In this document: positions 1-64,000 of the stretch, piece by piece
Numbering within the stretch: position 1 is the stretch's first letter
How the letters are laid out: each line of letters starts with the position of its first letter
From: Romanomermis culicivorax
Lineage: Eukaryota; Nematoda; Enoplea; Mermithida; Mermithidae
Assembly (NCBI GenBank): GCA_963922205.1
Contig: CAWUHX010000221.1
Location: forward strand, 310,001-374,000
Length of the DNA: 64,000 nucleotides
Reading direction: 5' to 3'
Translations under genes and position numbers: made by a program
Notes under the pieces: generated by a model
Seen by the model: the letters and a program-made list of their open reading frames with translations, nothing else
Databases searched by the model: none
What the model was told of the DNA's origin: nothing

Positions 1-1729
<1,729 letters not shown>

Positions 1730-2129
1730 TTTCTGAAAAACGGAATGATAAAATGATTATGGCGCACATCGACACAGCAAGATTCTATATATAATTAGAA
1801 AAACACAAGCAAATTGATAAAAAAGCAGATTTTTGAAGCTTTACTCATTAACAGGTATTGTAATATAAGGCACCTAAAATGACTAGATTCATTGCTAAAG
1901 CTTATTAAGACAAGAGAAAACAATAAATGCAAAAATCTGAATAGGAGTACCAACTTGTAAAATGTAACGCAAAGGTTTGAACATACGAGTAATAAATATA
2001 CTATGAGTGCAGTACTTTCAGCGATTGATATAGATGCATGGACAAGATTTTGTCAAGACATAGATAATTTCGCAACAACAACTCATTTTTTTCAAATTGA
2101 TAAGGCGAGAGCACGAAACTTTATAAACT

Positions 2130-5100
2130 TTATCTCAATCTACGCGTCGATCTACCGCTACTAGAATAATGAACTTTCGACGCGTGATATTCTGGCCAGG
2201 CTTCATATTCATACGAACCGACGGAATCGGTTCGATTGACACGCCGCGATCCAGCTCCATAATTCGTCGACATCGTCCCACTAGTGTAATTATGTGCGAT
2301 GTTACGGATGGAAATCGGTTTCGAAATAACGGACAAATTCGACCTAGCTACGGATAACGTCGATTGCGCGCCAGGAATCCTGTTGAAAAAATTCCATCAA
2401 TCGCAAGAAAGTCTCCTTTTCCACCCTCGCATGAATTTCCCTGGCAGTTTGTCTGGGAAGACTTGGGATTAAACATGGTAACGACAGAGATTATGCATAC
2501 AAGATAAAACGTTCAGAGTCGTAATGTGCAGAAGCCGAAATAATTCAATTTTCCAACTACAAATCGACTGCTAATTTTGAAAATTTGGAAATTACAACAA
2601 ATCGACTACTAACTTTGAAAATTTGGAAATTTTTTGCCATAGGATTGGAAAATCCTGGGGGGACAGTGGCCCAATGGCTAGCCATATGGTCGACGATTTC
2701 TGGGGGGGGGGGGTTCCCATAGCACTTCCCCCTCAATTACATGTATGGGGCCAACTATACTTCGCCGTACGGTGCCGTGCGGCACGTAAGAATAGCAGCT
2801 ACTTATCATTTTCCTTTACCACCGTACGGCGTGAAGTAGAGCAGCTCAATGTGGTGCCGTACGGCACCGTACGGCGAAGTATAGATGGCCCTTCAGACTA
2901 TCAATCCACGAACATAAGCGAAAACAAAAAGTAAAATCGGATTATAAATACAGGAAAACGAGCAAATTGCTCGAAAACGAACATAGACAAAGTCAATTGG
3001 TGAGGATAAAATTTAAATAATTCGAGAATGTTCTTTTTCTATAAACGGAATCGGAGTCTGCTATTTCTTACAGCATTTCAAGAACTTTTTGAGTCATGAA
3101 CAGCATGGTGCCCAATTCAAACTAAATCACTTCGACGGCATTCATTCGTAAAATAAACATTTAACGTTTAAATAAAGTTACATTCTATACCAAAAACAGC
3201 TCTGGTAGCAGTTTTTGTAAATTTTTAAAGTCATGTGTGTGTCAGAAATTCAAAGAGGGTGATTTGAAAAGATCTGACTTCGACGTTATTTGGTAAACAA
3301 AAATTCCTTTTAGCACAGTAGATCATAATCCGTCTATGGATAACTTTTCTGTTACTTCACTTTCATTCTACTGGAACCTCACATGGGCGGGAAGAGCTTC
3401 ATTTCCGAAATGGGCTTGTATAAGGAAGGATCCGTGTAGACATTTTCAAGAACGGCAATCGGCGGCGGAGGCGTAAATGGCGAATTCTCCATAAGAAGTT
3501 CCTCATCGGATTCCTGAATGCAAAATTTCTGCTGTGACAATTCATCTTACAACTACTGGTTTCTTCCGTTTTTTCAACATTTCAGACGCTTTAATATTCA
3601 AAAAATTTTCGTTGCTTCTCGTGGAATGATAAATACATTGTTTGAAAATTGATTCCAACAGGTTTCGCATATGCTAATTGAAAATGTATATTTTTCCTGC
3701 CACGTTCAATGACTAGCGATTTCGGAAACCTGGAATGCTTCAATGTAAACAAAAACGCATAAATAAAACGTTTGTGGGCTCATTGGCCCAAACTATGGGG
3801 GAAATGGAAGAAAAAGTTTTGACCGGTTACCATTCCACGCTGAGTAGAGATGAGACGGACTCACTTTTTGACTATGTCGAGTTTGGACACACAATTGGAT
3901 CAAAACAATTTTCTTTTCTTGATCAGGAAAATCACAATAATCGGGTCCGGATACTTATATGACAGATTCTTCCGTATCAGGATCCTGCATACAGGATCCG
4001 GAACAGAGCACCCCATGGGAGGCATGGGGGGTATTACCCCCGTCTTAGATTTGGAAATTCATTTATGTACTACCCCCATAAAAACAGCTCACTATAGCAA
4101 AAAATTTTGGTAGACCTCATCCTCTCTTCAGTAGGTTATAGTAATTCGAGAAAAATTGCACAATGTGTGCTTGAGAGGAATTACTCACTGGTCTTTTTGA
4201 CACATTTACTGACCAGATGATAATGGGAAAGAATGCAACTTCTGTGCCATATAGCGATTTTTAGGAAAGGATATCAGCACATTTATATATACTACTCGTA
4301 GGAAATCATTATATATATAATTTGGAGATCAAATAATGAGCTATGTAAATATGTGATTTATCAAAAAATCGCCCCTTGGGAAGAAAAACATTATGTTCTT
4401 AAAATTCTTCCTCTTCATGCTCTCCTTTCCTTTTTCCCGCTTCTGCACTTTCAAATGGAAGCACTGTTTCAAACCTTATCAGTGATGGAATAAGCTCATA
4501 CCCCTGAAGATGGTGGTTCAAATAATGTTTCCAAACATATGTTGTGCCCGATTCTTGAAATGTGCAGGAATCAGTTGACACAACAATCTTCAAAGTGTGA
4601 CTATTCTCTGCGTATAATTAGTATATTCAAGTTGCATGATTTTGAGCTGGAAAAAGGGGGTTGAAATAGTAAATGGTGTTTAACTGTAGGGGCATTTATC
4701 ATTTTTGTAAGTGGTTGTATGGTGAGAGAACTACACCACCCCCCCGCAAAAAGTTGGGAGCAAAAAAAAGGTCACGGTATATTTCAAGTACTGCCCTTAC
4801 AATTTACGATTTTACCCCTACCTAAATTTTTGACCTTGGGGACCTCTAATCCGGAAGAATCCTTGATGCATTCTGTCAAGTGGACCATACATGCACATAG
4901 GGGGTGGGTGGTATGGTAGGTAAACCCTCCAGCCTGAGACCCCGTACATCCCCTGGCCAAAAAAATCGTCAAATATCCCTGAACTCTTTCGAAGACAGTT
5001 TTTTTGATGATTTTTATGCATATTTTGCATAAAAAACATCCTTGTAGAGCTTTTTTTTGTTTCGCTGCCTCCCATCAATGAAAAGTCCGAAGATCCTCCC

Positions 5101-7106
5101 CGGGGAAAACTCTTGCCGTGTACGTCTGAATTGAACTAGTGTAAATAATTATTTTATACTGTATGAAATTTGAAATCAAGATGAATGGAATTCGTATTTT
5201 TCATAATTTAAGTAAAATGTTGATAATACTAATTAACTCATTCAGCCAGTATTTTCTGTCTGTATGGACGCTTTCTATAGCACATTGGGAATGATTTAAA
5301 ATACAAATAAGTGACAGCTCGTAACGGAATATTTTGGGACATTTGTTTTATACAGAAAATAAGACCTGGTCATTCTAGTTAAGCACCAACTTAGGATGTA
5401 ATAATATGTTAGTTTCGCATAAAAACTGCCATCAAATTCTTCAAAAGCGGTGTCAATTATGATTGGGCTATTATTGGTTTGAACTTTTTGTGGAAAATAA
5501 ATAAAGCCAAAGAAAATTAAGTCCTTTGTGACAGCATATCATGCTTGAAAATATCGGATCCGGAACGGTTGATTTAAGTACCTCGATCGGAAAATTTCAG
5601 TGATGGGATCCGGATAAAGTAAAATGAGTCGGACGACTGCGCTGTCGGATCCAAATTCGGAACTCTATCCTATCCCCATCATTAAGAGACATTTACTTGC
5701 TTATCTCGGTCATTTTCTTTTATATAAATTCGCCTTTTATGAACATGATGGGGCTGCGTATGACGTAAACTTTCGCTGCACAATTGCAACGTTGAAATCC
5801 ACCAAATTACGCCAAAAAACAAGAATAAGCCGCCGATACCAGCGAGAATGGGCGCCGCAACCTGTGAGAAAAGAAGTCTTGCCGTCAAACTGTAAAACGG
5901 CATGTCATTTTTGAGAAGATAGGGTGCAGTATTCGCCATAATAAAAGAAATTTGAGTTCTCCGATCCCAAAATTATTTGTAACAAGGCTCAAACGTGCAA
6001 TAAAAGCCTACCGGCTATATAATAGTTGCGATAGAAATTTCAGGTATATTTACACTATTTACAGTAGATTCTAAAATTTAATAAACCAGTTGAAATAAAA
6101 ACTTTATGGGGAGCACTTGAACAACATCGACAAGTTGAACAGAAAATGAGTAATGCGTATGCTGATTACGAAAAAAATTACTTGCAAAGGCTGCAAATTC
6201 CCAACATTCCGTATATAAAACGAAAAGGACGTAAAGCTCAAGTAAGCCATGAAAAAGGCCGCTGCCGAAATGAAAGATCCGAAAGCAATCAGGCAAACTA
6301 TGGGGCTGGATCCGCGAGACTTTTTGGTTCGATAGGGGAAAAATCCGAAATGCGCAGGATACAAAATATCCCAACCTTTCGGATAATAATAATAGAAAGG
6401 ATCGCGCTGGGCCATTGGACCGAAATGAATGACTCTTTGATTTCCTGTCCATTGGCGTGGATCTAACTGCGAGATGGTTTGTATTGCGACGTCTTTTTCT
6501 TGCAGAACGGCTTGCAATTGCTGTGTGGCTTTTAAAACTCTATCGGATGCCAAATCTGGAAAATGAATATGGGCTTGTAAAGTTGTATACATAGCTCTCA
6601 AATCAGAGGTCTCCAAGGTCATATTTTCATCAAACCTTCCACCCAAATATCGATAATCATTGATCAAAAAGTGAGGCAGAAATTTCGGATAGAGAAAACA
6701 ATTAAAAGTTAAATGATGAATTAAAGTAGACGCGTTGCTAGCGGTCACGCCTGAGCTGAATTATAACGAATAATAATCACTCAAGTCGGAAAGCTTTGAG
6801 ACTTTGACCTCCCCAAATGCGGCACAATACAGTTTTTTGATCTCGAGCACTCGAATTCGGTTTGTCAATCGGGAAACAATACAATTTTCAAGTTCCGATA
6901 TCCCCCATCTAAGAAACCTGTTTTACCGAATGGGTGATTGTAAAATAGCATTTGTACAAGTGATAAAAATTTACGATCACAAAATGACAAAAAATACTTG
7001 TCGTTCGTCGAGTTTTCTTATATTCTTTCTCCGGCGCTGATAAAAACATCATATGAGTGCGAACCTTGTCGCTTCCACCGACGGTTTTCGAGCGGACGCT
7101 TAGCAT
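2130..7106 (-). CDS. Two-transmembrane protein, family not recognised
   Basis: Five-exon model: 7106-6998, 6750-6182, 5861-5697, 3513-3383, 2379-2130, about 407 residues, all phases matching. The N-terminal 185 residues look soluble and include a Gln-rich stretch around 108-135 and the aromatic run DPFYYYYPKGW (153-163). Two hydrophobic segments follow, about 186-208 and 229-250, with a loop near 209-228. The tail is acidic then Pro-rich (ENSPFTPPPP), then Ser/Arg/Tyr-rich to the end. With an even number of spans both termini should face the same side, probably the cytosol. Acceptors TTTTCTCACAG (exon 3) and TTTGCATTCAG (exon 4) are strong. The last junction (donor AT-GTGAGG) is the weakest: without it the protein ends at a TGA at 3382-3380. 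A TTTTTTTAG acceptor lies about 46 nt before the ATG. I cannot name a function. Confidence 0.72.
2638..2747. mobile_element. Fragment of CATACATG-ended repeat
   Basis: Inverted, truncated relative of the element at 31561-31985. It shares the G run, the CCATATGGTCGACGATTTC stretch and the terminal ATTACATGTATG. Its other end is missing. Confidence 0.6.
2748..2891. mobile_element. MITE with long terminal inverted repeats (GGGCC ends)
   Basis: A 144-bp element. The outer roughly 30 bp at each end are inverted copies differing at few positions; both begin GGGCC, followed by CTATACTTCGCCGTACGG. No coding capacity. GGGCC ends resemble PIF/Harbinger MITEs, but I see no clear target duplication. Confidence 0.7.
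4000..4960. repeat. About 0.95-kb dispersed repeat, copy 1
   Basis: Direct repeat of 34535-35465. It starts around GAGCACCCCATGGG and GGTATTACCCCC, continues through CTTAGATTTGGAAATTC and TTTTGGTAGACCTCATCC, and ends at TACCTAAATTTTTGACC. It lies in the last long intron of the two-TM gene. No coding signal. Confidence 0.75.
4889..5120. mobile_element. Fragment of CAGACATGCAC-family element
   Basis: Diverged reverse-orientation relative of 34340-34530 and 36179-36385, sharing CTGGCCAAAAAAATCGTC, GATCCTCCCC and TCTTGCCGTG blocks. Confidence 0.5.
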
Positions 7107-7139
7107 TCCGATTCTATTTGAGCAGATTCGGAGTCAACA

Positions 7140-7775
7140 CAAGGCACTAAAAAAATTATTTTGGACATGAATCAAATTTTCTTGGGGTTTTCATATAGAA
7201 AAGATGCATTTTAGAAGGTTCAAATCTCATTTTTTCGGCGCGGGTTATAACTTCAATAAGCATTATTATTTATTACCAAGCTTAGGCGCGGCTTTTAGCA
7301 CGTGTAACTTCACTCACCACATAATCTATAATAGTTTTCATCATCTAAAAACACATTATTTTATGTTTTAATTGGTAATCTTCAATATTTTATCTTGATA
7401 TTTGATGAATATCCGGATTTTTCCTTGACCCAATTTTTGAGAAAGATCAACACGCCAACTTTCTAAACTTTTTTAAGCGATTGTTCCTTCCTCAACGTAA
7501 AATGAATACAAAAGCTTAATGATAGTTCATAATTTACTATTGGAATAAATTACTGGTTTTAAATAAATTATAATAAATTACTGGTTTTAAAATTCTTTAA
7601 TTGATAAAACTCTAGAACTTACGATTTTTGAACACAAAATTCAAATCTAATTTTCGAGATATTTGTTCGAAAAATTGATTACCAGAATCTTTTAAAAAGC
7701 TCAAAAACACTTAAAGCATCTATGAGCATTTTCAAGCAAAAAAAGAGTTGGGAAAATGGGAATTTTTTTAAAATT
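7140..7775. repeat. AT-rich repeat R2, old copy
   Basis: Shares ordered blocks with 21691-22335 and 35706-36560: AAGATGCATTTTAG, a degenerate CGGCGCGGG hairpin, AGGCGCGGCTTTTAGCA, AGTTTTCATCATCT, GAGAAAGATCAACACG, AAAGCTCAAAAACACTT. Strongly diverged. It lies just upstream of the two-TM gene. Confidence 0.6.
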
Positions 7776-8313
7776 TAAACGTAGATATTGAACAAATTTT
7801 CCTTTATGAGTATGACTGTGATGGAGTGAATAATTATACAGTAGGTTCGGTATCATTACTAATCATCGCACAGTCCTGCATTTTCAGTGTCAAAAAACAC
7901 TGTTTCACAAGTTTAGTCTCAAAAAATTCATAACCACTCAATACATAGGTAACCTAATTTAAACATAATGTAAAATGTCGCTACCGCTACACATAATCAA
8001 GCATTTGAAAATTTCCCACTGTGGAAAATTTTTTTAGGGTCTTCCCACAAATGTGGAAAGAAGATAGTCGGAAAATAACAGTGGTTCACCTAATAAAATG
8101 CAATGTCGAATCCCCAACACTTTTCCCGAACATTTTTTTTCTCACAAAATCAGCACGATTTGGGAAAAACCTGTGGATTACCCAATCCAAAGAATTAGAA
8201 AATAGACAGAGAATTTGTCGATCTTTTCTGACTTTTTAGCCAGGAGAACCGTTTTCTGATCATGTAATATCGACAAAACGTCCATCTACTTTGCACAAAG
8301 ATACCAAAAAAAT

Positions 8314-9380
8314 CGGCATAATTATAGAATCGGGGACCCGTACTTTCTACAGCAACGGTGCATATAGGCAGTTTGTAAGGGGGTGTGGTTAAATATCGGC
8401 CATTACCTAGTACTTTTTAACGTGACGATATTTGATATCATATCTCAGATTGAAACACGAAAGAGTCGCGTTTAAAAAAGCAGTTGAACGACCAAAGCAT
8501 GTTTTGTTATGCCTCTTGAGACAGATAATGTTGATAACCCAAAACAAAAGTGCGTTCAGTTTCCAAACGCCTAATTTGCATTATCAATCTGAAGATTTTT
8601 CTACTAATTTTCTACTAATTTGATGCATTTTGTTTATAGGCGAATTGCAATTTTTTACTGACGCAATGAGTATTTTTTGCATTTTGCATTTAAACTGTAC
8701 AACAAATGGAAAAGTCGAAAAGTGAGGGTACAATAACCACATTATGTGTGCTGCATTGCCAGTTAAGAGGGAGCCGACTGCATGCCATAGCTATACCAGA
8801 TGGAAGAGGAAAGATTATAGATTTAAAAAAGAATGATTGATTCAAAGGAAAATAAATCTCAAGGGACGTAAAAATATCCATTTGATCAGAAAAATAAATG
8901 AACAGCGTTTCACTTCAAAGAATGCTGTACACATTGCATACTTTTCTTTTCATACTTCTTGTTTTTTACTTCACGCCATGACTAACCGTTTTCGCCTGCA
9001 AGAATTTCTTGCACGACTTCAGAACTTTACAATACATTATTTAGCTTCATTCATTTGAAAAAAATTTTAAAGGTATAAAAAAATTGACAGAATTATCCTG
9101 GCAAAGACAGTATGGATCTGCGATCTGCATGTGAAAATTGAAAATTTAAATTTGTTTGTGACGAATAGAAATTACTAAAATTTCGTAATTTTGTTGAAAT
9201 TATATTTCGTAATCAATAAAGAGCACGCAAAAGTGATCTAATAGGTACCCAAAGAAAAGAGTACGCTAAAAATATAACCAGACTGGCCAATATTTAACCA
9301 CGTCCCCTTCACGTACCGCCTATATGCTTAACCGTTGTTTTAGAAAGTACGGGTACCCGATTCTATGGTTATGCCAAAAA
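8314..9380. mobile_element. Element bounded by about 90-bp inverted repeats
   Basis: 8314-8402 and 9285-9380 are inverted copies, sharing ATAGAATCGGG, ACCCGTACTTTCTA, CATATAGGC and GTGGTTAAATAT. The roughly 0.9 kb between them has no convincing ORF; probably a non-autonomous DNA transposon. Confidence 0.6.
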
Positions 9381-9556
9381 ACCTTCGTACAGAGCCAAAG
9401 ATGCTTGTCTCGTACAAAAAACATTGGTGCTCTTCTTCTAATTTCATACATTTCATACATATTTCATACATATACATTTACAAAACTGAGGAAATCCTAA
9501 AGGTATTTTTCTCTAACTGACCATCCACTCTAAAAAATTATATCCAATAGTAGAGC

Positions 9557-9622
9557 TTCACACCGGGCACCCGAGTTACCCAGGTAGAATTCACACCGGG
9601 CACCCGAATTACCCAGGTAGAA
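9557..9622. repeat. Two tandem about 33-bp repeats
   Basis: The unit TTCACACCGGGCACCCGA plus RTTACCCAGGTAGA occurs twice back to back. A partly inverted relative (GGGGTAATTCGGGTACCCG) lies near 10845. Confidence 0.6.
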
Positions 9623-9802
9623 CCCGCGGATAATTTATTATATTAAAAAGGTAAAGAAGATGGTGTTGAATGTTGTTGAAATATGTGTAGAAACGTACGG
9701 AGTGCATATTGAACAATAAAGTGTCCGTCTCCGCGTCTCCAATCAGAAAACAATGCACATAAGCTTGTGTATAGTACATATTTTTAAGAGAGACGGAACA
9801 GG

Positions 9803-10654
9803 CAGGCTTTTCTTCGCACAAAGCAACCAAATTTCGGACTGTGCAACCAAATTTTTTGGAACATACCGGACCTTTTCCGGCGCTTGGCGCCGGTTTTAAT
9901 ATCACTCATGATTCTTGGCATAATTTCTGTTGCGCGGTCAGAAAATATCGGCCCAGTTTATGCTTATAGCTTTTAAACATCAGCATCTTATGGGTAAATG
10001 CTTGATCTTGTATTGTTTTTTAACGTATTTGAAGGAAATCAAGATTTTTCAAAAATTTTCACAAAATTGTTTTGCGGTTCAGAATTTTCGGCTTTCGTGA
10101 ACATATTTTTGCACTTGGGAAATGACTAAAACACCATCAGCATGGGATAGGTTCTTGCCGGCTAAAAACTCGTCGAATTCACTGAAAAATTTGACCTTCC
10201 ATCGGAAACAGACATTGAAAAGATACAGAAAAAGATAAAAGAAAAGAAGGAAAAGACGAAAGAGCGTTATAGAATATAAAAATCCAAAAAATAGAGAAAA
10301 AATGTTTGACCCCTTTCGTAAACCACATGGCATAAAAACTACGATCGATCATCGATAGTTGCAGAAGAAGGCGCTGAAAAAATGATTTTCCGACGTTTTA
10401 GAGGTCTTCAAATCAAAATTTGTCGGCGCAAGGGGGCGAACCAGTCACTCTTGCCAATCTTTCCTTTGTTCTCCAAAACTTAGGAAGTTCAGTATTGAAG
10501 TCTACTGAAAAACTGAATGAAGTAGCTTTCAATCAATTTTCTGATGAAATTAAGTGAATTCATCAATTTTAGAGTGAGCAACTAAAAAATTTATATGCCA
10601 CCAAATTACTTCCCCACGTTGCACACTGCAACTTACCCTGTGCAAAAAAACCTG
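9803..10654. mobile_element. hAT-like non-autonomous element, family R5 copy 1
   Basis: Ends CAGGCTTTTCTTCGCACA and TGCAAAAAAACCTG; flanking octamers GGAACAGG and GAAACAGG match at 7 of 8. Contains a GGCGCTTGGCGCC hairpin at about 9877-9893. No ORF of note. Confidence 0.65.
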
Positions 10655-11285
10655 GAAACAGGCCCAATCGAGCCGCATTATTAATTTTGTTGGCCTTTTA
10701 ATGTTTACTCTGATTATAAATCTAGTAATGTATTCAAAAAAAGGGATGAAAATTGGAGTTTTTTTATATTTCAGATCACACATATGTTACTATTTGTACA
10801 TACTATTGAATACTTGATTATATGTTACCATTAGAACATAACCGGGGTAATTCGGGTACCCGCGTAATAAAAAAAGAGCAATCGGGTAGGAAATTTTCGC
10901 AGTGTACGGCTCTAGCAATTCCGCTTCCCCATTTTCTTCAAATTCGCTTAACCCTCATGACAATTTCCAAAATTTTGTATACCAAAAGGTCATCTTTCTC
11001 CCATTTTACACGACCAGTAAGTCATTCTTAACGGGGTGGTAAATAAATTTCCAAACCTAAAGCCTAGGGTGATACCCCCATGCCCCCTATGGAGTAGTCT
11101 GATAAAAACTATAATAAGTTGACTGAATAATTAAGTAAGACATGCTAACGACCGTATCAAAACGTTTTTTTCGGCACAAAAAAATTTGGAATTATATGAA
11201 AATTACCTATTGGTACGAAATTTCAAAGTGATGAAATGTTGAATTTTCTTTGTTTTTAGACATTTTACGGACTGAAAACGCAACA

Positions 11286-11480
11286 TTTTCTCAATGAACA
11301 TGATATTAACTACTTTTATTTATTTGGCTCAAAAATTTTGTCGAATAGTACATATATTATCACGGCAAGCTTTTAGATTGCTAATGACTTATGAATGAAT
11401 AGAAATCCGAACTTCTTCTGTTTATTCAGTTGGATTGGGAACTGAAATTCTTATTTTTAGTACTTGATTCAAATGGAAAA
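11286..11480. repeat. Fragment of hAT-A repeat
   Basis: Diverged relative of the internal part of the four hAT-A copies in reverse orientation: ACATTTTACGGACTGAAAACGCA, then a stretch resembling TTCATTCAGTTGGATT and AACTGAAATT. Both ends are gone. Confidence 0.5.
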
Positions 11481-11589
11481 ATTGGCATTGTTCGGATAAT
11501 TTCGGCCAAATTTTTTTGTAACTCTCGACCTCATATTAAAATTTACCCATACTCTCATAAATCTGAAAAACTTCAGGTTAAACCTAAAA

Positions 11590-13260
11590 TTTCTGAAAAT
11601 TACTTCCATGATGCTTCTGAATCCGAATTCGGCTTCGTGTTTAAAATTATAGTTACAAAAAAGTTGGAAAAATAGATTTTGACCTTATGAAATGCACACA
11701 AATTTGTCTTTTGCATACTGGACCGCCAACATTTTTCTCCCTTTTCCGGAAATTTTTTCTCCGGTAAGCACGATTTGTACAATAGCGGATAAACCATTGC
11801 AAAGAATTATAAAATAAAATCCGGCAAGAAACGCCGGAAAACTTTACTGTGTTTTCTGATAATAGAGCCTGGAGAAGCGTTTTCTGACCAGGTAATGTCG
11901 ATAAAATCTCTTTGTACTTTGTATACAAAGATTTTACAAAGATCATCAAAAAAATCGTTGTACGGAGCCAAAAATTTTGTCTCCTGTAAAATAACAGTGG
12001 TGACACCTAATTTTTTTCAGTGTACCTGAAAATAACCGAGATTGATTTTTTTTAAAACGAAAAAACTATGGAGAAAGTAGTCAAAGCTTGGCCCGACTAA
12101 CTATGCTCTATACTCACACTCTTTCTCTAAAATTTTTTTTAATTTAAAAAAATTTTAAATCGGACTTTCGGGTCTGTCTCCGGGCTTTGTTTTTTTTAAT
12201 CGGGCCGGGCCTGAAGGTTAAAGCCTGATTTCGGACCGGGCCGGGTTCGGGCTTCTAAAAAAATTTTCGGTCCGGGCCGGAAATTCCAGGCCCGATTCAG
12301 GCATACCTGGAGCTGGACAAACCCTATCGGTTCATCTGGTACCAGCCAGCCCAAAAAGGTGTTTGGTTCCCGAATCATTTTGATAGTTGCCACGCCACAA
12401 GAGGGTAGGAAGCCAGATGCTGTAGAAAATGGACAGAATGCAACCACTCAAGTTTATTCAAGAGTCTGCACACTTTTTAGGACATACCAGTGTACTTAGT
12501 GGAAAACCTGAAAGGTCAGAGGAAAAAATTACGCCTGGGAAATCTGGAGAAGTCTGAGAACTTGAAAAATTGAATTTTTGTGTGTTCTAAATGATCAAAA
12601 TTTCCTGTTGCCTCGAGCCAATTTTTATTCATCGGATTTGGCTTGAGGGCGACACTTCGAAAGTCAAATATTATCAAATTAACATTTAATTCGATTTTTC
12701 TGTCGATCATATTTAAATATTTTCTCACTCAGTGAGTGTTATAAATCATGATAGCTATAGACAGATTAAAACAGGAAAAATGATTGTGATTATGATTTCG
12801 CTGTGTGCTTTGTATATGTACATACTTTTCAACGTTTTATGATTTGGTTGAAAAAATCTAAAAAACTTTAAAACTCTGGGAAAATGACCGAGAAAGGCCT
12901 CAGAATTTCAATTTGAAAATTGCACTACGAAAATTTGACAAACATTTTTGGCTCCGCACAAATATCTTTTCGATATCTTTGTTCAACGTAAAAAAAAGAT
13001 TTTGTCGGCATTAACTGGTCGGAAAACGCTTCTCCGGGTTCTAAAATCAAAAAACACTGAAAAATTTTTTTGCCGCGTTTTCTACTTTATAATTTTTCAG
13101 AATGGTCTATCCAAGGCTTTCTCCGTTCCTTTTGGCGCAAAAACCTTCGGAAAACATGAATTGTGGTGCATATTAAAAAACTAAAATCTCAATTTTTCCA
13201 CTTTTCTGTAACTATACTTTTGAACAAGAGGCCGATTTTGAATTTAGAAGCATCATGGAA
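11590..13260. repeat. Large inverted repeat with diverged arms
   Basis: Arms at about 11590-11970 and 12945-13260 are inverted relatives, sharing GGAGAAGCGTTTTC, GACCAGKTAATG, GATTTTGTC-like and GGAGCCAAAAA blocks. The spacer contains CGGGCC-rich palindromic sequence around 12160-12300. No gene seen. Confidence 0.5.
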
Positions 13261-13738
13261 GTAATTTTGAAAAATTGTAAGTTTCAATGGAAGTTTTTCA
13301 AATGGTGAAAGTGTGAGTGTATTTTTCGATTTTAAAATTAGATATGTTTTCAAACGGAAAATTTGAACCTCATCTTTCTTAAATAAGTTATCAGGATATT
13401 GATTTTCCCGAATGAAGCTGCGTTCTTCAATACCGTGTACCTTGAGCTTGATGCTATCTGAAACAAGGTGTTTTCCGCACACTCTTTTTGGGTGGCGCGG
13501 AAAAATTTTTTGGGCATTTTCCGCATAGAACGGAAATTTTTTTGGGCGTTTGTACTGCTGGCATTGATGAAAAGGTGCATTCTGGTGTAATTTAGAAGGT
13601 CAAAATCTCAAATTTTTCTGACCCTCCGCTCCGACAATGGCAATAATTTATAATGTTCACTACAACTGCAAGCTGAAGCCAAAAAAAGTCAAGTTTCATT
13701 TCTCAGTTGTCGATGATTGTTTCAATGAATCTGCTATA

Positions 13739-14526
13739 CAGGCTTTTTTTAGTCATTTAAGGAGCCTGGGCTCCTAAAAGTTCGAAAATGGCTCCTAAAA
13801 TTTTACTCCAAGGAGCCAATTTGGCTCCGAAAAATTCAGCTGAAGTTTAACTGAATTTTAGTTGTTTGCTATAATTATATTATATATCAAGCAACTTTAC
13901 ATGAATGCGTTTCTATTTTTAAGATCTCTAACAATAAACGATTTACTACTATTTTTAACTGTTTTTTCCGAGATAATTTTGTGTTTCAATGCAACAAACG
14001 CTGGCGTTGAGCGTGGTTTTTCTCTGGTGAACAGATTAAAGACGAAAACTTGGTCGCAAACAACAGTAAGGTCTTACTCGATCAAAAAATCAAATAGCAA
14101 AATTAGATTTTTCATCGATCATCAAATCAGGCTGAACATTTGGACGTCTTGATGCGTTTGCAGAAATGCCACAGCAATTGTAATAATTTTGATTTCGAAA
14201 GTGCTTACAAAATAAGGGCTAAAGAAACGCGATATAAAACTGGTGATTTTGCTAAGAAACGTAATGAATAAACGTGTCGTGTTTTGATTGAAAATAAACT
14301 TTTTTGATGAGTTCCGTTTTAAAAGCAAATTCAAAAAATTTGCCCTATCTGTGATACAAATAAATTTGGATTAAATACAATCAAACTATACGAATTATAT
14401 AATGCATTAATTTTTATCAAAAGTGTGCATTGATTATTTATGGCTCCTAAAAATGTCTGTTTGGCTCCTAAAAATTTAGGTCTAGGAGCCATTTGGCCTG
14501 TAAATTTTTGACGAAAAAAAAGCCTG
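13739..14526 (+). mobile_element. hAT transposon remnant with transposase C-terminal domain
   Basis: Ends CAGGCTTTTTTTAG and AAAAAAAGCCTG, flanked by perfect 8-bp duplications CTGCTATA (13731-13738; 14527-14534). Internal GGCTCCTAAAA repeats stand near both ends. Reading forward, 13862-14152 contains NAGVERGFSLVNRLKTK, the recognisable core of the hAT dimerisation domain (ERGFS.MNRIKT pattern). The BED and catalytic parts are missing, so it cannot be autonomous. It is the best superfamily anchor for the other CA..TG elements here. Confidence 0.85.
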
Positions 14527-14875
14527 CTGCTATATCTCTGCAAGAGTGGGTAAAACTCGTCAATTCATTGTGAAAATATAATTTTCAAGATTAATATGAA
14601 TTTGTTGATTTTTCTCACATTTCTCCATACATTTATTTAATACCATCATTTTTCTAGAGAAAATCTGAACTGAGAAGGTATTACAAATTATTGCCAACAC
14701 ACCAGTCGGCAGGGGTTTGGGGGCAGGGGATTGGGGGGGGGGGCATGGCTCCCGAAATGTTTCAAGTGTTAAAAAAAGTAGATGACTTCTTCTTGGAGAA
14801 AAAAATCAAAAGTACAAGTCAGAAATGCCAATTTTACAGTAAATTGGGTGAAAAAAAGATGTGTGCCCACCACCC

Positions 14876-17404
14876 CATACCTTGGCAGTAGGTTCAACTG
14901 GATGTAACTCGGCGCCAGCTGAGGCGATTTTGGTACCAGGCGACTTGATTCTCAGCACCAGATCATGTTTTGTGTGTGAACCGATTTTAATCGTAAAGAT
15001 GGGATCGAGCCCTCAGAGAACGACCATGAAATGCCAAAAACTAGATGACCAACCAAACGGCTTATCAGAAACAACCCATCAATGAACCAAGTAATAAGGA
15101 GTCAATAAATCCACAAATTGTGAATTAGCCAATCAGATAATCAACCAGCAAATCATGGAGTTAACTAATCGCTGGTTGCTTAATCGAAACAACCAGAAAA
15201 TCATTAACCAGCTAATCAGAAAATCAACCAATCAAAGAATTAAGGTATCGACAGAATAACCAGATGATCAACTAACCAACCTCTAATCAGGTAATCAATC
15301 GACCAACCAAGCATTGGATCGGTCAATTAATTCCCAGCCAACCTGGGAATTAACTCACCGTTCAGAAAATTAGCCACAATTTTGTTCCCCTTACGCATTT
15401 TAAAATGATTTCAACTTCAAATGGAAAAAATCTCCACCTGCGAAAAAATTTTGAGTGCGGAAAAAAACCCTGGAAGAAGGTTTGTGAAAAAGTACACTCA
15501 AAATCATGGTTTTTATAGACTAAAATAATTTCTGGCCGACAAAAAGGCTCGTACAAATAAAATACCGGAGTTGCACTTATTTTTTAATTATAAGCAAGAT
15601 ATAGCTTCAGATCAAGCCTTGCGCACCCCGGCGAATTTATGAGGCTCAAAATCAATGGTTCGCCAATTGAAAATCTCAATCCAAAAAATATACTGCTCAA
15701 TGGCCGAGTTTGCGAAATGATGATCCAACCATGCGATCAAAAACCAAATCATCAGATAAAAATACACATACTCGTCTGCTTAAGCACATTATGGGGGCCC
15801 TAACTTAGTCGAACCCTATACCCAAATGTTGGAACCCTCCTAATTCGGAAAAATTTGGAAAATATTAGCTTGTTTGGCTTTTTTGGGAAAATTTTCGAAA
15901 TTTTTGCTTTTCTTGTGGACCCCCATCCACAAATTTGGGGTTTACTCCCTCCCCAAGTAATTGGATCTCTTACAGGTATGTTTAAACAATTATGTCACAA
16001 TTAAGTCATCTATAGATGCTTCACTGGATTTCATTGGTGTTTGGTGATCGTGATGGCTGATTCCTTGATTTATTGGTTTCGTTTCTTTGATGTTTGATTG
16101 CTTCCCTTTTTGGCTGATTGCATGATTTTCAAGTTAATCAGTCAGTTAGTTGAGATTGGTTCCCTGATTAGCTGGATCATGGACACTGTGATTCGGTTGG
16201 CAATTTCCTAACTGGCTGTTGAGTTGGCTGATTAAACTAAACAGTCAGTTGAAAAATGACCTTTAAATTATAATTACTATTATTACGTTTATTTTCCTAG
16301 AGAATCAATCAACCAACAAGGAAATCAAAATAAGTTGTTTTTTCTTGTTGGTTTGTTGGTCTCGCTGCAGTTGGATTTTGGTTTATTCCCAGATTAGTGG
16401 TTAGTTTTCCTGATTCACTTGGTGGTTCGTTGATTGGCTAGTTGGTTGGTTCATTGATTCCCTGATTGTTTGACTTGTTGAGTCCCTGGTTGATTTCCTG
16501 ATTGGTTGGTTGATTTGATTCCTCGATTGGTTAGTTGGTTGGTTCACTAATTCTCGGATTGGTTGGTTGTTTAGTACATTGATTCATTTGTTGGTTGGCT
16601 GATGCTTCGATTTGTTAGTCGTTCGATTCATTGATTCTATGGTTGGTTGGCTGATATCCTGGTTGGTTGGTTGTTTCCCTGATTGGTTGGTTGGTTCATT
16701 GATTTTCTAGTTAGTTGGTTGATTTCCTGATAAGGTGGTTCACTGATTCCTGGTTGGTTAGTTGGTTGGTTGATTCCCCGATTGGCTAGTTAATTGATGG
16801 CTTGGTTGGTTAGTTGGTTGATTAATTGATTCTCTGGTTGGTTGGCTGATCCCCTGGTTGATTGGCTGGTAGATTTTCTGATTGGTTGGTTGGTCGTTTC
16901 CCCGATTGGTTGGTTGGTCGATTCCTGGTTGGTTGGTTGATTCCTTGATTAGTTGGTTCATTGATTCCCTGGTTGGTCGGTTGGTTCGTTGATTTCCCGA
17001 GTGGCTAGTTGATTGCTGCCTCGATTGCTTAGTTGGTTGATTCATCGATTCTCTGGTTGGTTGGCTGATCCCCTAGTTGATTGGTTAGTTGTTTCCTTTA
17101 TTGGTTGCTTGGTTGATCCCCCGGTTGGTTGGTTGGTTGCTTTATTGATTTTCTGGTTGGTTGGTTCATTGATTCCCTGGTTTGTTGATTGATTAATTGA
17201 TTAGTTGGTTCACTGATTCCCTGACTGATTGGTTGGTTAGTTGATTCGCTGGTTTATTGGTCGATTCCCGTTTACTTGGCTAACCTTTGAATTCCCGATT
17301 GCATACACAAAACATGATTTGGTGCTAAGAATCTAGTCATCTGGTACCGAGATCGCCTTATCTGGTACCGAGTTGCATCTAGTTGAACCTATTGTCAAGG
17401 TATG
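14876..17404. mobile_element. Fold-back element with AACCAACC / TTGGTTGG arms
   Basis: Ends CATACCTTGGCAGTAGG and its inverted relative ending CAAGGTATG. About 110 bp at each end are inverted copies including ATCATGTTTTGTGT. Inside follow long degenerate arrays: AACCAACC-type in about 15040-15360 and a TTGGTTGGTTGATTCCCT-like unit of about 20 bp in 16020-17320, so the whole can fold into one giant hairpin. The spacer carries a CATACC-family copy (about 15790-15985). No transposase and no clear target duplication. Confidence 0.75.
15790..15985. mobile_element. CATACC-family element, degenerate
   Basis: Right end intact (CTTACAGGTATG); left end decayed. Keeps the family order CCCTATACCCAAA, AATTCGGAAAAA, TTTTTTGGGAAAATTT, GGGGTTTACTCCC. 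Confidence 0.6.
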
Positions 17405-17885
17405 GATTCAGGCCCTAATACAGACATCATTGGCTGCCACCCTCATATCCTTCTAACGCATCGTCTTCATCATCATCAGAATCGTCGTATTTTATATTTT
17501 GTTCTAAAATCAGGTAAAGGGGTCTGAAAATGATTTGCTTTACGAAGAATAAAACTCAAGTGATGTTGCATTTGCTTTATCTTTACTTAGTTCAGATCCA
17601 ACATTGTGAAACCTAAAAACTCTGATAAAACGTACAAAAAACCCCATAAAAACCCAAATTCAAAATTTTGAAAATAATTTATTTTTCTCATTTTAAGACT
17701 TTAGAATGTCTAGTCAAAAAACCTACAAATTCGTTCAAAATTAGCATTGAATTACAAATTTAATTTGCTTTTTTTCTATATTCACTATTATTGTATTGTA
17801 ACAGGCACTGTTTTTCCCTCGAATCGTGCTTTTTGGGGAATAAAATTCCGAAAAGGGAAAAAATTTTGGGCTCTTTCCCTATTTG
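17405..17885. other. Intergenic, nothing recognised
   Basis: AT-rich sequence without a supported ORF or repeat boundary. Confidence 0.5.
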
Positions 17886-18022
17886 GGGAAGAATATTTGG
17901 ATGATAGGATATAAAAAAATCACTTATGAAGATCATGTTCTCAGTGATGATTGCGGTAAAGCTAATGCTTTCAACAAATTTTTCAGTTCCATCTTTTCTA
18001 AAGATGACAAATGTATTCCAAA
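17886..18022 (+). pseudogene. LINE fragment (pre-RT region)
   Basis: The frame reads KANAFNKFFSSIFSKDD, closely matching EAFNNFFSSVFTKDN in the LINE at 22340-24513. The fragment ends where the CATACC element at 18023 begins. Confidence 0.65.
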
Positions 18023-18212
18023 CATACCTGTAAGAGGTCTGACGTGTTTGGGGGGGGGGGGGTAAACCCGAAATTTGGGGCGGGGGGTCGAAAAAGCCGA
18101 AAATGTTCCCCAAAAAGGCAAACAAGGAACTTTTTGCCAATTTTTCCAAGTTAGGTGGGGTAGTTATAGGGTTTCACCAAGTTGGGGGGGGGTCTACCCA
18201 ATTACAGGTATG
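18023..18212. mobile_element. CATACC-family element
   Basis: Ends CATACCTGTAAGAGG and AATTACAGGTATG with a G12 run near the left end and further G runs near the right. It interrupts LINE-derived sequence. The flanking octamers match poorly (ATTCCAAA / ATCCTAGG). Confidence 0.75.
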
Positions 18213-18385
18213 ATCCTAGGAATCAATTGGCCTGTGGAGTAAAAATGAAAAATAGAACCCTGATTTCCGGTGAAATACTGACCATTGGGGATTACAGAAA
18301 AAGCAACTCAATTAATAGAAACTGCTGATGGTTAATTAATAAATGAAAGTAGATATGCTAAGGGCCGCGCCTGATAGCGAATGAT

Positions 18386-19306
18386 CAGGTTTTTTTGAAA
18401 GGCCAAGTTGCAATGTGCAACTTGGGGGAAAAATTTTGGCTGCACACAAGCTTGTAGCCAGAAATTTTTTCAGGCGGGGACATGGCCGACCAATCCCCTT
18501 GCCTACAGGCCTAGCTGCACAGATAAATTTTTGGTTGCTCACTCTAGAATCAATAAATTCGTTCAACTTTATCGGAAAAACCATCAAAAGTTAGTTTTCT
18601 TGTATTTCATTCGATTCGCGTCGGTTTTAGGCTTTTAGAACGCAATTTTTTTAGTTTTGACTAGAAAATGAAGAGGTTGGTATGAGTATAAATTGTTCGG
18701 CGCATAGCGCCGAAATTTTTTTTGGGGTGGATTTTAATATTCTATAGAACGCTGGAAAATTACTCTCTTCAACTTTTATTTCCAAGAAAAAAGTTTAATT
18801 TTTCAGTTATTCAATAAATTTTTAGTTGGGCAAACTACAATGCGAAAACTAGGAAAATAATCGGGAATTTCGATGCTTCACGCAGCAATAATGTAAAATT
18901 GGACTCAAAATGTTTTAATCATACAAAATTCAAATTTTTTTTTAAAGATCGCGAAAGCATTCTGGAAAAATAAAATAACCGTGAAAAATCGTGCTTTTCG
19001 TCAAATTCGTCAAAAACAACACATGATCGAACATTCATCCATGATATGTTGATAATTAAAAGCTATATAAGCATTAGCTAAATTACTAACCGCGCACCAG
19101 AATAATGTAGAAAACTTTAAAATAATTGAAATCCTGCGCGAAGCGCTGGAAAATTTTCGCTATTTTACATTTTATGACGCATAAAAATGAATCTCCGGAT
19201 CGGAAACCCTATAACCTAATTTATAGCCAGTCAGGCTTCAAGTTGCACTGTGCAAAAAAAATTGATGCACCGCCCGAAATTTGCTTGCTGTGTGCAAAAA
19301 AGCCTG
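18386..19306. mobile_element. hAT-like element, family R5 copy 2
   Basis: Begins CAGGTTTTTTTGAAAGG and ends TGCAAAAAAGCCTG; flanking octamers CGAATGAT / AGAATAAT agree at 6 of 8. Internally it carries CGGCGCATAGCGCCG at 18698-18712, GCGCGAAGCGC at about 19135-19147 and GTTGCAATGTGCAAC palindromes. Confidence 0.55.
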
Positions 19307-19862
19307 AGAATAATGAATATCATCCTACCATGAATTGATTAGGCTCAAAATTTTGAGATTTTGACCTTCTAAAGTTCGATTCATGAAAACGCATCTTTTT
19401 GGCTTTGAATTCCCCAAGATTTTTTCCACAATGAGTTCTATACCCGAAATTCTTTCCATCAAAAGACGTCATTTGGGGAAAAAACGGTGACGACGGTGAT
19501 CCCATAAGGGAAGAAACGGCACTTCTGCAGTTTACGTGGTACTTACAGAGAAAAATTTTTTTATAGTTTTTCGTGTCATAAGAGTAATTCGATGCTGCTG
19601 ATCACGAATATGCTTTTTACCCAAATCGTGAAACTACTCGAGATATTTCGATTTTATAATTTTCGTTTTTTCATCAATTTTTTGTTTTTACATTGTAACT
19701 GATCCTGCTGATTACAATAATTTGTAAATAAAAAAGTCAGTGTAAACTCATAAAATATCGCAAACACCGAAATCTCGACTTTCAAATTATATTTCTTATT
19801 GGATATGGCGAATATGCTCCGCGTCTTCCCGGATTTATCTGAAAATAAAACTGAAAAATAAA

Positions 19863-20010
19863 CGTCGTTTTGATACACATCGTTCAATGTTGAATGATTA
19901 TCTTGCTGAATTTCTCTGGCGCCAACGTTTCAATGAAAATACTTTCGAGAATTTCATTCAGCATATACCAGCCGTTTATCCCGATGCAGCTGTTAAACAG
20001 TTTTTAAAAT
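19863..20010 (+). pseudogene. Merlin / ISXO2-type transposase fragment
   Basis: One open stretch reads THRSMLNDYLAEFLWRQRF, followed by ENFIQHIPAVYP. This is the C-terminal signature of DDE transposases of the IS1595/ISXO2 type, carried in animals by Merlin elements (YL.EF.WR motif, family knowledge). The upstream reading frame is closed by stops. A short relic. Confidence 0.65.
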
Positions 20011-20450
20011 TTTCCTTTTCCTTGTTATTTTTCACTAGTTCAAAGAGGTAGTTTTAAAATGTTGTATTTGTTATGCCTCAAGGCAACGGTGTTTGTACAT
20101 TTTTAGTTTCATTAAGTTTAAATTGTCAGACGGGCTGAGTTAAACTTCAAATCAGCATAATTTTAGAACAAAGGCATACCAGTAATTGGGGGGAGGGGAT
20201 GTTAGGGGGGATCCCCACCCTTAACATGATCGAACCCTATACCCAAATATTGGGACCCCACCCCCAACTTGGTCAAGCCTATACAAAACCCACTCCAAAC
20301 TCGGAAAAATTGGGAAAAATTAGGAAAAAAGTGGCTTGTTTTGGTCTTTTTGGGGAAATTTCCGAATTTTTTGAGGGTTTTTCGACCCCCTAAAATTATG
20401 TAAATGTTGGGACTCCCATCCCAAAATTTTGGGTTTACCCTACCCCCAAC

Positions 20451-20621
20451 CAGGGATTTTTTTCCGCACAGTGCAGATTTTTTTGGGGTCGTGCGGAAAA
20501 TTTTTTTAGAGTTTTCCACACGGAACGGAAAATTTTTAATGTTTTTAGTGCTTTGGTGGTGCGGAAATTTTTCTGGCCGATTTCCGCAAGATGCGGAACG
20601 ACCGGTGCGGAAAAAACCTTG
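20451..20621. mobile_element. hAT-like MITE, family R6 (CCGCAC palindromes)
   Basis: 171 bp, ends CAGGGATTTTTTTCCGCAC and GTGCGGAAAAAACCTTG. Perfect flanking duplication CCCCCAAC at 20443-20450 and 20622-20629. No coding capacity. Confidence 0.8.
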
Positions 20622-20629
20622 CCCCCAAC

Positions 20630-21500
20630 CAGCGTTTTTTCCTCAAATAGGGTCTTTTGAGGAAAAAAATTTCGAAATGTGGAAAAAAATTTTGGGGATG
20701 GTTCTCATTGTGAAAAAAAATTTGGGGAATGCAAAGCCGAAAAGATGCGTTCTGGTGGACTTTAAGAGATCAAAATGTCAAAATTTTCATGGGTGTAATA
20801 ATCACTATTTTCTATCAGGCGCGGCCGTTAGCATTGAATGATACATTGAATGAAAAATAAAAATTAGCATTGAAACGTACTAATAAATGTTCAACAGTTT
20901 CTAACAATCGAGTTTGCTCGTCCCATTTTCTAATCGTTAACAGTCAGTAAGCGGAACTTTTGCGTTTATTGACGATGGAAATTCAAGATATCATTCTACT
21001 CTGTGATTTTCGAACCTCTGTTCAAGAATATCTGTTGGAGAGATTCATGTTTCAGCGTTTTAGAATAAAAACTCGAAAATCTTTCCGGCGCTTCGCGCCG
21101 GAATGAACAACAAATTACACTTCATCTGTTAATTTTAATTTATTTTTTAACATTGTGAAAGCTCATTTTCCATCGTTTTAGATAATTCTAATCGGAACCA
21201 TAAAAAAACTAATGGCCGATAAATCCATGAGAACTCTATCGTTAAAATGCTTTATCTGCTCCTGCAAAATACAATATATTCTTCATCAGATTAACATAAC
21301 CAGAATTTTCTCAATTTTTTCCCCGATTCTGACTCCAAATACAACAGATGAATGCTTGAGCATGCTCCTAGAATGCATAAAAAAGCATCCGTAGCCACAT
21401 TATAAACGTTTTTGAAAATGTGGAAAATTTTTGGAAAATGAGGAAAAAAATTTTGGGTCCGGTTCTCATGTGGAAAAAATCTTCGAGGAAAAAAATAGTG
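20630..21500. mobile_element. hAT-like element, family R1 copy 1
   Basis: Ends CAGCGTTTTTTCCTC and CGAGGAAAAAAATAGTG. It is flanked by CCCCCAAC and CCCCCATC (7 of 8), the left octamer also serving as the right duplication of the R6 insertion. Contains CCGGCGCTTCGCGCCGG at 21085-21101. Homologous to 40323-42575 and 41440-42459. Confidence 0.75.
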
Positions 21501-21518
21501 CCCCCATCTGGTCGGACC

Positions 21519-21690
21519 CAGTGTTTTTTTGTGTGCCAAAACATAGTTTTTGGCACAAAAAAATTTGCACAAAAAATTTTGAGCGTTTGTGCCAATTGGC
21601 ACAAAATTTTTGGCTGGTCAAACATTAAATTTCCTTGATTTTTAGACGTTTCAGGCGCTGAAAATGCCAAAAATTTTCGGCGCTTCGCGC
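21519..21690. mobile_element. hAT-A fragment
   Basis: Starts CAGTGTTTTTTTGTGTGCC, contains TTGTGCCAATTGGCACAAA and a CGGCGCTTCGCGCC hairpin, then stops against the R2 copy at 21691. Confidence 0.65.
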
Positions 21691-22339
21691 CATTGTTTTT
21701 TCCACATTTGCACTATAATGTGGAAAAAAAATCTGGAATGTGGAAAAAAATTTTGAGGTCTTTAAACAAATGTGGAAGAAAAATTTTGGGTTTTCATATT
21801 GAAAAGATGCATTTTGGTGCATTTTAGGAGGTCCAAATCTCAAAATTTTCCGGCGCTTTGCGTCGGTTATAATTTTAATAATCATCATTATTCAATAAGT
21901 AGCTCAGGCGCGGCTTTACTAATGTCTACCTTCATTTATCACTTAGTCTATAATAGTTTTCATCATCTTAAACGTAGTATCTCATGTTTTAATTGGTAAT
22001 CTTCAACATTTTATCATAATATTTAATGAAGATGCGCATTTTTTCCTTTTGAGAAAGATCAGTACGTCAAGTCTCTATGATTTATGATGCGATTATTTCT
22101 TTGCTAACGTAAAATCAATTCAAAAGCTTCATGGGAATATCTTTCGGAAATTTATACTCTTCTTACTCATATATTTTCGATTAAGTTCATGAGAGTTTAC
22201 AAGTAAATTACAGATTTTAAAATTTTTCAAGTAAAATTCTAGAAATTACGACTCTTGATCACAAAATTGGAATCTAATTCTTGAAATAAATGTTCGGAAA
22301 ATTGATTTTCCAGCATCCCAGAATGTCAATATACCCAAA

Positions 22340-24479
22340 AAATTTTCCGGCTTTTTGGGCTTTCACTTGTCATCATAGAGAACTTGACCATTGATTTCTT
22401 GTGTAATTCAAGTCAAATCACAGCTCTTGGATAGTTTGCTAGAAAATTTGTTCAACAATGCTTGTAGATTAGGCTTTTAAGTCGAACATTTCAATTTTTC
22501 TCCAATTTTAATGAATTAACTTCTCTAAAAACACCGGAAGGCTTGAAAAAGAATCATTTCTCAGATATTTCAAAAAGCTTGAGCAAGCAATAAAACACTT
22601 TCATATTGAAAGAGAGACTAAGCTTGTTAGACATGAAAACCTGAAATTATTTTATAACTACGTTAACCAGGGTCTAAATAATAGGCAAGAAATCTCAGTC
22701 CTAAGACAAAATGATAAATTATTAACAGAAACTGAAGACATCCTAGAAGCTTTTAATAATTTTTTCTCCTCAGTCTTCACAAAAGATAATAGAATTGAGA
22801 CTGGTTTAAATTTTAATTCAAATAAAAATAGGTTAGCAGAAATAAGAATTTCAGATGATGATATTTTGCTCCAAATTAGAAGATTTAAAAATTCAAATTC
22901 GGTGGGACCTGATGGCTTACCAATAATAATATTTAAAAGATTAGCCAATTATTTAGTCCATCCATTAAAAAAAATTTTCAATATTTCTGTACTGACTGGA
23001 CGCCTTCCGAGCATCTGGAAAATGGCTCATGTGACTCCAGTTTTGAAGAAAGGGATCACGAGTGAAAGTTCCAACTATCGGCCTGTATCTTTAACTTGCG
23101 TTTGTTGTAGGATTCTTGAAAAAATCATAAAAGCTCAAGTGACCAACTTTCTTACTGTAAATAATTGTATTTCTGATCGTCAGTTTGGTTTTGTAAAGAA
23201 AAAATCCTGCGAAACCCAGCTCTTACTGTTCTCTAAATACTTAATTGATAACATTGACAAAAAAAGGGCAGTTGATGTAATATATTTGGATTTTTCTAAA
23301 GCCTTTGACACAGTACCACATTCAAAGCTCATTGCAAAAGTGGAAAAATACGGTCTCAAGGGAAATTTATTGTCATGGATTACCGATTTCCTTCGTAATA
23401 GACAACAAAGAGTTAAGTTAAAAAACATCTTATCTACTTCTCAAAATGTAACAAGTGGTGTCCCGCAGGGCAGTGTTTTGGGTCCTTTACTATTCCTTTT
23501 ATATGTCAATGATATAGATAACCTACCACGATTACCTGAAGTAAGCCTGTTTTTGTTCGCTGATGATATAAAAATCTTTAGCTGTACTAAAAATAGTGGG
23601 GACCTTCAAGAATTTCTAGAATCCATTGTCAGATGGTCTGAAATTTCTCAACTAACTCTCTCTACTTCCAAAAGTAAGGTAATGCATTTTGGATTTGATA
23701 ACAAAATGAAGAAATACAAAATTGACGATAGAATAATAGAGGATACTGACAATTATGTTAAAGATCTTGGTATTTTTTAAACCAAAAATTTTAAATTTGA
23801 TGAACATATAGGCCATATTATAAAGAATGCTTACTACAGATTATATCTTATATTTCGTCGATTTGTAAGCAAAGATAAATTTTTACTGACTAATGCATAC
23901 AAAACATACGTCAGACCTATTCTGGAATATGCAACTACCATCTGGTCACCCCACTCAACTAAGAACATCAGAGCCATTGAAAAAGTACAGAAATACTTCA
24001 CAAAAAGGGTTCTCAACTATCCTGAGGTTTCTTATAATGATCGTTTAACTGTATTAAAGTTAGAGAAACTTGAAAGTAGAAGGCGTTTGAATGACTTGGT
24101 TATGTTATATAAGATAATAAACCATGAAGTAGACGTAAAATTGAGTGATTTCTGCACCATTACACATTCTCAGACCCGATCCAACCACAATTGGAAGTTA
24201 AAAACAGATATTCCAAGGACTGATATTAAGAAATACTTCTTTACTAATAGAGTTATTCCTATTTGGAATAAACTTCCGGAATCGATAATAACATCTAGAA
24301 ATAGTAAAATTTTTCGCTCTAAACTGGATAAGTTCAATTTTGGTCAACTGTAAGAGCTATATGCCTTTTTGACCAAGCACAGCATATTCGTAAATGTACT
24401 GCATATTTATTCTGTATTTAATTAACTTATTCGTTTATTTCATTATATTCTCCTAATATTGCTTAGTGCCGTTGCAAAT

Positions 24480-24513
<34 letters not shown>
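22340..24513 (+). mobile_element. 5'-truncated non-LTR retrotransposon (LINE)
   Basis: Pre-RT, reverse transcriptase and C-terminal segments of a jockey/CR1-like LINE without endonuclease. The 3' end is AATAAAATCATCATC, a run of about 10 TCA triplets. It is inserted into repeat R2. The 5' boundary is uncertain. Confidence 0.8.
22540..24353 (+). pseudogene. LINE reverse transcriptase ORF with one internal stop
   Basis: Open from about 22540, with the main block 22866-23780. RT motifs in order: GPDGLP, NYRPVSLT, IYLDFSKAFDTVPH, GVPQGSVLGPLLFLLYVND and the catalytic LFADDIKIF. One TAA (23778-23780) interrupts the frame right after KDLGIF; the same frame then continues to 24353 through LEYATTIWSPHS and a C-terminal WNKLP motif, typical of these LINEs. 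No endonuclease upstream, and frameshifts before 22540. A dead copy that decayed recently. Confidence 0.88.

Positions 24514-24514
<1 letters not shown>
24481..24514 (+). repeat. (TCA)n microsatellite, LINE 3' tail
   Basis: About ten TCA/ATC triplets directly after GCAAATAAAA; it ends exactly where repeat R2 resumes. Confidence 0.9.
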
Positions 24515-24516
<2 letters not shown>

Positions 24517-24745
24517 AGCTCAAAAACAGTGCGATAAAGCGTCTGTGAGCCTTTTTAAGCCAAAAAACGAGGATTTTAAGACGAAAAAATTTTTTTCCAC
24601 ATGTGGAAAAAAATTTGACCCCTTTCCACATCTGTGGAAAAAAGTTCGTGAAGAAAAAACGGTGATAATAATGATTATTAAAGTTATAATCGACGCGAAG
24701 CGCCGGAAAATTGTGAGATTATGACCTTCTAAAATGCAGCTTTTC

Positions 24746-25582
24746 CAGCGTTTTTTTTGTGCACGGACATTTGTGCCAATTGGCACAAGTGGCCAAAAAA
24801 ATTTGTGCCAATGGCACAAAAAAATTTTTTTTACTAGAGACATTACTGAAAACTGCCGAAAAGTTTTAGGCCAAAGGTTTGATAAAGAGTTAACGTTTAA
24901 CGCATTAATTTTTTTGTAAAAATGGTGACCAACGTATTTTTCAGCTAACCATGTCAGTGGGAAAAGAAAAAACTGTGCAACAAAATAGTTCACGAAATCC
25001 CAAAAAGAAACGGAATGCTGAGAGGAGACAATTTAAATAGCCCTAGAGTTGTTCAGGAAGTTCAAATCGATTCAATTTTCGACTACGAACGAATAGCTAC
25101 GTTATGTATATTTAACAACCATGTAAAGAATAGAGAAAATAAAGTCGCAAAGACTGTTAATTTTCGATCGAAACATTGTACCATTATCAACGATATCGAT
25201 TTTTTTATTTGAATCAATCAAACACAAAAAGTAAGAATTTCAGTTTTAAATCCGAATCTGACTGAATGAAGAGAGAATATTCAGAATTTTTTTTCACTCA
25301 TCAGTCTTGACAGCCTACAAAGTTTGGTGCAAAAATACTAATACACTGTTCGAAAAGTAATCGTTTGCGTTCGGGTCAAACATTATATTCATTGATTCGG
25401 CGCGAAGCGCCAAAATTTTTTTTGCATTTTCAGCCCCTAAAACGTCTAAAAATCAAGGAAATTTAATGTTTGACCAGCCAAAAAATTTGTGCCAATTGGC
25501 ACAAACAAACGCTCAAAATTTTTTGTGCCATTCCAAATTTTTTTGTGCCAAAAACCATGTTTTGGCACAAAAAAAAACACTG
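24746..25582. mobile_element. hAT-A non-autonomous element, copy 1
   Basis: Ends CAGCGTTTTTTTTGTGC and GGCACAAAAAAAAACACTG. Flanking octamers AGCTTTTC / ATCTTCTC (6 of 8). Carries the palindrome TTGTGCCAATTGGCACAA near both ends and a GGCGCGAAGCGCC hairpin at 25398-25411. No transposase. Confidence 0.75.
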
Positions 25583-25923
25583 ATCTTCTCTATATCCGAT
25601 CCCCAAAACTTTCTCCCCCAAATGGGGAAAGAGCCCAAAATTTTCTTCCCTTTTCCGAATTTTTTTTCTCGAAAAAGCACGATTTGGGGAAAAAAACAGT
25701 GGTGCTCGCGCTCGGGCCTTGAGATTTTTTTTTCCGAGTGAAATACAGTAAACACTGAGAGCTTCCGATTGCATACCTAACACTACGTACTTCTTTTTAC
25801 TAAATCGCATCTAACCATAGCCGCACCGCCCACGAGGTTTTTTGAAGACTGACATCGCACAAGAATTTCATCGTATCCGTGATATTATACAACATGGTTA
25901 AATATTAGGGATAAAAAAAATCT

Positions 25924-27823
25924 TCATGGGCATGCGTTATTTCGTATCGCAGCAATGCTATTGCTCAGTTCGTTCAAACGTTCACAAACGGTCCTCGAAT
26001 AATCAATTTGCTTTTTGACGGCTATAATGAATTGCGGATACTGTAAGGTCATACGGTTAGGGAGCGACGGTTGACCAGCAGTGCTGTCGTCCGAGCGGTC
26101 GACTCCTGACGTATTTACAGTAACGGGTAGAAAAAAGTTCATAAACGCTTGTTGCCGTTCGCCTTCAATCAAAAGCGCCTTAAAACAGGAAACACAAATA
26201 CCTTGAAAAGTTAATGGAAACTTTAGGGTCCAAGACGTACAATTCAACGAATCTGATCGAATATAAACACAATATGTTATAAATTGGTCACAGAATTATC
26301 AATGTGACGTGTTTTTTTCGAGTACACGGTAGGTTTTTTCCCGCACCAGTCGTTCCGCATTTAGCAGAAATCGGCCAGAAAAATTTCTGCCCCAACATTA
26401 GAAACCACTAAAACCATTAAAAAGTTTCCGTTCCGTGCGGAAAGCACTCTAAAAATTTTTCACACGACCCCAAAAAGATCCGCACTGTGCGGAAAAACCC
26501 TGGCAAAAATTTTTCACACGACCCCAAAAATATCCGCACTGTGCGGAAAAACCCACGCGGCTGGCTGATTGAGTTACAATTCCCGTAAAAGTCGCACTTT
26601 TCACAACATATGTCTAATCTAAATCTTACGAAACATTGCTCCATTTGATCGCATATAGACCAAAAATGTTCACTAGCTTGTCTATATGTTTCTTTGCTAA
26701 ACGTCTCAGCTACTGAAGTCGATTCGCTGAAAAAATGTGTCTTCTGTAAAAAAACCCCCGTCAAATTACTATAAATAACAAATTACTTTGTGGAGGATGA
26801 ACTTTCCAAGGGCGACAAATGATATTTAGACGATTCAGCGACAATTTTCAACAAGGCCTGAAACGAAAAAACTAAAAATCATTCTCTAGAAAAATGATAA
26901 GGTATTAAAGGAAAATGAATACTCGAAGAATATCCAAATATAAAGAAAGTGAGAAAATCGTCACAAATTTACATAATTTTTACGTAAGTTATCAAGAATG
27001 TTTTACTGAATCACCGAACTAAAATAAAAGAAAATTCAAGCATAGATTTTTTATTTGATATAAATTTAGAACAGTTTGAATCAGTCGAGATTATTCATTC
27101 TACAATGAGAGTACTGATTTGACGTCAAAAGAATTTTTTGAGAGTATGGTAAAATCACAATGTTTATCGGTTTGAAAAACCGACACTTTTTGATGATTTC
27201 GGCAACATAAGTCTTTTCCGACCGAAAAATTGGAAGGTCCCTTGATTTCCGCCCGCCATACAAAGAGGGTGAAAAGAGATCGTCGAGAAATTTCATCCCA
27301 GATTCCCTCAAAGGTGTACGTAAAAAAATATTGCGCTTGTGCAAATATTAGGCGCAGGTTTGCGAAAAAGAAATTTTTAACACGAAAGCTAACAAAGCTG
27401 GACTATTCACTTTTAAAGTACTCGTGTAAAACCTTAAGCTACCCAAATTGTAAAAATAGCGCATACCGACATGGCTTGTTTTAGTTCGGGCACCATGAAT
27501 TTCAACCGACTTGCGGGCAAATACGGATTGTTGTCGGTCATTTGCTGCTGCGGTTGCTGAATAGCTATCGCAGGTTGTTGCATCTGCGACACGGACGACG
27601 CAACAGCTAATTGCTGCGGCTGCTGTTGTGCGACGGTAACCGGTTGTTGAGGATTAGGGTACATCATCGGTTGGGGTATGGGCGTGGCACCCGCTGATGG
27701 AACGTTAGAGCTGACGCCGGGTTGCATGACACTGTGCTGTTGTTGCATGAGTTGTTGCTGTACTAAAGCTTGCTGCTGCTGTTGCGGCAGCTGTAACTGC
27801 GGCAATTGATTCTGTTGATGCAT
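25924..27823 (-). CDS. MED29: Mediator complex subunit 29 (Intersex homologue)
   Basis: Subunit of the Mediator coactivator, which links transcription factors to RNA polymerase II in the nucleus. Exons 27823-27467, 26857-26787, 26726-26630, 26178-25924; all phases agree, giving 259 residues (human protein about 200). The N-terminal 100 residues are Gln-rich. The conserved core follows: SRLKFMVPELKQAMS at the end of exon 1, ALLKIVAES in exon 2, FWSICDQMEQCF in exon 3, YPQFIIAVKKQIDYSRTVCE in exon 4. These match the MED29 pattern (RYKMLIPQLKESL, YALCDQLELCL, YPQYLSVIKAQI, from memory). Acceptors are TTTCGTTTCAG, CATTTTTTCAG and CCTGTTTTAAG. The ATG follows TTTGTTTGAAAAG, a weak acceptor; a CAG-GTAAGT lies just above it. 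Intron 3 contains an R6 repeat. A DNA-binding role of its own is not expected. Confidence 0.9.
26326..26567. mobile_element. R6-family repeat inside MED29 intron 3
   Basis: Begins TAGGTTTTTTCCCGCACC and ends with two tandem blocks of TTTTTCACACGACCCCAAAAA and CCGCACTGTGCGGAAAAACC. Same family as 20451-20621, reverse orientation, with the terminal block duplicated. Confidence 0.65.
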
Positions 27824-28461
27824 CTTTTCAAACAAAGTTTAAACTTACCTGAATATTAACACATAATTCAATCAATATATTCGAATTTAATCGAAATTCG
27901 AAGTCAACTTTTTCGGGAACCCAACTAAGTCTTGTGTCGAAATCACAATTGTGATTGAATTTCGGAATAGAAATCCGCGATCAGTGATTGAATTTTGGAA
28001 TTTTAATTCTCAGTCAGTTTCGTAGTTCGAACCATGTAAACTCATTGAATTACTGTAAGAAATCATGTAAAAAGGGCGACATATTCTTCACTTTTCTCAA
28101 CTCTCAATGTAACTGAGGAATGCGGGGACAAAGAGGAATGCTTTTGAAACTTATTTTGGCTTTCCCATTCGCAAGGCTGAAATATTAGTCTGGTTAACAG
28201 ATATGCATAAGAAATAAAAACCAGATAATTAAAACATTTTATGCAATAATCGAAAAGTTTGCAGGCAAATAAAAGTCAACGACTCTATCGTTAAGAAAAA
28301 ATGAATATGGAAATTCTGAAGCCTCCGTTCAAGTTCGGAAGGACTACACAGATAAATTTCGACACTGAGAATTTCTGAAATCAATGGTAGAAAAACTGTC
28401 CATAACGGTCAGAAATGGGACGCTTCAACATTCCTAATTACAAGCATAAGAATACGAACGC

Positions 28462-28762
28462 CTCATTTTGAAACACTGCTCACGGAACTGTCCTTCAGCG
28501 TAGTCTTCAAAATTTCATTTTCTCTTTTTTCACTTATTTCCCGTTGAATTTTTTGACGAATTTTCATACGATCATATTTTTGATTCGACAAATCTTGTCT
28601 CGCTAAATAAAACAGTATCGAACCGGCGACAATCGTTACGGCGAAACTGACGAAAATTTTGCCGTGTCGAGCGATCGACGCTTTCCTCAACGATTCCAAC
28701 GAAGCTGGATCGCTGGCAGCCAGCGAGGGGCGATTGATGATGCTTGAGGCAACCTTGGTCAT
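28462..28762 (-). CDS. Small single-pass membrane protein (99 aa), possibly a mitochondrial assembly factor
   Basis: Single-exon reading frame of 99 residues. About 40 polar residues are followed by one hydrophobic segment, IFVSFAVTIVAGSILFYLA (about 42-60), then a charged, probably helical tail with KYDRMKIRQKIQREI. The ATG is preceded by CATTGTATTGTTTTAG-CCTCCCA, a strong acceptor, so this frame is very likely expressed. One short N-terminal-half membrane helix followed by a basic amphipathic helix resembles small cytochrome-oxidase assembly factors such as PET117; that is an impression from layout, not an identification. It lies between the HSDL1-like gene (stop 546 nt upstream) and MED29 (start 640 nt downstream), all on one strand. 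Confidence 0.75.
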
Positions 28763-29307
28763 TGGGAGGCTAAAACAATACAATGAACAAGGGAAAAATC
28801 AGTAATGCAGATTTAAGAGTGCTGAAAAATAGACTGGTAAAATTACGAAGTTGAGCCAACAAACGAATTTTTAATCCTGAAAAACTCAAGTTTGGATACA
28901 GGAAAATCCTCAATGAGATACACATCTTCGTATGCCCGATCGAACTGGCATCGACTTTATACTGTTCACCCGGACTAAAGCAATAAAATCACAATGCGCC
29001 TGAAAAATGTAGTGAGCTGTTGCAGATGTGCTGCATAAAATAGAAAGTAAGACAGTTTAAAATTTTATTAATGTATGAGAAACATATGTTCTAATCATTT
29101 TAATTTTGAAACAGCGACAAAAATGCATAAACTTCGATTCCTAAAATTCCACTTGCGATTCTATAGGCAATCATAATTGCAAAATTCTAATCGAAAAGTG
29201 CAAAATTCTAATCGAAAGGTGTTAAATTGTTACAGTTAGACAACGGATTTAAAAGCTAAAACCTGAAAAATGCGTAAAAACCCAAAGTGAGACTAAACTG
29301 AGAAAAT

Positions 29308-32300
29308 TCAACACATAACAGGAAGCATCCCTCTGAAAAACCGTAAAAAATCATTTGTGTAAAAAATCATCGTATAAGGAAAATAACCCGTCGTCCATCG
29401 ACAGCGTCCCAATGTTAAGAATATTCGATATGCTAAAATATCGGCCGGCGGGCAAAACCAATTCGGCTTCGATAAACTCAACCACCACCACCACGAAACA
29501 TGGCTTGGGGACTGTCGACTAACTTCACCTTTCTTACAATAGAGGTCTAAAGGCGTCAATAATTGAACAGCAATATTGTTAGAATCGCTGATATTCGAGA
29601 TTTCATCGACTAAATTTTGCGTGTGTTTCTGGAGAGAAAGTTGAAAACAAAACAAAGAAACCAAAATCTTTTAAAATTAAAACTACGCGTGCTGAGAGTT
29701 TTTTGAAATTTGTCAAGTGAATACAGAACGAATGAAATTTTTTTGCGTCATGGTATAAAAAACGTTCTATATCTAACCCGTAAGATAAAACTGTAATCCC
29801 TAACAAGGCAAACATGCTTTGAATCGGAATCAAAATAATAGCTGGACCCAATCAGCAAAACATGGATAACTTCATTCATAATTTGTAAGCAACCTGATCC
29901 TGATCTATAAATTTTGATCTCGAAGAATTTCTATTGAGAATGGGGGAAAATGTACAGAGAAATGTACAACTTTCAACTATTGAATTGGACTCCGATCATT
30001 TTACGATTAATGATTCCATATTTTTTCTAAAACGAAAAAATATGAAATCATTAATCTGCCAAAAAGAAGTTCACCTTCGACTCAAAATTGCGCGAAACAT
30101 CCCACAAAGTAAGCAATAATTTGCGAATAACTAAACATGATGAAGATCAATATGTGATGTATGACGAAAAAATCTTTTTAAAGCAATTTGAGCGAGTCAA
30201 TACTTACTAAAGTCAAATTTGATACAATTTTGTCGCTTTCATGTAGAAAGACCGCTGGCCTTTTGATTAAATACGCAAGAATACCATTTTTCTTCGGTAA
30301 AAACACCCTCCGAAATAGTTCCATGCTTAAATTTGTCGCTAAGAATGTGTTGAAATGTTGTTTCCTGTATATATGTGATAAATCAACGCAACTCGTTTCG
30401 GCGAGAAGCGCATTATCAGTGATATGAGTCAAAATATGGCTTTTACTATCGACGCTGACGACTGAAAAAAAAGAAACTTAAATCTTCAAGGGTGCATAAT
30501 TCTGAATCAGTATTTAAAACCCATGATTGCAATATCCTTATTTTGAACAGCTTCAACGACGTCTTCCCACAGAGATAAATCGTAAACAGTTTCGATCGAC
30601 AAACAAATTCGCACACAGGAAATATTGTACTTGATTTCTAGAAAGACATGAAACTTATGAAATTTCTACGCTTTTTCCGTGGATGTATGACATTTGAATC
30701 AGAAAATATGATTTTTTTATTCCATTCAAGTTCGAGAAGTACAAACGGTGTCGCGACAAAATGTCTCCGACAAAATATCCCCAATATATGATCCCCACAC
30801 AAAATGTCTCCGTACGAAATATCTCCAACATAATGTCTCCAACAAAATATCTCCAGCAAAATGTCTCCAACAAAATATCCCCAACAAATGATGTCCGAAC
30901 AAAATGTTCCGGCGCAAAATATCTCCTACACAAAATGTCTCCAACAAAACGTCTCTAACAAAATATCCCCAATCTATGGTCCCCGAACAACAATGGTATT
31001 TCCACGGTCTTATAGGGGAAGGGGTTTTCGACTATTTTATGAATTCAATGGATGTGGTCACTTTACACAAAAATTATCCTGAAAGTAAACCAATGCATTT
31101 CTGCGATTTTTAGGGCTGAGGGGTTCTCGGCTTTGGCGGATTTAATAGATGCAGTCACCACACACAAAAAACTATCTTGAGTGTAAACAAACGTATTTCC
31201 ACGATTTTTACGGGAAGGCGTTTCTGACCATGGAGAATTCAATGGACGCAGTCAGTATACACAAAAAATTTTCCTTCGTATAAACAAAAGTATTTCTGTG
31301 ATTTTTTAGGTTGAGGGTTCTAGATCATTGGGAATTCAACAGATATGGTCACTTTACATTGTGTTTGCATTTGTTAGAAAATTCAAAAATAGTTAAAAAA
31401 TTATAACTGTGGGCCAAGTCTCTCAGATAATCAATGAGTGCGTCATTTTGTCCTGCACCAAGCCATGCATGATCAAAACGGCTAACAATACGAGCAATTC
31501 AATGTGCACAGTATCGATACTTTCACTTGCTAGGCGATGGTTCCTTTTACAGGTATGAAGCATACATGTAATTGGGGGGGAAGTGCTATGGGAACCCCCT
31601 TAGAAATCGTCGACCATATGGCTAGCCATTGGGCGACCGCCCCCCCACAGGATTTTCCAATCCTATGGCTAGCCATAGGGTAGTCCATGGACCCCCATAT
31701 TTTTGGTCGGAAAAATGTTAATTTTTTGATGAAAAATGTCAATTTTTGAACAAAAAATGGTCAAAAACGTCAATTTTCTCGGCGCTTCGCGCCAAAAATA
31801 CATTTTTTATCATTTTTAGACAAAAATTACAATTTTTTGAACTGTTTTTCGGACCTTTTTCGCGGAAAAATCGATTTTTTTCCTTCAGAGACCCCTCGCC
31901 CCAAAATTTTGGGAATTACTGACCCCCGGCCCAAAAAAAGTGGCCCAACCCCCCCCCCAGACCTCGGGGCTCCGTTACATGTATGGTATGAAGTGACTGC
32001 ATCCGTTGAATTCCTCGCAATCGAAAACCTGTCCACCAAAAGTTCACGGAAATACGCTTGTTTACACTCAGAACAACTTCTTTGTATAAAGTGACTGCAT
32101 CCGTTGAATTCCTCGCTGTAGAGAACCTGTCCGCCAAAAATTCACGGAAATACGCTTGTTTACACTCAGAATGACTTTTTTGTGTAAAGTGACTGCGTCC
32201 ATTGAATTCCACACGGTCAAAAACTCCTTTATTCAAAAAAATGACGAAAATACGCTATTTTACACCCCGAATAACTTTTTGTGTTAAGTGACCACATCCA

Positions 32301-33530
32301 TTGAATTTCCCGCGAACGATCTTAAACTCCTTCCACAAAAACATCACGGAAATGTGCTTGTTTACACCCCAGATAATTTTTTGTGTTAAGTGATCACATC
32401 TATTGAATTCCCCGCGGTCGGAAACTCCTTCCACTAAGAAATCACGAAAATACGCTTCTTTACACTCGAGATAATTTTTTGTGTAAAATGATCGCGTCCG
32501 TTGAATTCCCCACGGTTAAAAACTCCTTTTACCAAAAAATGGAGGAAATGCGCTAGTTTACACCATGGATAATTTTTTGTGTAAAATGATCGCGTCCGTT
32601 GAATTCCCCACGGTCAAAAACTCCTTTTACCAAAAAATGGAGAAAATGCGCTAGTTTACACCATGGATAATTTTTTGTGTAAAGTGACCATATCCATTGA
32701 ATTCCCCGCGATCGTTTACTTCTTGCACCAAAAAATCACGAAAAAAATCACTTGTTTATACCCGTGTAATTTTTTGTGTTAAGTGGCGGCATCCATTGAA
32801 TTCCCAATAGTCGAAAGCCCTTTTCCCAATAAGACCACGGAAATATCTTTGTTGTTTGGAGATCATAAGTTGGGGATATTATGTTGGAGATGTTTTATTG
32901 GACACATTTTGCACCGGAACATTTTGTTCGGAGATCTGTTGGGGATATTTTGTTGGAGACATTTTGTTGGAGTATTTTGTTGGAGACATTATGTTGGGGA
33001 TATTTTGTACGGAGACATTTTGTGTGCGGATCATATGTTAGGATATTTTGTCGGAGACGTTTTGTTGGCGACATTTTGTGGTAGATCCGTAAAAACAAAT
33101 ACCCAATTCACGACTTGAAATTTCGACCGCCTCTTTTTCATCAATCGGCGATATAAAAATAATTGATAAACCAGATGAAGCCAATAGCTTGACGATTTCG
33201 AAATCCACTTCATCACAACATCCAAATATGACTAAAAAACATTATTTCAAAGTCATTCGGGACGCAATGCTTCCTACTTGAATTTTCGAAGATGTAAATT
33301 TTGAAGCTGAACTTACTAGCCCATGAACCGAGCTGGCGCAAACGTTTGCGTTGTCTAGACGCAGTAACGCCAAAATGAACCCACGTCAGTTTTCCCACGT
33401 TCCATATGATTTTGCAGCCGACTAAACCGACTGTGACCAAGCCGACGGCGGAAAATAAATCGCGGAAAGCAGACATAGTTTCGCCTAATGATTGCAACAA
33501 AATTGAAGCGCTGTCGGGCCCAACAGCCAT
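29308..33530 (-). CDS. HSDL1: HSDL1-like short-chain dehydrogenase, probable pseudoenzyme
   Basis: Homologue of inactive hydroxysteroid dehydrogenase-like protein 1. Exons 33530-33317, 33231-33103, 30637-30521, 30461-30285, 29841-29792, 29628-29308; all phases fit, giving 335 residues (human HSDL1 about 330). An N-terminal hydrophobic segment (about 27-50) precedes LRQLGSWA. The Rossmann segment reads IIFGCCDEVDFEIVKLL, so the Gly-rich TGxxxGIG cofactor motif is gone. NKDIAIM, FLATNL and FLPKKN follow the family order. At the YxxxK site the sequence is LGITK (226-230): no Tyr, Lys kept. The C-terminal part (WFCPPADILAYRIFLTLG, RWTTGYFP) matches the HSDL1 tail. The fourth donor (AATG-GTATTC) was chosen over a stronger one because it restores phase and alignment. 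The ATG follows TTTACCATCAG. Intron 2 holds a 2.3-kb fold-back element. Probably membrane-bound and non-catalytic. Confidence 0.85.
30757..33083. mobile_element. Fold-back element of minisatellite arms inside HSDL1 intron 2
   Basis: The left arm (30757-30985) is an array of CAAAATGTCTCC / AACAAAATATCCCC units of about 14 bp. The right arm (32850-33083) is the same array inverted. Between them are units of about 100-120 bp (ATTCAATGGATGTGGTCACTT type) on the left and their inverted relatives (AAGTGACTGCATCCGTTGAAT type, at least eight copies) at 31990-32850. An unrelated CATACATG element sits in the middle. It ends 20 bp short of HSDL1 exon 2. No ORF of its own. Confidence 0.8.
31561..31985. 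mobile_element. CATACATG-ended element
   Basis: Ends CATACATGTAATTGGGGGGG and CCGTTACATGTATG, flanked by a perfect 8-bp duplication GTATGAAG (31553-31560; 31986-31993). Contains a CGGCGCTTCGCGCC hairpin (31780-31793). Inserted into the fold-back element. Confidence 0.85.
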
Positions 33531-34335
33531 TGAAAGCAGGAATACCTGATGGTAAAAAATTTGACGACGGACAATAAGATTAGAGCTGTTTGAAAGAATG
33601 AACTTATTAATTCGTTTATAAAAGATTAAAAACGAACAAGCGCGTACAATAACAGTAAGTCTACAGACGCTAGGTCCAGGTTCTACTGTCTCTACCAGTT
33701 CATCATCGTCAGTTTTATGCCTCTTTGGTCTTATACACAATGCATCTCTTCAACTTTTATTTTTTTATACTGTATCCAGTACGAATATTTCATACAGGCA
33801 AAATTTCTCGAAGTCTTCTTTATGTCTCCTTTTTTGTGCTTCATTGTCAAAATACGTAGCTTCTTGTGGCTAAAAATACGCCGTAGTGACTTTTTGTGAG
33901 CCATAAGCGGCATTGTAACACATTAAGTATATATTCAAGCACTGAATTAATGCAGATAAATATATGTTCATTCACTGTAAATGCACATCAATACAAGTAA
34001 TAGTAAATGAATATTTTGTTCATACAGTATATTGTTGAGACCCAGATACCCGCTGTGAAGCAGCAATTGTGAGACATTTTAAAGTATTTGTTCTAGATTC
34101 AAATGCAAACCAACCCGATAGAATAACACAACAAAGACTGATCAAAAATCTGCGAAAACCAAAAAAAAACAACCCAGCAAAGGCACAGAAAAACAAGAAC
34201 AAATCCAAAAGTCGAAATTTTACGTTTCACTGCACACTACCACACTATACTTAGATTTTCTTATCAGTAAAAAAAGGCTGATTTTGAATCTAATCTATTC
34301 GGATGTAAAATATTTTTTCGAGTTATCTGCTTCGG
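33531..34335. other. Upstream region of the HSDL1-like gene, no assigned gene
   Basis: A TTTACCATCAG acceptor 15 nt above the HSDL1 ATG suggests a 5' intron or trans-splicing. Short Lys-rich frames exist on both strands (33731-33913 minus; 34069-34254 plus), but I recognise no domain and no flanking splice sites strong enough to call an exon. Confidence 0.4.
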
Positions 34336-34339
34336 AACC

Positions 34340-34530
34340 AGACATGCACGGCAAGATTTTTCCAGGGGGGAGGATCCATGGACTTTTTCCCAGGGAGGTA
34401 GGAGGTGGGTGAGCAAGAAAACAAAGAAAGGTTCTGCAAGCCGGTTTTCCATACAAAATATGCACAAAAATCATGAAAAAAGCTGTCTTGGAAAAAGTTC
34501 AGGGGGGTGTTTGACGATTTTTTTGGCCAG
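34340..34530. mobile_element. CAGACATGCAC-family element, copy 1
   Basis: Starts CAGACATGCACGGCAAG, as in 36179-36385, and keeps CCATGGACTTTTTCCC, GGTTCTGCAAGCC, TACAAAATATGCACA and AAAGTTCAGG blocks. It runs into the repeat at 34535; the right terminus is not seen. Confidence 0.65.
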
Positions 34531-34534
34531 GGAG

Positions 34535-35465
34535 CAGAGCACCCCATGGGGGGCGGGGGTATGGGGGGGGGGTATTACCCCCTCTTAGATTTGGAAATTC
34601 ATTTACTACCCCCATAAAAACAGCTCACTAATAGCGAAAAATTTTGGTAGACCTCATCCTCTCCCCAGTAGGTTATAGTAATTCGAGAAAAATTGCACAA
34701 TGTGTGACTCTGAGGAATTACTCACTGCTGTTTTTGACACATTTACTGAGCAAATCATAATGGGAAAGTATGCAACTTCTGTGCCATATAGCGATTTTTA
34801 GGAAAGGATATCAGCACATTAATATATACTACTTGTAGGAAATCATTATAAATATAATTGGGAGATGAAATAATGACTTATGTATATGTGATTTATCGAA
34901 AAATCGCCTCTTGGGAAGTCTTCCTCACCATGCTCTCCTTTCCTTTTCCCCGCTTCTGCGTTGGGTCTTTTGTGCGCATATGATTACCCAAGCTGTGGCA
35001 TACTTTCCTGCTATGAGTTGAGACATGTGAGGTCTGTTGACGTCGATCAGGAGTGGTACTTGGTTTCAAACTCGTAGGTCATAATGTAATGGGATTAATA
35101 ATACTAAAGCCGCATTCAGCATCAGGACTTTCAATTGGAAGCACTTTTCCAAGCCTTAGCAGGATACTGCTGCAGATGGTGGCTCAAATAATGTTTCCAA
35201 AAGTATGTTGTGTCCACACATAATTAGTGCATTGAAGTAGCATGATTGGGAGCTGGAAAAGGGAGCTGAAATAGTAAATGTTTTTTGACTGTAAGGCTAG
35301 AGTACTGCAACAACTCCCCCCCTCTGCAAAAAAGTAGGGAGCAAAGAAAAAAAAAGGTCACGGCATATTTTAAGTACTACCCTAAAAATTTACGGTTTTA
35401 CCCCTACCTAATTTTTCGACCTTGGGGACCTCTGCCAGGGAGGGTGGCCAGGGTCTCAGGTAAGG
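34535..35465. repeat. About 0.95-kb dispersed repeat, copy 2
   Basis: Second copy of 4000-4960, same orientation. About 140 bp around 34965-35100 (GTCTTTTGTGCGCATATG to CAGCATCAGGAC) are absent from copy 1. Confidence 0.75.
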
Positions 35466-35705
35466 GGTTCACCCTTTTTGTAACTATTGAACATGGAGCA
35501 GAGTTTGAATTGTGAATTAGTGATTTGCAGGAATTTCGAGTTTAACTTGAAGTTTTTCAAACATATGAAAATGAAAGTAAAGTATGAGTTTTGAAAAAGC
35601 CTTAACCTAAACCTAAGCGTAAGCCTAAGCCAGAAAATTTGCCAGAACAACTAAAAAAATCAATAAATTTTTTCGACCAATGCAACTGATGACAGATCTC
35701 GCCCC

Positions 35706-36574
35706 CACTGTTTTTTTTACACCTTTGCACTATAATGTGGAAAAAAAATCTGGAATGTGGAAAAATTTTTGAGGTCTTTCCACAAATCTGGAAGAAAAAT
35801 TTAGGATTTTCATAATGAAAAGATGCATTTTGGTGCATTTTAGGAGGTCCAAATACAAAAATTTTCCGGCGCATGGCGCCGGACATAACTTTAATAATCA
35901 TTATTATTAATTACCAAGCTCAGGCGCGGCTTTTAGCATGTCTACCTTCACTTACCATTTAATCTTTAATAGTTTTCATCATCTTAAACGTATTATTTCA
36001 TGTTTAATTGGCTACCTTGTATATTTAATGAAGATCCGCATTTTTTCCTCCATAGATTTTTTGAGAAAGATCAACACGTCAACTTTCTCAACTTTTTGAA
36101 GCGTTTGTTCTCTTCTTAACGTAAATTCAATTCAAAAGCTTCATGGAAGTATTTTTAGAAAATTTCAACGCTTCTGACCAGACATGCACGGCAAGAATTT
36201 TCCAGGGGGGAGGGTCTATGGACTTTTTTCCCAGGGGTGTAGGGGGATGGGTGAGCAAAAGAACAAAAAAAAAGTTCTGCAAGCCTGTTTTTCATACAAA
36301 ACATGCACAAAGATCATCAAAAAAGCTGTCTAGGAAAAAGTTCAGGTAGGGGTGTTTACCCCCTACCCCCCTATGTGCGTGTATGCTTCTGACTCATAGC
36401 TTTTCGGCCAAATTTATGAAAGGCTACGAAAAAACTAATGGTTTTAAAATTTTTCGAATGATAAATTTCTAGAAATTACGATTTATGAACACAAAATTTA
36501 AATCTAATTTTTGAGATGTATGATCAGAATGATTATCAGAATGCTTTAGAAAGCACGAAAACACTTAAATAAAG
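35706..36574. mobile_element. Repeat R2, third copy
   Basis: Starts CACTGTTTTTTTTACACC and carries CCGGCGCATGGCGCCGG at 35866-35882 and AGGCGCGGCTTTTAGCATG. It is interrupted by the element at 36179-36385 and ends against a CATACC element. Confidence 0.7.
36179..36385. mobile_element. CAGACATGCAC-family element, copy 2
   Basis: 207 bp, ends CAGACATGCACGG and GTGCGTGTATG (imperfect inverted repeats), flanked by a perfect duplication CTTCTGAC (36171-36178; 36386-36393). Inserted in repeat R2. Confidence 0.85.
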
Positions 36575-36750
36575 CATACCTGTAATTGGGGGGTTTGGGG
36601 GGGTCCCCCCAACTTGGCCAACCATATACCACCCCACGCAGTCTTGAAAAAATCAGAAAAAATTGGCAAAAAAGTGTTTTTTTGGCTTTTTGGGAAAAAT
36701 TTCGACTATTTTCGACCGCCCCCCCCCCAACTGGTTGGACCTCTTACAGG
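36575..36750. mobile_element. CATACC-family element, right end clipped
   Basis: CATACCTGTAATTGGGG at left; at right it stops at CTTACAGG where CACAGTTTTTTCCTC begins. Confidence 0.7.
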
Positions 36751-37755
36751 CACAGTTTTTTCCTCAATCGACCATTTTTGGGGGATTTTTTTGGAATTGA
36801 GGAAAATTTTTTTGAACTTAGGCACCAATTTGAGGAAACTTTTTTATGGTTTCCTAATCGGAGGTGCATTTTACGCATTGAGAATTGTTGGAATTTTCCG
36901 GCGCTTCGCGCCGAATTTTAAGTATTTCATAGTTTTTCTATATTATTCCAATGCGTGGTTAGAAAATGCCATTCTAGCTAATGCTTATAGCTTTTAATGA
37001 ACAAGTTATTATGGATAATTTGATCCTGTGTCGTTTTTTGAGAATTTGACGAAAAGCAAGAATTTTCTCGGTCATTTTCCCAAAGCCCTTTTGTGGTCTT
37101 TAAAAAGATTTTGGCATTTGTGTGATTAAAACATTTCGAGTCCAAATAAGAACTTTTGCCATACCTGTACTTGGGGGGGGTGGGGGGACCCCCCCTCAAC
37201 TTGGCCAACCATACACCCAACATCACCCCCCTCACAGTTTGGAAAAAATAGAAAAAATTTGCAAAAAAGTGTTTTTTTGGGCTTTTTATGGGAAAAATTT
37301 CGACTTTTCTCGACCCCCCCCCCCAACTGGTCAGAGGTCTTACAGGTATGACTTTTGATGGTTTGAAGAGTCAAAATTCTTGGCTGCTCCCCTAGTTTTT
37401 AAATTGTAGTCTGCCCGACGAAGATTCATTGAATTCCCTGAAAAATTAAACCTTCTGTGTTTTCAATACAAGATGAAAAGGTTGATTTTCCAGCGTTCTA
37501 GAATATCAAAATCCCAGGAAAATTTTCGGTGCTAGACGCCGAACAAGTCACTAATACCAATCTTTTCATTTTGTCTTCAAAACTCCGAAAATTTGGTTGA
37601 AAGGCCTAAAACCGACGCGAATCGAATGGAATAAAAGAAAACTAGCTTTTGGTGGTTTTTCCGACAATTGATTTTAGAGTGAACAACCAAAAATTTATCT
37701 GTGCAACCAAAATTTTTCCTCAAGTTTCTTTGCAGAAAAAAAGCCCTCTGGTCAA
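36751..37755. mobile_element. Mixed R1/R5-like element with a nested CATACC copy
   Basis: Begins CACAGTTTTTTCCTC (R1-like) with CCGGCGCTTCGCGCCG at 36898-36913. The right half (37400-37745) resembles R5 (TTTTAGAGTGAACAACC, GTGCAACCAAAATTTT). The terminal boundary on the right is unclear. Confidence 0.45.
37160..37350. mobile_element. CATACC-family element
   Basis: CATACCTGTACTTGGGGGG to CTTACAGGTATG, flanked by ACTTTTGC / ACTTTTGA (7 of 8). Confidence 0.85.
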
Positions 37756-37982
37756 GTTCATACCTTTATGTCAGATTGTCAGCTGTTTAGAATCAGTTTA
37801 AAAATTTTATTGTTATCTTTTCATCAAAGTTTACTGTTAATTAACTTGTTATGTTAAAATTATGTTGTTTTATGTCGTCAAAGAAATATAAGAAATAATG
37901 GTTATGCCGTTGAATTAATCACTTGCTTGGCTCATGTGAACTAGCTTAAGTATTTATTATTAAGCAGGTCATAGCTTGAAAC

Positions 37983-38804
37983 CAATGTTTTTCTTGTGCC
38001 AAAACATGGTTTTTGGCACAAAAAATTTTGAGCGTTTGTGCCAATTGGCACAAATTTTTTGACTGATCCAAGGCTAAATTTCCTAGATTTTCGGTCATTT
38101 TAGGGGCTGAAATCGTAAAATTTTCTCGGCGCTTCGCGCCGATTCAATGAGTTCAATATTAACTACTTTCCTTTGTCTCAAAGGCGAGCGGATTCTATTC
38201 GAATAGTATATTTGTATTATCGCAACAGACTTTGAGATTATCAATGACTGGTGAAAGGATAGAATTATTGACTTTCTCTGTTCATTGAGTTGGATTGAGA
38301 ACCGAAACTTATAGTTTTGGTGTTTTTGAAGTCAAACAGAAAAATTGAAATTTTTGACACAATTTTTCAACCAAAAATTTACGCGACACGACTTTCGACT
38401 TGGCTTTTTTCAGAAGGCAATTATAGACAAGACATCCTAATTTAATCTTTAATAGTTGTTATGAATGACGCCGAAAAGTAAAGGAAAATAATCTTCATGA
38501 CAACGTCTATAAAAATATCTGAAATCTCGCAGCATTCGATTTCTTTTCTGATCGCAGAAACCGTTTTCTCGCTCAGTTCTTCTTATCTCACTGACGTGGT
38601 TAAAGAAAATGGAGTAGGTACGATTTTTATGCAAATTGATGAGGTTAAAGTTATTTTAGTTATGATGAAACTTTCGGCGCAAAACTTTTTCAAGGTTTTC
38701 AGTATACGTTTTTAGAGTGAAAAATTTTTTTGTGCTATTGGCACAAATTTTTTTGGCCCCTTGTGCCAGTATAGCACAAATGTCCGTGCACAAAAAAAAC
38801 GCTG
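37983..38804. mobile_element. hAT-A non-autonomous element, copy 2
   Basis: CAATGTTTTTCTTGTGCC to GCACAAAAAAAACGCTG, flanked by a perfect duplication CTTGAAAC (37975-37982; 38805-38812). Carries TTGTGCCAATTGGCACAAA and CGGCGCTTCGCGCCG at 38127-38141. Reverse orientation to copy 1. Confidence 0.88.
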
Positions 38805-38993
38805 CTTGAAACTTTTTGCAAAAAATGCCGGTTTTTTGGCGGAATAAGATGCAAGTTAAAGAGAAACGTTCAAAAAACACATCAGAACTGATTTCGAGCG
38901 ATTTTTAAACAAGGACACTGAAAAAAAAATGATTTTTCCTCATGAGGAAAAAAATTTTGGGGTTTTTCCTCAAATGAGGCAAAAAGTTTTCAG

Positions 38994-39172
38994 CATACCT
39001 GTAAGAGGTCCGACCAGTTGGGGGGGGGGGGGGGTAAATCCGAAATTTGGGGGGAGGGGGTCGAAAAAAAGTCGAAATTTTTCCCAAAAAAGACCAAAAA
39101 AACATACACTTTTTTGCGAATTTGTTTAATTTTTTTCAAACGGGGGGGGGGGGGGTTGGGTATATGGTTAGC
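38994..39172. mobile_element. CATACC-family element, right end lost
   Basis: CATACCTGTAAGAGGTCC, then G14, the family body, then G-rich sequence near 39142; the closing GGTATG has decayed. It is preceded by an R1-like scrap and followed by the 3' end of an R2 copy (TTTCCACATGTGGAAA, 39234-39306). Confidence 0.6.
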
Positions 39173-39314
39173 CAGAAGCGGTTATGAGCATTTTCAAGCG
39201 GAAAAACGAGGATTCTACGACCAAAAAATGTTTTTTTCCACATGTGGAAAAAAATTTGACCCCTTTCCACATTTGTGGAAAAAAAGTTCGTAGAAGAAAA
39301 AATCGGTGCTCGAC

Positions 39315-40115
39315 CAGCGTTTTTTTTTTGTGCACGGACATTTGTGCCAATTGGCATAAGAGGCCAGAAACATATACTGAAAACTGTGGAAAGATTTTAG
39401 GCCGAAAGTTTGATAAAAATATAAAATAAAGCTACGTTTAGCCGCATAGATTTTTTGTTAAATATCGTGCCCAGCCTAACCTATTTTTCAGCTAATCACG
39501 TATGTGAGATAAAAAAAACTGTGGAAGAAAATAGTTCGTGGCGACTCAAAAAGAAATAAAATGCCGAGAAAATTAAGGCTCTAGAATTGATGATCAAATT
39601 GATTCAATTTTCGACTACGAAGATTTATTTAACAACAATGTAAAGACTAGAGTAAATAAAGTGGAAAATTGTGTGAATTTTCGGTCTAAACATTGCACCA
39701 ATGATATCGATTTTCCTGTTTGGATCAATCAAACACAGAAAAAAAAGAATTTCAGTTTTAAATCCGAATCTGACTGAATGAACAGAGAATATTCAGCATT
39801 TCTTTTCATTCATCAGTCATTGACAGCGTATAAAGTTTACTGCAACAAATTGTTGCCAACAATACTGATACAACAGTTGCCAACAATACTGATACACCGT
39901 TGGAAGAGAAATAGTTCGCGTTCGAGTCAAATATACGAGTGTGAAATATTATTATATTCATTGATTCGGAGCGAAGCGCCAAAAATTTTTTGAAATTTTT
40001 TGCCAATTGGCACAAACGATTTTTGCCACTTGGCACAAACGATCAAAATTTTTTGTGCCATTCCAAATTTTTTTGTGCCAAAAACCATGTTTTGGCACAA
40101 AAAAAAAAAACACTG
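39315..40115. mobile_element. hAT-A non-autonomous element, copy 3
   Basis: CAGCGTTTTTTTTTGTGC to GCACAAAAAAAAAAAACACTG, flanked by TGCTCGAC / TGCTCGAT (7 of 8). Same orientation and internal order as copy 1. Confidence 0.88.
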
Positions 40116-41031
40116 TGCTCGATCCGCAATGCTTTCTGCTGTATTAGGAGCATACCCGTGATTGGGGGGGGGGGCCCGAACTTGGCCAACCCTGTACCCA
40201 AAATCATCCAAACCCCCCCCCCCCCAGTTTGGAAAAAATTAAAAAAATTTGCAAAAAAGTGTATGTTTTTTGGCCTTTTTTGCGAAAAATTCCGACATTT
40301 TTCTACCCCCCCCCCCCCCAACCACCGGTTTTTTCCTCAAACAGGGTGTTTTGACGAAAAAAATTTCGAAATGAGGAAAAAAATTTTGGGTATGGTTCTC
40401 ATTGAGGAAAAAATTTTGGGGAATTCAAAACCGAAAAGATGCGTTTTGGTGGACTTAAAAGGGTTGAAATCTCAAAATTTTAAGGCGCTTCGCGCCGGTC
40501 ATGGGTATAATCTTAACTATTTTCTATCAGGCGCGGCCGTTAGCATATCTACTTCGACTTACTAATTAATGCTCAACAGTTTCCATCAATCAAGTTAGCT
40601 CGTTTCATTTTCTAATCATTAACAGTCCATTATGTCACCCAAAATAGAGATTTTTCATCAATTCTCAATTTTTCTTCTCGATGCTTGGAATTTTTTAAAC
40701 GTTTGCGACCTGGACTTTTGCGTTTATTGAAGATGGAAATTGAAGACATTATTCTAGACTGCGATTTTAGAACTTCTATTTATGAATATCTGTTGGAGAG
40801 ATTTATTTTTTAGCGTTTTAGAATATAAAAACCCGAAAATTTTTCCGGCGCTCCGCGCCGGAATGGGGAAAAAATTACAGTTCATCAGTTTGATTTTAAT
40901 TTCTTTCTCAACGTTGTGAAGATTCATTTTCCAGCGTTTTAGAAAGTGAAAATTCAAAAAATTTTTCGACCCTCTGCACCGGAACAAGAGCTAAATAAAA
41001 TTAAGATGATTCTAATCGGAACCACCGAAAT

Positions 41032-41224
41032 CATACCTGTACTTAGGTGGGAGGGACCCCCCCCCCCCCCAACTTGGTCAACCCTGTACCCAAAATCATC
41101 CAACCCCCCCAGTTTGGAAAAAAAATAGCAAAAAAGTGTATGTTTTCTGGCCTTTTTTGAGAAAAACTTTGACTTTTTTCTACCCCCCCCCCCCCCCCAA
41201 CTGGTCGGAGGTCTTACAGGTATG
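41032..41224. mobile_element. CATACC-family element, nested
   Basis: CATACCTGTACTTAGG to CTTACAGGTATG, perfect duplication ACCGAAAT (41024-41031; 41225-41232). Confidence 0.92.
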
Positions 41225-41439
41225 ACCGAAATGTCAATAGAGCGGATAAATTCCTGAGAACTCTATCGTTAACATGCTTCACCTGCTCTTGTAGAACACC
41301 AATATATTCTTCATGAGCTCATTTTTAACGAACATAACCAGAATGTTATCAATTTTTTCCTCATTTTCGCAGGTTTCTGACTCCAAATACAACAAGATGC
41401 TTGAGTATGCTCTTAAAATGCATAAAAAAGTATCCGTAG

Positions 41440-42459
41440 CACCGTTTTTTTCCTCAAATGCGGTCTTTTGAGGAAAAAAATTTCGAAATGAGGAAAAAAA
41501 ATTTCGGTATGGTTCTCATGTGGAAAAAATTTTGGGGAATTCAAAACCGAAAAGATGCGTTCTGGTGGACTTAAAAGGGTTAAAATCTCAAAATTTTCCG
41601 GCGCTTCGCGCCGGTCACAGGTACAATCTTGACTATTTTCTATCAGGCGCGGCCGTTAGCATATCTACTTCGACTTACTAATTAATGCTCAACAGTTTCT
41701 TTCAATCAAGTTAGCTCGTTTCATTTTCTAATCGTTAACAGTCAATTATGTCGCCCAAAATTGAGATTTTTCATCAATTCCCTCAATTTTTTCTCTCGAT
41801 GTTGGGAATTTTGTAAACGTCTACTACCTGAACTTTTGCGTTTATTGAAGATGGAAATTGAAGACATCATTCTAGACTGCGATTCTAGAACTTCTGTTTA
41901 GGAATATCTGTTGGAGAGATTTATTTTCCAGCGTTTTAGAATATAAAAACTGAAAAATTTTTCCGGCGCGAGGCGCCGGAATGGGAAGCAAATTATACTT
42001 CATCAGTCGGATTTTAATTTATTTCCCAACGTTGTGAAGGTTCAATTTCCAGCGTTTTAGGAAGTGAAAATCCAAAAATTTTTCCGGCGCTCCGCGCCGG
42101 ACCAAGAACTAAATAAAATTAGATGATTCTAATCAGAGCCATAGAAATGTTAAAAACAGATAAATTCCTGAGAACTCTATCGTTAACACGCTTCACCCGC
42201 TCCTGTAGAACACCAATATATTCGTCATGAGCTCATTTTGGCTAATATAACTGGAATTTTCTCAATTTTTTCCTCATTTTTGCAGGTTTCTGACTCCAAA
42301 TACAACAAAATGCTCGGGTATGCTCGTAAAATGCATAAATAAGCATCCGTAGCCACATTATGAACGTTTTTAAAAATGAGGAAAATTTTTGGAAAATGAG
42401 GAAAAAAATTTTGAGTCCGGTTCTCATGCGGAAAAAATCTTCGAGGAAAAAAAACGGTG
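41440..42459. mobile_element. hAT-like element, family R1 copy 3 (inner)
   Basis: CACCGTTTTTTTCCTC to GAGGAAAAAAAACGGTG, perfect duplication ATCCGTAG (41432-41439; 42460-42467). It inserted into the outer R1 copy, giving the impression of a tandem repeat. Three GC hairpins: 41598-41614, 41963-41979, 42084-42100. Confidence 0.92.
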
Positions 42460-42614
42460 ATCCGTAGCCACATTACAAGCGTTTTTAAAAATGAGGAAAA
42501 TTTTTGGAAAATGAGGAAAAAAATTTTGGGTCCAGTTCTCATGTGGAAAAAAATCCTCAAGGAAAAAAAACGGTGCCCCCAACTGGTCGGAGGTCTTACA
42601 GGTATGATTAGGAG

Positions 42615-43673
42615 CAGTGTTTTTTTTGTGCAAAACATGGTTTTTGGCACAAAAAATTTGGAATGGCACAAAAAATTTTGACTGGTCAAACATTAAATTT
42701 CCTTGATTTTTAGACGTTTTAGGGGCTGAGAACGCAAAATTTTTCCGACGCTACGCGCCGAATCAATGCATATAATATTTCCTACTCGTATATTTGACCC
42801 GAATGCGAACGATTCCTCTTTGAACAGTGTATTAGTATCGTTGCAGCAAACTTTATAGGCTGTCAAGACTGATGAGTGAAAATAAATTCTGGATATTCTC
42901 TCTTCATTCAGTCAGATTCGGATTTAAAACTGAAATTGTTACTTTTTGTGTTTTTGTGTTATCGTTGTTTGATTGATTCAAATAGAAAAATCGATATCAC
43001 AATGTTTCGATCGAAAATTGACACTATTTTCGACTTTATTTTCTCTATTTTTTACATAGTTGTTAAATATACATAACATAGATTTTCGTTGGTAGTCGAA
43101 AGTTGAATCAATTTGAACTTCCTGAACAATTCTAGAGCTATTTAAATTGTCTCAGCATTCCATTTCTCTTAGGGATTTCGTGAACTATTTTGTTGCACAG
43201 TTTTTTCTCTTCTCACTGACATAGTTAGCTGAAAAATAGGTTGGGCATGATTTTTACAAAAAATTAATGCGTTAAACAATAACTTTTTATCAAACTTTTG
43301 GCCTAAAACCTTTCCGCAGTTTTCAGTATGTCTCTATTAAAAAAAATTTTTTTGTGCCATTGGCACATATTTTTTTGGCCTCTTGTGCATACCTGTAAGA
43401 CCTCCGACCAGTTGGGGGGGGGGGGTAAATCCGAAATTTTGGGGGGGGGGGGGTAGGAAAAAGTCGAAATTTTTCCCAAAAAAGGCCAAAAAACATACAC
43501 TTTTTGGCAAATTTTTTTAATTTTTTCCAAACTGGGGGGGGGATTGGGGGGGTAAATGATTTTGGGTACTGGGTTGGCCAAGTTGGGGGGGGTCCCCCCC
43601 AACCCCCCCGCCCAAGTATAGGTATGGCTCTTGTGCCAATTGGCACAAATGTTCGTGCACAAAAAAAACGCTG
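42615..43673. mobile_element. hAT-A non-autonomous element, copy 4
   Basis: CAGTGTTTTTTTTGTGC to GCACAAAAAAAACGCTG; left octamer ATTAGGAG, right ATAGGAG (one base lost). Reverse orientation. Contains a nested CATACC element. Confidence 0.85.
43388..43626. mobile_element. CATACC-family element, nested in hAT-A copy 4
   Basis: CATACCTGTAAGACC to AAGTATAGGTATG; CTCTTGTG occurs on both sides (one extra G at right). Multiple G8-G13 runs. Confidence 0.85.
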
Positions 43674-44456
43674 ATAGGAGAGTGCGCGCTCGGTAGATAC
43701 AGTAAAGAAACAAGTTGAAAGACAATTGTTTTCTCTCCAAAGCCTTGCGCGTCAAATAAAAATCCAAATCAGGACGGCAATGCCGATGAAAAGCAACAGT
43801 CGAGAGTCATTCTATGAAAAGCGGTCCAATTTTGAGAATTATTACTCCCTCGACCCTCTCAGATTTCCGTAAAATTTTGTGTACATAACATGCAAAGTTC
43901 AAAACTAACCATGGGAAAATTCTGTCGTCCAATTCTCAAAATTTCGGGATCAGTGGGGTCATTGGTGGACATCACTTTTTTTAAGTTTTTTATTTTTTCG
44001 GACCAACGTTCCCTGGTCAGCAATGAACGTGAATTTCAAATAGTTTTTGAAGATGAAAAAAGAATACCAAACAAGCAGCTTTATTTTAAAAGCTGACAAA
44101 AAACTGCGTATCATTCCAAAAGCGAGTTACAAATTCGGGATGAATTCGAAAATAACAAAATGAAACAATTTGATTCGAAGGTCAAACATTTTCGATTTTT
44201 TGTGTCTTTCGCAACTTTTGTATGAAAACCTCATCTTTTTACTAACAACTCGAACAAGCATTGATTCCACCGTTTATCGACTCCAAATGTTTTTACAAAA
44301 CGGATTAGAGGTAAATCCCATATGAACGACTGAATAAAAAATGTAAATAATATGAGTAATGAGAATGGACGAACAATGAGATATAACAAGAATAAAAGAG
44401 AAAAACAAAAGGAAATAAAAACAGGAAAAAATGGTATGACTAATATAGTAGTAGGT
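43674..44456. other. Intergenic, nothing recognised
   Basis: AT-rich, no domain, no splice-bounded exon and no repeat end that I can support. Confidence 0.45.
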
Positions 44457-44620
44457 TGACACAGAAGGGAATTTATCTGGTCACCTATGTACTAAGGGGT
44501 GTAATCCCATGTGAAAAAAGGGGACTCTTTACACCCTACCAAACGAAGGAAATGGGGCTAGACCTGGTTAATTTAAACCAAAAATGAATGAATTTGAATG
44601 AAATGGTGGTTTCTTAACCA

Positions 44621-46048
44621 ATGTCACATTTTACGCCATGTCACGTGTATGACATGTGGATTTGGGAGAGCTGGGGAGGTTTGGGTATCTCATCAGGTAA
44701 TACCATGTTTTAGACGTCACATTGATGGTGAACCATATCAGATTGATCCTATTACAGTGAGTAATAGGCTGTGACTCCTGATGGATACTGGCATTTTCCC
44801 CAGGCTTCCCTGGTTGGCGTTGGGGCCTAACCTGGCGAATGGTGGCTATAGAGAGGTCTATAGTTGGTTCTCTGGTGTTGTCCTTGGGGTCTTGCTGTAG
44901 GGCAATGGACAACGCTGCCAGGCTAGGTGCGACAATCCCCGAGTCCTACTCAGTGAGAATGGGGACAGGGTCACCCGTAAAATGACCTAATTTGTGGGAC
45001 CCGATTATGAACCAGACAGCCCCTTTTTAGCCCGAACCTGAGAGGTGGAGGCCCTACTTATCTGTGGAAAACTTGGGAAACTGACTTAGGAAGGATTTCC
45101 CAACAAATACCCCACAAAATAACAATAATCCTCTGAGAAGACTCACCTAGTCCTGTTTCTCAAGCGATTCGACGAAATGGGCGGCAAGTCCCTGGATACT
45201 TTCGGTCTTCTGGCACTGGAGCGGGGGGATGCGATCCACACAAGTCCTAGCGGCGAGTGGCGGCAAGCGGGAGGCGATCGGGAGGCGATTCTCCAACGTT
45301 TTCTTCACGAACCGGGGCGGTCGGACACCTAGCACTGATGGGCAGCGGGTACTGTAGACGGGTAAGCGGCGGATGCAGTAACCGGATATAAATTTATGCA
45401 AATTAATTTGCTATGAGGCGGCGGACGCAGTAAAGATAGTTCTTCGAATTTATTCAAATTAGGCTATAAGGCGGCAGATGCTGACAACAAATCGGACGCA
45501 GGGGTAAACCCAGGAATGAGCGAAAAACTAAAGAAACATGTCCTTTTAAGGACATGTTTGGCTACAGCTGCAGCTTGGGCGGAGTTTCTCGGCGTCCAAG
45601 CTAACTTCTGCAGCTAGATACGATGCAAAAGATGCCTATGAGCACATAGACATTTTTCGTTCACATGCGTTTAGCACTGAGGCCAACTGCAGTGCCTATG
45701 CTAAGCATATGAACATCTTTAGCTAAACTTCTTAGCTAGTCGTTTTTGCGTAACAAAAAAGATGCTAATTTTTGATGATAAGAGGTGCATGAATGCACCA
45801 AAAATAGCCATGTGCTCGTGGAGCACGACTGGCGGAAGTTTTTAGCTAAAGGGCCTACTGTAGCCCGCGTTCATAAAGAAATAAAAATATAACAAAACGA
45901 AACATAGAAATGCATGAAAAATATAAAAACGAACATGAAATGCATGTGCAACAATGAAATAAACAAAAACATGAATGAGTAATAAACGAGTTATGAAGAA
46001 AAACAAAATATTGGCATGATCGGAATCACGTGACGTTGGGTAATTGAG
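44621..46048. repeat. Module M, copy 1 (1428 bp)
   Basis: Nearly identical in length and sequence to 59272-60698: starts ATGTCACATTTTACGCC and ends CACGTGACGTTGGGTAATTGAG. Contains the palindrome ATGTCCTTTTAAGGACATGT near 45538. CACGTG motifs stand near both ends in inverted sense. Confidence 0.9.
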
Positions 46049-46215
46049 ACAGCGAGTGGTCGAATAGGTCCGTTGGGTTGTTGGCGGATGGAGCCTTCTT
46101 TGATCGTAATTCGTTCGACAGTATGGTAACCGGAAATTGTTGATGCGTGGAGTTGCAGACATTGAATATCCTATGCGAAAGTCTAGAACACAGAAAAGAA
46201 AAATTTTCAGGGCAA

Positions 46216-46362
46216 GATGTAGGCTATCGCAGAGGATGCACCCAGTGAGGTACAGATTATCGGGTTATCGCAGAGGATGCACCCAGTGAAGTGTAAGATA
46301 TCGGGTTATCACAGGGGATGCACCCAGTGAGGTGTAGGCTATCGCGTGGGGATGCGCCTAGG
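46216..46362. repeat. Tandem repeat, unit about 47-50 bp
   Basis: Three full units with ATCGCAGAGGATGCACCCAG and TGAGGTGTAGGCT, and a partial fourth, between the integrase end and module M. In an LTR reading this is the U3 side. Confidence 0.8.
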
Positions 46363-46386
46363 ATGTGGCGCTTTGGTTGCTGAACA

Positions 46387-46399
46387 TTCTCTTCTATCC
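46387..46399 (-). promoter_or_regulatory. Candidate polypurine tract
   Basis: The element strand reads GGATAGAAGAGAA directly before the TG.. border of the 3' LTR. In LTR retroelements this primes plus-strand DNA synthesis. Position and composition only. Confidence 0.45.
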
Positions 46400-47031
46400 A
46401 CTAAAATCCAGCATGGATAAGAATGGATACTTCGTGAGGGGCACGGCGGTCCTTCGAAAAAGGACGTCCTCGTCCGTAAGCGGGGACAATGAAGAGAATG
46501 CATCTTGAATTAAGGGTCGGGGACCTCTGCATCAAGATGTGGGTCAATCAAATTTGGTGTAAAGTCCCGGCTTATTGAAGGATACAACAAGGGTGCCGAA
46601 TCCGTTGCCTGTGAAGTGGGAGGTGTATCCTCTGCTTCACTCGGTGGTTCAGGGGACACGTAAAGTCGAAGCTGGTTGACATGTACAGTGTCTTCCTGAT
46701 CCGTCTCGAGACGAAGTGTGACATTGGGATATGCCACACTTGTTACAAGATAGGGCCCATTGTAGATGGGCAGCAATTTAGGAGTGAGTCCACATTTGCT
46801 GGAGGTGCGCAGTTTGAGCACCTGATCCCCTACTTTGTACTAGACATCGTGTGCCCTGCGGTCGTAAGACCGTGCATAGGCCTCCTGTGCTTTCTCAATC
46901 CGACTCTGGATTAAGGTTAAGGCATTCGTGAAATGACGTTTGACCTCCATATCATATGAGGAAACATTAATGATATGTGCCGGAGGGTTGAATGAGAGCG
47001 CGGCATCAAGAGGGAGCATGGGTGTGCGACC

Positions 47032-47691
47032 CTACATGAGTTCAAAGGGCGAGTACCCTGTTGACTCATTCATGCTGATATTGACGGCAAACACAGCGTA
47101 TGGTAGGTGTTCATCCCAATCAGTATGTCCGTGATGAACATACATACGTAGCCGTGTGGCTAGCATCTGATTAGCTCTTTCCACCTCGCCGTTGGTCATC
47201 GGATGATAGGTGGTAGAGTGGATCTTCTTCGTTGCGCAGATCGCAGTGATCTCAGTCATCAGTTTTGATGTGAAATCAGTGCCACGATCTGACTGAAGAA
47301 TCTGCGGTGCCCCGTGCCGGCAGACAATTTGCGTTACAAACAGCCGGGCTATGGTGTGCGCAGTGATGTCCGGAGTAGCAAAAGCCTCGACCCATTTCGT
47401 AAAGTAGTCGATGAAGACTACGATGAAACGGTTGCCAGCTTCGCTAGTGGTCATTGGTCCCATACAGTCGACACCTACCCGATGAAACGGTCCCGTAATG
47501 GTGATGGGTTTCAGGGTCGCAGTGGTTTTCTGTCGAGCGGGCTTATTCCGTTGGCAAAGATCACACCGCTGACAGAAAGATTTGACATCCCGACTGAGGG
47601 AAGGCCAGTGGTATCTGCGAGCAATGAGCCGCGCAGTACGTTTAGCACCAAAGTGTCCAGCTAAGATGTCATCATGATGAGCCCGGATAAT
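47032..47691 (-). other. Integrase core (zinc finger and DDE)
   Basis: Part of the polyprotein. HHCC-type zinc site, then D2364 in GVDCMGP, D2424 in QSDRGTDF and E2460 in TNGEVERAN, spacing as in DD35E integrases. It inserts the reverse-transcribed DNA into the host chromosome. The frame is cut at SPFELM by TAG, between the catalytic core and the GPY/F module. Confidence 0.92.
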
Positions 47692-47859
47692 GGTAGTAAC
47701 CATGGATCTGGGTATGACAATCTTATTGGACTCGCCTGTCCATTTCTGAAGAACGTTATCCAACAGATGGTAGCCTCGCACATCATTCTGGTCGCCCAGA
47801 GGCTTAAGAGAGCGAATGATGTCAGCTAACTCCGGATCCTCCAGCTGAGCAGCGAAAAG

Positions 47860-48033
47860 GTCGGGGTGCTGCGCACCAACCGATATCTCGGCATAAGACT
47901 CTGATCCTACCGGGCGCTCCGCGCCAGCAGTGATCGGTGCTGAATTACTTGAACGCGCCAGGTGCTGCACACCATCGGTCAAGGTTCTTGATCTCGCCAG
48001 GTGCTGCGCACCATCGGTGATCATCATAACATG
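47860..48033 (-). repeat. Hairpin-bearing peptide repeats between RNase H and integrase
   Basis: The protein has three to four GAQHLARS-like units (residues 2176-2232). In the DNA each coincides with a small palindrome: GGTGCTGCGCACC (about 47863 and 48000), GGCGCTCCGCGCC (about 47912), GGTGCTGCACACC (about 47960). These resemble the dispersed hairpin found in the hAT-like families here. Confidence 0.6.
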
Positions 48034-48093
48034 CCCCTCAGGTCTGTAAAGGGGAGTATCATCAATACTCTGACCGGTGAGGGAGTTAGGATC

Positions 48094-49356
48094 CGGCAGG
48101 CGTGATAATGCATCAGCATTACCATTAGACTGACCTTTTCGCGGCCGAATGGTCAGTTTGAATTCGGCGAGCGCGAGTCCCCACCGAGCGATCCGAGCAG
48201 AGGGGTTAGGCTTCTCCAATACTGCTTTGATCGCGGTATGGTCAGTCTGAATGACCACCTCGTGCTGGAAGAGGTATGGTCGAAAGTGCTTGACAAAATG
48301 GACAACAGCGAGAGTTTCCAGTTCTGTAATGGAATAGTTTTTCTCGGCCGCTGTTAACCCTCGGCTGGCGTACGCGACAGGATGGTCGTATCCAAATTCG
48401 TCTAACTGGCTTTGAACTGCTCCTATCCCCGAAATACTTGCATCAGTTTGAAGGATAAAGGATTTCGAAAAGTCCGGATGGCGCAGGATAGGAGGGTTGG
48501 TCAGCAGGCGGCGGAGTTCATCGAACGCCTCCTGCTGAGGTTTTGACCACTGGAAAGTAGTTTCCTTCCGTAAGAGCTTGGTGAGTGGCTCGCTGAGCCG
48601 GGCACAACCAGAGATGAAACGCCTGTAGTAAGACACGAGGCCTAGGAAGGACTTGATGTCTTTGGCGTTTTGTGGAATGGGTAGATTTTGGACGGCGGCC
48701 AGCTTGGCTTGGTCAGGTTCTAGGCCGCTCTGTGAGATGCGATAGCCTAGGTACTCTACCTCTGAGTGTGAGAATTTGCACTTGCTCAGTCTGAGCTTCA
48801 TTCCACCCTGGCGAAGACGGGCGAACACATCTGCCAGGCGCTCAAGCATTTGGGTGTGAGAGTTCCCGAACACCAAAATGTCGTCGAGATAGGTCAGAAC
48901 TGTGCACCATTGGATTCCAGTAAGGAGGAGGTCCATAAGGCGTTGAAGTGTCCCTGGTGCATTGCACAGACCGAAAGGCAAATAATTGAATTCGTAAAGT
49001 CCAATGGGCGTATTAAATGCCGTCTTTTCTTTATCCGCCTCGGCAATCGGGATTGACCAATAAGCGTTAGCCTGATCAAGGGTAGTGAAATGCTTCATAC
49101 CCTTGAGTGTGTCGAGGATGTCATCTATCCGTGGGAGAGGGTAGACATCCTTTTTCGTGACCTCGTTAAGACCACGAAAGTCAACACACATACGGTGAGA
49201 ACCGTTTTTCTTGCGCACCAGGACAGTATTAGTAGCCCACGGTGACGTGCTCAGCCGAATAATACCTTTCTCCTGGAGCGCCTTGACCTCCTGCATGATG
49301 AGATCCTTTTCCTTAGGTGAGGACCAGTAAGGGAAACGGCGGACTGGGCGGGCATC
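48094..49356 (-). other. Reverse transcriptase and RNase H domains
   Basis: RT: RFPYWSSPKE entry, SPWATNTVLVRKKNG, D1828 in TTLDQANAYW, LPFGLCNAPGT and YLDD (1890-1893), then KSFLGLVSYYRRF. RNase H: LQTDASISGIGAV with D2039, ITELETLAVV with E2079, IQTDHTAI with D2106, ending NADALSRLP. All match Ty3/gypsy enzymes with no missing catalytic residue. Confidence 0.95.
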
Positions 49357-49863
49357 GCCTGTGCTGATTTCGTGCTGGACGAGATCAGTGGAACCTGTGT
49401 CCTTTTCATCAAGAGCATAAAGGTCGGTGTATGCAACCAGCAGATCGAGTAAGGCTGCCCGGTCCCGAGGGGAGATATCCGGTGAGATTACAGCATTGGC
49501 CTCGACCCACTGACGATCGAGGACGGTGTCTGAGTCGACCGGTGATTCCCGTGAGGGCTCACTATGCATTTGCACATGACCGATGGTCATGTGCGGGTAG
49601 AGAACCATGGAATGTGTATTCGGGTTAACTACTTGAAGTGGTATGTGACCGTTGGTCACGCTACTCACACTTCCAGCAAAATATACGTTTCTTTGAGATC
49701 CCGTGAGGTGCTTCGGGAAGAAGGCCACCTCAGGTACGTTCGTATAGATTGGTGGGACGGGTACAGTGAATCGTGTCAGGGAGCGAGGCTCCAAAATTAC
49801 CAAGTCCTTCAGGGGCAAGGCGCCGCGGGCAGAAGGTGGGCTGTGGATGAGACCGTCACAGGG

Positions 49864-50211
49864 GATTCTACTTTCGTTGAACTGGAGGAAGGATTTCTCC
49901 CAGTTCAAGCTGACACAATTGAACCGGCCAAGGAAGTTTGTTCCAAGGACCAGTTCAGCTGAACAGTTCTCCTGTATTTGGACCTGAATCCGTTCAGAGA
50001 CATCAGCCACTGTAACTGTGATGTAGGCTGCTCCTAGCAGTGGGATCGGGGACCCCTTGGCTGCGATAGGACGAGCCCTGGTTGGTGAAAGTGTCAAGTT
50101 GGGCAGCTGGGCCGCTAACTTGTGGTCTAGGAGTGAGAAAACAGCTCCTGTGCCGACCAGTGCCTTTGCTTCTACCCAGTTGTTGAGGAGAGCTTTGATA
50201 TGGGGTCTCCG
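49864..50211 (-). other. Second, degenerate retropepsin-like domain
   Basis: Sits directly before RT, where Ty3/gypsy proteases normally lie. The flap and C-terminal strands are recognisable (LVLGTNFLGRF), but the active-site triplet is GTG in KALVGTGAVFSLL (G1469), so the catalytic Asp is missing. It may be a decayed or structural protease. Confidence 0.7.
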
Positions 50212-50808
50212 AATATCATTTGGGTAAAAAGTAGAGACCACATGACCGGAATCAGGTGTGGTGGCACCACTTGTGTGTTTAGTCTTACCGGACCGCTTTG
50301 GAATCGGCAGTCCCGTATGACGTAGTAGACCTACTAGAGCATATCCGACGGAGGGTTCCGGGTCATTCAGAAGGGTGGACTCATTCTGTACCGTGAGTAC
50401 GTGGTCTGAGTGGTCCCTTGGGCTCTGAGTAGCTTCTAGTGATTCAATCTCGGTGTCCGATAGCGGTGGCGCGGTTGGCACAGGTGATGCCGGAGCATCT
50501 GAATCACTTGGCTCACGGTATCGGCCTTTCTCTAGCGTAACTGGAGAGTTTCCAGGCGGAGGTCGAGGGCAACCTGACCCGTGCAAGGTCGACGAATGAC
50601 GACTTGCCCGTCTGGAAGAAGCCCGGTATCCCCTTGTTGACCCACGTGATGAGGCAACTGAGGAGGCCCGTGAGTGTGGCCGAGAGATGGACGAAGCCCT
50701 GGACCGCGATCGTGATCCCGACCTGTGTGAGCTTCTTGAGAGAGCACGGGTGTTCTCCCACCAGGGGTCGATCTGGTCAATCTCCGGCGTGGTCAGCAGG
50801 AGGGGTGA

Positions 50809-51216
50809 TTCTACCGCGTCCAGCCGACAAACATTACGTTGGTAGTCAAACATAATGTTCTTGAACTGTTCTAAGAAGTCCAGTCCGAGTATGAGGTAAA
50901 CGGGTGCCCAGAAGGGAGACGTAGTCTTGCACACATGGAGATGTATATCGATCCGTGTGTTCGGCTGGCGGTTTCCGGGCAACGTGATTTCATATGGTCC
51001 CGAAAGGATGGTATGCACGGCTTTACCATTGATGCTCATCAATGGGTTAAAGTCGTGATGTTGCTGGAATGCCATGACCGCCTTCGGACTTTCTTTAGCC
51101 AAAGCCTTATGAAGACGTTGGCTAATGATAGTGCGGGGGCAACCCGTATCAAGGAAAGCAGGAGTTTCCTTGGCATCCAGCAGCACGACGAAGCACGGTG
51201 TGATTCGGTCAAGCTG
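50809..51216 (-). other. First retropepsin-like domain, fused to the envelope tail
   Basis: PAFLDTGCPRTII (D1137), about 60 residues after the Env transmembrane segment, and a C-terminal ILGLDFLEQF. As read, it would face the cytosol or particle interior at the end of the glycoprotein. Confidence 0.75.
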
Positions 51217-51303
51217 GGAGGGTACATCGTTTTGCACGTAGTGAAAACCGATCCAGCGTTGGACTTTGCGGTAAAGACCCAACGGGGAGAAACGGCTAAC
51301 AAA

Positions 51304-53058
51304 CCTGACCTGTTTGCTCCGCAGACGGTAGCTGAGATAATAAGATACACCAAGATAGGCAAGGTATCCGACACCAATCAGCACTGTCAGGGTAATTAGG
51401 ATGTTAAAGATCAACTGGACCGGCCCGCTCAGGACAGCATGCAAGCCCTGGGCGAGGGTGTGTTGTTGACCCGTAATAACATGGTTTGCTGCCAGACCAA
51501 CACCTTCCAGAGAGGCCTTGATGTCGGTTCCTACCCCTGCAAAGGCCTGGTAGATGGCGTCTGGTTGCAGGGATAGACCAGCGGTAAAGTTTACCAGCCG
51601 GTTGAGTACCGCTTCAATTTGCTCAGTCTTGTAAACGTACTGTTTAAAGAAGGCAAAGTTTGAAGGGGTCATCGCCAACTGGTCATGGAAGAGCGCCGGA
51701 GCCTCAAAGTGAGTGATGTTGAAACGCTGCTTCCAGAAGAGTTCCAGTGGGATGTGGCTCACATGGACCGCGCCAGACTCAGTAAACCAGCCCGAGCGAT
51801 TTCGGAAAATCCCTGTAAAGTGGTGATGACACGGCACAATTGGGCTAGATTTAATGAGATCTGGACCACCGGGGGTGGCGAAATAGATGGTGCCGCCGAC
51901 CTGTACAGGTAAGTACTTGTAGCAAACGTTTCCCACCCGGTACGAGTGGTAAACGTAGGTGGCGTTGACCTTCTGACACAGCCATATTGTCAGTGCATCG
52001 CCTGTGAATTCCGCCGTCAGGTCATTCCTCTGGAGGAATGCCCGGGCACCCAAGGTAGGGTCGAAGCGAAGCAACTGCCAAGTCAGATCAAGATAGCGTT
52101 GAGCGTGAGAGCAGAGCTCAAGCCACGTGAACCAGAAACCGTTAATTTCCGACTCCTTGATCTGCTGAGCCAGGTAGTTCAGTTTGGCATTGACAGGATC
52201 GGGACGTGTGTCCTTTGCCATCGTGAACAAGTTTTGGGTCAAATTGTATCTCCCCTGGATGCGAAGGAGAAGACCCTGATCCATCCGGACTGTGGTGGAA
52301 CATAGTTCTGGGCACAGTTGGAAGACGCGGGAGTTTCCCGGGATCTTGAGGGCAACCTGTAGATCATCAATGATGACGTGGTTCCCTGACATGGACGCAG
52401 TGTAATTTTCCTTGGGGTGATAATGACACCGCGCCGTGAAGTTTTGTGCAGGCCAGACAATGACCCCGTCTAGAGTAGTGCACTGACCTGCAGTGGGACT
52501 GCATCCACCTACATCGCCTAAGGTGCTTAGGGCCGTAGTGCCATCCCACGAAGCGACTTGTCCCTCCTCGATGAAGAGGTTAGTCACTGTCTTGCAGACG
52601 TCACTGCAGCACCATTCGTACATCACTTCCAATGTTTGGTTTGTGCTATAAAAGCCAGGGCGAATGCGGACAAGTTTTTGTGAGCCAAACATCTTAGTGC
52701 GATGTGCTAGCGTGCAGGCCGCAGGCGCTAAGTGCTGAGTGGTAATGACGTCTGCAGTAGTGCCCCTAGAGCCGAAGAAACCAGTGTTGGTGCAGACTTT
52801 GCGGGTGCCCAATGTGCATTTCCACGCTGTGGTTGTAATCGGGTCTGAGCTAGGGACATACACCGTAACGTTCATGCCCCGCGGGCTCCATGAAGATTGC
52901 GGTGGTTTACACTCTACACGTTGGGGTAACTCAAGTGGATGTCCGCTTCTTGAGAGACCACAAAATTGATACTGAGCCGCCAGTGCTGACAAACTCACCC
53001 CTAGAAACAGTGATGTTACCAAGGTCAATTTTATTATCAAAAACAACTGTACAAACAT
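51304..53058 (-). other. Envelope-like glycoprotein domain
   Basis: An in-frame ATG at 53058 opens a classic signal peptide (residues 501-528, hydrophobic core LTLVTSLFLGVSLSALA). The ectodomain has over 20 Cys, nine N-glycosylation sequons (N563, 640, 706, 718, 772, 865, 920, 947, 990) and the cluster WKCTLGTRKVCTNTGFFGS. One transmembrane segment (about 1049-1075, FNILITLTVLIGVGYLAYLG) is followed by a basic tail. Type I membrane glycoprotein layout; presumably for membrane fusion or cell-to-cell spread. The Cys pattern reminds me of glycoproteins that LTR elements captured from negative-strand RNA viruses, but only a profile search or structure model can say. ORF-X ends 50 nt upstream. Confidence 0.8.
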
Positions 53059-53107
53059 GGTTTGTAAGTGTTCACACCTTCTCACAAATCTGGCCTGAGG
53101 GGCAGTG

Positions 53108-53923
53108 TCAGATTTCTTCTTCGTCGCTGTCAGACGAGATGGGTTCCTGGCCGGGGAAATCGAGGACCAATCCACCACATGGGTGGATTTCCCGGAGGAT
53201 ACCGACTTTTGGCGACCGTGGGGCGACTGCCGTTGGGAACGGAGATTCCTCAACAATGCTGACATCTTCGTTAACCGGACGTAAGATCTCGTCGACGGCC
53301 ATGTGTTCGACGACGGGCGACTTGGTCGCAGCAGTCGGAGATGTCTCTTGGGCTGTTGCCGACGATGTATTTTGGGCTGGTGCCGACGGTGTATTTTGGG
53401 CTGGTGCTGACGTTGTGGTGTGGGCTGTTGCCGGCGGTGTAGGATCATTTGCGGGTTCCTTAGCCGGAGGCGAGGAAGCAGTAATGTCCATTTCTGTTGG
53501 CGGTGTAGCGGCAACAGATGGCGCTGCTGTCGGTGATGTAGCGGCGACAGCAGGCAGGAGGATCTGACTGGCCTGTTCGACTGCTCGGCGGACGGCATCG
53601 ACCGAAGGCGAGGATGGCTCCCCATCCAATAAGAACTTCTCGACGGGCGAGATTGTGATAGTCCCATTGGCAATGAACTCGAGTGCCCGTCGGGCGACGT
53701 CGGGTCGTAAGAGTCGCATTGATACAGGTGCCACGAGCACCACGTCGGCGGCCGTGAGCGCTTCGACATGCGATGGCTCGTTGAGCAGAGTCCACGGCAA
53801 ATGGGGGTATTTCTTGGCCAGGTCAACTGACCAGATGGCCAACATCGCGTCTTGGACGGGCGATGGCGCTGCGAACAAGAAATCGATAGAGTCGTAGACT
53901 GAGATAGATTTCTGGTTCCTACT
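53108..53923 (-). CDS. ORF-X: overlapping -1 frame protein, 271 codons
   Basis: Open from just after a TAG (53926-53924) to TAA-type end at 53108, shifted -1 from the gag-env-pol frame. It has no ATG near its start, so frameshifting or splicing would be needed. The N-terminal 110 residues look folded ([34 protein letters not shown]), then a Thr/Pro/Ala-rich stretch, then a very acidic end (SSDSDEEEI). The main frame over the same bases is Ser/Arg/His-rich low complexity, as expected from reading a Pro/Ala/Thr frame out of phase. I therefore think this frame is the real coding sequence here. No family recognised. Confidence 0.6.
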
Positions 53924-54558
53924 CTAGGATCACCTGAAGAAGAAGGTAGTATACCTGACAAATTCATGGGCTCGACCTGGTCGAGGACTTCCATAGCCGA
54001 ATCCGTGGGGATCGAAGGCGGTGGTCCTGGAGGGACGATGCGGGCCGGTGGCGCCGAAGATGTCGTATTTGCAGCTGGAGCTGGCTCGGCAGTCGAGGTT
54101 TTGGGGATGCAATACGAAGCGAGGATGTTAGCGTGGCCAACAAACTGCGGTGTCGTCGAGGGGTCCATGGTGACTGGCATTGCATACCTTGGTGGTGGTG
54201 GTGGCAGCGGTATGTCCGATACATTTATCGGTACGGGTACCTGGGCTGCTTGGACCACTGAAAACCCAATACTGATTACGCAGACAGGATAACACTGTTG
54301 TGAAGGATCTGTCAGGTGTTCAGCAAGTGCCTCATCATCCAGATCAAGAGGATCTGGATGAGGAGGGCCATCGGTAGCCCCAACGGCGTTGTTGCGGGGT
54401 ATGGGCTGCCGATATTGGTTCCCCATCCCGTTAGGAGGGTGATAACCATTTCTCTGATGATACACATTTGTCCCCTGGGAAGAATAACCAGTATTTTGGT
54501 AGTCATTCTCACCCGTGTTTGCCGGATTGCACTGCGGACAGGCAGTTGATTGGTGCAC

Positions 54559-55674
54559 TCACACTTGACGACAATGAGGGCATGGCCTGTCACATCGGTC
54601 CGTGGGGTGGGCACGTGTACGGCAAAAATAACAGCGACCCCAATTAGCAGTGTTGTTACCGGGAGCGGCACCGGTGGGATGCTGGGCCCGGCAGTCGGCG
54701 TCACTATGTGTACACAGTCCGTGGAAGGAGCAGGTTTGAAGGTGTGCTCCCGACGAGCGTCGCCCGGCGGACTGATTTGGTGTCGACGGCTGTGGAGGCA
54801 GCGTCTGTTGGATTGGCGCTGGTGCACGTTGCTGGGCCATAAGCTTCGCTACATGGGCCGTTAGCCTGGCCATTTCCTGTTTCAAGCGGCGAACCTCATC
54901 GGCGGAGGATGACGACGTTTGAGCATTGCTCTGAAGACCGTTAGCGCTTCTGTTAGGCATTTCGGGATTATATCCGGCGTGTTTAGGTTCTGAAGAGAAA
55001 ACGGCGTTAGATGGTGCGGTGTACCGAATCTCATCCCGAAAAATTTGGGATTCTGCGTAACAGGCTGCCTTGAGCGTCTCTTCAAGAGTCGTAAACTCCC
55101 TAAACTTGATACTATCTCGGAGGACCAGTTTCAATCCTCGCAGAAAGATAGGTTTGATAATAGAATCTCGGACATCCGTCGTGAGATCTGGATACGCTAC
55201 CCTGGATAGTCTCTTGAGGTGCTCAAGGTAGACTATCGCGGACTCTGTCAGCTTCTGCAGGGGATCTTGGATCAGCTGCTGATGCAGATCAGAGTCGCGC
55301 CCTACCGGAAAATCTCTCCGTAGAAAAGCCGTAAACTCTTCGTAGCGGGTAGGTATTGGAGTGCTGCTGCTAAAGTCCCGGTAGGAGGCAAGAGCAGGAC
55401 CCGTGAGGCATGACTCCAGAAAGGCAATTTTATACGCATGATCCGTTTCGCTTACACCCTGGAGTGTAAAGAAACGAGTAAGATGCGACATAAAATCTGT
55501 GATAGACTCACCAAAAGCACCGGAGAAGGTTGGAGGGGCCATAAAGCTGGACACGGGAGGGTGCCTCCGACCATTCATGGCCTCTAACTTTTGGTTGAGG
55601 GGTCCAAGAGCATTCTCAAATGCTGCCTGGACCTTGTTCTCGATCTGTGAAGGGAGATCAGTTTCCGACTTCAT
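54559..55674 (-). CDS. gag: Gag polyprotein of the retroelement
   Basis: 371 residues from ATG 55674 to TGA 54561-54559. Residues 45-215 form a Ty3/gypsy-type capsid domain (FSGAFGESITDFMSHLTRFF, FLRRDFPVG). A short coiled-coil-like segment at 258-283 follows, then a CSFHGLCTHSDADC metal site (315-328) and a canonical CX2CX4HX4C knuckle (348-361). A second knuckle starts with CPHC (365-368), but its His and last Cys lie after the stop codon. The frame is also open upstream of the ATG to about 55974, with no earlier ATG found. Gag assembles the particle and binds RNA. Confidence 0.88.
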   Translation of the reverse strand: MKSETDLPSQIENKVQAAFENALGPLNQKLEAMNGRRHPPVSSFMAPPTFSGAFGESITDFMSHLTRFFTLQGVSETDHAYKIAFLESCLTGPALASYRDFSSSTPIPTRYEEFTAFLRRDFPVGRDSDLHQQLIQDPLQKLTESAIVYLEHLKRLSRVAYPDLTTDVRDSIIKPIFLRGLKLVLRDSIKFREFTTLEETLKAACYAESQIFRDEIRYTAPSNAVFSSEPKHAGYNPEMPNRSANGLQSNAQTSSSSADEVRRLKQEMARLTAHVAKLMAQQRAPAPIQQTLPPQPSTPNQSAGRRSSGAHLQTCSFHGLCTHSDADCRAQHPTGAAPGNNTANWGRCYFCRTRAHPTDRCDRPCPHCRQV

Positions 55675-56164
55675 GTCCGAGGGTTCGTTTTCCCGTAAGG
55701 TGGTTAGAACAGACGTCCTTGCCCGTGAAGCAATTAAGTCAAATTGAATAGAGAGCGGCTCACTGGTCTGTACAGGCTGGGTACTGAGACGGCAGGAACC
55801 ACGAGGTGTCTCTATTGTGTAAAATGAAAGTGAGTACTACTTTTGAATTCGCGGCGAAAGAGCGCGTGAATTCGAAAAAACGCGTTGGCGACAGCGTTTG
55901 TGATGTAAACTTGATTTAGCTTAAGACTAGCGACCACGAAAATGGAGCTAGAACGGGAATAGGATTGTAAGATGCAAGATCAGAGTACACCAGGGTGACG
56001 CAGAAGGGAATTTATCTGGTCGCCCGTGATGGATAGAGGCATGGCCTGAGACATGGGGGAATCGATCCCGACCAAAAATGTAGAGTTGGGGCCTGGACCC
56101 GGCAATTAGAATAGCCGAAAAGGACAGAAGATTAGATATAAGAGGAGAGAAAAGGCGGTTTTTC

Positions 56165-59100
56165 CTGCCGAGAAATAAGATGACGGATGAACCCGCTCAG
56201 GAGGGATTTTTCCTGGAGGTTCGACCGTTTGTACTAGTTTACAAACCTTGGGGCGAGGCGGACTCGTAGCCGGCAAGATCCTACTCACCAGGAGTAGCGC
56301 ATAAAGTGGCATAAAGTGAAAAGGATGTGGACAACTGAAAGTGAACTTAAAAGGGAGCAATAAATAGGGACAAAACTAGTTTACAAACCCAGTTACGCAA
56401 AGGGGCCGCGCAGTTACGCAACGGGCCTCACTCGCCAGGAGTGATTGCGATCTCTGTACAGTGTGATGGACTATACAGAGGTTCAGTGCTGGACGACATT
56501 CGCAAGTAAGTTACAGCCGTGTCCGAAACGGGAGCCCGCATTCCGAACAGAATGGACACTCTCCAGGAGTATTATATACAGCTGGTGGCCGGGTTGCCGA
56601 TCACTGAGATGAAATGAGGCTCGCAGGTCACACAGTGGAAGAGAGAAGGAGCACGGGTACCAAGGATGCTATTCTGACACACTCAGTCAGTTAAAATGAA
56701 TTACTCTGGATGTTTTGAGGGCGCACCCGAAAACATCTAAGGGATCACGGGTACAAGGTGTCCCTGGGTGAATATTGAGTGTAAATAACTGAGGCGGACC
56801 CAGTTATGTATCGAGGCGTACTCAATACCTTCGCTGAGGCGGACTCAATGGCGCCTATTATATTACATGACTAACAGGGGGTGGACCGCGGAGGCGGACT
56901 CTGGGTCAGTGGCGACTCTAGCGCGGGCATCGTTAAGCCAGTTAATGAAGGCATTCAAGTGAATGAAATATGACAGGGGGTCCTATACACTCTAGGCCCA
57001 ACCGGAGGCTGTGCCGCGGTCCCTCGGGAACCACTACAGTGGAGACACTAAAGAAGATCTATGTATGACAGCTCGATGACATGAAAGAGAATGAGTGAAT
57101 TTAGATAAGAAATTTACAAGAAGGCTGCCAAACCCTTGCAGACGTCAGACACAGGCAGTACCGACTGCAAATGCCTGCTGTCTACACGAGTCAAACAACC
57201 AACCCAGCTGAGGCCGAGTGTAACTCGTTCAAACCTGCAGTTAAAGCTTGAAAGCAGCCACGTGCTGATCAACAGTGCCGCTACCTGGGCGGACAACCTG
57301 ATCAGTACGCAGGCTAGAGAGCATCTCAGGTGGTGTATGTATGTGGACTGATGTTTCCCAGGCATCAGTCCCCAGACACACACGAACCCTTTGACAAGAG
57401 AGGTAGGTGATAGGACCATGCGCCAGCAACCACCTACGACTCAAGTGGAATACTCGTAGGACCGACAGTAACCTGGTACTGACGTCAAAAGGTAGGGGTA
57501 TGAACCAACACATGACCTTGGTGCTGACTGCAGGTGCCTGGGATAAGAGTATTCAAGTATCATGTTGCAGTTGCAGACGCCAGGGGTGAGTGCCTGAGGC
57601 CAGCAAAACCCCTGCAGTAGCACATAATGTTACCGTTGCGGATGTCAGAAATAGGATCATGTAACCTCAATTCCTGCTGCGAGAACATGATACATTGTCA
57701 TTGCTGACGTCAGCAATAGGGCCCTGAAGCCAACTATCTGTAGCAGCAACACGTGATGGTGCCATTGCTGACGTCAAAAGGTGGAACCGAGGGTCTGATA
57801 CCTTAAGTCAATGACATGAGATGCAGTTGTTGCAGACGTCAGATGTGGCACCCGTAAGACCTGCACATCTTTGAATAGTGACACGGTGCGTCACCATTGC
57901 TGACGTCACAGATGGGGTGCAGTGAACCAGCCGAACCTGTTGCAACAACGTTAGCTTCAGCTGTTGCAGACGTCAGAAGTCAGTACTGCAGGAGTATTAA
58001 CTCAAACGACAACACGTAATGTCACCGTTGCTGACGTCAGGAGTAGAACCCGGAGGGCTACCCACCCCTTAAAACAACAGTAAGTGAAGCGTCTGTTGCA
58101 GACGCCAGTGGTTGCATCCGTGAGGCTGAACCACACAACAACAACAACCCGTAACATTGTCATTGCTGACATCACAGAGCATGACCCGTAAAGTCTATGG
58201 TCTAGATGCAACAACCCGAGAATAGAAGAGAAAAGACCTTACAGTAAGTAGAAATGAGAAAGAGCGAGAAACTTACGTAACGGTGTCATACTGTAGCGGT
58301 GGCATCAGAAAACAAAATTTTTTTTTTTTTTTTTTTTTTTGACACCGCTCAGATGACCGAGAAAAGAAATGGGGGAAAAATAACCAAAAATGGAGATTTG
58401 GACATACGCGTGTTAAATGTGTAAACAGTAGGTGTAAAAATTTTGGGGCGGGAAAAGTGAGCAATTCCGACAGTTTCCGCCGACATACAAAAATACTGTA
58501 CACAATTAACAGATCGCAGCCACGTATGACGTCCAGAATCATACGTGGAGGGTGTACGGTATCATGGGGTCATGGACCACCGACAGTCAGGAGAGGCCGT
58601 CAACCCCTACAGCTGTGATACCAGTACTCGCGTATGGGTATACTGTAGTTACAGTACGGGAATGGACACAGGCGTACTGTAACGGCACCCACCCTGAGGG
58701 TTACAGTATACCACCCAAAATGAGAGAAAAGGGGGGGAATAAAGGGAAAAGAAACAGAGAAGGTAGTTTACAACACAGACTAAGTATGGAGAATATACAG
58801 GATTAATCAGAGGAGAAATACAGAATACTCGATATATAACTCAACTCTGGGACAGATAACTCGACTCTGAGGACATTTAACTCGGCTCTGGGGGTAAATA
58901 ACTCGACTCAGGGGAATTTATTACTCATAGGGGTAATACACACGCATGAGATAATTATTTACACATATAGATCACATGTAGATCACTCGTAAGGGCAAAT
59001 CCCATCTTACAGTAATAATACTCGACTTGAGGGGAAGGTTCCGACCTACAGTAGCGGTAATCTGAAATAAGGGACATTCCCGACCCATTAGGCAGTAAAC

Positions 59101-59271
59101 CCGAATCTGGGGGGGTCTCCGACGTATTGGATGGCTAGTACCCGATTTTAAGGGGGCTTGTCCGACTTAAAAATGGGAATTGACCCGACCTGGGGGTAGT
59201 TCCGACCCAAGGGTGAAGTTTTTGCACTTAAGGGCGAGTGCCAGACTTAAGGTCGATTTTCCAGCCTCGCC
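56165..59271. repeat. Segment X, copy 1 (about 3.1 kb)
   Basis: Direct diverged repeat of 60717-64000. Landmarks in the same order: AACCCGCTCAGGAGGG, CTACTCACCAGGAGTAGCGC, ATTATATACAGCTGGTGGCC, the TGACGTCA array, a T23 run (58318-58340), then short CCGACTTAAGGG-type units. No ORF of note. Confidence 0.85.
57480..58210. promoter_or_regulatory. Array of TGACGTCA (CRE) sites in tandem units
   Basis: Five perfect TGACGTCA octamers at 57480, 57705, 57769, 57901 and 58032, most within TTGCTGACGTCA, plus variants (GCAGACGTCAGA, GCTGACATCACA) in units of about 60-65 bp. TGACGTCA is the palindromic binding site of CREB/ATF bZIP factors. It resembles the tandem enhancers of retroviral U3 regions. It lies 1.8-2.4 kb upstream of the gag ATG. 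Confidence 0.75.
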
Positions 59272-60698
59272 ATGTCACATTTTACGCCATGTCACGTGTA
59301 TGACATGTGGATTTGGGAGAGCTGGGGAGGTTTGGGTATCTCATCAGGTAATATCGTGTTTTAGACATCACATTGATGGTGAACCATATCAGATTGATCC
59401 TTATACAGTGAGTAATAGGCTGTGACTCCTGATGGATACTGGCATTTTCCCCAGGCTTCCCTGGTTGGCGTTGGGGCCTAACCTGGTGAATGGTGGCTAT
59501 AGAGAGGTCTATAGTTGGTTCTCTGGTGTTGTCCTTGGGGTCTTGCTGTAGGGTAATGGACAACGCTGCCAGGCTAGGTGCGACAATCCCCGAGTCCTAC
59601 TCAGTGAGAGTGGGGACAGGGTCACCCGTAAAATGACCTAATTTGTGGGACCCGATTATGAACCAGACAGCCCCTTTTTAGCCCGAACCTGAGAGGTGGA
59701 GGCCCTACTTATCTGTGGAAAACTTGGGAAACCGACTTAGGAAGGATTTCCCAACAAATACCCCACAAATAACAATAATCCCCTGAGAAGACTCACCTAG
59801 TCCTGTTTCTCAAGGGATTCGACGAAACGGGCAGCAAGTCCCTGGATACTTTCGGTCTTCTGGCACTGGAGCGGGGGGATGCGATCCACACGAGTCCTAG
59901 CGGCGAGTGGCGGCGAGCAGGAGGCGATCGGGAGGCGATTCTCCAATGTTTTCTTCACGAACCGGGGCGGTCGGACACCTAGCACTGATGGGCAGCGGGT
60001 ACTGTAGACGGGTAAGCGGCGGACGCAGTAACCAGATATAAATTTATGCAAATTAATTTGCTATGAGGCGGCGGATGCAGTAAAGATAGTTCTTCGAATT
60101 TATTCAAATTAGGCTATAAGGCGGCGGACGCTGTCAACAAATCGGACGCAAGGGTAAACCCAGGAATGAGCGAAAAACTAAAGAAACATGTCCTTTTAAG
60201 GACATGTTTGGCTACAGCTGCAGCTTGGGCGGAGTTTCTCGGCGTCCAAGCTAACTTCTGCAGCTAGACGCGATGCAGAAGATGCCTATGAGCACATAGA
60301 AATTTTTCGTTCACATGCGTTTAGCACTGAGGCCGACTGCAGTGCCTATGCTAAGCATATGAACGTCTTTAGCTAAACTTCTTAGCTAGTCGTTTTTGCG
60401 TAACAAAAACGACGCTAATTTTTGATGATAAGAGGTGCATGAATGCACCAAAAATAGCCATGTGCTCGTGGAGCACGACTGGGGGAAGTTTTTAGCTAAA
60501 GGGCCTACTGTAGCCGGCGTTCATAAAGAAATAAAAATATAACAAAACGAAACATAGAAATGCATGAAAAATATAAAAACGAACATGAAATGCATGTGCA
60601 ACAATGAAATAAACAAAAACATGAATGAGTAATAAACGAGTTATGAAGAAAAACAAAATATTGGCATGATAGGAATCACGTGACGTTGGGGAATTGAG
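59272..60698. repeat. Module M, copy 2 (1427 bp)
   Basis: Only scattered substitutions from 44621-46048. Flanked by X and X' instead of the U5 and U3 neighbours seen at copy 1. Confidence 0.9.
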
Positions 60699-60716
60699 CA
60701 GCACGTGACACCAAAA

Positions 60717-63700
60717 AGAGACAAGAATGACTCGTGTGTACCGATAAACCCACTCAAAAGGGATTTTATTTGGGAGTTAAGTCCGTTGTGCTAGTTTACA
60801 AAACCTTGGATTTGGAAGAACTCGTAACCGTCAAAGTCCTACTCACCAGGAGTAGCGCATGAAGTAGCTTAGGAAGATAAGTAAAGGGGGACAACTTAAA
60901 ATAAACTTAGTGGGCGTAAATAGATAGGGACAAAATTAGTTTACACACCAAATTACCCAAAGGGGATGCACTATTACGCAATGGGCCTCACTCACTAGGA
61001 GCAATTGCCATCTCTGTAAAGTGTGATGACTAGACAAGAGGTTCCCAAGGGGACGACATTCCCATGTATATTACAACCATGCCCAAAACGGGAATTTGCA
61101 TTTTGAACATAATAGGAGCTCTCCAGAAGCATTATATACAGCTGGTGGCCAGGATTCCAGTCACTGAGATGTAGTGAGGATAGCTAGGTCACCAGTTGGA
61201 GGTAAGAGCACCAGGTACCAAGGTGCTATTCTGACACACTCAGTCAGTAAATGGGTGGCATGGGGGTCCTTGGCCCAGCCGTGCCTAATGGAGGTGGAGA
61301 TATGCTGGCTTCCTCCTATGATTCGAGGCAGAGCTCAAAGCATCTTGAGATCAGGGGTACAGTCTGTCTTGATTAAATGAGTGTTAAGTGAAGAGCTGAG
61401 GCAGAACCAGTTGTAATGTGTTTAGGTGGACTCTAACACCTTCGCTAAGGCGGACTAGCGGTATATTATGCTATATGGACAACCAATGGAGGCGGACTCA
61501 GGATTAAGGGGCGACTCTTGTGCGGACATTATTACACCAGCTAACGAAGGCATTTGAGTGAAAGAAGGATTACAGGGGGTTCTTTTACACTTTAGGCCCA
61601 ACCAGTGGCTATGCCCTAATTCCCGAGGAATTATTCTGGCGGGGACACTAAACAAGATCATAGGTGAGAAGGAAATGTGAGAAATTCAAAAAGAAATTTA
61701 CAGGAAGGTTGTCAACCCTTGTGGATGTCAGACACAGGCAGTACCGACTGCAAATGCCTAACAGTTGCCTAAGTTAAGCAACCAGCCCAGCTGAGGCCGA
61801 GTGTAACCAGTTCAAACGGGCAGTTAAAGCTTTGAAGGTAGTCACGTGCTGACCAACAGTGCTGTTACCCGGGAGGACAACCTGATCAGTATCATGGACT
61901 GAATGCATCTCAGGTTGAGTTAGCATGTTGACTGATGTTTCCCAGGCATCAGTGACACGCAAAACACAACCCTTTGACAAGAGCTGTAGGTGAGAGGGTC
62001 ATATTCCAACAATCACTTATGACTCAAGAGGCATCTTTGGAAACCCGCAGTAACCTGGTGCTGATGTCAAAAGGTATTATATACACCACCACACACTCGG
62101 TGCTGACCTCAGGTAACTGGGATGTAAGTGCCATAGTCTCATATTGCAGTATGAACGCCAAAGGTAAGGGCCTGCGGCCACAAAACCCCTACGGTAACAC
62201 AGAGCATTGCTGTTGTAGATGTCAGAATAGGATTGTAAAATCTCAATTCCAATTCTGGAATAGAAACATTATCATTGCGGACATCAATGGATAGAGCTCT
62301 GAGGCCAGCAACCCTGCTACAGCAACACGGAGCATCACCATTGCTGACATCAAAAGGCCATAGCTGAGTATCAACTATCCTACAGCAATGACGTGAGATG
62401 CAGTTTTTGCAGATGTCAGATGTGGGGTTTGTAAGGCCCACACATCTCCAAACAACAACACGTGGCGTTGTCATTGCTGACCTCAAGGACTGGAATCAGT
62501 AAACCAACCAGTCCTAGTGCAACAACACAAACCTCTGCTGTTGCAGATGGTGCCGTAAGGTCACCATCCGGCAATAACAACATGTTATGTTGCCATTGCT
62601 GACATCAGAGGTAGAGCCAGAGGGCCACCCACCCCTTAAAGCAACAGCAAGGGATGCAGCTGTTGCAGATGCAGGGGAAGGATGCAGCGAACCAGCAATT
62701 CCTGAATGGCTACATGTTATGTGGCCATTGCTGAGGTCAGAGGCATGACCCGGAGAGGCATGGACCTCAATGCAACAGCAGCATTGGAGTCAGTTGTGGA
62801 CGTCAGAAGGTAGGGTCACTAAGACACATTACCTCATAACAACAACATGGTGTGTTATAGTTGCTGACGTCAGTGGTCATGACTTGTAAAATCATCACCA
62901 CTTGCAATGAGTCACAGAGACAGAAGAAGAAGACGGTACAGTAAGTGGATGAAATAATAAGAATGACCTACTGAAGGGTTGCCAACTATAATGTATGTGT
63001 GACCGAGAAAAAAAATTGTTTTTTTTTGTTTTTTTTTAATTAGGAATGTTTGATTTAGTAGAAAGGAAAAGGAGAAATTTTATTTTGTTTGTTTAGAAAG
63101 TAGAGAAAGTAGGTTATGAGTTTTTATTTGATTTGATTTTTGTTGGGATAAGAAAATTTATTGGGTGAAAAAGTTATTATAATTGGTGTCACACATTACA
63201 TATAGATGACTGAGAAAGTGAAAGTAAAGTAAATAAAATAAAATTTGAGGCCGATGAGATAAGCAATGTGATCTGATATGTATGGTGTTAAATGTGTCAA
63301 CAGTATGATTTAATTTGTTTTGGCCAGAAAAATGAGCAACTTGGCTAGTGCTCAGTGAAGATAAGAAAAAGTTGAAAAAGTGTGTTGACACAAATACCGG
63401 ACATAGATAACAAAATCATGACCACACTTGACGTCCAGAATCAAGTGGGGAAGGAGTACTGTATTTCATGATTGTAAATCACGAAACGTTCAAGGGATGT
63501 AAACCTCATGGGCTGTGATACTCAAGTACCCGTACCCAGGTATACTGTAGTCAGAGTACATGCAAATCACAGGCATACTGTAACCAAGCTAGCTCTACGG
63601 CAGTACAGTAACCCATCAGATCACAAGGAGAGGCAAAAGACCCAAATGAAAATAAATTTTGAAAAAATAAAAGAAGAAAGCTCAGAGGAGGTTTTAGGCA

Positions 63701-64000
63701 GAATACTCTATTTAAACTCTACTTTGGGAAATTTTGACTCTTGGGGATTGACCCTGGGAAAACCTAACACCAGGGAATTTATTTAAGGCCTACAGGCTAC
63801 ACACACATATGGCGATAAAGTATACACAAGAATCATTAATTTGATCACTCCTAAGGGCTAATCCTGGCTTACAGTAATAAAAACTCTACTCAAACGCGGT
63901 GCATCTTGAGTTGGCGACAAAACTCGAACATAAGGGCCATTTTCCGACCTAAGGGGCAGTATACCTGCTTTAAGGGTGTTTCCGACTTACATGAGGGCGA
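60717..64000. repeat. Segment X', copy 2 (runs off the window)
   Basis: Follows X in order, including CTACTCACCAGGAGTAGCGC, ATTATATACAGCTGGTGGCC and the bZIP-site array (62040-62880). Here only one perfect TGACGTCA remains (62865); the others read TGACATCA, TGATGTCA or TGACCTCA. Confidence 0.85.

Follow-up and report, generated by a model that had tools for sequence, protein, structure and literature searches.

Retroviruses and env-bearing LTR elements are taken to share one invariable order, gag-pol-env, with Env made from a spliced RNA. The question raised by a retroelement in the genome of Romanomermis culicivorax is whether a lineage has settled its env between gag and pol, and how Env is then made. 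The stretch of DNA analysed here (the window) comprises 64,000 nt, and a preliminary description had placed a retroelement at 46510..55674. The element is real, but its limits lie further out: it is a Ty3-type LTR element of 16,089 bp at 44622-60710 on the minus strand, complete with LTRs and a target-site duplication (TSD). It encodes, from 5' to 3', gag, a class III (gB-like) fusion glycoprotein, protease(s), RT, RNase H and integrase. A Pfam search of the ORFs bears out the order first read from the letters, including the LDTG protease and the second protease-like domain (Table 1).

Table 1. Features of the Ty3-type element, in window coordinates
Feature	Position	Strand	Remark
TSD CCAA, low side	44618..44621	.	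CCAA directly outside both LTRs
3' LTR	44622..46053	-	inner edge slightly degenerate
Integrase C-terminal tail	46513..46839	-	P0004 match, 59 aa, 1.8e-11
Integrase, H2C2 zinc finger and core	47035..48000	-	PF17921 1.3e-22, PF00665 1.7e-09
RNase H	48001..48600	-	PF17917 2.3e-35, PF17919 1e-34
Reverse transcriptase	48601..49500	-	PF00078 3.8e-35
PR2, retropepsin	49920..50190	-	PF13975 5.5e-05
PR1, additional LDTG retropepsin-like domain	50821..51200	-	LDTG at 51153
Env, class III (gB/Monjiviricetes-type) fusion glycoprotein	51304..53058	-	
Env TM segment	~51334-51420	-	
Env signal peptide	~52960-53058	-	
Gag-env spacer, common gag/env/pol frame	53083..54558	-	
Overlapping -1 frame ORF	53111..53923	-	constrained
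Private stop between gag and long ORF	54559..54561	-	in 1/30 copies
Gag	54562..55674	-	first Met 55674; frame 54562-55836
Ty3-type capsid within gag	~55060-55506	-	PF19259
Long 5' leader	55837..59254	-	longest ORF with ATG start, 101 aa
Candidate primer-binding site	59255..59272	-	TGG start, abuts 5' LTR; sequence reading
5' LTR	59273..60710	-	LTR comparison
TSD CCAA, high side	60711..60714	.	CCAA directly outside both LTRs

The LTRs, about 1.43 kb long with TG..CA ends, are 97.3% identical (K2P 0.028; 44622..46053 against 59272-60702). The 4-bp TSD falls within the 4-6 bp of Ty3/gypsy elements (Metaviridae), and the PR-RT-RH-IN order with an H2C2 integrase is also that of Ty3/gypsy. Gag, Cys/His-rich at its C-terminal end, matches Ty3_capsid (2.9e-07; 30.6 bits, cut-off 29.1). 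BEL pol carries BEL-type Pfam domains; here the matches are Ty3-type with no BEL-type domain at E<=1, which separates the element from an Anakin-type BEL/Pao pol. Rfam and tRNA scans of the window found nothing.

A long open frame at 47032-54558 (minus strand, 2,508 aa) lies in the same frame as gag, one stop codon apart. Among 30 copies compared, that stop is seen in the window copy only, and programmed read-through was rejected, since the other 29 lack it. The integrase frame is broken by stops at 47032-47034 and 46840-46842, and the window copy is therefore defective.

The glycoprotein occupies residues 501-1085 of the long ORF and has, as described earlier, a signal peptide, nine N-x-S/T sequons and one strong TM segment, together with 17 Cys. 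It matches Pfam Monjiviricetes_fusion (2e-13); PF24664 is above and BDV_G below cut-off. In two env alignments with two members in common, PF24664 is detected in 8/8 and 9/9 members and the herpes gB family PF00606 in 6/8 and 6/9, while all 28 matches at E<=1 in a PDB profile search are to gB, only the best (0.0037) lying below 0.05. The profile search that had been proposed for these residues thus points to class III (gB/Monjiviricetes) identity, at the level of sequence homology to the family models. The two structure models, both weak (mean pLDDT 53.9 and 64.8, pTM 0.33 and 0.36), have a first half rich in beta structure and, in the centre, a long helix at 288-332. Env is under constraint: pN/pS is 0.14 (25 N and 53 S shared variants in 30 copies), 14 Cys columns are invariant in five env sequences, and identity between relatives is 29-46%.

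The arrangement is not peculiar to one copy. At least 75 env copies were scored in the genome, 45 of these 75 within one open frame of 3,091-3,116 aa; 54 could be paired with an RT, which lies 3' of env by 1,804 nt (53 copies) or 1,805 nt (one), the other 21 having no partner among the RT matches listed. The overlapping -1 ORF is present in at least 142 copies (genome search). Such whole-genome counts are lower bounds ranked by score and biased to well-kept copies, and open frames are favoured among the copies compared because these were the best-scoring. The element is a high-copy one that has probably been active recently. An env 3' of pol, one of two findings that the preliminary description had named as fatal to its reading, occurs in none of the 54 paired copies out of the 75 env copies listed, and a position of errantivirus or retrovirus type is likewise absent from six database proteins that bear both env and RT (unnamed proteins, env first in 6/6).

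A search for elements of the same order, also proposed at the outset, extends the lineage to no fewer than six other families in this genome, in which env lies ahead of pol likewise; the order env-PR-RT-RH-IN is seen in 7/7 pol pieces of six of them. The env frame remains open for 1,224-1,379 aa beyond env in five of these pieces, for 876 aa in L063, where it ends as integrase begins, and for just 70 aa in L061. Upstream of env it is open over all 500 aa examined at 10 of 20 env loci. A gag match precedes env in P0001, P0003, P0004 and P0119, and gag and env share a single frame in these four and in L065; P0002 has a CCHC motif ahead of env and no gag match. P0003 stops after env (1,186 aa), so that pol is not always in the env ORF. 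A profile search for free-standing env gave one protein (P0005), and an IMG/VR scan with the env alignment gave 13 pattern matches, none confirmed.

In an RT tree the env-bearing elements group together; support is moderate for the group as a whole (83/77) and strong for two subclades. P0049 was dropped from it as too short, P0079 was labelled env-bearing by eye from a TM-like remnant at its start, and the long branches of P0001 and P0002 make their placement unsure. The best RT matches outside the lineage are 45-49% identical, many of them unnamed or 'uncharacterized' and some 'K02A2.6-like' or 'transposon 17.6'; the tree is without BEL, copia or retroviral outgroup. The suspicion that elements with env between gag and pol form a lineage of their own is thus supported, and the trees fit a single old env capture with moderate support.

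Two retropepsin-like domains follow env. PR2 (near 50175) is the orthologue of the one protease that the other families of this genome have; its PF13975 match (24.1 bits) is below the cut-off of 28.2. The catalytic Asp of PR2 is lost in the window copy and kept in all six readable siblings among seven other copies checked, and the idea of a degenerate protease was rejected on that ground. PR1, as an extra domain, is seen only in the window family. Its LDTG is present in 8/8 copies, its Pfam match is weak (PF13975, 0.055), and it weakly resembles the single proteases of P0001 (0.002) and P0002 (2e-4).

How Env is made bears first on its start codon. The preliminary description offered two routes, an own ATG at 53058 used by splicing, or a polyprotein. 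The ATG at 53058 occurs in 3 of 30 copies and was rejected as the env start. More widely, 5 of 12 elements examined (L044, L057, L058, P0002 and P0003) lack an in-frame Met in the 50 residues that precede the signal core, a survey in which P0001 (wrong hydrophobic core picked) and L065 (core starting with Met) were not counted as Met-less and P0088 and P0101 were left out. There is no conserved env start across the elements. The second line of evidence is the spacer between gag and env, whose pol frame is open in 21 of 30 copies. Its residues appear nearly unconstrained (pN/pS 0.88), yet it is stop-free in the window, as expected if ribosomes must cross it from Gag to Env-Pol.

Because of the Met-less elements and the stop-free, nearly unconstrained spacer, the favoured route is a Gag-Env-Pol polyprotein whose signal peptide is internal, rather than a spliced RNA with its own ATG. 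We consider it likely that a Ty3-type lineage captured a class III glycoprotein of the mononegavirus/chuvirus gB kind, that this became fixed in frame between gag and protease, and that the whole works as one polyprotein. Translation of Gag would take place in the cytosol. The signal peptide inside the chain would then direct the following ~540 residues into the ER until the TM anchor halts transfer, and protease, RT, RNase H and integrase would again be cytosolic products. Cleavage by signal peptidase would separate Gag from Env, cleavage by the element's protease would detach Pol from the Env tail, and Env, presumably a fusogen, would reach membranes and particles without a spliced RNA. Against this reading, such a polyprotein would give Gag and Pol at 1:1, an unusual ratio, and a separate source of Gag would be needed; in L039, a member of another family, the codon positions of the spacer carry no signal (8/10/11). 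The fuller picture, a deep Ty3 retrovirus lineage with a membrane-threaded, splice-free Gag-Env-Pol, an overprinted -1 gene in the translated spacer and an added second retropepsin, is one toward which we lean with somewhat less assurance.

The alternative that survives best, which we nevertheless regard as unlikely, is that Env comes from a subgenomic spliced RNA that starts at an env ATG or is spliced onto the gag start codon, the shared frame being a by-product of gene order. A Met codon seven codons upstream of 53058 and in frame is kept in 28 of 30 copies, and a Met also lies close to the signal peptide in five other elements (P0001, P0004, L053, L065, and L039 at 17 residues), so that an own env start is possible in some members. 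Retroviral ENV comes from a spliced mRNA, as one report states (PMC10309623). This reading is opposed by the Met-less elements, by the pol frame kept open across the spacer and by the single gag-env frame in P0001, P0003, P0004, P0119 and L065. The Met argument does not touch splicing onto the gag ATG.

It is rather improbable that the glycoprotein is kept for a purpose other than infection, as a membrane anchor that places Gag-Pol for assembly or intracellular transport. The abundance of the -1 ORF speaks of success by transposition within the genome, and in a polyprotein of this layout each Gag-Pol chain would carry an anchor; against this stand the invariant Cys columns and low pN/pS of the ectodomain and the conservation of env between relatives. 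P0084, a relative without env in which two hydrophobic segments persist between gag and RT, shows that loss of the ectodomain is possible, a fact that can be argued either way.

The spacer suggests another reading, in which Gag really ends with the -1 ORF, entered through a frameshift or an intron, and the pol frame is open there by chance. Residues ~226-490 of the long ORF overlap this ORF (orf271), about 270 codons long and varying by copy (mostly 263, 271 or 279). It is constrained: pN/pS is 0.29 against the 0.88 of the pol frame in 30 copies, and the codon positions read 21/8/33. The -1 frame is open in 23 of 30 copies, in a set (window included) that was ranked by similarity to this very ORF and so favours its openness. 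Two frameshift mutations in the spacer, suspected since the pol frame looked out of frame there, were ruled out, as most copies have both frames open. The reading is very improbable, since the pol frame would hardly be open by chance: over 20,000 recodings with the -1 protein fixed, the pol frame averages 7.9 stops and stays open only once, and for env, RT and gag pieces the same simulation predicts stop numbers close to those seen. In addition, no canonical slippery heptamer was seen, on reading the sequence, where the -1 frame opens, and no relative of orf271 was found in six other families of the genome (tblastn matches only at E 0.36-0.57), which have gag and env directly in frame. Kinship of orf271 with the gag-env interval of P0001-P0004 was also rejected, similarity not rising above shuffles (z -1.4 to 0.6); translated in the pol frame, this stretch gives z 2.0 against P0001 and lower values against P0002-P0004. 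Finally, a nested insertion of a viral glycoprotein into one Ty3 copy, or an assembly artefact, for which no support was found, can practically be dismissed, with order and spacing alike in 54/54 paired copies and the order repeated in other families and database proteins.

The proposed Gag-Env-Pol polyprotein can be set beside known systems. Structural polyproteins of flaviviruses and alphaviruses comprise a cytosolic capsid, an internal signal peptide, a lumenal glycoprotein and further products, a topology that the one predicted here would match, although the proteins are unrelated and these RNA viruses have no reverse transcription. Errantiviruses (Drosophila gypsy) and other env-bearing Metaviridae likewise combine Ty3-type gag/pol with a captured env; their env is of baculovirus type and 3' of pol, whereas the present one is class III and lies between gag and protease. 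Retroviridae share gag, pol and env in an LTR provirus, in the order gag-pol-env with a spliced env (PMC10309623) rather than gag-env-pol in one frame. Anakin elements of mosquitoes are LTR elements with a captured chuvirus/Monjiviricetes class III glycoprotein, as here, but are described as BEL/Pao and not Ty3; Roo, Tas and Cer-7, BEL/Pao elements with an env-like protein, carry it 3' of the polyprotein and not inside (PMC7642597). In insects, Gypsy fragments lie near such glycoproteins, in two cases in complete transposons, and the available part of that report finds no clear evidence of capture by Gypsy elements (PMC10084718). MDG1-group elements also have a fusogen-like gene upstream of pol, sORF2, described as a small FAST-like protein in a separate ORF ahead of gag, in contrast to a large glycoprotein inside a polyprotein (PMC11952523).

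A lineage with env settled in frame between gag and pol indicates that the gag-pol-env order is not obligatory and suggests a second route for Env production, and it adds Ty3 elements to those that have captured a class III glycoprotein. The envelope in mid-polyprotein points to a different way of building an infectious particle: if the polyprotein reading is true, Env would be coupled to Gag and Pol during synthesis, with no splicing needed. The many near-identical copies in the genome make splice-free Env and one-chain co-delivery to membranes directly testable.

In the Ty3-type LTR retroelement of the window, from a host assembly of 359 Mb in 595 contigs, the coding order 5' to 3' is gag (with a Ty3-type capsid), a glycoprotein (env) with a signal peptide and a single TM segment, two retropepsin-like domains, RT, RNase H and integrase. 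The gag frame is that of the following long ORF. In the window copy a stop codon separates the two, present in this copy alone (1/30), and integrase has two further stops, so this copy is defective. Its leader resembles the DNA just beyond its 5' LTR, as if the element had landed within or next to an older relative.

The glycoprotein part of the long ORF (residues 501-1085) matches PF24664 (Monjiviricetes_fusion) in Pfam with 2.1e-13. This family is matched by every member of two env alignments (8/8 and 9/9, two members being common to both), and the herpesvirus gB family by 6/8 and 6/9. All 28 matches of a nine-sequence env profile in the PDB at E up to 1 are herpes gB, across the gB core, and the best (0.0037) is the sole one below 0.05. 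By sequence, these matches place env among the class III fusion glycoproteins. Of the two checks that the preliminary description proposed for this region, the profile search thus gave a class, and structure prediction fell short of it: in the AlphaFold predictions (mean pLDDT 53.9 and 64.8; pTM 0.33 and 0.36) the first half is beta-rich and a long helix runs through the centre, but confidence is too low for them to prove the fold. A further profile search for relatives of env added one protein only (P0005).

Features of the window discussed here
Feature	Position	Strand	Observation
LTR retroelement	44622-60710	minus	16,089 bp; LTRs ~1.43 kb each, 97.3% identical (K2P 0.028); termini TG..CA; direct repeat CCAA flanking both ends
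Leader of the element	56183-58105		71-77% like 60740-62672, just beyond the 5' LTR
gag-env spacer	53083-54558	minus	
Overlapping -1 ORF	53111-53923	minus	~270 codons overprinted; four Met codons kept in 29-30 of 30 copies
Proposed env start (ATG)	53058		found in 3/30 copies
Tandem retropepsin domains	49920-51200	minus	
Repeated blocks	40175-43628		spacing ~0.9-1.1 kb; poly-C tracts present; inverted copies in other parts of the window

The env of the window copy is not a private insertion. Among the best 75 of 4,198 candidates in the genome, env copies are 96-98% identical, the window itself apart, and 45 of the 75 lie within one uninterrupted frame, 3,091-3,116 aa long. When env was paired with RT (at least 131 RT copies), 54 of the 75 found a partner and 21 had none among the matches listed; RT lies downstream of env by 1,804 nt (53 copies) or 1,805 nt (one), and in none of the 54 is env 3' of RT. 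Searching with a distant env (database protein P0004) revealed five further families in the same genome (20 loci fetched of 75 matches), with 40-68% identity between families, and a sixth is present at C252 (L064/L065). Pol pieces were taken from seven places, L066 among them being close to the L062 family; in each, protease, RT, RNase H and integrase follow env in this sequence. The env frame continues open past env for 1,224-1,379 aa in five of the seven, for 876 aa at L063, as far as the start of integrase, and for just 70 aa at L061. In the protein database, env comes first in 6/6 proteins with both env and RT; P0003 consists of gag and env only and P0005 of env only, and all eight env-bearing database proteins are without a name in their source records. 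The suggestion of a distinct lineage with env between gag and pol is therefore borne out by six other families and these six proteins.

In retroviruses the layout is gag-pol-env with a spliced env (PMC10309623), and in Roo, Tas and Cer-7 an envelope-like protein, from Gypsy, phlebovirus and herpesvirus, lies downstream of the polyprotein (PMC7642597), whereas env precedes protease in the window lineage. Anakin elements, BEL/Pao elements of mosquitoes, carry a chuvirus glycoprotein (PMC7642597). Gypsy fragments occur near such glycoproteins, in two cases within complete transposons, although the same source sees no clear evidence of capture by Gypsy (PMC10084718). Captures of env are described in bdelloid rotifers (PMC5408684), and Troyka elements are described without env (PMC12440569). 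MDG1 elements, in which a small fusogen can sit upstream of gag (PMC11952523), offer a precedent for a fusogen ahead of pol, but of another kind, the glycoprotein here being between gag and protease. Among the open-licence PMC papers listed by searches on this subject, no title or abstract opening reports a gag-env-pol order, which does not prove its absence.

The spacer between gag and env bears on how Env is made. An ORF in its -1 frame, mostly of 263-279 codons, occurs at no fewer than 142 places in the genome. Among 30 copies, chosen as best-scoring and hence biased towards open frames, the -1 ORF is open in 23 and the pol frame (common to gag, env and pol) in 21; the third frame has 5-10 stops in each. 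The -1 ORF is constrained (pN/pS 0.29; 27 N, 33 S). Over the same stretch pN/pS of the pol frame is 0.88 (46 N, 18 S): its residues are thus nearly free to vary, yet the frame is open in those 21 copies. Under random synonymous recoding with the -1 protein fixed, the pol frame stayed open in 1/20,000 trials, with 7.9 stops expected; with the pol-frame protein fixed, the -1 frame was open in 0/5,000. Applied to control stretches in gag, env and RT, the same simulation gave about the observed number of stops. The -1 ORF matches nothing in Pfam and has no clear relative among four database elements and the six other families; in L058, of another family, the +1 frame is open over 208 aa. In the related database protein P0001 an RRM-type RNA-binding domain (PF00076, precomputed), placed by eye, lies between the zinc knuckles (~410) and env (825), and the spacer thus seems to accept extra domains.

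Free residues with excluded stops are what one would expect of a spacer that ribosomes have to translate on their way from Gag to Env-Pol; this appears to be the best evidence for a polyprotein. The predicted topology of such a polyprotein would make sense of the gag-env-pol order: Gag cytosolic, an internal signal peptide, a lumenal ectodomain, a TM segment and Pol cytosolic. Flavivirus polyproteins resemble this topology. Against the polyprotein count the end of P0003 after env, the spacer of L039 (another family), which shows no codon-position signal, and the implied 1:1 Gag:Pol ratio, which would be unusual; the bias of the compared copies towards open frames weighs against it as well. Env may instead be made by splicing onto the gag start. 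The preliminary description's alternative, an own start at the ATG of 53058, fares poorly, given its rarity among copies. An own start is not dismissible in the window family, since a Met codon seven codons upstream is found in 28/30 copies, but it is not common to the lineage, since 5/12 elements (L044, L057, L058, P0002 and P0003) lack an in-frame Met within 50 residues of the signal peptide. By these comparisons, the feature that the elements share is the continuous frame into env.

Of the tandem retropepsins, the downstream one is the ortholog of the single protease of the other families in the genome, and its DTG is kept in 6/6 readable siblings (in one of the seven other copies the reading frame is broken at this point). 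An LDTG domain makes up the upstream one in 8/8 copies; it did not turn up as an additional domain in those families, and it weakly resembles the single proteases of P0001 (0.002) and P0002 (2e-4). Both domains carry DTG in sibling copies. They may form a linked pair, or one protease may be in the course of replacing the other.

An RT tree of 31 rows, without a BEL, copia or retroviral outgroup, places 15 rows labelled env-bearing and one env-less relative in a single group with moderate support (83/77), which contains two firm subclades (100/100 and 99/93); P0001 and P0002 are on long branches, and their placement is unsure. The env label requires two changes, readable as a single gain and a single loss. 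The env-less member, P0084, retains a pair of hydrophobic segments (residues 509-593) in the interval from gag to RT, possibly the remnant of an env deletion that removed the ectodomain. In the env tree a single branch (93/89) divides the elements along the line between these two subclades. Collectively, the two trees fit, but do not prove, one old capture followed by vertical descent of env with pol.
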